Below are positions 1-37,956 of a stretch of DNA of 37,956 bases, one piece after another. The position numbers and the translations under genes were made by a program. Source of the DNA: a virus. Each line of letters begins with the position of its first letter. The first letter of the stretch is position 1. The stretch covers positions 1 through 37,956 of the IMG/VR virus record IMGVR_UViG_3300031578_000154. One strand, written 5' to 3'. Under the pieces are notes generated by a model. That model searched no databases. It saw only the letters and a program-made list of their open reading frames with translations, and had not been told where the DNA came from.

Positions 1-1
1 C

Positions 2-2221
2 AAACTTAATGATATATTTGGGGACGATCTGGCTATTGAGCTTCAACCTAATGGTATGAGGCGTAAATCTAATCTTTATGGTAACGAAGTGGATCAGGTG
101 TTCACCAATCGTCAGCTAAAGAAGTTAGCTGATGAATTGGGTATAAAGTGTATCGTAGCGAATGATTCCCATTATGTAAGACCAGAACAACACAAAGCTC
201 ATGATGTTATGTTGGCAATCGCGTCTGGACAGCCATTATCATCTGGGGCTCGTTTGAAATATGATGTTCCTGATTTCTATATGAAGTCTGAAGAAGAGGT
301 GGTCAGCAAATTAACTCGTATGTTTGGTGAAAAGTTTGCACAAGAGTGTGTGGACAACACCGTTTACTTTGCAGATAAATGTGAATTTCCAGAATGGATA
401 GATCCTAAATATTCTAATCCTTCTGGCAAAGAGCTGCCAGAGTTTCCGGTAAAGGATCAAAAAGATTATAAGAATTTTCTCCAGTGGGCTAAACAAAACC
501 CAGTAGAAGGCATTGCTGAAGATTCACTATATCTCCGTTATAAATGTGAAATTGGTTTGAATAAAAAATTTCCAGCCGACCAACAGAAGCCGTATCGTGA
601 TCGTCTTAAAGAAGAGTTTGAAGTTATTGAATTTCACGGTTTCAGTTCGTACATGCTTATTGTGGAAGATTATATCGATTTTTGTCGTGAAAACAATATT
701 AGAGTTGGACCCGGGAGGGGATCCGTTGGAGGATCTCTAATTGGTTATTTAACCGACATTCATACTGCCGACCCACTAAAGTATGGTTTAATTTTTGCCC
801 GCTTCCATAATAAAGAGAAAACCAGCTTTCCCGACATTGATATCGACTTCGCCTCGTCTAAACGTGATTTGGTACAGAAGTATATTAGAGAAAAGTATGG
901 TGAGGATTATGTAGCTCACGTTTCTAATGTGAACACAATGACTCCTAAACCATATGCTAAAGCTATTGCGCGTACATTTGAATTTGGTGGTGATCGTAAG
1001 ACGGCAGTTGCTGTTGGAATGGCAATTGCTGACGCTATACCTCCAGAATTAAAAACCGTAAGTACTGCAATAGAAAATGCCCCACTGTTTGGCGAGTACG
1101 CTAAAAAATATCCTGAGCTAGCTGAATTTGCTAAGGATTTAGGCGGTAAGGCAGTGGCGTGGTCAACCCATGCGGGTGGTTTGGTGATTGGTTCTCGCCC
1201 ACTTCCAGGTTTAATTCCACTACGTCGTGATAAAGATGGGAATATAGCTATAGAGTATGATAAAGATCGTGCCGAAGCTAACGGTTTGGTGAAAATGGAT
1301 ACGTTAGCTGTGGAAACGTTGGATAAAATTGATAATACCTACATTCTCATTAAAGCAAACGGCAAAGAGCCTCCACCAGATCCGCCAGATTATGATGAGT
1401 GTGATAAAGCAACTTATGATTTAATTTCTAGTGGAAATACCTTCGGTGTTTTTCAGCTTGGCAAGAGTGGCGGCACTGTTGATTTATGTCGTAAAGTTAA
1501 ACCAACCAATCTTGAGGACTTAGCTATTATTAACAGCTTGGCACGCCCGGCTGCACGTGATATTCGTAAAGATTTTGTTAAAACTAAGAATGGCGAAATG
1601 CCTGTAGAAATAATACACACGTCATTGGAACGTGCATTCAGACCAACTTTGGGTTTTGGTTTATATGAAGAATGTTTAATGTACTTGGCGCAGGACGTGG
1701 CTGGTTGGACTATGCATGAAGCAGATCGTTTGCGCAAGCTAACTAAAGAGAAAGGGAAAAATCCTGAGAAGGTAAAAGGGTGGAAAGAAGATTTTATTCA
1801 AGGTGCAATAAAGAATGGAATTGGTAAGAAACTTGGAGAAACTATTTGGGAAGAAGTGGTTAATAAATTTCAAGGATACGGTTTTAATCATTGCCTACAC
1901 TTTTTGGAAACTGTTGATATATATACTTATGACGGACAGTTTATTGAATCAAAACCAATCCAACAAGTTAAGTCCGGCGAGTTTGTTAAATCAAGAGATG
2001 AAGAATTTGGCGAAGATATATTTATTGAGGTAATTTGTAATCACGATAATGGAGAGTTAGATTTAGTAGAGGTAGAGTTGGATACTGGGGAAAGGATAAA
2101 ATGCACAATGAATCACAAATTCAGAACAGTGGAGAATGGAGAAATGTTACCACTGAAACAGATAATAAAGGACGGACTAACTATCGTTGTAAAAGATGTC
2201 AAAAACGATTCTGGAATATAG
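2..2221 (+). CDS. dnaE: DNA polymerase III alpha (DnaE), N-terminal part fused to split intein-N; 5' partial
   Basis: This is the replicative C-family DNA polymerase of the phage. The frame is open from base 2, so the true start lies outside the window; 739 codons are visible. The left end is the last part of the PHP domain (NDSHYV near 170). The palm follows, with GPGRGSVGGS near 709-738, the catalytic PDIDID at 830-847, and a third acidic position in KMD at about 1292-1300. The polymerase sequence runs to GYGFNH (ends 1891) and then changes at Cys 1892 into an intein N-half, ending at the stop at 2219-2221. The remainder of DnaE is encoded from 3245 onward. Active polymerase should therefore need protein trans-splicing with the product of 3134-4432. 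The family assignment is secure; splicing activity is inferred from conserved motifs. Confidence 0.93.
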   Translation, partial: KLNDIFGDDLAIELQPNGMRRKSNLYGNEVDQVFTNRQLKKLADELGIKCIVANDSHYVRPEQHKAHDVMLAIASGQPLSSGARLKYDVPDFYMKSEEEVVSKLTRMFGEKFAQECVDNTVYFADKCEFPEWIDPKYSNPSGKELPEFPVKDQKDYKNFLQWAKQNPVEGIAEDSLYLRYKCEIGLNKKFPADQQKPYRDRLKEEFEVIEFHGFSSYMLIVEDYIDFCRENNIRVGPGRGSVGGSLIGYLTDIHTADPLKYGLIFARFHNKEKTSFPDIDIDFASSKRDLVQKYIREKYGEDYVAHVSNVNTMTPKPYAKAIARTFEFGGDRKTAVAVGMAIADAIPPELKTVSTAIENAPLFGEYAKKYPELAEFAKDLGGKAVAWSTHAGGLVIGSRPLPGLIPLRRDKDGNIAIEYDKDRAEANGLVKMDTLAVETLDKIDNTYILIKANGKEPPPDPPDYDECDKATYDLISSGNTFGVFQLGKSGGTVDLCRKVKPTNLEDLAIINSLARPAARDIRKDFVKTKNGEMPVEIIHTSLERAFRPTLGFGLYEECLMYLAQDVAGWTMHEADRLRKLTKEKGKNPEKVKGWKEDFIQGAIKNGIGKKLGETIWEEVVNKFQGYGFNHCLHFLETVDIYTYDGQFIESKPIQQVKSGEFVKSRDEEFGEDIFIEVICNHDNGELDLVEVELDTGERIKCTMNHKFRTVENGEMLPLKQIIKDGLTIVVKDVKNDSGI
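1892..2218 (+). other. Split intein N-half (IntN) in DnaE
   Basis: This 109-residue segment begins with Cys1 in CLHFLETVDIYT (block A). It carries block B near its end as GERIKCTMNHKF, with the TxxH signature. It then stops without any endonuclease domain or C-terminal splicing block. The matching C-half, with block F/G and terminal Asn, is in another gene at 3134-3244. The insertion lies inside the conserved DnaE motif GYGFN-K/H-SHA, between His and Ser. Confidence 0.9.
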
Positions 2222-3141
2222 ATAAAGCTAATACTCATGTGCCAGGCTGCAAATTAAAGTTTTCTAATTTAAAAGATGGCGTTGATTTCGTTGTTTGCAA
2301 ATTGTGTGGTTGGCACGCTTTGCAACTAACTAGTCATCTGCGTGGTGTACACAATAGAGATTCAAAAAAATATAATAAACAATATGGTCCTGTTATTTGT
2401 GAAAATTCAAAACAGAATCATTGTTCCGCTGCAAAAGATGCTGGCAACTGGCTTGCAAAAGCTAAAAAGAGAGGAGATGACCTTTCCGAGTACAAAGTTA
2501 AAATGAGTAAAGCTGTTAGTGAAGCAATAATGTCTAATCCTGAGGATAGAAAACGTCGGGCGCAAGTTATGTCTAATGTCAATCGTTCCGACGTAATGCG
2601 TAAAAAAGCATCAGAAACAGCCAAGAGAACTTCTGCCAGAAAAGATGTTCAAGAAAACCGCGCAGCGCAGTTAAAAAAGTGGAGGGATAATAATCCGGAG
2701 GATTTTTATAATAAATGTATTGCGAAGATGATTTCGTCATGGCAAAGTAAACCCGAAATTGAATTGTTTACAAAAATATCTATTAGGTCAGATTATTGTT
2801 TTAAAAGAAACCAACGGGTAAAATCGAAAACATTTATATCAAAAACTAAAATAAAACAAATAGATTTTGCAGATCGTAAAAAAAGAGTATACGTAGAGTT
2901 TGATGGTATCCTACATTTCGTAGAACAAAGAATTAATCAGTTAAAACTAATACAGCAAAAAGATCGATTGCTTGACGAACACATTATTAAACACCAATGG
3001 ATGTTAATTAGAGTTTCATACGATCAATTTTCCTATCGTAAGAGTGATTATGGATTTAATAAAGATTGTTTAGATAAAGTATTTAGCATTTTAGATAATC
3101 CAACACCTGGAGTCCATTACATTGGTAAGGCATATGAGTAA
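2101..3141 (+). CDS. Free-standing Vsr-like homing endonuclease inside the fractured dnaE gene
   Basis: This 346-residue protein lies between the two dnaE halves. ATG 2101 is preceded by a strong ribosome site (GGGGAAAGG, about 6 bases upstream), so the gene overlaps the intein-N frame by 121 bases in another frame. Residues about 30-52 form a Cys/His finger (CKRC ... HVPGC). A second, MucR/Ros-like finger follows (CKLCGW ... SHLRGVH). A basic helical middle with NUMOD3-like repeats comes next. The C-terminus has a Vsr/EDxHD-type nuclease core: D255, E266-F-D268-G, H272 and D288, followed by a strand ending in LIRV. This family (I-Bth0305I-like) is known from metagenomic fractured genes. It probably spreads the split-intein break by cutting uninterrupted dnaE. 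DNA target and activity are inferred. Confidence 0.8.
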   Translation: MHNESQIQNSGEWRNVTTETDNKGRTNYRCKRCQKRFWNIDKANTHVPGCKLKFSNLKDGVDFVVCKLCGWHALQLTSHLRGVHNRDSKKYNKQYGPVICENSKQNHCSAAKDAGNWLAKAKKRGDDLSEYKVKMSKAVSEAIMSNPEDRKRRAQVMSNVNRSDVMRKKASETAKRTSARKDVQENRAAQLKKWRDNNPEDFYNKCIAKMISSWQSKPEIELFTKISIRSDYCFKRNQRVKSKTFISKTKIKQIDFADRKKRVYVEFDGILHFVEQRINQLKLIQQKDRLLDEHIIKHQWMLIRVSYDQFSYRKSDYGFNKDCLDKVFSILDNPTPGVHYIGKAYE

Positions 3142-3244
3142 CATAAAATCAGTTAAACCAATAGGTAAACATCGTGTCTACGATCTTGAAGTGAAACATC
3201 TAGATCACCAATATTATCTTTCTAATGGCGTGTTGACTAGTAAC
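3134..3244 (+). other. Split intein C-half (IntC) in DnaE
   Basis: This 37-residue segment carries block F (HRVYDLEVKHLDHQYYLSNG) and block G (GVLTSN). It ends in the required Asn, with Ser as the +1 extein residue. The penultimate residue is Ser instead of the usual His. The sequence is in frame with the DnaE C-extein. Confidence 0.88.
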
Positions 3245-4432
3245 TCTCATGCAATTTTTTATTCTATGATTGGATACCACACCGCTTATCTTAAAGCTCA
3301 TTTTCCATTGGAATTTTTAGTATCCAACCTTATGAGCGAAGTAAATTCAAATTCTTTAGGAGCAAAGGATAATATTACTCGCATCAAAGAAGAAATTAGA
3401 CAACTTAATGTTGCTATTTTACCGCCGGACATAAATACATCCAGTACAACCTATACTATTGTTGATGATAATACATTAATGACTGGGATGGATGCTCTAA
3501 AAAACATGGGAAAGGATGCTATTCCTGAGATTTTGCCTAAGCGACCCTTCTCTGGTTTTGAGGATTTTATAGCTAAAGTGGATGGACGCAAGGTTCGTGC
3601 TCCTGCTATTCAAGCTTTGGCAGCCAGCGGCAGTTTGGATTCGTTCAATCTAACCCGTAAACAGATGTATTTGTACGCTTCAGATATTAAAAAGAAGATT
3701 CAAGTGCATATGAAGAAGCCGGAAGACAAACGAGGAGAGTTTAAGTATCCGTGGCCAGAAGATATTGGTGAGTGGTCTGTAACAGAATTATACGCCATGG
3801 AGCGTGAATATCTTGGTGAGGGACTTACTGGTAACAAATTTGAGGTGTATGACAACTTTTTTACTAAAAAAGCCCCCAGCTTCAAAAAGATGCCCAACAT
3901 CCATCCACCACCGCCCGATGATATGTCAGAGAGGGATCAGAGAAAATATACTAAGCACGTTACTATGATGCAGGCAGAGGTTAAAAACTTCTTTGAGTTC
4001 AAGGTTAAAAAGGAAGATTCTAAAATAAGAGGCGAGGTAATGGCTAAGGTAACCCTAAGTGATCCTTGGGGAAATCAAATGACTATGACCTGCTTCCCAG
4101 ATGGCTGGCTGCATTTACAAAATAGAGTTGCCGAGCTTCTTAATAATAAGTATAAATTTGATACTGGTATTGGGTTATATATAAATGGAGAGCTTAATTG
4201 GTATGATGGTGATATATCATTAATATTTGGGGACGTAGCACGTTGTTGTCCTGCTCCCCAGTTGCCAGTTGATAGAGAGTCAAAGAAAGTTATGGTACGC
4301 AGACCTCGCAAGAAGACTAAAGTAGAAGATGCTGATAGGGATGTTTTATTGGAAGAAATAGAAGACGAATTAGTAGAGCGAGGGCATGCCGATCTAGACG
4401 ATGATGACGATGTACAGGATGGTTTTGTATGA
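3134..4432 (+). CDS. dnaE: Split intein-C fused to the C-terminal part of DNA polymerase III alpha (DnaE)
   Basis: The first 37 residues are an intein C-half and the next 395 are the DnaE C-terminus, beginning SHAIFYSMIGYHTAYLKA at 3245, the direct continuation of GYGFNH at 1891. After the helix-hairpin-helix region (PAIQALAASGSLD) comes the DnaE motif EREYLGEGLTG. An OB-fold-like stretch follows (about 3984-4236), then an acidic tail. I chose ATG 3134 over TTG 3122: it overlaps the endonuclease stop (ATGAGTAA), has AAGG just upstream, and gives a 37-residue intein-C, a normal size for natural split inteins. The mature visible polymerase would be 630 + 395 residues plus the missing N-terminus. 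No repair or fusion of the frame is needed if trans-splicing works. Confidence 0.92.
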   Translation: MSNIKSVKPIGKHRVYDLEVKHLDHQYYLSNGVLTSNSHAIFYSMIGYHTAYLKAHFPLEFLVSNLMSEVNSNSLGAKDNITRIKEEIRQLNVAILPPDINTSSTTYTIVDDNTLMTGMDALKNMGKDAIPEILPKRPFSGFEDFIAKVDGRKVRAPAIQALAASGSLDSFNLTRKQMYLYASDIKKKIQVHMKKPEDKRGEFKYPWPEDIGEWSVTELYAMEREYLGEGLTGNKFEVYDNFFTKKAPSFKKMPNIHPPPPDDMSERDQRKYTKHVTMMQAEVKNFFEFKVKKEDSKIRGEVMAKVTLSDPWGNQMTMTCFPDGWLHLQNRVAELLNNKYKFDTGIGLYINGELNWYDGDISLIFGDVARCCPAPQLPVDRESKKVMVRRPRKKTKVEDADRDVLLEEIEDELVERGHADLDDDDDVQDGFV

Positions 4433-4668
4433 AATATGATATTACTTACATGGAACATAATCCAAACAAAAAACCAACGAAACAGTTTGGAGCGGGTACG
4501 TGGGAAACGTATGATAAGAAGCAGACTAAATTGGATTGTAAGGATGTAGAAGAATTTCTTGACAAACTGTTTTCTTTAGAAAAACAATTTAGTATGCCCA
4601 CGGCAGTTGTAGGTAAATATACTGTATGTGCAGATTTAGGCAGAATTTATGTTAGACCTAAAAGGTAA
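4429..4668 (+). CDS. Hypothetical protein, 79 aa
   Basis: I do not recognise this small protein. Its ATG overlaps the dnaE stop in an ATGA junction, so it is probably translationally coupled to the polymerase's C-terminal gene. It is basic at both ends, contains two isolated cysteines, and shows no signal peptide, membrane segment or known motif. The C-terminal part (TAVVGKYTVCADLGRIYVRPKR) looks like paired beta strands. Coupling to dnaE and the following small genes suggests a replication or DNA-handling accessory, but that rests on position only. Confidence 0.72.
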   Translation: MKYDITYMEHNPNKKPTKQFGAGTWETYDKKQTKLDCKDVEEFLDKLFSLEKQFSMPTAVVGKYTVCADLGRIYVRPKR

Positions 4669-4679
4669 CCGAGGTTAAT

Positions 4680-5342
4680 ATGCAATGTATATCATGTCAA
4701 GCGCCCATTCATCCAGAGTTTGTGCATAGTATTAAATGCAACACATGTCCTGCGTGCGGCGGAGCTATGATGAATGATGCTGCTCAGGAATTATTAAAAG
4801 AACTTGGCGAAGCATTAGTAAAAATGCCCAACGATCCTCAAGGGATTGCCGGATGGTTGTTGTCTAATTACGAACTTCGCAAGATTGGTACCGGGGAGCC
4901 AGTAAACGAATTTTATGGAACACCTAAACAGTCTAAACCGGGACAACCACCAGGGACATTAAAGGTTCCTGAGAGCCGAATTCAGCAATTCTTTAAACAA
5001 GCAGGAGTTAAGCAGCCTAAAAAACCTGAAGATTATGCCGAGATTGTTCAAGAGATTCAAACTGCCGGCGGGGCAGATTACGGCACCGATGGGGTTGTTA
5101 TTGAGGTCAATGAGGATTTTGTAGAGGAAGCTAGGGATCCTGAATATACACAGCAGGTATTATCTGCCATGCAAGGAAAGCCTCCGAGACGAGCTAGTAT
5201 TGGCGGAGCAGCCGCAGCATCACAAGATTTAGATGCAAACATGTCCGATTTACATCCTGCTTTAAGAGGTGATCGTATGCATAGGCTTAAGCAGCAATTG
5301 GAAGTTGGTCAAGGAGGAGTGGGAAAGATTAGGCGCTCATAA
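4680..5342 (+). CDS. Zinc-ribbon protein of unknown function, 220 aa
   Basis: The N-terminus carries a zinc ribbon, CISC at residues 3-6 and CPAC roughly 20 residues later, followed by an alpha-helical stretch and a long, probably flexible region rich in Pro, Gly and Gln. GAGG lies upstream of ATG 4680. No catalytic motif is visible. The protein sits in a run of short overlapping genes between the polymerase and the recombinase. A clamp-loader, transcription or replication adaptor role would fit the place, but nothing in the sequence proves one. Confidence 0.78.
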   Translation: MQCISCQAPIHPEFVHSIKCNTCPACGGAMMNDAAQELLKELGEALVKMPNDPQGIAGWLLSNYELRKIGTGEPVNEFYGTPKQSKPGQPPGTLKVPESRIQQFFKQAGVKQPKKPEDYAEIVQEIQTAGGADYGTDGVVIEVNEDFVEEARDPEYTQQVLSAMQGKPPRRASIGGAAAASQDLDANMSDLHPALRGDRMHRLKQQLEVGQGGVGKIRRS

Positions 5343-5674
5343 TGCCACTACGTATTATTGCCAATAGAAGGATCGAATTAACCGAAGATGAGTGGAAATA
5401 TTATCAAGAGATGTGTAACCATTATATTAGCGGAAAAGAGTTATTTAATAATTTATTTGAAACCAACGAGTCTGGTTTAATAACATTTTTACGACCTCCA
5501 GATGGCAAGTTTAGCATGGAGGTGGTTTTATTTTTACAGAACATCATGGTGCATCAGTATGTTAGAAAAATGTACAGAGAGCATCAAGAGGTTTTAAACG
5601 AGCTAAAAAGCGAATTACAAAAGATAAGCTCTAAGGTCGAGCCGAAGAAGAAAAAGTCAGTCAATAAAAAATGA
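5342..5674 (+). CDS. Hypothetical protein, 110 aa
   Basis: This is a short protein whose ATG overlaps the upstream stop (TAATG). It is predicted to be mostly helical, ending in a strongly basic tail (EPKKKKSVNKK). The middle contains a segment shaped like FLRPPDGKFSMEVVLFLQN. No known family is recognised. Its stop overlaps the next start, so it belongs to a coupled set of genes leading to the recombinase. Confidence 0.75.
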   Translation: MPLRIIANRRIELTEDEWKYYQEMCNHYISGKELFNNLFETNESGLITFLRPPDGKFSMEVVLFLQNIMVHQYVRKMYREHQEVLNELKSELQKISSKVEPKKKKSVNKK

Positions 5675-6153
5675 CTGAAGTAGATTGGGATACGCCCACT
5701 TCTGAAGAAGAAGAATCGGCAGAAGAGCATGAAGAAACCCGAGGGGAAGTTGTGGAGCGTCTCATTAGCGCCATATCATTGGAGATCAATGATGCGCATA
5801 AACAGAAATATGAAATGGAAAATGCCGACAGCACCGCCGCGCTTTGTCTTGAGGCTCAGAGGGAGCTTGCGGAGTTTTTATCAGACGCAGAGTTTCTTGC
5901 CAAAGAAAAGAAAACTGAAGTCGAGAGAATAGAATCGGAGCAATATTTTTATTATAAAGGAAAAGCGGTTGGAAGAACCAGCGACGCAGCATTAAAACAA
6001 GAAACAGCCAAAGATAAAGAAGTACTAAAGGCAAAAAAAGTTCAATTCCGAGCAGAAGCCGATTATAATAAATGGCGTAATTTGTTCGGATTTCTAAAAG
6101 ACGCCCACCATTACTTCAGAGGAGTGGCTAAAGGTAAAAATGAATGGAGTTAA
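5671..6153 (+). CDS. Hypothetical coiled-coil protein upstream of the recombinase, 160 aa
   Basis: An acidic N-terminus (TSEEEESAEEHEE) is followed by long, charged, coiled-coil-like helices. The C-terminal third, near YFYYKGKAVGR and WRNLFGFLKDAHHYFRG, has aromatic residues and looks like a folded helical unit. It overlaps the previous gene by four bases and ends three bases before the recombinase start. A recombination-mediator role beside the UvsX-like gene would suit its size and place, but I see no diagnostic motif, so the function is unknown. Confidence 0.75.
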   Translation: MTEVDWDTPTSEEEESAEEHEETRGEVVERLISAISLEINDAHKQKYEMENADSTAALCLEAQRELAEFLSDAEFLAKEKKTEVERIESEQYFYYKGKAVGRTSDAALKQETAKDKEVLKAKKVQFRAEADYNKWRNLFGFLKDAHHYFRGVAKGKNEWS

Positions 6154-6155
6154 TT

Positions 6156-7196
6156 ATGGGACGACCACCCAAAAAGAAGAATAAAATAGATATTAGTACA
6201 TTACTTAAACAAGTACAAGCATCTTATGGAAAAGATAAAGGACGAGCGGGAGAGGTAAGTACCGGAAGTTCTCTCGTCCGTCCCAATCGGGATGAACAGT
6301 TTGTGTGTTGGAAAGATTCTCCTTGGGAGGCTTTGACCCAAATTCGTGGTTTACCTTTTGGGCGTATATGTCAGATTGCTGGCAAGCCAGATAGTGGTAA
6401 AAGTACCCACGCTATGCAGTTTATGAAGAACGCGCAAGATCAGGACTACGTAGTGATATTGTGGGATGCTGAGAATAAATTTAGCGCCACCAGATTCGAT
6501 AAGTATTTTGGTGGCTGCTCTGACGACTTACTATTAGTAAGATCAAAAATGATATTGGAAGGTGGTGATAGAATAGAACGTTTCATTCACGAAACGAAAA
6601 AAATGGATCCTGACGCAAAAATTCTTGTTGTTTGGGATTCAGTTGGCGGCACGCTTGCCAAAAACGAAGGAGTTGAAGTTACCGAAAAAGACGGCAAGGA
6701 TAATAAATATGAGGGAAGCATGTCTGATAGCAAACAGCTTGCTTCCGCTGCCAAAGAAAACGGAACAATCCTGCGTGGTTTTATCCGTTTAATGGAAAAA
6801 TATAAAGACAAGAAGACAAACGACGAAGCTATTTCTATATTGTTAATTAACCAAACCTATTCTAATATCGGCTCACACGGACAAAAAGAATCCGGTGGGC
6901 AGAAGGTAGAATTCTTCTCTTCAATTATCGTGCAATTGACTCGCAAGGGCGATTTAACCTTTATGCGCGATAAGATCAAAAGAAAGAAAGGTATCGTCAG
7001 CCGTGCAAAGGTATCTAAGAACCATTTGTTTGATGGGGAAGATACCATTGCTGAATTAGAGCTGGCGATTACTGCGGGCGGAATCAATCTACTCTCAGAT
7101 TACAAGATTCTAGATAAGAACTCAAAATCTGGATGGGAGTCGAATGATGATGCTGACGTAGAGGTCGAGGCTCCTCAACCGAATGAGTCTAATTAA
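6156..7196 (+). CDS. uvsX: RecA/UvsX-like recombinase
   Basis: This ATP-dependent strand-exchange protein works in phage recombination, replication and repair. Walker A is GKPDSGKST at residues 76-84, and a Walker B-like strand is ILVVWDSVGG. A RecA-type region ILLINQTYSNIGSHG ... GGQKVEFFSS, close to the loop 2 area, precedes the final beta strands. Length, 346 residues, is normal for the family. I chose ATG 6156 over ATG 6144 because GGAG lies 6 bases before it and the earlier start overlaps the upstream gene. The basic N-terminus (GRPPKKKNK) is unusual and may bind DNA. It works alongside the single-strand binding protein at 7562 and the resolvase at 8309. Confidence 0.9.
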   Translation: MGRPPKKKNKIDISTLLKQVQASYGKDKGRAGEVSTGSSLVRPNRDEQFVCWKDSPWEALTQIRGLPFGRICQIAGKPDSGKSTHAMQFMKNAQDQDYVVILWDAENKFSATRFDKYFGGCSDDLLLVRSKMILEGGDRIERFIHETKKMDPDAKILVVWDSVGGTLAKNEGVEVTEKDGKDNKYEGSMSDSKQLASAAKENGTILRGFIRLMEKYKDKKTNDEAISILLINQTYSNIGSHGQKESGGQKVEFFSSIIVQLTRKGDLTFMRDKIKRKKGIVSRAKVSKNHLFDGEDTIAELELAITAGGINLLSDYKILDKNSKSGWESNDDADVEVEAPQPNESN

Positions 7197-7542
7197 CATG
7201 CAGCAAATAGGCGATGTTAAACAGCAGGAAGCGATAGCAGAATCTCTTGCTAATACACGAATTGGTGGTAAGAATTCTGCTAATAAAATCTTATATCTTG
7301 TAAGGGTAGAAGACCCCACTGTGAAGGCTAAATGTCGGACTTATATAGGTCTTAAACTTAGAGAAGATCCGTCGATGCTCGATGTAGTAGGGTACGAAAC
7401 CAATCTACAAACGCAAAATAAATTGACTTCTTATTCAGGTGCTTTAGAACACGCCAAAAAAAGCAATAATGTAAAGATATTTCATAAACGCATACCTTGG
7501 GCACGAATTCTAGACATAGAAAATAAGTCGTATAACAAATAG
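7183..7542 (+). CDS. Hypothetical protein, 119 aa
   Basis: This protein starts inside the recombinase 3' end. A second ATG at 7198, just after the recombinase stop, is an equally possible start, as neither has a strong ribosome site. The product is basic with alternating short strands and helices. I see no recognisable domain, signal peptide or membrane segment. Its place between the recombinase and the single-strand binding protein suggests a replication/recombination partner, by position only. Confidence 0.72.
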   Translation: MSLINMQQIGDVKQQEAIAESLANTRIGGKNSANKILYLVRVEDPTVKAKCRTYIGLKLREDPSMLDVVGYETNLQTQNKLTSYSGALEHAKKSNNVKIFHKRIPWARILDIENKSYNK

Positions 7543-7561
7543 CGAAAAAAGAGGAAACAAA

Positions 7562-8230
7562 ATGAGTAATAATAAATACGGAATGGTATCATGGGACGAG
7601 GTTGAAACCCAAACAGTTTCTCCTAATCAATCACGTCGGGATCTTTTCATGAGACTCGACGCAGGTTCTAACACGATTAGAATCCTAACTAAACCGCACG
7701 AGTACCTGATGCATAGGTATAAGACCGACCCGAACGATCCTGGGTATGGTGAGCGCGTGCTGTCGAGCATTTATCACGGTAGCGATCCTTTGATGGAGCG
7801 TGGCTTCAAGCCAAAGAGGCGTTGGTTAATTGGTATCATTGATCGATCCACTCAGAGCTATAAGATTCTGGATTTGGGTGTGTCCATTTTTAAGGGCATC
7901 CAGGCTCTGACACGTGACGAGGATTGGGGAGACCCTTCTCAGTACGATGTTGATATCAAGGTAGACAAGAAGGGCGGACCGACGGGTTACTACACTGTAA
8001 CTCCTAAGCAGCCTAAACCTCTTACTCCTGCCGATTTGGAAATCAAGTCGCAGGCAGACCTTGAGGAGCTAAAGCGTAAGTGTACTCCTCCAACCGTTGA
8101 ACAGGTCAACGAGCGTATCGCAGCTATTGATGCGAAGAGTAAATCACGCAGCGGTACCGTTGCCACAGCTTCAGTTGCAAACGCAACTGACGATTACGAC
8201 TTTCCTGCAGTGGACGAGTCGGGAGCTTAA
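7562..8230 (+). CDS. gp32-like single-stranded DNA-binding protein
   Basis: This protein is expected to coat single-stranded DNA during replication and recombination. The core has the phage SSB pattern: LFMRLDAGSNTIRIL near residues 27-41, then KPKRRWLIGIIDR and a following YKILDLGVSIFKGIQAL. After these comes DWGDPSQYDVDIKV, ending in YYTVTPKQPKPL. The C-terminus is acidic with an aromatic (DDYDFPAVDESGA), as in proteins that recruit partners through their tail. GAGGAA sits 6 bases before the ATG, and the gene is more GC-rich in codon use than its neighbours. A strong terminator follows, as expected for a highly expressed gene. The assignment is by pattern, not by alignment. Confidence 0.8.
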   Translation: MSNNKYGMVSWDEVETQTVSPNQSRRDLFMRLDAGSNTIRILTKPHEYLMHRYKTDPNDPGYGERVLSSIYHGSDPLMERGFKPKRRWLIGIIDRSTQSYKILDLGVSIFKGIQALTRDEDWGDPSQYDVDIKVDKKGGPTGYYTVTPKQPKPLTPADLEIKSQADLEELKRKCTPPTVEQVNERIAAIDAKSKSRSGTVATASVANATDDYDFPAVDESGA

Positions 8231-8255
8231 TAAATAATAAGCTAATCAATAATTG

Positions 8256-8289
8256 AAAAGGGCGGCTTTCGGGCCGCCCTTTTCTTTTT
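8256..8289 (+). terminator. Rho-independent terminator after the SSB gene
   Basis: A perfect 11-base-pair stem (AAAAGGGCGGC / GCCGCCCTTTT) with the loop TTTCGG is followed by a T-rich run. It lies 25 bases after the SSB stop codon. Confidence 0.95.
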
Positions 8290-8308
8290 AGGTGTTATAT
8301 GATTATGT

Positions 8309-9502
8309 GTGGCAGGTAAATATACTCATCAGCAATGGATTTCTTTAGCCGAGGCAAGATATCCAGGACAATTTGATTATAGTCAAACTAAATACGTTGA
8401 CAGCTATCATAAAGTAATAATCAGATGTAAAAAACACGATTGTCTATTTTCCGCTGGTCCCTCAAGATTTTTAACCACATCAATAAACAGTTGCCCGGAG
8501 TGTAATGGTAATAGGCTTAACGCTGATGATTTTTTATCTAGAGCAAAAAAAAGACACCCTTTGTTAGATTTTTCAAAAACTAAATACAGAACATATCTTG
8601 ATGATGTTGTGGTTAGTTGTTCTGAGCATGGAGAGTTTTTAAAACAAGCAAAATGTCTAGTTCGTGGACAAGAAAAGGTATGTCCTGGTTGTATAAAAAG
8701 TGAGCAAGAAGAAGCTGTTAATAGAGTGGCTTACTATACTACGCGCCCCGAAAAAGGATCTGATTCTGGCACCTTCTACAAATTAAAGGTTACGCATAAA
8801 CCATCAGGTATATTATTTATTAAAGTTGGCATCACCTCAATTACACCATACAAAAGATATAAGGATAAAAGATATTTAGATTTTGAGTTTGAAGTGTTGG
8901 ATGAAGTCCATACTACAAATTTAAAATCAGCTATTTTAGAGCGTGATTACAAACGGGAAAATAAGCACAAAAGGTTCTATTTACCTAGAGATATTTGGTT
9001 TGCTGGAAGAACAGAGCTGTATGAATTGGACGGATATTATCAATTATTTTACTCGCAAGTTAAATTTATAAGAGATTCTTTATTAGAAAAACAAAATGGC
9101 AAGTGCCCGCTTTGCAGCCGGGATGTGGTAATGCCTACATTAGATCATTATCATTCAAAAAGACATTATGGCAGTGGACTTGTCCGTGGTGTTTTGTGCA
9201 ATACATGTAATAGAATTACTGGCGTAATAGAAAACAATTTAGTACGTAATAGTATAGACTTTTCTGATGCTCCAGATTTTCTTAGACAACTTGCTGACTA
9301 TTTGTTGAACAAAAGAGAAAATTATATTCACCCCACCGAAAAACTTAAAGCACCCAAGCTGATGAAATCCTCTTATAACAAGTTGGTCAAAGCTGTGGCG
9401 GGCAAACAGAAGGTTCCCAAATATACAGGCAAGTTCACCAAGCAAATTCAGAAGCTCTATGAAAAGTATGGAGTCGAGCCAGTCCTTCAGTCGAGGCTTT
9501 AA
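8309..9502 (+). CDS. GIY-YIG/treble-clef endonuclease fused to an endonuclease VII-like resolvase
   Basis: This 397-residue protein has four modules. Two N-terminal repeats of about 60 residues each hold a treble-clef finger (CKKHD ... CPEC and CSEHGEF ... CPGC), as in DNA-binding domains of homing enzymes. Residues about 150-240 resemble a GIY-YIG/T5orf172 nuclease (FYKLKV ... FIKVGITS ... RY ... FAGRTELYEL). The last 150 residues match recombination endonuclease VII: C266/C269, LDHYH at 278-282, VRGVLCNTCN with C297 and C300, and the downstream NYIHP motif of T4 gp49. It could serve as the phage Holliday-junction resolvase, as a homing enzyme, or both. The start is GTG with a weak ribosome site, directly after the terminator, so it may be expressed from its own promoter. 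Confidence 0.82.
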   Translation: MAGKYTHQQWISLAEARYPGQFDYSQTKYVDSYHKVIIRCKKHDCLFSAGPSRFLTTSINSCPECNGNRLNADDFLSRAKKRHPLLDFSKTKYRTYLDDVVVSCSEHGEFLKQAKCLVRGQEKVCPGCIKSEQEEAVNRVAYYTTRPEKGSDSGTFYKLKVTHKPSGILFIKVGITSITPYKRYKDKRYLDFEFEVLDEVHTTNLKSAILERDYKRENKHKRFYLPRDIWFAGRTELYELDGYYQLFYSQVKFIRDSLLEKQNGKCPLCSRDVVMPTLDHYHSKRHYGSGLVRGVLCNTCNRITGVIENNLVRNSIDFSDAPDFLRQLADYLLNKRENYIHPTEKLKAPKLMKSSYNKLVKAVAGKQKVPKYTGKFTKQIQKLYEKYGVEPVLQSRL

Positions 9503-9508
9503 AGAAAA

Positions 9509-10471
9509 ATGAATCTGCATGAAGCTTACGATACTCTGGGGTTAGAGGAATCTGCCTCTTCCGAAGATGTTAATAAAGCGTTTCGGAAGTTGGCTGCTCA
9601 GTATCATCCCGATTTAAATAAAGATAATGAAAAAGAATCAGAAGCTAAATTTAAAAAGATTAATGAGGCAGCACAAACTATAAAGAATCCTCCGCCCAGC
9701 ATTCCTAATATGCCTTCCGGATGGCACGGGGATATGCCTGATTGGGTTAATATTCCAATGGGTTTCAGGAATTTTCGTCGCCAACCTAAACCACCGCCAC
9801 GAGCTGATTTAAAAATATCATTCAAAGAATCTGTTTTAGGATGTAGTAAAGACATTAACTTCACACGTCATAACAAATGCTCCTCCTGCAATGGTATGGG
9901 TTCGATTTTGGAGGTGGGAAAATGTGATAAGTGCAATGGCAGAGGAGTAAATCAGTCAGTTCACCAGAGTGCTAATTCTCGGTTTCAATTTGTAACTCAG
10001 TGTGATAAATGTAATGGCTCTGGTAGGAAATCACATTCCTGTACGGCGTGCTCAGGTGGTGGAATTCCTGAACAAGTTACTCACAGGGTAACTGTTCCCG
10101 GCGGGCTGCATAACGGAGATCATGTCAGGCTAGCTAACGCTGGCAATTTCGAAGGAAATTTTATATCTGATGTTATTATAAGTGTTAGTGTTGATTCAGA
10201 TTCTGATATGGTTTTAAACGAATCAGGACGCGATGTGTTATCTACTATAGATTTATCTCTACTAGAAGCTTTAAAAGGTGTTAAGAGAAAAGTAAGAACT
10301 GTTAAAGGAGATCTTACCTTAAATATACGGGCAGGCATAAAAAATGGTAATACTATTAAGGCTAGCGGTTATGGTTCCCGAGGTCTCGGTGATCATTTAT
10401 TCACCATTAATATTAATTACCCAAGTGATACTACTTCGTTAGTAGAGTTACTGGAAAATCAGGAGAAATAA
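9509..10471 (+). CDS. dnaJ: DnaJ/Hsp40 co-chaperone
   Basis: This is a type I J-protein of phage origin. The J domain occupies residues 1-60 with HPD at 33-35. The usual Gly/Phe linker is replaced by a short Pro-rich stretch. The cysteine-rich domain begins at residue 124 with four CxxCxGxG repeats ([32 protein letters not shown]). A C-terminal substrate-binding domain follows, giving 320 residues in all, slightly shorter than bacterial DnaJ. It probably directs host DnaK to remodel replication or assembly complexes. No DnaK is encoded in this window. The stop overlaps the next start (TAATG). Confidence 0.95.
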
Positions 10472-10794
10472 TGGGATTTTTAATTTGTTGCGATAATAAA
10501 GGATGTTTTCAAAACATGGAGCCGATGCTGGATACAAATACTGATGAAGTTATTTGTACCGAGTGTGGCAAAATAATCAAGAGTGTTACAAATTTTACTA
10601 AGACTCAAATGAAGTCTTTGGGACAAACTAAGAAAGCACCCCCACCGTCAAAAGCTTTTTCAGTTGAATGTCGATTTTGTGGTGCAGTAGCTCCCCCCAT
10701 TAAAAAGGGTAAGCAAGTTTATTGCTCTAGCTGTCAGAGGCATATGGATTTTCTAACTCCGGCATTTGTACAAAGTTTTCTAACGAGTAGATGA
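10471..10794 (+). CDS. Double zinc-ribbon protein, 107 aa
   Basis: There are two zinc ribbons: residues about 7-32 (CDNKGCF ... CTECGK) and residues about 70-92 (CRFCGA ... CSSCQR). They are joined by a Pro/Lys linker. AGGAG lies just upstream of the start. The gene overlaps the primase gene in an ATGA junction, so the two are translated together. Because that primase lacks a zinc domain, this protein may supply it in trans. That is inference: the ribbons do not show the CHC2 pattern of DnaG. Confidence 0.78.
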   Translation: MGFLICCDNKGCFQNMEPMLDTNTDEVICTECGKIIKSVTNFTKTQMKSLGQTKKAPPPSKAFSVECRFCGAVAPPIKKGKQVYCSSCQRHMDFLTPAFVQSFLTSR

Positions 10795-11597
10795 ATATCC
10801 AATCCCTATCTAAGCGGATTTTATATAAATCTGAAGTGTTCGCTGAAGTTATGAGCGTTTGCAGCTCTTTATTAAAATACAGCCCAGATGCAGAAGTTGT
10901 TCGAAATTACATAAAAACTAGAGTACCATCTTATCATTGTAACGGTTTTAGTTTCGGATACTTTCCAAACAATGAACAATTACATTTATTTACGGAATAT
11001 TTGGATGAAGATTTATTATTTGATTTGGGGTTGTTTTACAAAAAGTACGTGTGTGATAGCGGCATCCCCTATGCTACATCATTTAGTATTTTGGGCGACC
11101 ATAATCTGGTTATGCCTTATCGTAATCTAAATGGCGATATCATTGCCATGGTTGGAAGATCCTTATTATCAGAGGCGGACAGGGAGTCTAAAAATATATC
11201 TAAATATAAAAACACCAAATTCCAAAAGTCATTAAATCTATTTGGACTCTATAAAGCCAAGCATAGTATTTTGGAACAAGGATATGCTGTGGTTGTGGAA
11301 GGACAATTTGATTGTATTACTTGTCATCGTTATGGTTTTAAAAATGTGGTAGCTTTGGGAGGAATTTCTTTAACTAAATTCCAACTTTACCTATTAATGA
11401 GATATACTGACACCATCTATTTGTTGCTAGATAACGATAAATCTGGACAAAAATCTGCTGAAATTCTCATCCACAGGTATAAAAAAATAGTTAATATACG
11501 TAATTTTAATTGGGCTAACAAAACCGAAAAAGACCCCGATGAACTGGTAAAAGCAGGTTATGACCTTAGTAGCATACAAGGTGATATATTAGATTAA
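10791..11597 (+). CDS. DnaG-type primase catalytic protein lacking the zinc domain
   Basis: This protein is expected to make RNA primers for lagging-strand synthesis. At 268 residues it holds a DnaG-like RNA polymerase core with a TOPRIM fold. The N-terminal subdomain has LVMPYRNLNGDIIAMVGR. The TOPRIM glutamate is E170 in VVVEGQFDC, followed by VVALGG. The metal-binding DND is at 214-216 in LLLDNDKSGQKSA, and DPDEL lies near the end. The N-terminal CHC2 zinc domain and the C-terminal helicase-binding domain of DnaG are both absent. It overlaps the zinc-ribbon gene by four bases. A TOPRIM protein of another type is possible but less likely. Confidence 0.85.
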   Translation: MNIQSLSKRILYKSEVFAEVMSVCSSLLKYSPDAEVVRNYIKTRVPSYHCNGFSFGYFPNNEQLHLFTEYLDEDLLFDLGLFYKKYVCDSGIPYATSFSILGDHNLVMPYRNLNGDIIAMVGRSLLSEADRESKNISKYKNTKFQKSLNLFGLYKAKHSILEQGYAVVVEGQFDCITCHRYGFKNVVALGGISLTKFQLYLLMRYTDTIYLLLDNDKSGQKSAEILIHRYKKIVNIRNFNWANKTEKDPDELVKAGYDLSSIQGDILD

Positions 11598-11624
11598 GAA
11601 CTATTTATTTTTATCAGGAGATTA

Positions 11625-12074
11625 ATGGTTGATCGGTCAAAGAATCGAAGTGATAAGTATCAATGGGTTTTAGTTGAATCTCCTTGCTCACCAGAAATGC
11701 TGACAGAAGTCGCTGACTCTGAAGGTATCAGCGCTCAATTAAACCCCTGGGGCTATAATGAAGAATTATTGAATCTTAAAGATAGCCTTAAAGTTGCCTT
11801 CTGGAGAATTGTTAATACTCAGCTGACAGCTCGGCAAAGTGAGGTCATCCATTTGTATGCCCAAGGCTTCACTCAAACCGAAATTGCTAAAAAGCTTAAT
11901 GTAAATCAAAGCAGCATTACGAAATCTATTAATGGAAATTGTGATTATCGTAATGGTAAGAAAATATACGGCGGCGCTAGAAAGAAAATACAAAAGATTG
12001 CAGAGCAAGACCAGGAAATACAGGACATATTCCGCAGAATACAGGAATTACAGAGTGATGACGACATCTATTGA
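11625..12074 (+). CDS. Sigma region 4-like / HTH transcription factor, probably C-terminally truncated
   Basis: The centre (residues about 66-105: LTARQSEVIHLYAQGFTQTE, then IAKKLNVNQSSITKSING) is a sigma-70 region 4 or LuxR-type helix-turn-helix that would contact promoter DNA or RNA polymerase. It lacks region 2, so it is not a complete sigma factor. A good AGGAG ribosome site precedes ATG 11625. The frame ends at an HNH endonuclease start (TGATG), and a reading frame resembling a lost C-terminus appears after that endonuclease (13087-13173). The protein may therefore have been shortened by insertion. A role in switching to late gene expression is plausible, given that it sits before the virion genes. 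Confidence 0.78.
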   Translation: MVDRSKNRSDKYQWVLVESPCSPEMLTEVADSEGISAQLNPWGYNEELLNLKDSLKVAFWRIVNTQLTARQSEVIHLYAQGFTQTEIAKKLNVNQSSITKSINGNCDYRNGKKIYGGARKKIQKIAEQDQEIQDIFRRIQELQSDDDIY

Positions 12075-13096
12075 TGAAATATTGTACCAAATGTAAAGAG
12101 ATTAAGGACACGTCATGTTTTTCGAAGAATGCTCAGTTACTCGATGGGTTCCAAGCATTTTGTAAGCAATGTTGTAACAGATATAGGGAGAAATATAAAG
12201 CAGCTATACCAATTCTTCCTACCAACGGGATACTTAAATGTACCTGTTGCAGGGTAGAGAAGCCGATAGATTGTTTTAACAAATCAGTTACAGCCAAGAC
12301 TGGACATTCTACTATATGTCGTGATTGTTGTATTAAGTTTTCAAAAAAAAGAAATGAAGAGTACGTAAAACAACACGGCATTAGCGAGTACAGTCAGAAT
12401 CGCAAAGATAGGGTTATGTGGATCCGCGCTATTAAAGCCAACAAGCCATGTGCAGATTGCGGAGTAGTGTATGAGCCCAAGTGTATGGATTATGATCATT
12501 TAAGAGATAAAATTAAACCGGTATCTAGGATGATTTTAGATAACACTTCTAAAGAAGTTATATTAAAAGAGATAGAAAAATGCGAGCTAGTTTGTTTGCT
12601 CTGCCACAATAAGAGAACTTATATGCGTCAAAAAAGACGTGATAAATCTTTATATACTAACACTGTTAATAGAAATTTTGAAATAATTAAGGAAGCAAAA
12701 CAGACACCATGTGCTTATTGTGGCGTACAAAGAGAAGAATACAATATGCAATTTGATCATATTGATTCCAAAACTAAATTTAAAGACATTTGTCAACTTA
12801 AAAATTATAAAACCGAAATATTATTGAAGGAATTAGAAAAATGTCAAGTTATTTGTGCAATGTGTCATCGTAAGAAATCGTTGTTGCAGCAAAAGATGGG
12901 ACAATATCCAGTTAAAAGAAGTAAGCCTAAAAAGCCTTATGTAGGCGACACAGATCAAGAATGTGTTCGCTGTCACGATATAAAGTCATATGATCAGTTT
13001 ATTAAGCATGCCAAGACCAGGAGCGGGTATAATAGCTGGTGCAAACCATGCATGAACGAATATAGACGTGAAAGGCGAGCAGCCAAGAGGAGATAG
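12074..13096 (+). CDS. Homing-type endonuclease with two HNH domains and flanking zinc fingers
   Basis: This 340-residue protein is built of repeated metal-binding units. Two N-terminal treble-clef fingers (CTKCKEIKDTSCF ... CKQCC; CTCCRVEKPIDCF ... CRDCC) and one at the C-terminus (CVRCHDIKSYDQF ... CKPC) bracket two HNH domains. HNH 1 starts at C126/C129 with the acidic-His pair in DYDHL and ends CLLCHNK. HNH 2 starts at C213/C216 with QFDHID and ends CAMCHRK. The start overlaps the upstream stop (TGATG). The gene is AT-rich compared with the virion genes. It looks like a selfish homing endonuclease inserted at the 3' end of the sigma-like gene. A role in phage DNA packaging is less likely, given two HNH copies and the finger architecture. 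Confidence 0.85.
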   Translation: MKYCTKCKEIKDTSCFSKNAQLLDGFQAFCKQCCNRYREKYKAAIPILPTNGILKCTCCRVEKPIDCFNKSVTAKTGHSTICRDCCIKFSKKRNEEYVKQHGISEYSQNRKDRVMWIRAIKANKPCADCGVVYEPKCMDYDHLRDKIKPVSRMILDNTSKEVILKEIEKCELVCLLCHNKRTYMRQKRRDKSLYTNTVNRNFEIIKEAKQTPCAYCGVQREEYNMQFDHIDSKTKFKDICQLKNYKTEILLKELEKCQVICAMCHRKKSLLQQKMGQYPVKRSKPKKPYVGDTDQECVRCHDIKSYDQFIKHAKTRSGYNSWCKPCMNEYRRERRAAKRR

Positions 13097-13173
13097 AGCA
13101 GAAGTTAGGGATAACTGAAGTAGTGATATCTGGGGCTAAGAAGAAGGTGTTCCGAAAGACTACAGAGGGGTGA
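13087..13173 (+). pseudogene. Orphan C-terminal coding remnant after the HNH gene
   Basis: After the HNH stop, another frame reads EEIEQKLGITEVVISG, then AKKKVFRKTTEG and a stop at 13171-13173. It is protein-like, has no start codon, and begins within the last codons of the HNH gene. The simplest reading is the severed C-terminus of the sigma-like protein whose frame ends at 12074. Confidence 0.45.
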
Positions 13174-13191
13174 TTGGTTAGAAGGTTAGTA

Positions 13192-13225
13192 AAAAGCCGC
13201 TGGGATTCCGGCGGCTTTTCTTTTT
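13192..13225 (+). terminator. Rho-independent terminator at the end of the replication region
   Basis: The stem AAAAGCCGC / GCGGCTTTT extends inward by T-G, G-C and G-C pairs to the loop GATT. This gives about 12 pairs and is followed by TTTTCTTTTT. It separates the replication/expression block from the virion block. Confidence 0.93.
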
Positions 13226-13293
13226 ATCCACAGGATATTTCTACTATTTATTTCATATTCAGAATGAGCTTTCGTGTATTTTTGGAGACAAGC

Positions 13294-13761
13294 ATGGATA
13301 AATTTTCACTTGATTATGCAGCGCTGGGTGGTACATTATCGCGACCCAAACATTATCGTTATGAAGATGTGAAGCATAAGTTGGTCAAAGTAGCGTTCGA
13401 TGTTGTACGTTTTATGGATAGTGACGATATTGATGGATTATGGCAAGTCCAGAAAACTGATGATGGCGACGTAATTGTAGCCATGTATGAGCAAACTGCT
13501 GGTCCCAAAGAGTCGAAAGCTGGATGGGAAGCATGTACCGACAAAACCAACTCAGTAGTTAATGTGTTTTATAAAGGCGCATCTGTAACAGCTATTGGAT
13601 TGGACAAGATTGGTGTGCCAAAGGAAGATGCCCATATAATTTGCGAAAGTTTACCCCGGAAACTTGCGGCAGATTCGTCTTTCCGTAAAAATATGTTAGA
13701 CGAATTGTCGGAACATGATCGATCTGAACTGTTAAGGGAACACCCCGAGCTGAGAGAGTAA
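13294..13761 (+). CDS. Hypothetical protein, 155 aa, first gene of the virion block
   Basis: I chose ATG 13294 because GGAG lies about 7 bases upstream. The frame is open farther left, but that part runs through the terminator and would not be translated. The protein has a compact mixed fold (KLVKVAFDVVRFMD ... LWQVQKTDDGDVIVAMYE) and an acidic helical C-terminus. No family is recognised. It is the first gene after the terminator and is followed three bases later by another unknown virion-region gene. Confidence 0.75.
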   Translation: MDKFSLDYAALGGTLSRPKHYRYEDVKHKLVKVAFDVVRFMDSDDIDGLWQVQKTDDGDVIVAMYEQTAGPKESKAGWEACTDKTNSVVNVFYKGASVTAIGLDKIGVPKEDAHIICESLPRKLAADSSFRKNMLDELSEHDRSELLREHPELRE

Positions 13762-13764
13762 TAC

Positions 13765-15348
13765 ATGACGCATAACATTACTAATTTGAAAAATTTAGTA
13801 TCTGAGCTAAGAACAAAACTAGCTGAAGGTGATAAGTTCTTTACTGCTCAATTAGCCACCCGGTTAACCAAAGCGGTAGCTAATTACCCACAAGATCAGA
13901 CGATCATCCAGATGGCATCGTTCCTGACTAATCGGGTTCAAAATGGCGGCACCCTTATTACGCGTGCTGAATTGCGAGATGTATATCACAGGTTGTATAC
14001 TAATAATACATCTTGCGGCTCATTTCTTGAGTCGGAGTTGGGTAAAAAAGCTGAAGCTCCGGAACGCATACCCATCAATCCAGAACCTAAAACCGATATG
14101 TACGAACATTCGGATAAGATGTTAGTTAGCGCATTAGAAGCAGTGTTCGATAAAGAGGCGGAATATAAGCCTTATTCTAAGGATGTTGCCAAAATTGCAG
14201 AAGCTAATTGTAAACGAGTTTTACCTGGCAATCCTAAGGTTAAGACGGTTGCGGGGAACGAGGATGCCATACTGTGCGAAGTAGTTTATGAGACTCCTAA
14301 GGGACGAAGTCATGTACTTGTGCCCGTGGAAGTAAGCGCTAATAAAGCTTTGTTACCTAATTCTTTTGTTACTCAAGAAGGCTTTACTAGGCTGACCGAA
14401 AAAACTCTTGCTGACTATATTGTTAAGACTGCGGGGCAGAAGCTCCGCGTGGATGTTAAGCAGATTTTAGACATAATCAATAGTGCCAAATATGGGACAA
14501 CGGAACCCACCTCTGAGGTGGAGAAGATTGTATTAATGGCAGGTTTACGTGCTGGAACTCCAGCTTCTCATGATCCTAATGCCATTTTGCAACAGGTAAT
14601 GGAACCGCAAGGAGCGCCCGGACATGAGCTTGAGATAGCAAAGAGCCCCGAGGTTCAATCATTTGCGAAACATTTAAGTACGGCTGCAGGCACGGCGGAA
14701 TTTGTATTCGGAACGAAAACTGCAGATGCCGGACGCAAGATGATTAATCAGGCTTTAAATGGCTTTGGTTACTCTGATTTTCAGATCAATGTAGCAGATG
14801 TGTCGGAAAGTCACATAATCTACGCAGTAGCTTTGAAGAATACTGGGTTCAAGGTTCCCGTAAAGATTGAAAAATCATTACCCACCTATCCTACTGTTAT
14901 CGTAGCTTGTGGTCAACCAGCTGAATTCAGTAAGGATGGAATTGATGGTGTGGGTCAAGTTGACGGAACTGCCCGAGCGGTTGGTTTGGGATTTGATCTG
15001 GGGAAGCCTGGACATCTCATTGAGAAAGTTAAGCAGGCGTGTGAATGTCAGGACTTTGCTAGAGCTGGAGAGGTGTTGGGAGCCATTACTGAAACTGGCG
15101 ATAAGACGGCTTATCACCACGCATTTGCCATTTATCATGCGGCATTGTCAGGTAATAAGAAAGCAACCCGCCGTGTAAAGACTATCAAATTATCAGACGG
15201 CAATGAGGTTTGTGAGCAGACCTTCCTACCGCCGGATAAGGTTTACATTGACGAGAACGGCGTAGCACATGCCAAGTATCGTCAAAACGAAGAGAAGACC
15301 GAGCCGGCAGGCGGCTTCATGAACGCTAAGATTCTTTTAGGACTGTAA
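13765..15348 (+). CDS. Large hypothetical, probably structural, protein, 527 aa
   Basis: This is a soluble protein with a helical N-terminus (residues 1-90) and two alpha/beta portions (about 130-230 and 290-400). The second portion has repeated strands such as SESHIIYAVALKN and YPTVIVACGQPAE. No membrane segment or catalytic motif is visible. Codon use is richer in GC than in the homing genes, as is typical of the virion block. Length and place suggest a virion or internal head protein. The function is unknown. Confidence 0.78.
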   Translation: MTHNITNLKNLVSELRTKLAEGDKFFTAQLATRLTKAVANYPQDQTIIQMASFLTNRVQNGGTLITRAELRDVYHRLYTNNTSCGSFLESELGKKAEAPERIPINPEPKTDMYEHSDKMLVSALEAVFDKEAEYKPYSKDVAKIAEANCKRVLPGNPKVKTVAGNEDAILCEVVYETPKGRSHVLVPVEVSANKALLPNSFVTQEGFTRLTEKTLADYIVKTAGQKLRVDVKQILDIINSAKYGTTEPTSEVEKIVLMAGLRAGTPASHDPNAILQQVMEPQGAPGHELEIAKSPEVQSFAKHLSTAAGTAEFVFGTKTADAGRKMINQALNGFGYSDFQINVADVSESHIIYAVALKNTGFKVPVKIEKSLPTYPTVIVACGQPAEFSKDGIDGVGQVDGTARAVGLGFDLGKPGHLIEKVKQACECQDFARAGEVLGAITETGDKTAYHHAFAIYHAALSGNKKATRRVKTIKLSDGNEVCEQTFLPPDKVYIDENGVAHAKYRQNEEKTEPAGGFMNAKILLGL

Positions 15349-15358
15349 AGGGTGATCA

Positions 15359-16090
15359 ATGAGAGTTACGACTTTACTTAATGAATTATCTAAGAAACTA
15401 ACCAATCCCGATGGTGAACTAATGGTTACTGCCGAAAAGGGCGGTAATGAAGTTTTATTGCGGGTTGCTGATGCTCTTGCAAGTTGCGCTTGTATACTCA
15501 AGATGGCAGCAGATGAGACGGACGATCTGGAGCCCATCATTACTTCCGACCGGCTAGACGAAATGGCAGAAGTAGCTACTGCTTTTGATAACAGCGGTGA
15601 CGACCTGTTACGTAAGCAGGCATCTGTAATGGATGAATTACTACTAACTATTGGATCAAAAAAAAACTCAATAGCCAATTTTAAATCAGCGCAAGATACT
15701 GAGGTTGAAAAACAACGTCAGAAATATCGTGATCAAGCGCTTGAAGAAGCATACACAAAAGCTAGAGAACAACATAATGAGGAGATTGGCGTTGAAGATG
15801 CCAAGCAGGCTCTAGATAAGAAAGTTAAGCAATATAGACCTCTCGAAACCTCATTAAGTACCCGCTACTCTCCTGATATGCCAGGCGTTCAGTTAATGCG
15901 CATTGGTGACAATGTGTATCAGTGCCCAGTAACAAAGAAGATATTTAATTATAATGCTGGCTATACCACGGCGAAGGGTAATAAAGTGCCAGGTTCTGCT
16001 GTTGAAAACCAAACTCAGCAACTTGGCTTCCGCGCGCCTGAGCACATGAATTTCAGCACCAGAGAAGAGGTCTTGAATGGCAGGAGCTAG
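15359..16090 (+). CDS. Hypothetical virion-region protein, 243 aa
   Basis: The first 130 residues are mostly helical, with a low-complexity acidic region (ADETDDLEP). A charged coiled-coil stretch follows, and the last 70 residues form a small separate domain with VYQCPVTKKIFNYNAGYTT. Only a weak ribosome site (AAAGGG) precedes ATG 15359. It lies between two unknown genes of the virion block. Function is not recognised. Confidence 0.76.
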   Translation: MRVTTLLNELSKKLTNPDGELMVTAEKGGNEVLLRVADALASCACILKMAADETDDLEPIITSDRLDEMAEVATAFDNSGDDLLRKQASVMDELLLTIGSKKNSIANFKSAQDTEVEKQRQKYRDQALEEAYTKAREQHNEEIGVEDAKQALDKKVKQYRPLETSLSTRYSPDMPGVQLMRIGDNVYQCPVTKKIFNYNAGYTTAKGNKVPGSAVENQTQQLGFRAPEHMNFSTREEVLNGRS

Positions 16091-16095
16091 TTCAT

Positions 16096-16857
16096 ATGAC
16101 TGCCGACTTTTCCAAGATTCTCGAACATCCAGATTGTGATGAAATTATTAGCAAGCTGACTCATGGAGTGCAGCCGAAAGATATCAGCGACTGGCTGAAA
16201 ATAAAATATTCCGAAAAGGAGCAAACCCACCTTAGATTATCCACTAAGATTCTGAAGGATTTTCTTGAGGGACATCTTGATCTGTACAAAGAGATTGAGC
16301 AGGACATTCTTGCAGCCAAAACTGGGCAAAAAATACAAAAAGTAGTATCTGCCTCTCTTAAGAACAACAAGATGTACCAAGAGCGTATCCAAGAGGTTGC
16401 CGAGGAGCTTGGCAATAATGAGATTAATATTTATAAATATCTTGGAGAAATGTGCGTCATTGGTCGGCAGCGGATAGAGCAGGTTTTTGATAAAATACAA
16501 CAAAATCCCGAGAATTTCAAGCCTGACTATGTTCTTATTAAGTGGATGGAGACTATAGGTAATATGTTTGAAAAGTATGACAAGATGGTTAACAACCGTC
16601 CGGATCAAATTATTCAACATAATGTTACCATTCAGGTGATGGATCAATATGTAGCATCAATGCAAGATGCTGTAAGAGAAACTTTGGCAGAAATAGATCC
16701 TGAGTCTGCTTTTTTGTTTATTGAGCGTTTTGGTGAAAAAATAGAGGGAATGGATTTGCCAGAAGAATTACGCACAATTCCTCAGGAAAAACGATTAGCT
16801 GAAGTAAAACTGCTACATGAAAAAATATCTAAGAAGGATGATGAGGAGGAAGATTAA
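16096..16857 (+). CDS. Helical hypothetical protein, 253 aa, possibly small-terminase-like
   Basis: This all-helical protein has a start resembling a helix-turn-helix (VQPKDISDWLKIKYSEKEQ) and ends in an acidic Lys/Asp/Glu tail. AGGAG precedes the start. N-terminal DNA-binding-like helices followed by long coiled helices and an acidic end are a layout shared by phage small terminases. However, TerL is 7 kb away and no motif confirms this. I regard it as unknown. Confidence 0.74.
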   Translation: MTADFSKILEHPDCDEIISKLTHGVQPKDISDWLKIKYSEKEQTHLRLSTKILKDFLEGHLDLYKEIEQDILAAKTGQKIQKVVSASLKNNKMYQERIQEVAEELGNNEINIYKYLGEMCVIGRQRIEQVFDKIQQNPENFKPDYVLIKWMETIGNMFEKYDKMVNNRPDQIIQHNVTIQVMDQYVASMQDAVRETLAEIDPESAFLFIERFGEKIEGMDLPEELRTIPQEKRLAEVKLLHEKISKKDDEEED

Positions 16858-18653
16858 TGTCTCAGTACCTTAAAGATAAAATATCCAAGTACAAAAATCT
16901 TCCAGAAGACATGGCTAGATTGCTGCACAATGATGCCAGTTTGATGGCTGCTTTGGGGGTGGATAATGATAAGGATTTTAATGATTTCTTTTTAATTTCC
17001 GCGCATGTAGGATCCATTGCTAACGATTTGGCGGGAAAAACTCTTAATGCTGGCGATGTCTCCAAAATATCTCACATAGTTTATTCTAATCGCGAAATTA
17101 AACCGATATATAATATATTCAAATTTTATAGTGCAGTTTCGGCAGCTATGGAGCAGTCTGAGACACCTATGAAGAAAACGGCATATCCTCAAGGGTATGG
17201 TAATATTTTTATTGAGAACCCACACACTATGAAGCAGTGGATTCAAACCATGCGTGAGATATATGCTTTAGCTCAGAAGAGGCAAATCGATTTAGGGACA
17301 TCTCTCAATCTTGTAACCAAAAAGTGGAAAACCATGGACAGATTAGACTTTCAACACTGGTTATCTTTTTATCAAGGTAACAATCATCTTAAATATAAAA
17401 TTGCAGGTTTACCAAGATACCTTGAAATAGGAGAAGGAGCCGTACTCCCCACTCATAGCCTGCGAGCCCAGCTTCCTGGCGTTCCTCCGAGAGTTCCAGA
17501 ATCGGTAGAAGAAGATTATACTGTTCGCCGTCAGGAACAGGCTTCGGAGCAAGAATCGCAAAGAGTTTCTGACATACGTGCGGCTCAGGATGATGTAAAG
17601 AAGAAATTAATTGCTCGTTTAACGGCAGCTGAGAGAATTTTCATGAACAACTTAGAGTCGTTTAGAAAAATGTTGGGACCAGAGTATGAGCGGTGGTTAT
17701 CAGTTTTACATGATATTAAGCGTAAAGTGCAAGTGGCTATGCCGGTGAACGCTAAGTCTGTTTTGCTAGAAGATTTAATCTACAAAGAAGCCAACAAGCT
17801 TGAAGCTCAAAATATGTCCAAATCTGCAGATTTAGTGCGTAAAATTGCTCAACCCGCACCGCCACCACTTGGCGGAGATCCTTTAGCACCTCCGGGTGGC
17901 GATCCACTTGCTGGAGATCCGTTGGGAGGTATGGGTGATTTGGGAATGCCGGGAGCAGAAACACCTGCCGCTGAGCCTGCCAAACCTGGCGATGAACACT
18001 TAGCAATGCAAGATTTTGTGCGCAATATGACTGGTGAAACTGAGCCCGAAAAAGAGGACCTACAGACTCAAAGTAGTTTGAAAGTCCAGGCACAAATAGA
18101 ACCAGACTTGGAAGCTCCTGACGCAGCTCCAGCTCCAGAAACACCAGAACAAAAAGCTTTAAAAGCAGACGTGGCGGATAGAGATATTGAGGAAGCTCTC
18201 AAGAATGTTACTATTAATGATTTAATCAAAAAATTGGACGGATTAGCGCAGGCATATCGAATTCGTGAGACAACACGACAGCTTACAGTAGTAGATTTAA
18301 TGATGCAGCAGTTGGGAATTTCCTCTTATTTCTCCAACTTATCTGAAGCGATTAATAAAGCTTATGATTCAAATCAGTACATTCTCACTAGAGTTGAAGA
18401 CATTTTAGCTAGACTCCGCGGCGCTGGCGAGGGTGGAGGCTCCATTCAATCTAAACTAAACTCACAAGAAACCAGGAAAGAAGAGCAAGCAGCTCTGCGA
18501 GCAGGACCAGTGCCCGAGGGAACTCCTGGTGAAGCAGCTCCTGGAGAAGCTCCTGCGGCTCCTGCAGTACCTGCAGGACCGGGTGCGGAAATGGCAGCTC
18601 CAGCGGAAATTGAGACTCCTCCTACCCCGGTTGGTCCGCGAGAAGTTCGGTAA
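16857..18653 (+). CDS. Large Pro/Ala-rich structural-type protein, 598 aa
   Basis: The N-terminal 230 residues form a helical folded region. A coiled-coil-like stretch (RRQEQASEQESQ) is followed by more helices, then a Pro/Gly linker with repeats of GDPLA type near residues 340-365. Another helical domain (about 430-530) follows, and finally an Ala/Pro-rich end (GEAAPGEAPAAPAVPAGPG). Such multi-domain linkers are common in large-phage virion proteins. AGGAGG precedes the overlapping start (TAATG). No enzyme motif is visible. Confidence 0.78.
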   Translation: MSQYLKDKISKYKNLPEDMARLLHNDASLMAALGVDNDKDFNDFFLISAHVGSIANDLAGKTLNAGDVSKISHIVYSNREIKPIYNIFKFYSAVSAAMEQSETPMKKTAYPQGYGNIFIENPHTMKQWIQTMREIYALAQKRQIDLGTSLNLVTKKWKTMDRLDFQHWLSFYQGNNHLKYKIAGLPRYLEIGEGAVLPTHSLRAQLPGVPPRVPESVEEDYTVRRQEQASEQESQRVSDIRAAQDDVKKKLIARLTAAERIFMNNLESFRKMLGPEYERWLSVLHDIKRKVQVAMPVNAKSVLLEDLIYKEANKLEAQNMSKSADLVRKIAQPAPPPLGGDPLAPPGGDPLAGDPLGGMGDLGMPGAETPAAEPAKPGDEHLAMQDFVRNMTGETEPEKEDLQTQSSLKVQAQIEPDLEAPDAAPAPETPEQKALKADVADRDIEEALKNVTINDLIKKLDGLAQAYRIRETTRQLTVVDLMMQQLGISSYFSNLSEAINKAYDSNQYILTRVEDILARLRGAGEGGGSIQSKLNSQETRKEEQAALRAGPVPEGTPGEAAPGEAPAAPAVPAGPGAEMAAPAEIETPPTPVGPREVR

Positions 18654-19730
18654 ATGATACATAGTATTTATAAATTAGCTAGTTTTTTTGAAATGTATTG
18701 TTTAGCCGGCAGGGTGAGCAGTTTAAAAACTAAATACCCTAAAATATCCGTCTTTATTGATCAGTTTGTTAATGCAGATCCGTCTAAATCTAAAAAATAT
18801 GTTCCTTGGATGACTCAACAGTTATTACAAGGACATAACGTAGATGAAATCGTATCAGCAATTAAGTTTTTTAATAACAACTCGAAGAAATTGGCAAAAA
18901 AGGATATCAATAAATATACGGACTTAAAAGAATTGCAAGAATTAGCTCAGCATTCTGGACCTTCAAAACGGGAAGAAAGTATTCAAATTTCCCAAGCAGA
19001 AGTTGAGAAATTATACGAAGATGATAGGTATCTTTTATTAAAACCAAAAACAAAACGTGCAGTTCAAAAGTATGGTGCTGGTACACGGTGGTGTATAACT
19101 TCTGATGATGAAGCTTTTTATACGGAAGCATCATCGATCAATTCGCGATTTTATTTTTTGATTGATAAAACAAAAAAAGGAAAGGATCCTTATTATAAAA
19201 TAGCATTTAGGCATTATGGAAAAAAAGGAGAGGTGAACGCATATTTAGCTAATGATAAAGATATACTTCCAGAGAAAATTCCAGCATATAAAAAATTATC
19301 AACAATAATGGATAACGATGCTGCCACCTCACCGCCACATCCTATATATGAAATCAAGCGGGGTACATTTCCATTAGATAAGTTTATGTCTTTTTGGAAC
19401 AATAATATTAAAAGTCACCAGTTTTTGTTGCAATACGTGCGCCCTAAATATCATCATTTGATTATTGATGAAAACGCGGGTTTTAATGAGATTAATAAGT
19501 GTATATTAAATGCTTTGCGATTGATGGAATTGCCATACAAAGAAATTACACCTGAGACTTTAAAGAAGTTATTTTTAATTATTAAGGACCAGCTTGGTCG
19601 GGGTGCCAGGAAAGACGAGAGTGCTCGGATATTGTCCATAATAAGTAAGCATCCTAATACTCCACCGCAAATTCGCGGCATGGCTTCTGATGAGCTAAAT
19701 AAACTAGACTATGACTATGATGAATGGTAA
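18654..19730 (+). CDS. GTRWC-motif phage protein of unknown function, 358 aa
   Basis: A helical N-terminus (residues 1-110) is followed by the segment RAVQKYGAGTRWCITSDDE and, a little later, RFYFLIDK. I recall this pair of motifs recurring in phage proteins of unknown function. The region looks like a small mixed alpha/beta domain with conserved Trp and Cys that may be catalytic or structural. The gene is visibly more AT-rich than its neighbours, and there is no clear ribosome site before ATG 18654, only the previous stop. Both hint at later acquisition. The function is unknown. Confidence 0.76.
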   Translation: MIHSIYKLASFFEMYCLAGRVSSLKTKYPKISVFIDQFVNADPSKSKKYVPWMTQQLLQGHNVDEIVSAIKFFNNNSKKLAKKDINKYTDLKELQELAQHSGPSKREESIQISQAEVEKLYEDDRYLLLKPKTKRAVQKYGAGTRWCITSDDEAFYTEASSINSRFYFLIDKTKKGKDPYYKIAFRHYGKKGEVNAYLANDKDILPEKIPAYKKLSTIMDNDAATSPPHPIYEIKRGTFPLDKFMSFWNNNIKSHQFLLQYVRPKYHHLIIDENAGFNEINKCILNALRLMELPYKEITPETLKKLFLIIKDQLGRGARKDESARILSIISKHPNTPPQIRGMASDELNKLDYDYDEW

Positions 19731-19731
19731 T

Positions 19732-20484
19732 ATGAAGGTAAATGATCTATTATCTTTAATCGCACAGATTGCGAAGGAGCAAAAACTACCTACTCCTTTC
19801 GTCGTTGGAGGTGCGCCTCGTGATAAAGTAATGGGTCGTTTGGAAAATGTAGCTGATTTAGATATAACCACTGGAGACGATAGTATATACGTTTTAGCTC
19901 GGGAGACAGCTAAGCGTCTGGGAGAGCGTGGACATTATATGGCGTTCCCTGACGGGCATTCACAAATAGAAATTGACGGCATCAAGCTAGACTTCTCTTC
20001 CAACTTCCGATCTCCTGATATCGACCAGAGGTTGAAGCGAGCGGGGTTGCGTAATCCTACCCCTATGTTGCAAGAGTTATACAGTAGAGATTTTACCGTT
20101 AACGCCCTATTAATGAGCATGGATCTGCATACTATTAAAGATCCTACTGGAATGGGCTTGCGAGACATTAAGCGTAAAACAATTCGAACCTGTTTACCCG
20201 CAGCAATTACCTTACGTGATGATCCCAAACGGATAATAAGAACAGTTTATTTAGGCTCCAAGTTGGGTTTTGATTTAGACGACGAAATCGTACACTTTAT
20301 AAAGCGTCATCCTGATGAAATCAACAAAGCCAAGACTCAATATGTAACCAAGAAATTATTGGAGGCATATAGGTGTGATAAGGGTTTGACGGTTAAATTG
20401 TTAGATAAACTGGGTTTGTGGAAGAAAATTCATATTAGCCAGGAAATGGCAAAAGAAGTTATAGGAAAATTGGAAAGGGTGTGA
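19732..20484 (+). CDS. CCA-adding/poly(A) polymerase-like nucleotidyltransferase
   Basis: This is a class II tRNA nucleotidyltransferase/poly(A) polymerase head domain. VVGGAPRD at residues 24-31 is the GG motif. Metal-binding D42 and D44 lie in ADLDITTGD. SRDFTVNALLM, DPTGMGLRDI and the neck motif LRDDPKRIIR with LGF follow. At 250 residues it is much shorter than cellular CCA-adding enzymes of about 400, having head and neck but little of the body and tail. I chose ATG 19732, just after the upstream stop; several in-frame ATGs from 19711 onward overlap it. It may repair tRNA 3' ends or act on another RNA. There are no tRNA genes in the window. Confidence 0.88.
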   Translation: MKVNDLLSLIAQIAKEQKLPTPFVVGGAPRDKVMGRLENVADLDITTGDDSIYVLARETAKRLGERGHYMAFPDGHSQIEIDGIKLDFSSNFRSPDIDQRLKRAGLRNPTPMLQELYSRDFTVNALLMSMDLHTIKDPTGMGLRDIKRKTIRTCLPAAITLRDDPKRIIRTVYLGSKLGFDLDDEIVHFIKRHPDEINKAKTQYVTKKLLEAYRCDKGLTVKLLDKLGLWKKIHISQEMAKEVIGKLERV

Positions 20485-20729
20485 TGCCAAAGAAACGCAA
20501 CAAAAAGCGTAAAAAGCAGAAGACCGAAGATGTGTGTCCTCGATCTCCACCCGAATTAGGACCATTGGGAGTGTGGCGCAAGAACTTTGATTATGCTCCA
20601 GGTGAGTCGCCATATCACGGAAAACCTATCAGCATCCCCGAGTATAGAAAGAAACGAGAGCGTCGTCAACGAAGAAAGAAAATGGCAAGAATGTTATTAA
20701 GAGGTTTTGAGGTGAAGCCAAATGAGTAA
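20484..20729 (+). CDS. Small, very basic protein, 81 aa
   Basis: Strongly basic ends (KKRNKKRKKQK and RKKRERRQRRKK) flank a short Pro-rich middle. It overlaps the nucleotidyltransferase stop (TGATG), with a GGAAAGG ribosome site upstream, and overlaps the next gene by 8 bases. It may bind nucleic acid, but no family is recognised. Confidence 0.72.
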   Translation: MPKKRNKKRKKQKTEDVCPRSPPELGPLGVWRKNFDYAPGESPYHGKPISIPEYRKKRERRQRRKKMARMLLRGFEVKPNE

Positions 20730-21381
20730 AAGAGTAAAATTAGCAGTGCTTCGTGACAACTCTTCGGATAAATGTCCGTTCGGTATAAAAATTCCTCATG
20801 GCTGTAAAAATGCTGGAGAGGTTATCACCAAGATGGCACCATTAAAAATGCTAGGCGAGAAGGCAAGCAAACAAGAGAAGCACGATATAGCACTAGCCAA
20901 TGCGCGTTTGTTAATCTGGGAAAATCCTGAAAAGCGTTGTGCATATGCTGGCAAAATTTTTGATGATAAGAATGTGGTTGAATGTAATTGGGGAGGCAAT
21001 GCTCCTGGCATCTCACAAGATAGTGCTTTAATAGGTAGCCCCTCTTATTCGAGAATGTATGGTAATACAACAATGGATGGATTGTATTCTTATCCATTAG
21101 GTTGGTATGGGGATGAGAACATAAGTCGCAATCTTTATTACGGAGTATATTCTTTACAAGGTAGTGAGGAATCTGAAGATATGGAGAAGTTCGCCGCTTA
21201 TCTTCAGGGTTTAGATGTTGAATTTAACTCGTTACCTGATAAAATACAAGAATTATTGGTAGATTTTGCGCTGGACTATGCTAATAATGCATCATTAATA
21301 AAGAAGGCTACCACTTCACCATTAGTGGGTGACATTTCATTAATTTTGGAGCGCTGGAAGGATAAAAATGACTTTAAATAA
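20722..21381 (+). CDS. Cysteine-motif protein of unknown function, 219 aa
   Basis: The N-terminal half has spaced cysteines in a regular setting: CPFG at 18-21, C28 in HGCKNAG, CAYA near 73 and VECNWG near 88. This suggests a bound metal or Fe-S cluster. The second half is aromatic and Gly/Ser-rich (GLYSYPLGWYGDENISRNLYYG) and then helical. The start overlaps the basic upstream gene by eight bases, and the end overlaps the next gene by 14. Function is not recognised; a structural metal site is the best guess. Confidence 0.74.
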   Translation: MSKRVKLAVLRDNSSDKCPFGIKIPHGCKNAGEVITKMAPLKMLGEKASKQEKHDIALANARLLIWENPEKRCAYAGKIFDDKNVVECNWGGNAPGISQDSALIGSPSYSRMYGNTTMDGLYSYPLGWYGDENISRNLYYGVYSLQGSEESEDMEKFAAYLQGLDVEFNSLPDKIQELLVDFALDYANNASLIKKATTSPLVGDISLILERWKDKNDFK

Positions 21382-22279
21382 AGCAGCTCAAATAGAAGCC
21401 CCTCCTGCATGGGAAGGTTTTAGTGTCGAGGAAGATGAGGATGTATTAATGGCAGACGATCCCGAAGAGTTGGTAGTCGAAGAAGACGAGGACGAGGATG
21501 AGGGTTATGCCGCAGACGACTTGGTCGGCAAAGTAATGATTGCAGTTGATGGCGAAGAGCCTAAAGAGTTCGCGTTTACCTTACCTAATGTGCCCGGCGC
21601 AGATGAAGCTGAGGAGCTTGAGGACGTTGAGGTAGAGGAAGATGACGTACAAGTTCCGGAAGAGCGTGATATGTGGGATTGGGGAGGAGTTGGTAACTTT
21701 ATGCCCTGGCTCTCTAAGATGTTTCAGTCTGTACCTGGACACAATGGTACAGAGACTTCTGGATTAGAGCGTGCCACCTCATTTTTACAAGCTCTAGATA
21801 AGGCTATTTCTCGTGCAGTTCGTTCCGATTTAAAAGACGAGCTAGATATTGCACAAATTGAAAAAGCTCGCGACGAAATCCATAATGGTATCGATAGGTT
21901 AGAGGAGCGTCTTGAGAGAGTTAACAGTAATAAACGTCCCAAGAAAAAGAAGAAGGCATCGGGCGAAGATGAAGGTTTTGTTAAAGAAGCGCAAAAGATT
22001 ACTGGGATCAGTGGAATAGTAATTACGGTTCCGATTTTGCTTTCCCGAATTGCTCGTACTTGTATTAATGGAATGGTTTCTGCTGGTCACGACATCGAGG
22101 ATGTTTTTGCAAAGCAGGTTAAAGCTTACAACTTAACTGTTCGTGAACAAGCTGAGACTTTACAGCTGTTAGCCGATATGGGCTATCAGCTGCGCAGGGA
22201 TCGAGGATTTTTGCCGAACGAAGAAATTGATACTACTAAGTCAGACAATATGGACTGGGCAGCTAATTACCCAGGTTAA
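21368..22279 (+). CDS. Acidic hypothetical protein, 303 aa
   Basis: The first 100 residues are highly acidic and probably disordered (EEDEDEDEG, EELEDVEVEEDD). A folded helical part follows (about 110-195), then a Lys-rich linker (KRPKKKKK) and a final helical part. AAGGA precedes ATG 21368, which overlaps the upstream gene. A scaffold-like or DNA-mimic role could fit such an acidic protein, but nothing specific supports it. Confidence 0.74.
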   Translation: MTLNKAAQIEAPPAWEGFSVEEDEDVLMADDPEELVVEEDEDEDEGYAADDLVGKVMIAVDGEEPKEFAFTLPNVPGADEAEELEDVEVEEDDVQVPEERDMWDWGGVGNFMPWLSKMFQSVPGHNGTETSGLERATSFLQALDKAISRAVRSDLKDELDIAQIEKARDEIHNGIDRLEERLERVNSNKRPKKKKKASGEDEGFVKEAQKITGISGIVITVPILLSRIARTCINGMVSAGHDIEDVFAKQVKAYNLTVREQAETLQLLADMGYQLRRDRGFLPNEEIDTTKSDNMDWAANYPG

Positions 22280-22291
22280 CAGGAGAAACAA

Positions 22292-22780
22292 ATGTCAAAG
22301 AAATTTAGTATTGAACAATTATCAAAGGTTACTGGGTGGGAGACTAAGAAACTAGCTTCTCTTTTACTTTCGCTTAAAAAAATCAGCAACAGGCAAGATG
22401 TAATTTTGACCAAGTTAGCTCAGGTTGGACAAGGCGCAGGCAAAGGTATGGTTAATCCGGTAGGAGATGTAGTAGAGGGGCTTCAGCGTAAGTTGCCTGA
22501 AAGAGCACCGCAGCATGGAACCGGAGAAGTACCATTAGCTCAGCACGTAGACTTTATCATAAAGAAAATTCAACGTAGCCCAATGCCTCCTCCAGATGCA
22601 AATGATGTTGTTCAGTTACTAACTGAGGCTGTTCGTAATCCTGAGGCTGCTAAAGCATATGTGCGTCAGGCTGCGTACCTCGTTCAACAAAACCTTAAAG
22701 CATGGACTAACGCTATGGACGCTCCTAACAGCGCAGAGTGGAAACGACTGCTGTTGATTGCGGATAGCGCACGAGCATAA
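22292..22780 (+). CDS. Helical hypothetical protein, 162 aa
   Basis: The N-terminus (FSIEQLSKVTGWETKKLASL) looks like a small helix-turn-helix. A Gly/Pro linker follows, then a helical C-terminal domain. AGGAGA lies 5 bases before the ATG. It is two genes upstream of TerL, where small terminase subunits are often found, so it is one candidate for that role. This rests on position and the HTH-like start only. Confidence 0.74.
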   Translation: MSKKFSIEQLSKVTGWETKKLASLLLSLKKISNRQDVILTKLAQVGQGAGKGMVNPVGDVVEGLQRKLPERAPQHGTGEVPLAQHVDFIIKKIQRSPMPPPDANDVVQLLTEAVRNPEAAKAYVRQAAYLVQQNLKAWTNAMDAPNSAEWKRLLLIADSARA

Positions 22781-22791
22781 CGGAGCATAAA

Positions 22792-23523
22792 ATGAGAGGC
22801 AGCTTAAAAGTAACTACAGTTTGCGCACAGGGCTACGAAGTCGAACAAGAAGGTAAAGTAGCTCCTTGGTTGAAGCAGTTTGCTAAAGCACAAGATCAGC
22901 AGGAGACTGTTGTGAACCAAGCCCGCAGGCGCAATCAAACCCAGGCAGCTGGATATTTAGATCATGTTCAGAACATCTTAGTTAATCGTCCGCGCTATGC
23001 GACGGTGGAAGATGCGGTTCAGGATTTCCGTAAGCGCACTGGATTAGATAGTTATTTGGAAGAAATTAAGCAAGCTGAGAAGAAACCCAGGTTAGTTAAG
23101 AGCGCTAAATCAACTAGAATTGCAGCCAGAATTAACGTCCTAGAAAAGCTGGGATTAAAAAAAAAAGTAAAGCAAGCAGCTGACGCTCAGACATTTCCCT
23201 CATCATTATCTAAATATACAGAAGCTGTCAATGACATTATTTCCTTTATTAAGAATAGGATTGAGGATTTGCATGCTCTGGGTGTAACCGTTCCACAATT
23301 GCAACAAAGCATATTGGAAAACTTTGGCATACGTCATGGTGTCCAAGATAAAGATGTTTACAATCAAGAAGTTGAAAAGTGGTTAAGCGATCAAATAGAA
23401 GAAGCACAGGGATTAGTATCTGCTGAAGAAGGTTCTCCTAGCTTAGGAGCAGGGGTTAATCGAGAAATGGACTCTCAAGAGGATAGCGATGCTTTTGCGG
23501 GATTAATGCCAGCATCTTCTTGA
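22792..23523 (+). CDS. Hypothetical protein directly upstream of TerL, 243 aa
   Basis: This mostly helical, charged protein has a basic middle (KKPRLVKSAKSTRIAARI), a second helical domain (about 140-210) and an acidic Ser-rich tail. GGAG precedes ATG 22792. It ends 9 bases before TerL. It could be a small terminase or packaging adaptor, but no motif confirms this. Confidence 0.73.
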   Translation: MRGSLKVTTVCAQGYEVEQEGKVAPWLKQFAKAQDQQETVVNQARRRNQTQAAGYLDHVQNILVNRPRYATVEDAVQDFRKRTGLDSYLEEIKQAEKKPRLVKSAKSTRIAARINVLEKLGLKKKVKQAADAQTFPSSLSKYTEAVNDIISFIKNRIEDLHALGVTVPQLQQSILENFGIRHGVQDKDVYNQEVEKWLSDQIEEAQGLVSAEEGSPSLGAGVNREMDSQEDSDAFAGLMPASS

Positions 23524-23532
23524 TAAGGGTTT

Positions 23533-25356
23533 ATGCAAGATCATCCATTATTTGAAAAGTTTAAGTTAGGATTAAGCAATTTAGATCCAGTTAAGTTTTG
23601 TCAAGACAATTTAGTCTTGGATGGCAAACCCTTCCGCGTTGAAGGTAATGGTTATAAACCATTTGCCGATATTTATAGACGTATTGGAATTACATCTTTA
23701 AACTCCGAATCTAAACCGGTAGTTTTAGTTAAGGGTCGCCAGGTTGGTGCCACCACCATGGCAGTCTCTCTGGAGATGTATTTTATGGCTTCTGGTTTGT
23801 TTGGGAACCACGGACGCCCACCCATACGTGTATTACACTGCTTTCCCACATTGGTGCACGTATTTGATTTTGCCAAGACTAAATTAAAAGCTACCATATC
23901 GCAATCGCGTTTGTTGGACGATCCGAGCAATCCAAATAAAAAGATCCCATTTATTGAAAAATATATAGACAAGTCATCTTCAGCTAGTAACTCTTTGCAG
24001 TTTAAACAATTTGTGGATGGCAACTTTTTACGCGTAGAATCTACTGGTTTAGATGCTGATAGGCTTCGTGGTGGTACTGCTGATGTTATCTTCTATGACG
24101 AGTGTCAAGATATATGTAAGGATGCAATTGCCAACGCAAACAAATTACTTGCGCAAGCAAAATATGGTAACAGTGGTGTTAAGGTTTATTTTGGAACTCC
24201 CAAGCAACGGGGTGGACATTACTGGGATATGTGGCAACTATCTAATCAGCAGTATTATCATTTAGGTTGTGAGAGTTGTGATAAATTATTTCCACTATAC
24301 ACTACTGGCAGTGATGATTGGAAAAAAATATGGTTGTTTGGCTGGACAGTAAAGTGTCCGCATTGCGGGTTTGAGCAAGACAAGCGCGAGGCAGCCGAGC
24401 GTGGCAAGTGGGTGGCTTTAAAGCCTGAAAATGATAGATATATTGGTTATCATATTAACCAAATGTACATGCCCAACTACACTAAAGAGAAAATACTAGA
24501 CGAACGTCCTGAAGTTAACCCATCTATGACTGAAAGAGGGTATCAGAATGAAGTTTTAGGCGAGTTTTACCGCGGCGAAGCGTCTCCTATTACACCAGAA
24601 GAAATTAGAGAACACTGTGCTGATGAGAAGCGCGGTTTTGTTCAAGGCATATCTCTTCGAGAAAATAAGAAAGTATATGCTGGATTTGACTGGGGTGGAA
24701 AAGATTTTGTGGACGCCGGCGAGCGAAGCACTCAAGGGCAGTCTTATAGTTGTGGGGTTATTCTGACTGAAGAAGGTCCCAATCTTTTATCTATTCAATT
24801 TGCAACCTTGTTGAAACGTAATGATTTGGAAACAAAAAAAGAAATTGTGAACGAGATGTTTCGTCGGTACAGCGTTAAACTAGGGGTAGGAGATATTGGG
24901 CATGCTAATGATCTTTCAGAAATTTTACATCGTGAACATGGTAATCGGTTCTTGGCTAGCCAAGCATCTTCGCATGTAAATAATAGGATAAAATTTAATT
25001 CTGATTACATGCCACCAACTATTGTATTTGAAAAGGATTATCACGTAGCAGAGATGTTTAGTTTAATGAAGCGTGGCATGATACGTTTTCCGTACAAGAG
25101 TTACGAACAGATTTATTGGTTGGTAAATCATTGTTCAAGCATGGAGATAAAAACTACAGCAAATGTATATGGTGAGCCCGTTTTTAGGTATGTAAAAGGT
25201 ACAACTCCCAATGACGGACTGATGGCATTGATAAATGCATATTTGGCTTACAAATTTGATATCACCGGTTCTTTTAGTAATAAAATGGCAGGTCTTATGG
25301 ATAAACCTGGTCGAAAACAAATTCCTGCAGTGATTGGTTATATTCCTAGAATGTAA
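23533..25356 (+). CDS. terL: Terminase large subunit (TerL)
   Basis: This is the DNA-packaging motor ATPase and nuclease, docking on the portal encoded next. The ATPase half has an adapted Walker A, KGRQVGATT at residues 67-75, and Walker B VIFYDE with D189 and E190. A zinc-finger-like linker follows (CESCDKLF ... CPHCGFE), as in GpA-like terminases. The RNase H-like nuclease has D386 in AGFDWGG, a second acidic site in VGDIGHANDL and a third in NDGLMAL. At 607 residues it is of normal length and intact, with no intein. AAGG precedes ATG 23533. Confidence 0.95.
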   Translation: MQDHPLFEKFKLGLSNLDPVKFCQDNLVLDGKPFRVEGNGYKPFADIYRRIGITSLNSESKPVVLVKGRQVGATTMAVSLEMYFMASGLFGNHGRPPIRVLHCFPTLVHVFDFAKTKLKATISQSRLLDDPSNPNKKIPFIEKYIDKSSSASNSLQFKQFVDGNFLRVESTGLDADRLRGGTADVIFYDECQDICKDAIANANKLLAQAKYGNSGVKVYFGTPKQRGGHYWDMWQLSNQQYYHLGCESCDKLFPLYTTGSDDWKKIWLFGWTVKCPHCGFEQDKREAAERGKWVALKPENDRYIGYHINQMYMPNYTKEKILDERPEVNPSMTERGYQNEVLGEFYRGEASPITPEEIREHCADEKRGFVQGISLRENKKVYAGFDWGGKDFVDAGERSTQGQSYSCGVILTEEGPNLLSIQFATLLKRNDLETKKEIVNEMFRRYSVKLGVGDIGHANDLSEILHREHGNRFLASQASSHVNNRIKFNSDYMPPTIVFEKDYHVAEMFSLMKRGMIRFPYKSYEQIYWLVNHCSSMEIKTTANVYGEPVFRYVKGTTPNDGLMALINAYLAYKFDITGSFSNKMAGLMDKPGRKQIPAVIGYIPRM

Positions 25357-25371
25357 CATAAAAGGAAATAA

Positions 25372-28300
25372 ATGAATTCCCAACCTTTAAAAGAAGCGGC
25401 TGCTCCTCCCCTTATCACGAATTATATGGTTAAAGCCGTAAGCCAACACCGTCGTGAAGTGCTAGAGGAAGAGACTAATGCTGGGAAGTTCAGACAACCT
25501 GGAAGTACGCATTTTGCCGCAGAAAAAACGCCATTAGGAAATGTTAAATCTACTTCTGCAAGACTTAGTAAATTTGCTCAAGGTTTTGGCTTAGGTTCAG
25601 GAGGCACAGGCGTAAGTACCGGTTATCAGGGATCCGGTGGTACGGTTCGTCAAGTTCCGGAGGTTTATTCTCCTCTGTGGCTTAATTCAAATCTTAATTT
25701 ACCCCGCGATAGAGCTACTATTAATGCTTGGTGTCGCTCTTTTTATGCTTTAAACCCAGTAGTTCAGAATGCTATTTATTTACATGCTACTTATCCTATT
25801 TCTAAATTAAATATTAAATGTAAAAACGAAAAAGTTAATAAGTTTTTTCAAACAATGATTGAAGAAATAGATTTAACCAATATTTGTGTACAAATAGCTC
25901 AGGAATATTGGACACTTGGAGAAGCTTTCGTTTATGCAGAGTTGGACGAACGATCAGCTAAATGGAGTCGAATTCTTATTCAGAATCCCGATTATATCTC
26001 GGTAAAACGCTCGGTAATTGCTGGCGAGCCCATTATTAGCCTACGTCCAGATGAAAATTTGAGGCGGATTTGTACTTCCAACCGACCCTCAGATATGCAG
26101 CAGCGGCAACAGCTGGATAAAAGTATTGTTGAACACGTCAGAAGGGGTGAGAATATTCCTTTGGACAACTTCTACGTGTCCCACATCGCCCGCCGGATAA
26201 GCCCTTATGAAATTAGAGGAACCGGTCTACCAGTAAGTTGCTTTCGTCAGCTTATGCTTTTTGATAAGCTGCGCGAAAGCAAGTTTGCCCAAGCGGATAA
26301 TCTAATTAACCCGCTAACTTTAATTACAATTGGTGGCGGACAAGATAATTATAAACCAACTGCCGACGATCTAGATGGTTGGCGGCAGCTGTTCGAAGAG
26401 TGTCATGATGAAGAAACAGAAGTTTTAACCGAAGAAGGTTTTAAAAAGTTTGAAGAAGCTATAGAATTTGAACAAGTTATGGATGGAACTACTGGTAATG
26501 TTTGTTCTATTTCTGCTCGTCCCAAATCCGGTATAAAAATTGCTTGTTTTAATTCCGACAAAAATATGTTGGAATACCATACACCAAGCGCTGCTCACGT
26601 ATATGATTATGATGGAGATATGTATCATTTTCATAATGATAAAATGGACACAAAGGTTACTCCCGATCACAAGATGTGGGTTCAATCGAAGAAATTCACA
26701 GGAACCGGAAAATCTAGGACTTGGAAATGGGGAGAATGGGAAAAGATATTAGCTAAAGATTTGTACAAGAAGCCATGGGATAAGCGATTCCGAGCTGAGG
26801 CAGGTTGGGAAGGCGAAGATATTAAATTTACTGATGTGTGTGGTCAAAAAGTTCCAATAGAGTTGTATTTAGAATTTTTGGGCTATATCATTAGTGAGGG
26901 ACATTTAGGAAACAGCTCTAATGAAGTTAGTGTTTCCCAAGCCGTTATTACTAAATATGGTAAAGAAAACGAGCATTATCCTAAGATGAGGCGGTGTGTG
27001 GAGAAGTTTGCCGAGATTATTGGTAAAACCTGTGGACATACAATATGTGCTAAAAAAGATAGTCAAGCTAAATATTGGAATGCCAGATTTTCATTAAAAG
27101 GTGCGAAATTATTCGAGCATTTATGTGGTGAAATTGGAAGCATTGATGGACACAGATCGCACGACAAGGTAGTTCCTAAATGGATTTTAAATCTTAGCCC
27201 GCGGTTGCTGCAAATTTTTCTAGATGCACTAATAACTGGCGATGGTAGCGATTATGAAAGACCAGTAGACAAATCTCTCCATGGCTATTTCTACTATACA
27301 ACATCTAAACAACTTGCAGATGATGTTTATGAGGCGGCATATAAGGCAGGTTATGTGCCGACAACATTTGTAAGAAATAAAAAACCAACACCCATACATC
27401 CTTGTTATACCGTTCAGTGGTCAAATTCACACAAAGGTAATCTACCACTAGTTACTAGATATTCTGTTAATCCACGTACTAAAGAAAAGAAAGAAGCAAT
27501 TTCTAAGGTTAACTATTCTGGTAAAGTATGGTGTTTTACCGTGCCAACTGGCTTGTTTATTACACGACGAAATGGAAAGATCGCTATACACTCCAATTGC
27601 CAGTATGATAAAGATTTCAAGCTCTTTACCCACGATGGGGTAAAGGTTGAATATGTTAGCAAGGGTGCTGGCATTTACGACATCTCCGGCGATATTACTC
27701 AGCTTTTGAAAGAAATATATATTGGACTAATGGTTCCCCAAGTTATTATGGACGGCGGCGCAGACGTAACCTATGCTAATGGCGGTGTAGCATTAGATGT
27801 TCTAAGACAGCGGTACATGCAGTTTAGAAACATGCTAGGGCAGTGGCTGCGGCGCAAGATTTTTGCTCCCATATCACGTATTAATGACTTTTACGATTAT
27901 GAGAATGATGAGAAAATTCTCATTGTTCCTGAAGTAGAATGGAACCACATGTCCTTATTTGACATGGGTGACTACATTGCCAACTTAACTCAACTATTAT
28001 CAACTCAGCCAAAGAATGTTTCATTACAAACCGTATTTAGATCTTTAGGGTTAGAATTTGAAGAAGAAATGCGTCATATTCGTCAAGAGAATATTGAGCA
28101 AATTATTCAAATGAAAGAAATGGAAGCGTTGCAGCGCATGTCTTTGAATGATTTACGTTCAATTGGTGATGATGACGAGATTCAGGAAGTACAAGAGAGC
28201 CCATTGCCGGGCGAAAGCGCATATGAGAATGCGCAACCTGGCATGGGTGGCATGGGCGGCGGCATGGGCGGCATGGATATGGGCATGGGCGGCATGGGCG

Positions 28301-28422
28301 GCGGTATGGGAGGCGGACTTGGCGGAATGCCAATGGGCGGAGCCCCACCAATGGGCGGAGGTATGGGCGGACCAATGGGCGGAGGTATGGGCGGATCACC
28401 GCCAGGCGGTGCACCACTATAA
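25372..28422 (+). CDS. Portal protein interrupted by a LAGLIDADG intein
   Basis: This is the portal vertex subunit through which DNA enters the head. Identification rests on its place right after TerL and on portal-like parts: VVQNAIYLHATYPISKLNI near residues 125-143 and the C-terminal LRQRYMQFRNMLGQWLRRKI with FAPI. The ORF is 1016 residues, 399 of them an intein at 344-742, leaving a 617-residue mature portal. The end is a Gly/Met-rich tail of repeated MGGMGGG. AGGA precedes ATG 25372. Splicing is needed to restore the portal, so the intein must be active for the virus to grow. Confidence 0.9.
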   Translation: MNSQPLKEAAAPPLITNYMVKAVSQHRREVLEEETNAGKFRQPGSTHFAAEKTPLGNVKSTSARLSKFAQGFGLGSGGTGVSTGYQGSGGTVRQVPEVYSPLWLNSNLNLPRDRATINAWCRSFYALNPVVQNAIYLHATYPISKLNIKCKNEKVNKFFQTMIEEIDLTNICVQIAQEYWTLGEAFVYAELDERSAKWSRILIQNPDYISVKRSVIAGEPIISLRPDENLRRICTSNRPSDMQQRQQLDKSIVEHVRRGENIPLDNFYVSHIARRISPYEIRGTGLPVSCFRQLMLFDKLRESKFAQADNLINPLTLITIGGGQDNYKPTADDLDGWRQLFEECHDEETEVLTEEGFKKFEEAIEFEQVMDGTTGNVCSISARPKSGIKIACFNSDKNMLEYHTPSAAHVYDYDGDMYHFHNDKMDTKVTPDHKMWVQSKKFTGTGKSRTWKWGEWEKILAKDLYKKPWDKRFRAEAGWEGEDIKFTDVCGQKVPIELYLEFLGYIISEGHLGNSSNEVSVSQAVITKYGKENEHYPKMRRCVEKFAEIIGKTCGHTICAKKDSQAKYWNARFSLKGAKLFEHLCGEIGSIDGHRSHDKVVPKWILNLSPRLLQIFLDALITGDGSDYERPVDKSLHGYFYYTTSKQLADDVYEAAYKAGYVPTTFVRNKKPTPIHPCYTVQWSNSHKGNLPLVTRYSVNPRTKEKKEAISKVNYSGKVWCFTVPTGLFITRRNGKIAIHSNCQYDKDFKLFTHDGVKVEYVSKGAGIYDISGDITQLLKEIYIGLMVPQVIMDGGADVTYANGGVALDVLRQRYMQFRNMLGQWLRRKIFAPISRINDFYDYENDEKILIVPEVEWNHMSLFDMGDYIANLTQLLSTQPKNVSLQTVFRSLGLEFEEEMRHIRQENIEQIIQMKEMEALQRMSLNDLRSIGDDDEIQEVQESPLPGESAYENAQPGMGGMGGGMGGMDMGMGGMGGGMGGGLGGMPMGGAPPMGGGMGGPMGGGMGGSPPGGAPL
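26401..27597 (+). mobile_element. LAGLIDADG endonuclease-bearing intein in the portal
   Basis: This in-frame 399-residue intein begins at Cys1 (CHDEETEVLTEEG) and has block B VTPDHKMWV (TxxH). It ends VWCFTVPTGLFITRRNGKIA and IHSN, followed by Cys as the +1 residue. Between lie the two DOD motifs LGYIISEGHL and LDALITGDGS of a homing endonuclease, both with acidic catalytic residues. The extein junction is FEE / CQYDKDF. Confidence 0.95.
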
Positions 28423-28476
28423 ACCATATGGTTTTGTAAACCTATTATTATTACTGCCTTTTAGGTAGGAGGCAGT
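28421..28476 (+). promoter_or_regulatory. Inverted repeats around the ribosome site of the 28479 gene
   Basis: Three structures lie in the short gap after the portal. AAACCATATGGTTT (28421-28434) is a perfect palindrome. GGTTT-TGT-AAACC (28430-28442) shares its right arm with that palindrome, so only one can form. ACTGCCT/AGGCAGT (28453-28459 with 28470-28476) covers part of the AGGAGG ribosome site at 28467-28472. They could regulate translation of the 791-residue protein. There is no T-run, so this is not a terminator. Confidence 0.4.
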
Positions 28477-28478
28477 TT

Positions 28479-30854
28479 ATGTCCAAAACTCGTGATAAAG
28501 AGCTTATTGCCATTGCTCAAAGATATGGCTTAACCGGCTACCTAAGACAATGGCTCACTCCAGGCGGCTGGGGTAGGGGTGTTGGAGAACAACTGTTTGG
28601 CAGTTACTCTGAAAAGATGACTGCTCTGCGCGAGGTTGATAATGCCATGCGCAATGCTGTAATGGGACAGAGTGATAAAGCTCTGGAAAATTACGATTTA
28701 AAAATATCGCTACAAAAAGCTCAGGAAGCTTTTAAGAATAACCGTTTTATTGATGTGGCTCATTGGATAGGTAATATTAATTTAATGGTTCGGGACGCAG
28801 TAGATTTAGGTGCTTCGGTAGCCAACCTAACTCAGCAGGAACTAGACGAATACTATTCTGAAACTCAAGGACCGTATTTATCTGAGCAATATTTTTCCGA
28901 CGCCAAAGTGGCAGAGGCGGGGTTTTGGGATTTAATGGGCGGATTGTATAAGGGGGTTTTTGGAGATCCTATAGAACGAACTTATTGGAGAGAAGTAAAG
29001 CTTCGCAAAAGTGCTATCCGTAATCTTTTGACTGCAACCAAGAGTTTTGTGGATCGTGTTTTAATTATTTTTAATGAAATGAAGCGTGCGCGAGCTACCG
29101 GTCGCATCAGTGATTGGACAAGTCAGTATAACCAATTGTTGAAGTATCATGCTAGTTTTGAAGAAACATTTAAGAGCGTTTATACTAAACATTTTATTCC
29201 AATCATTGAAATTGCTAAGAAACGTTTTGCAGAATCTGATCGCATGAAAAAAATGCGTGAGAAAAAAGAAGAAAAGCGTAGAGAACAAGCAGGAGAATCT
29301 GCAGTTGGACAACCAGCCGGAACTCATAGTGAAGCGCCGATTTCGCCGGAACCGCAGGTTAGGGAAGAAACAGTTACACCAACCCGCGGACGACCGACCA
29401 AGAAGGTGTGGTGGGTTGATGCAGGTGGTGTTGAAGTAGATCCTAACAAATCGCGCCGTGTTTTAAAACTTGTGTTTGATGAAACAGAAGGTGAAGTTCC
29501 TACTGAGGGTAAAGAAGTCAGGGACGAAAAAGGTCCGGTAGCTATTGTTAATCCAGCCGGAGAAGTTACTTTAGAAGATATTTATGATGCGCAAACTAAA
29601 AAGAGGGTAACTATTCCAGTTGAAGCTGTCAAGCAGTATATGACGAAGCTACGGCAGGATGCGATAAATCAGGCAGCACAGGTACCGATTAAGCCAGATC
29701 CTATAGTTGACATAGTTGCGCCAGAAAAAACTGAGGTGAATCCCAATCTAGTGGTTGTATTGTTGTCCAAATCCGTTGGCAAGAAAAAGAAGGATAAAAT
29801 TGCTGAAATGATTAAATCACAAGTTAATGCAGATGTGGAATTCATTATTCCAAGTCGTATTCGCAAAGCTCGTCGTATTATTTTACAGAGAACTGATGAA
29901 GGGCGCAATGTTATATCGGTATGGGCTTATGATCCTGATACTGATAAAGCAGTTAAGTTAACTGGAGAGTTGGAAACCTCAGAAGAGATTAAGTCACAAG
30001 TTCCTGCTAATATTTCTGAAATAGGCACCACACCAGCACCAGCACCAGCACCAGCACCAGCACCAGCACCAGCACCAGCACCAGCAGCACCAGTACCTGT
30101 GCCGACACCGGAAAAACCAACAGCGTCACCACCGGCACCAGAACCGAAACCGGCAGAGGAGTCCAAACCTCCACCTTCGCCTAAGCCAGCCGAACCAGAA
30201 CCCAAACCCAAACCAGAACAGAAACCAACCGAGCCAGAAATTAAGGGCGAACGAATAGCTATTATTGGTTTAAAAGAAAAGCCAGACAATCTAGATCAAA
30301 TACTTAAGGCATTGGGTGCAATGTTGGGATTCAAGGTGGTGGCTGTTTCGTTCGGCTCCGAAGGTAAAAAGCAGTTGCAACAATATATTGACGAAGGTTA
30401 CAACATTGATAAAAAACACAGCCACGTATACAATACAGTAGATGAACTAAAGAAGAAGTATCCAATGTTATCTTTAGCATTGACCGAAGAAGATGATGAA
30501 GAACCCAAAGTGGAAGAACCCGAGGAACCCAAAGAGGAAAAACCTGCAGGCGAGAAGCGAGCATTCGTATTTTTTGAAGGCAGCCCTGATGATGCGAACC
30601 GCATCCGTGATGCTGTAGAAAAGCTTCACCCAGATATGAAGGTTAGTGTATTAGCTCCCAAGTACAGAGAATCAATGAAAGAAAAGTATTCTGATGAATT
30701 AAAAGCTGTTTATGCTTATCGCACTCCGCCCGAGGAAGGTGAAAAAGAGCTTACCGAAGATATGGTTAAACAACGAGTTAAACAACGAGTTAAGAAACGT
30801 AAGGGTAAAGCGGCAGCCCGTCGGGTTGCGTTGTTAAAGAGGTTAATAGGTTAA
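28479..30854 (+). CDS. Large modular protein with three repeated alpha/beta modules, 791 aa
   Basis: The N-terminal 280 residues are helical and probably folded. A charged stretch (KKMREKKEEKRREQ) leads to a small beta domain (about 300-390). The C-terminal half has three alpha/beta modules of similar layout: about 421-490 (LVVVLLSKSVGKKKKDKIAE), 589-655 (RIAIIGLKEKPDNLDQILKA) and 692-755 (RAFVFFEGSPDDANRIRDAV). They are joined by Pro-rich linkers, including a PAPAPA tract and an acidic EEPKEE stretch. The C-terminus is very basic. AGGAGG at 28467 serves ATG 28479. The function is unknown; place suggests a virion or head-associated protein. Confidence 0.77.
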   Translation: MSKTRDKELIAIAQRYGLTGYLRQWLTPGGWGRGVGEQLFGSYSEKMTALREVDNAMRNAVMGQSDKALENYDLKISLQKAQEAFKNNRFIDVAHWIGNINLMVRDAVDLGASVANLTQQELDEYYSETQGPYLSEQYFSDAKVAEAGFWDLMGGLYKGVFGDPIERTYWREVKLRKSAIRNLLTATKSFVDRVLIIFNEMKRARATGRISDWTSQYNQLLKYHASFEETFKSVYTKHFIPIIEIAKKRFAESDRMKKMREKKEEKRREQAGESAVGQPAGTHSEAPISPEPQVREETVTPTRGRPTKKVWWVDAGGVEVDPNKSRRVLKLVFDETEGEVPTEGKEVRDEKGPVAIVNPAGEVTLEDIYDAQTKKRVTIPVEAVKQYMTKLRQDAINQAAQVPIKPDPIVDIVAPEKTEVNPNLVVVLLSKSVGKKKKDKIAEMIKSQVNADVEFIIPSRIRKARRIILQRTDEGRNVISVWAYDPDTDKAVKLTGELETSEEIKSQVPANISEIGTTPAPAPAPAPAPAPAPAPAAPVPVPTPEKPTASPPAPEPKPAEESKPPPSPKPAEPEPKPKPEQKPTEPEIKGERIAIIGLKEKPDNLDQILKALGAMLGFKVVAVSFGSEGKKQLQQYIDEGYNIDKKHSHVYNTVDELKKKYPMLSLALTEEDDEEPKVEEPEEPKEEKPAGEKRAFVFFEGSPDDANRIRDAVEKLHPDMKVSVLAPKYRESMKEKYSDELKAVYAYRTPPEEGEKELTEDMVKQRVKQRVKKRKGKAAARRVALLKRLIG
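30031..30087 (+). repeat. CCAGCA-type hexanucleotide tandem repeat
   Basis: About nine copies of a CCAGCA/CACCAG unit run in frame and encode a Pro-Ala tract in the 791-residue protein. Copy number is likely to vary by slippage. Confidence 0.9.
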
Positions 30855-30855
30855 C

Positions 30856-31740
30856 ATGGACATACTCGCTGTTGCATCTTTAGAATTAAACCGCACTGAG
30901 AACAAACAAGTTGTAAAAGTGGCGGGTATTGTTCGTCGTTTGCGCAATTGGTATCGCAAACTTACAGACCCAGAATATCGTGCCAAGGTTGTCAAATTAC
31001 AAACAGATTCGGTGGCAGTTCGTAGCGACATTGATGAGTTAGAAAAACACATAATAAGTGTACAAAAATCAATTAAAGACTCCGACGTTGAGTCGTACAA
31101 CTTTGCAGTAGATAGGGTGAGAGAAATATCTAAGCGATTATCAGGAGAGCTTACTAAATACGAACAGAGCGCAACCGAAGCGGACCCAGATGTTAAAAAT
31201 CAGTTTACGGAAAAGTATCCGAAATTGCCTGCAAGTTTAGATCGTATTGAAAGAGTACACATTTCCAACACCATACGAGAAGCGGTCTGGAATATTAAAG
31301 CTATAAAAGACAGTTTAACCAGACATAATCTTCCCAAAGAGGAAGTGGACGCCTTTATTAACGATCCGAATCGTCTGAATGATTTTTATAATATTTTAGC
31401 TCAAAAAATAAAAGCTGGCAACATTGTTGGATCTTGGGAGTCTCCTCAGTCTAAGCTTGACATTAATCGCAATGGAGAGATGCAGTACCGAGTTATCACT
31501 AATCCTTTTGTCATACCGGGTACGTCATTTAAAATGCAAGTAACGGTTGAAGGTACTGATTTGTCTGCCCGCACCACCTCTCCCAGACCGGTGTTTTCTA
31601 TACATAAATTTAATTTTATAGATGCTAGGCAAAAAGCCGCCCGAGCAAAAGTGCTTGATTATTTAAAAATGATTAGGCTACAAGTCAAGGTAGATAAATC
31701 TATGGCAAAACTTTCGCATAAAATAGAGGCTGGTGAGTAA
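30856..31740 (+). CDS. Coiled-coil hypothetical protein, 294 aa
   Basis: The N-terminal 190 residues are mainly helical, with coiled-coil character. The C-terminal part (about 195-260) looks like a small beta domain (MQYRVITNPFVIPGTSFKMQ), before a final basic helix. Only a weak ribosome site is present, so translation may be coupled to the upstream gene 2 bases away. No family is recognised. Confidence 0.75.
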   Translation: MDILAVASLELNRTENKQVVKVAGIVRRLRNWYRKLTDPEYRAKVVKLQTDSVAVRSDIDELEKHIISVQKSIKDSDVESYNFAVDRVREISKRLSGELTKYEQSATEADPDVKNQFTEKYPKLPASLDRIERVHISNTIREAVWNIKAIKDSLTRHNLPKEEVDAFINDPNRLNDFYNILAQKIKAGNIVGSWESPQSKLDINRNGEMQYRVITNPFVIPGTSFKMQVTVEGTDLSARTTSPRPVFSIHKFNFIDARQKAARAKVLDYLKMIRLQVKVDKSMAKLSHKIEAGE

Positions 31741-32036
31741 TGTCCGCAGGTTTTGCCAAAGTATTAAAAGCGTTAATTGGTAAAGAGGTTGAGATTTACC
31801 AAGGGGATTCGCATGAAACATTATTAACAGCAGATAAAGATATAGACCGCAAGAGCGTAATACGTGGCAAACTATTAGAAGTCATTGACGAATGTTTAAT
31901 TGTAGAGTGTAACGTAGGCGGAACCGCTGTTAAAGTGTATGTTAATTCGTGGACAATCAGTGCCATATTAGAACCACGCCCCGGTGCTTGTATTCATTCT
32001 ATTTATAACCACGCTGAGAGACGGGTACCACGATGA
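31740..32036 (+). CDS. Small beta-rich hypothetical protein, 98 aa
   Basis: The start overlaps the upstream stop (TAATG). Strand-rich residues 10-75 (GKEVEIYQG ... VIRGKLLEVIDECLIVECN ... KVYVNSWTISAILE) resemble a small beta barrel of Sm/Hfq-like or SH3-like type, but this is shape only. The following gene overlaps it by four bases. Function unknown. Confidence 0.73.
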   Translation: MSAGFAKVLKALIGKEVEIYQGDSHETLLTADKDIDRKSVIRGKLLEVIDECLIVECNVGGTAVKVYVNSWTISAILEPRPGACIHSIYNHAERRVPR

Positions 32037-32836
32037 AAGCAGACTTGTTAAGAAAATTGGCAAAAGATTTTCGAATAGCTGGACAGAATCGTTTAGCCAA
32101 CAAGGCTCTTATCGCGTTAGCGAAAGAGACCGGCTCACCAACGCCACGTTCTGATCTTAGTTATTCATATGTAATGCGTAAACTGAGGAAGGATAAACCT
32201 GAACGTTTGCACAAGTTTATGGTTGTTTTTAAGCAAGCTTTTGATAAAGCCTTTGTAGAAGAGGTAGAAGATCCTGATAACGCAGCTTTGATGGAAGCTT
32301 TACAGGCGGTGGATTACAAATCAGATCAGAACGATGTTAAGGACAAGATTCCTGGAGGGTTGGCAGATAAAGGCGAGCCGAAAGATCTTAATCCAAAGCA
32401 ATTGGAAAAGGGAATTAAGATTGAGATGGAACATACCGATGATGAGGATATAGCTCGTGAGATTGCCACTGATCATTTGACTGAGGATCCTTTATATTAT
32501 GACAAACTGGAAAAGATCGAAAGCTCGGATATCGAAGAGCGTATGGTTAAGCTTGCAGAATATATGGTAACCATGGACGATCCAGCTATGGCAGCACGAG
32601 GAATTGCAGTAATAATTAACTTTCTTACTCGTCGCATTGAGCCTAATAAAAGATTATATTCTTTATTAAATTTGAAAAGAAAGATATATGAATTGGATGA
32701 GTATCAAATAGCTAGCAAGAAAAGTCCGAACACCGCTTCTTTAGGACAGTCTATTACGTTTCTTAAAACCATCCTCAATGGACGACCTCCATACTACATA
32801 CGCAAAGTAATTAATGAAGTGGTAAAGAATATATGA
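32033..32836 (+). CDS. DUF5661-like hypothetical protein, 267 aa
   Basis: The middle carries KIEMEHTDDEDIAREIATDH followed by LTEDPLYYDKLEKIE, which looks like the DUF5661 signature (an EHT...DHL...YY pattern), a family of unknown function that I recall from phages. The flanks are helical: N-terminal LLRKLAKDFRIAG, and a C-terminus from NKRLYSLLNLKRK on. It overlaps both neighbours by four bases. The family call is from recall, not a search. Confidence 0.76.
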   Translation: MKADLLRKLAKDFRIAGQNRLANKALIALAKETGSPTPRSDLSYSYVMRKLRKDKPERLHKFMVVFKQAFDKAFVEEVEDPDNAALMEALQAVDYKSDQNDVKDKIPGGLADKGEPKDLNPKQLEKGIKIEMEHTDDEDIAREIATDHLTEDPLYYDKLEKIESSDIEERMVKLAEYMVTMDDPAMAARGIAVIINFLTRRIEPNKRLYSLLNLKRKIYELDEYQIASKKSPNTASLGQSITFLKTILNGRPPYYIRKVINEVVKNI

Positions 32837-34053
32837 TACCCCCAAATTTTCGTCAGGTCAGTCCTAAACTGTATAGGAGTGCGGCGCCCACAAACCAGGC
32901 GCAAGTAGATTGGCTTGTCAATAACTATCCTAAGATTAGGAAAGTAATCTCTTTGGATCGGGATGCTGGTTTATTCATTGCTCGATTACTTCCTCCCAGC
33001 GTTAAGCACATTCAGCTGCATATTAATCCAGAATCTAGTGCTAGTATTAATGCGGCTGGAAACAAGCTTAAAGCGGGCGGCGGAGCGATTTTTGACACAC
33101 CCCAAGGAAGCACTTTAATCCACTGTCGCCGGGGGAAAGATAGAACAGGTTTCGCGGTGGGTATTTACAATGTTTTAAAGCAGGGTGCCAGCCCTGCGTT
33201 TGCCGTGCGTCAAGCTGAGTCTTTAGGGTATGGAAGTGGTATATCGGCGGAATCTAAAGCTTTGATGAACAAACACATTGGCTTAACTCCTACGACGCCC
33301 ACCACCCCCGACCAAGCGGTCCTTGATATTTCGGAGGCGGATGATATTGTTACCTACCTGCGTGAGGAAGGCTCGGGCGGGTATCAACAGCGATCCAGCA
33401 ACGTGGCTGGTACGTCTAATCCAATCATGGATCAAACTGACGTGTGGTGGTCTGCTGTAAGATCACCCGAAGGTGAACAAAACCCTTCGGTAAATATTCG
33501 GGCTCGAATCGAAAAACTTAAAGATATAGTTAAACAAGCCGGCGCCAAAACAGCTGTTGTTATTAAAGCTACTCCACACCCAGCAGCAGATCAATTTTAT
33601 TCGGACCTCAAAAAGCTTTTAATGTCTATAGGGTATGTTGTAGATATGGTGAATTATGGTGACTTACCACCAGTTGCTGATTTTTGGATTGGCCATGGAC
33701 GAGGTGGGCAAGCATTAAAATTTGCTCCAAGCACTGTTCAGCAACTAATATTAAGCCCCACCCTTAGATTATCACCCGACATAATTAATGCAATCAAAGT
33801 TTTGGATAGCAAGACGGATGTTAATGAAGCGTTTGGTGGTGGTGGACCGGTAGGGTCACCGACAGCGGAAGAGTTACCTTCTGGGCAAGGATCTCCCGCA
33901 ATACCTAGTGCACCACAGTTACCCAGCACTGGGTTGAGAAGTAATTACCAGGGATCTATTCCTGGTACTAATTTTGGGGTTGGGGGCGGAACGCCTGGTT
34001 CTGGCACTGGCGGAATAATTGATATAGATCCCTATGGATTAGTGCAACTGTAA
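32833..34053 (+). CDS. Tyrosine/dual-specificity phosphatase-like protein, 406 aa
   Basis: Residues 1-145 form a compact phosphatase domain. It starts with FRQVSPKLYRSAAPT and has the signature P-loop HCRRGKDRTG at 97-106 (nucleophile C98, R104). A putative acid lies in SLDRDAG. It is followed by a Thr/Pro linker, then a second alpha/beta domain (about 235-300) with AVVIKATPHP and DFWIGHGRGG, and a Gly/Pro-rich tail. It overlaps the upstream stop (ATGA). The protein would remove phosphate from Tyr/Ser/Thr or another substrate such as a nucleotide. Its place among head genes is odd; it may be a virion-borne effector. Substrate is unknown. Confidence 0.8.
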   Translation: MIPPNFRQVSPKLYRSAAPTNQAQVDWLVNNYPKIRKVISLDRDAGLFIARLLPPSVKHIQLHINPESSASINAAGNKLKAGGGAIFDTPQGSTLIHCRRGKDRTGFAVGIYNVLKQGASPAFAVRQAESLGYGSGISAESKALMNKHIGLTPTTPTTPDQAVLDISEADDIVTYLREEGSGGYQQRSSNVAGTSNPIMDQTDVWWSAVRSPEGEQNPSVNIRARIEKLKDIVKQAGAKTAVVIKATPHPAADQFYSDLKKLLMSIGYVVDMVNYGDLPPVADFWIGHGRGGQALKFAPSTVQQLILSPTLRLSPDIINAIKVLDSKTDVNEAFGGGGPVGSPTAEELPSGQGSPAIPSAPQLPSTGLRSNYQGSIPGTNFGVGGGTPGSGTGGIIDIDPYGLVQL

Positions 34054-34079
34054 ATATGCCATTTATATAGTATTTTAAT

Positions 34080-34739
34080 ATGCTCAAATCTGCTGACACC
34101 GTAGAAATGACTCTGGATATAACAGAGGAAGAAAAGAAAACTGCAAACCAGCTAGTTAAGGTGCTAAAGTTACTAATCGATAAGTTGGTTAGTTATAATA
34201 ATTATCTCAACCATCTGTATAATCCATTTAAGAAATACCAGCAGGTATCTACTGAGTCTATAGAAAAATATAGAGCTACATTGTGGCGCTTTACAGAAGA
34301 AATAGAGGAAAAGTTTTTAGGATCTGAACGGTCAAACGATCCGAAAGATTGGTCTTTCAAAAAAACCGCCTTCATATGTGCAGCCAAACTCAAAGAATTT
34401 TCAACTGACACGCATATATCCAAATTGTTGGAGTCTTTTTCCGATGATTCCACGGATGTGGAAGATAATGTGATCCAATTAGTTGCCATTATTAGAAATC
34501 ATACTAGCTCTACTTTTAGAAATAATGTGATTACTGCCATGGAAAATACTAAAAAAGAAATATCTGAGTTTAAAAAACTGATAGAAGATAGGATTATTGA
34601 TCACATAAATACCAATATTCTTGCAAAGAACTGGATAGAAGATTCAAGCCAGGAGCTTAATATTCCTGTACAAGAGCGAGAACCGTATGTGGTTAGGTTA
34701 TATCAAGACAGAGAAAAGCGTATGCGTGAGAAAGGTTAA
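34080..34739 (+). CDS. Coiled-coil hypothetical protein, 219 aa
   Basis: This is a charged, almost fully helical protein with heptad-like stretches (TVEMTLDITEEEKKTANQLV and VITAMENTKKEISEFKKLIE). It has no clear ribosome site before ATG 34080 and lies after a 26-base gap. Its stop overlaps the next start. A role in head assembly is inferred from its place just before the protease. Confidence 0.74.
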   Translation: MLKSADTVEMTLDITEEEKKTANQLVKVLKLLIDKLVSYNNYLNHLYNPFKKYQQVSTESIEKYRATLWRFTEEIEEKFLGSERSNDPKDWSFKKTAFICAAKLKEFSTDTHISKLLESFSDDSTDVEDNVIQLVAIIRNHTSSTFRNNVITAMENTKKEISEFKKLIEDRIIDHINTNILAKNWIEDSSQELNIPVQEREPYVVRLYQDREKRMREKG

Positions 34740-34885
34740 TGATGTTTATTAAGCAGGGAGAACCTGGAAAGATTTTAAAAGTTTACAAAGAAGGTGAACT
34801 TAAGCAGGACGAAGAAGAGGAAAAGCGCGCTTTGAAAGACCGAGAGATTAAAACTTCCGGAGAGAATAAATGCTTATCAAATTAG
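34739..34885 (+). CDS. Small charged protein, 48 aa, before the protease
   Basis: ATG 34739 overlaps the upstream stop, and a second ATG follows at 34742. The product (MMFIKQGEPGKILKVYKEGE and an acidic/basic tail) is short and charged. It overlaps the protease start by 16 bases, in another frame. T4 carries tiny head-core proteins beside its head protease gene, but no sequence link is claimed. Confidence 0.6.
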   Translation: MMFIKQGEPGKILKVYKEGELKQDEEEEKRALKDREIKTSGENKCLSN

Positions 34886-37800
34886 GAGAAGCAATAGCAG
34901 TTACTAAGGACGACCTTAAGTTAAACATTCTGGACGTTGACGATCCTGAAATAACTAAAATGTTTCAGGATACCGTGACAGATCTTAAGGCTCGTGCTGC
35001 GGTAGAGGCGGCGGAGCAGTCTGTTAAGACTGGAAAAGCTATCGCTCCTAAGGCTAAGGACTTTTTATATTTTACGGCTGTAATGATGCACGCTGCTGAG
35101 TCAGCATTGTTAGATGATAGTGGTGCGCTTAGGAAAACCGCCGATGGTAAGGATGTGGAGGCTCATTGGGAAAAAAGAGATGATACTTGGATATGGCGCA
35201 GTAGTGATCCGGATATTATGCCTTATAAAAACAGCAACTGTTTTGCTCCTGGCACAGATATTTTATTAGGGGACGGATCTAGTAAAAAAATCGAAGATAT
35301 CAAAGTTGGTGATGAAGTATTTACTCATAAAAATCGAGTACGTAAAGTTGTAGCTCTCTCTTCTCGCCAACATGCGGGAACGTTGTTGAAGGTTAAGTCA
35401 GTACATAACCCAGAGTTACTTGTTACTGGAGAGCATCCATTTTATAAATTAGATGCGTCTAAAAAGAAATTAAATAATTTAATTTCTCATAATGATGGTT
35501 TTAAATTTGAGAAGGCTGAAGATTTATTAGTAGGAGATATGTTGTTATCTCCGGTAAATAGATTATTTAAATCTAATGATGAGAATTATCGTTTGCATCG
35601 CATTACGGATATTGACGAAACAGATTATGAAGGTTTAGTATATAACTTTGCCGTCGAAGATGATAATTCATACGTTGCCAATGGGGTTATTGTTCATAAT
35701 TGTGATATTTTCCCTGAAGAAGAGTTAAAAAAGGCTTATAAAAAGTGGGTAGCCAAGCCGCTATGTCTCGATCATCAATCTCAATCGGTAGATATGATGC
35801 GCGGAATTGTGGTAGACACCTACTATGATGAAAAAAAGATGAGAGTAATTGCCCTATGTGCTTTGGATAAGATTGGTTATCCAGAGTTGGCTCACAAGGT
35901 GTCTACTGGCGTAGCAGCTTCCGTATCAATGGGAACAGCCGTTGGTAGGGCAATTTGTACTGAACATGGGTGTCACAGAGTTGCCAAGACTGAGGTGGAT
36001 TTCTGTGAGCACATGAAAGCAAAGACTTGTTATGGCGAAATTAACGTGGATCTGTCGCCCATTGAGCTGTCTATTGTAGTTAGTGGCGCAGATCCTAAAG
36101 CTAAAATTCGTCGCATAATTGCTGCCGCTGATAGTATCGCCCAGTATGTTGAAATGAAAGAGAACATGGTGAAGGAAAAGCAAGCCATGACGCTGGACGA
36201 AGTTAAGCAGCTTAAAGAGGATTTAAAGAACATTGAAGCTAAGATTACTTCTCTAGGAGAAGATGAAAACGAAGAAATAGCACCACCTTATGGACAGCAA
36301 GGTCGAGGATCTCTTGAAATGGCCGAGACCGAGGTGGATGAAGTTGCGGGAAATAACCCCCAGGGGTTCCCAGATCGGTATGCTTCCGAGATACTTTCCG
36401 ATATCGTAGGAGTTTTGAACGAAAAAGTAGCTCAACTTGACAAATTTATCAATAAAATGGCTTCTGTAAAAGAGAGTCATCTAAATAATATTGAGGATAC
36501 TACAATGACTAATGAGAAAAAAGCTTATTTCCAAGGTGGCGGTGGCGTAAATGAGCCAGCCCCGGGGCAAGTTAAATACCCCAAAGAAGATTCAGATTCT
36601 ATTCGTAACAACGAAGACAAACAAATGGTAGGACAGCCTCCATTTCCAGAGGTTGGTCCCGTGGATGGTATGCATCCTGGTCCCGCTTCTGTTCCCGAGT
36701 CAGAAGAGGCTCGTAAAAAGAAGCTTCAGCGTATGGCGGCTGAAAATGAGCAGCGTAAAATGCGTCGTGAAGCAGCTCTTGAGCAAGCAAAGAATGCTAT
36801 TAATTCCAAGCAAGGTTACTTCCAGGGCGGCGGTGGCGTAAATGAGCCAACCCCCGGCAAACCGAAGTATGAGAAAGAGGATTCCGATTCGATTCGTAAC
36901 AACGAAGATAAACAACAGGTTGGTGCTCCTCCGTTCCCAGGCGTCGGCAAGCCCGATGGTCTGTATGGTAACGACCTGGCTGAGAAGAAGAAGCTCCTTC
37001 GTGCCAAGCTGAACGCTCAGTTCGTTAAGTCGGCAGAAAAGGGCTCGGATCGTTGGGAGGTTTATCATGGCGATAACATGATTCTAACTGCCACCGTTAA
37101 CGATCTGGTTGGACCAGATAAGGTTGCTGCTTTCTACGACAGCATTGCTACTAAGGTTTATGGCAAGAAGATTCTTGACACCATTAGAACTCAAGGTTTT
37201 GATACGGCAATGTCCATCTTTAAAGGTGCACAGGCTGTAGCAGGACCGGGAGCGGCTCCTGGCGCACCTCCCGAGGGCGGCGCGGCTCCAACCCCGGAGA
37301 TGGCACCTCCTCCAGATATGCCTGGCGACGCGCCGGTTGATACTGGTGAGGCGGGCGGACCTGCAGAGGCATTGGAAACCAGTTTGGATGAGGTTGATGG
37401 ATTGATTGCTGACATGAAGCGTCAGGTTCAGTCTCTGAAGGAAGAGGATACTGGCGACATGGGCGAAATGGCACCTCCCGAGGGCATGACTACAGCGTCA
37501 GTTTCTTTACCAGCCATGCGTAAAACCCTTAATGCAGCGTTAATCAAGGGTGCGCAGCAGGCACTTAACGATCTTAACGATCACAAAGAAGAATTACAGC
37601 TATTGCGGCACGTTTACAACACCGAAGGTGCTGTAAATGTCGAGAATTCAGAAGTTGTTGGCGATCTTGCCGAAGAAGCAGTGAATGATGTTAAGGGCAC
37701 GGTTGCTAATGTACATAAACTTATGTCGGCATTTGTAAAGTATGCGCGCGGCACAGAAGCTCTTATTAAGAGGGCTGGAGAGGAGTCAGAGATGACTGAG

Positions 37801-37956
37801 GAAGCAAAGTGTAAATGCCCTGGCGACAAGTGCAAGTGTGGCGACAAAGAGTGCAAGGGCTGCAAAGAGTGTAAAGAAGATAAAGAAGATAAGAAGGAAG
37901 ATAAGAAAGAAAAGAAGGACAAGAATGATGCTGATCTCGGTTTCGCTGACTTAGGT
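34870..37956 (+). CDS. Prohead protease-like protein with mini-intein, fused to a scaffold-like region; 3' partial
   Basis: The frame is open from ATG 34870 to the window end (1029 codons, no stop). GGAGAG lies upstream. Residues 1-123 start the protease domain, a 154-residue mini-intein sits at 124-277, and the domain resumes with CDIFPEEELKKAYKKWV. Candidate catalytic residues are His302 in CLDHQ and Ser353 in SVSMG, as in S77/S78-type head proteases. A Cys/His cluster (CTEHGCH ... CEHM) follows. From about residue 553 there is a scaffold-like region: two near-identical modules 97 residues apart, a Pro/Gly/Ala linker, helical stretches and a Cys-rich, Lys/Asp-rich end. It likely cleaves head proteins during maturation. 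Protease class is inferred. Confidence 0.85.
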   Translation, partial: MLIKLGEAIAVTKDDLKLNILDVDDPEITKMFQDTVTDLKARAAVEAAEQSVKTGKAIAPKAKDFLYFTAVMMHAAESALLDDSGALRKTADGKDVEAHWEKRDDTWIWRSSDPDIMPYKNSNCFAPGTDILLGDGSSKKIEDIKVGDEVFTHKNRVRKVVALSSRQHAGTLLKVKSVHNPELLVTGEHPFYKLDASKKKLNNLISHNDGFKFEKAEDLLVGDMLLSPVNRLFKSNDENYRLHRITDIDETDYEGLVYNFAVEDDNSYVANGVIVHNCDIFPEEELKKAYKKWVAKPLCLDHQSQSVDMMRGIVVDTYYDEKKMRVIALCALDKIGYPELAHKVSTGVAASVSMGTAVGRAICTEHGCHRVAKTEVDFCEHMKAKTCYGEINVDLSPIELSIVVSGADPKAKIRRIIAAADSIAQYVEMKENMVKEKQAMTLDEVKQLKEDLKNIEAKITSLGEDENEEIAPPYGQQGRGSLEMAETEVDEVAGNNPQGFPDRYASEILSDIVGVLNEKVAQLDKFINKMASVKESHLNNIEDTTMTNEKKAYFQGGGGVNEPAPGQVKYPKEDSDSIRNNEDKQMVGQPPFPEVGPVDGMHPGPASVPESEEARKKKLQRMAAENEQRKMRREAALEQAKNAINSKQGYFQGGGGVNEPTPGKPKYEKEDSDSIRNNEDKQQVGAPPFPGVGKPDGLYGNDLAEKKKLLRAKLNAQFVKSAEKGSDRWEVYHGDNMILTATVNDLVGPDKVAAFYDSIATKVYGKKILDTIRTQGFDTAMSIFKGAQAVAGPGAAPGAPPEGGAAPTPEMAPPPDMPGDAPVDTGEAGGPAEALETSLDEVDGLIADMKRQVQSLKEEDTGDMGEMAPPEGMTTASVSLPAMRKTLNAALIKGAQQALNDLNDHKEELQLLRHVYNTEGAVNVENSEVVGDLAEEAVNDVKGTVANVHKLMSAFVKYARGTEALIKRAGEESEMTEEAKCKCPGDKCKCGDKECKGCKECKEDKEDKKEDKKEKKDKNDADLGFADLG
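35239..35700 (+). mobile_element. Mini-intein in the prohead protease
   Basis: This 154-residue intein has no endonuclease. Cys1 starts CFAPGTDILLGDG (block A), block B is LLVTGEHPFYK (TxxH), and the end is YNFAVEDDNSYVANGVIVHN with Cys +1. Flanks are KNSN and CDIFPEEE. All splicing residues are canonical. Confidence 0.95.
36526..36948 (+). repeat. Two tandem protein modules in the protease/scaffold protein
   Basis: The peptide YFQGGGGVNEP, then ...KEDSDSIRNNEDKQ and ...PPFP, occurs at 36526 and again at 36817. The spacing is 291 bases (97 residues). The copies differ at several residues and many third codon positions, so the duplication is not very recent. Confidence 0.9.

What the first reader, a model, noticed from the sequence alone, without database searches (positions are those of the whole stretch)
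2..4432. Fractured dnaE held together by a split intein, with a homing endonuclease in the gap
Seen: the DnaE frame stops after an intein N-half (Cys1 at 1892), and DnaE resumes at 3245 after an intein C-half ending in Asn. Between them is a separate endonuclease gene. Known: such fractured genes with Vsr-like endonucleases were described in marine metagenomes. Here the host protein is the replicative polymerase, so splicing would be essential for the phage's DNA synthesis.
Basis: partly seen in the sequence, partly recalled or inferred. Interest (0 to 1): 0.8.

Follow-up and report, generated by a model that had tools for sequence, protein, structure and literature searches.

The report
Phage polymerase gene broken by split intein
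A virus of bacteria carries its DNA-copying enzyme as two separate genes that a self-splicing protein (split intein) should stitch together, with a DNA-cutting gene wedged between them; relatives in about thirty other uncultured phages include unbroken, broken and widely separated forms and so suggest how such gene breakage arises and spreads.

Summary
dnaE stops after an intein N-half (Cys1 at 1892, stop ending at 2221) and resumes at 3245 after an intein C-half (3134-3244, ending ...TSN). A complete endonuclease gene (2101-3141) lies between and overlaps both halves in another frame. The two intein halves, joined in silico, align through their split point with cyanobacterial DnaE inteins (E 2.6e-12). 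The endonuclease has ROS/MucR-like zinc fingers and a Vsr/I-Bth0305I-like nuclease domain (Z 12.2 and 10.8). The same element sits at the same dnaE codon (GFN-x|SHA) in about 30 uncultured phage lineages; all 27 endonuclease relatives found are at this site, and related phages have the empty site. Intein and endonuclease are closer to those of distant phages than to those of the nearest host relative, which suggests homing. Other states exist: a contiguous mini-intein (L174), an unsplit intein with the endonuclease overprinted in another frame (L158; 0 stops versus 19 expected), a different or chimeric endonuclease, and halves 11 kb apart (L006). 'Fractured genes' are a known kind (Dassa 2009), so this is a new variant. 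Trans-splicing and homing are inferred, not shown.

The parts
2..1891 (+). DnaE N-extein, cut by the window start; complete (788 aa) in L001 2299-4662
   Evidence: PF07733 4e-66, PF17657 2e-33; full gene
1892..2221 (+). Intein N-half (IntN, 109 aa plus stop), Cys1 at 1892, block B CTMNHKF
   Evidence: NCBIfam/Pfam intein models, PDB DnaE inteins, alignment A8
2092..2096 (+). AAGGA, Shine-Dalgarno-like stretch before the endonuclease ATG
   Evidence: sequence; similar AAGG/GGAG in all 12 overlapping loci examined; function inferred
2101..3141 (+). Endonuclease ORF, 346 aa: ROS/MucR-like zinc-finger region, helical linker, Vsr-like nuclease
   Evidence: 27 homologues, AlphaFold model, fold search
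2101..2221 (+). 121-nt overlap of IntN and endonuclease in different frames
   Evidence: overlap of 88-148 nt with the ATG in or near block B in most members, 55-70 nt in others
2743..3132 (+). Vsr/EDxHD-like nuclease domain (residues 215-344); D255, E266, D268, H272, D288 invariant
   Evidence: 1cw0 Z 12.2, 3r3p Z 10.8; alignment A11
3134..3244 (+). Intein C-half (IntC, 37 aa), ending TSN; overlaps the endonuclease stop by 8 nt
   Evidence: TIGR01443 above cut-off; joined alignment to 4kl5/2keq
3245..4432 (+). DnaE C-extein (SHAIFYS..., +1 Ser), HhH and C-terminal parts
   Evidence: HHH_6 6e-19; phrog_405 4e-35

Best explanation
This is a mobile, gene-breaking split-intein element in a phage replicative polymerase gene. 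Inferred: the endonuclease cuts uninterrupted dnaE at the conserved GFN-x|SHA codons in a co-infecting phage, and repair copies the whole insert (IntN, endonuclease, IntC) into the site. Shown for layout, inferred for translation: the endonuclease is read in another frame from an ATG inside IntN block B, and the host frame is broken into DnaE-IntN and IntC-DnaE. Inferred from the intact Cys1, block B Thr/His and Asn|Ser junction: the two proteins associate and trans-splice into one DnaE of about 1,180 aa. Relatives suggest a series: empty site, cis mini-intein, cis intein with overprinted endonuclease, split intein, dispersed halves; the direction of the series is inferred.
For: Intein halves match DnaE inteins across the split. 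Same break at the same codon in about 30 lineages, all 27 endonuclease relatives there. Empty sites in relatives L046, L047. Insert closer to distant phages than the exteins are: informative sites reverse between exteins and endonuclease/IntN, IntN dS about 0.9-1.1 against saturated extein dS, nucleotide identity window-L048 74% in IntN and 68% in endonuclease versus 57% and 55% in exteins. Vsr/I-Bth0305I fold with invariant acidic residues and His. Unsplit overprinted form L158, cis mini-intein L174, dispersed form L006/L010. DnaE is the only family A/B/C polymerase found in 8 of 10 large related contigs.
Against: No experiment shows splicing, internal initiation or cleavage. AU tests on intein and endonuclease do not reject a window+L003 clade (p 0.17-0.23), so horizontal spread rests on distances and site counts. 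Across the family vertical descent is also strong (Mantel r 0.54-0.61 with exteins). Opposite charge of the halves is not general. IntC penultimate residue is Ser, not His, as in cyanobacterial DnaE inteins.
Confidence: 0.82

Rival explanations
1. The split is real but the element is domesticated: inherited vertically, with the endonuclease a relic or serving another role, and DnaE simply a two-gene polymerase joined by trans-splicing as in cyanobacteria.
For: Within close subclades extein, intein and endonuclease neighbours agree.
Against: Endonuclease intact with invariant catalytic residues in 27 lineages; empty sites between occupied lineages; discordant distances for window/L003 and L139/L145; swapped and chimeric endonucleases.
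Confidence: 0.12
2. The break is an artefact or is bridged: a sequencing frameshift, or a programmed -1 frameshift that yields a DnaE-IntN-endonuclease fusion, so that no separate trans-splicing halves exist.
For: The endonuclease is in the -1 frame relative to IntN with a 121-nt overlap.
Against: Identical second contig; same break in about 30 lineages; 19 stops in the intein frame; no X XXY YYZ heptamer in the window's IntN frame; SD-like stretch before the internal ATG; L003 starts its endonuclease after the IntN stop.
Confidence: 0.03
3. The gap is a self-splicing RNA intron carrying the endonuclease, and dnaE is joined at the RNA level.
For: Vsr-like endonucleases are also known in phage introns (PMC12350094).
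Against: No Rfam match in the window; both gap edges are intein coding sequence with conserved splicing blocks in every member.
Confidence: 0.01

Closest known systems
Fractured genes with split inteins and a Vsr-related homing endonuclease family (Dassa et al. 2009, doi 10.1093/nar/gkp095; not held here, known from memory and citations)
   Same: Conserved enzyme gene broken by a split intein with a free-standing Vsr-like endonuclease gene between the halves, mainly in phages.
   Different: Here the host gene is dnaE at one fixed codon in about 30 lineages, the endonuclease ORF overlaps both intein halves out of frame, it carries ROS/MucR-like zinc fingers, and unsplit-overprinted and dispersed states exist. 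Whether DnaE was among the eight gene types of 2009 could not be checked.
Cyanobacterial split DnaE inteins (Npu, Ssp type)
   Same: Same host protein and closest intein sequences, similar split position, penultimate Ser.
   Different: Inserted at GFN-x|SHA, about 4 residues downstream of the cyanobacterial Y|CFNK junction (that junction recalled, not fetched); +1 Ser instead of Cys; endonuclease present; in most cases halves adjacent; Ser1 in 22 of 27 members.
I-Bth0305I / EDxHD homing endonucleases and Vsr
   Same: Nuclease domain fold (3r3p Z 10.8, 1cw0 Z 12.2) and conserved Asp/Glu/His residues.
   Different: No Pfam, PHROG or NCBIfam model matches the nuclease region of the window protein; the DNA-binding part is zinc-finger/helical.
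ShiLan element, hidden out-of-frame HNH endonuclease in a phage methylase (PMC11855218)
   Same: Endonuclease overprinted in another frame on an insertion that stays open in the host frame, as in L158.
   Different: ShiLan has no splicing domain and an HNH nuclease; L158 is an intein and the nuclease is Vsr-like.

Membership tests
Fractured gene / split intein locus | Host gene broken into two ORFs, each fused to one intein half | tested here: met
Fractured gene / split intein locus | Free-standing endonuclease gene between the halves | tested here: met
   ORF 2101-3141, overlapping both halves
Fractured gene / split intein locus | Protein trans-splicing | not testable with these tools
   needs expression; junction residues intact
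Intein (Hint fold) | Nucleophile at residue 1, block B Thr/His, terminal Asn, nucleophile at +1 | tested here: met
   Cys1, CTMNHKF, LTSN|S
Vsr / EDxHD homing endonuclease | Vsr-like nuclease fold with conserved acidic/His residues | tested here: met
   Z 12.2 and 10.8; D255, E266, D268, H272, D288 invariant in 27
Vsr / EDxHD homing endonuclease | Cleaves the uninterrupted allele at the insertion site | not testable with these tools
   empty alleles exist; no assay
Cyanobacterial DnaE split intein | Inserted before Cys of the CFNKSH motif with Cys +1 | tested here: not met
   junction is GFN-x|SHA with Ser +1 in every member; the cyanobacterial junction itself is recalled
Group I/II intron | Intron RNA structure at the break | tested here: not met
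   no Rfam match at gathering threshold

The most novel reading that the evidence does not exclude
An endonuclease overprinted out of frame on an intein is what breaks the gene: it first lives as an overlapping gene inside an intact cis intein (L158), then stop codons in the dispensable intein linker and a new start before IntC make a split intein (window and about 30 others), and finally the halves drift apart (L006). One site in phage dnaE would preserve every stage of split-intein birth.
Probability: 0.45. Interest if true: 0.85.

Novelty: new variant of a known kind. Interest (0 to 1): 0.74.

Why it matters
It places trans-splicing in the replicative polymerase of large phages, so genome copying would depend on protein ligation. 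One codon position shows empty, cis, overprinted, split, swapped-endonuclease and dispersed states, which makes the origin and spread of split inteins testable. It also supplies about 30 natural split inteins, most with Ser1/Ser+1 nucleophiles; split inteins that splice without cysteine nucleophiles are rare and wanted as tools (PMC11923092), although these halves still hold other cysteines.

Tried and rejected
Group I/II intron: no Rfam hit. -1 frameshift fusion: no slippery heptamer in the window's IntN frame. Hidden intact intein frame in the window: 19 stops, null 19.5. Known isolates: no IntN or endonuclease match in 50,697 phage records. The longer BLAST coverage of Rhodococcus phages NiceHouse and Francesca was followed up and no GFN/FNxSH junction was found in those proteins. 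Plasmids: one weak gyrB intein hit. Opposite charge of IntN and IntC as support for trans assembly: true of the window (-11/+2) but not of the family. Tree conflict by AU test: not significant for the insert, so distances, site counts and dS were used. A degenerate DNA pattern scan gave mostly chance ORFs, 3 of 31 real. Dassa 2009 could not be read.

Full report
1. The observation. The frame open from base 2 encodes a DnaE-type polymerase and runs through ...GYGFNH into an intein N-half with Cys1 at 1892, block B CTMNHKF and a stop at 2219-2221. The second half starts at ATG 3134, reads ...VYDLEVKHLDHQYYLSNGVLTSN, and continues as DnaE from Ser at 3245. Joined in silico, the two intein halves align with solved cyanobacterial DnaE inteins through the split point to the final Asn (4kl5, E 2.6e-12). 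A second contig, L001, is identical over 10,429 bases and contains the full 788-aa N-extein. Across the endonuclease the intein frame holds 19 stops, as many as synonymous shuffles give (19.5), so the split is real.

2. The endonuclease. ORF 2101-3141 begins inside IntN, 121 nt before the end of the IntN stop and in the -1 frame, and ends 8 nt inside IntC. Its zinc-finger region resembles ROS/MucR (weak in the window protein; L003 homologue PF05443 2.1e-5, just under Pfam's cut-off; 2jsp E 0.04). An AlphaFold model from 27 homologues has mean pLDDT 86.8, and residues 215-344 match E. coli Vsr (1cw0, Z 12.2) and homing endonuclease I-Bth0305I (3r3p, Z 10.8). Asp255, Glu266, Asp268, His272 and Asp288 are invariant. 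The first 13 residues, encoded by the overlap with IntN block B, have pLDDT under 50. In 12 of 12 overlapping loci examined an AAGG- or GGAG-like stretch precedes the internal ATG, so internal initiation is plausible; it is not shown.

3. Distribution. A scan of 2.9 million viral contigs with the endonuclease alignment found 27 loci, and all lie directly after IntN of dnaE at the same codon, GFN-x|SHA. An IntN scan added more. Contigs range up to 459 kb. In 84,980 cellular genomes only one IntN relative appeared, on a 3.2-kb low-coverage contig of a Thioploca MAG that also carries the phage gene found downstream of dnaE. No named phage isolate matched.

4. States at this one site. Empty: L046 (68% identical N-extein, GYGFNK|SHAVFYS), L047, L050, L051. 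Contiguous mini-intein without endonuclease: L174. Unsplit intein with overprinted endonuclease: in L158 dnaE is one open frame through the intein (PF14890 above cut-off, residues 18-428) while the endonuclease occupies another frame; the intein frame has 0 stops over 341 endonuclease codons against 19.2 +/- 2.8 in 2000 shuffles. In all 24 split loci tested the count equals the shuffled expectation. Split with overlapping endonuclease: window, L016, L048, L162 and many others. Split with a different endonuclease of PHROGs 559/3339: L049 (= L165, contig ends inside it) and L166. Chimeric endonuclease with an N-terminus of that second type: L003 by profile match and L137 by inspection of the alignment. 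Split with endonuclease remnants: L176, from a 1.6x-coverage contig, so a sequencing cause is not excluded. Halves about 11 kb apart on one strand with the endonuclease still beside IntN: L006/L010.

5. Mobility. Exteins group the window with L003 (76-78% identity, support 99/99), with the empty L046 next. Yet the window's IntN is 74% identical to L048 and 62% to L003, and the endonuclease 63% and 55%. Informative sites reverse: N-extein 225 for window=L003 against 48 for window=L048; endonuclease 27 against 54 (p 0.0036); IntN 5 against 16 (p 0.027). IntN dS between window and L048 is about 0.9-1.1, partly lowered by the overlap, although extein dS is saturated, and nucleotide identity is 74% in the non-overlapped IntN and 68% in the endonuclease against 57% and 55% in the exteins. 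AU tests on the short intein and endonuclease alignments do not reject a window+L003 clade (p 0.17-0.23), so the case rests on distances. L139 and L145 look like a second swap by nearest neighbours; elsewhere vertical descent dominates.

6. Function. Of ten large related contigs none has a family B polymerase and two have family A; all have the PF07733 DnaE. The break falls in the conserved FNKSH motif of DnaE, so unspliced halves should be inactive; that is inference from knowledge of DnaE.

7. Relation to the known. Fractured genes with split inteins and Vsr-like endonucleases were described in 2009; I could not read that paper and do not know whether DnaE was among its gene types. I therefore call this a new variant: a fixed dnaE site near but not at the cyanobacterial one, conserved out-of-frame overlap of endonuclease and intein, and an unusually complete set of states. 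The ShiLan element (PMC11855218) is a precedent for a hidden out-of-frame endonuclease, but not in an intein.

8. Shown and inferred. Shown: gene layout, homology, predicted fold, conservation, distribution, the L158 overprint. Inferred: trans-splicing, internal initiation, cleavage of empty dnaE, and the order from cis to split to dispersed.

Noticed in passing
L178 (reverse complement of G011:C1:72500-90000, contig IMGVR_UViG_3300037010_002844), about 2185-15930: dnaE of a 309-kb phage contig appears broken into about seven ORFs, most joined by IntN/IntC pairs (e.g. LTGPARG|CFVPETRVL, GIFQ|CVDQDTAVL, KKTYS|CLTGDTHIL, GYGFNK|SLYF) with endonucleases between; the pieces together cover DnaE residues 22-1116 of the L006 reference. 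If real, one polymerase would need about six splicing events.
   Followed up: partly
L177 (G013:C1:117000-131500), 1417-4041 and 9067-13122: In the phage with the overprinted intein (L158) dnaE is also broken about 5 kb apart upstream; its N-terminal ORF carries an in-frame intein (MSTD|CFVKGTLVL...VSN|CHYCLK), and an AAA-type ATPase with its own apparent intein lies in between.
   Followed up: partly
L158 4307-4312: The unsplit L158 intein begins with Thr (GFNK|TLTED), not Cys or Ser; whether it can splice is unknown.
   Followed up: no
window 25372-28422: Portal protein (phrog_16240) with an in-frame intein that has LAGLIDADG-like motifs.
   Followed up: partly
window 34870-37956: Head maturation protease-like ORF with an in-frame intein (Hom_end_hint 2e-9, Intein_splicing 2e-8); a third intein in this phage fragment.
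   Followed up: partly
window 8309-9502: Free-standing endonuclease VII-like gene (PF02945 2e-12) with N-terminal Cys-rich repeats; L016 carries a homologue at the same place and L002 a shorter endonuclease with a related C-terminus.
   Followed up: no
L136, L148, L150, L164 around DnaE profile position 408-411: A second insertion of about 1.1-1.3 kb splits the DnaE profile near the PGRGS motif in several relatives.
   Followed up: no
window 19711-20484: CCA-adding/poly(A) polymerase head domain (PF01743 7e-15) in a phage fragment without tRNA genes.
   Followed up: no
27 split-intein loci: 22 of 27 have Ser1 and Ser+1 instead of Cys1, with closely related members differing in this residue (window C, L003 S; L016 C, L048 S).
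   Followed up: partly
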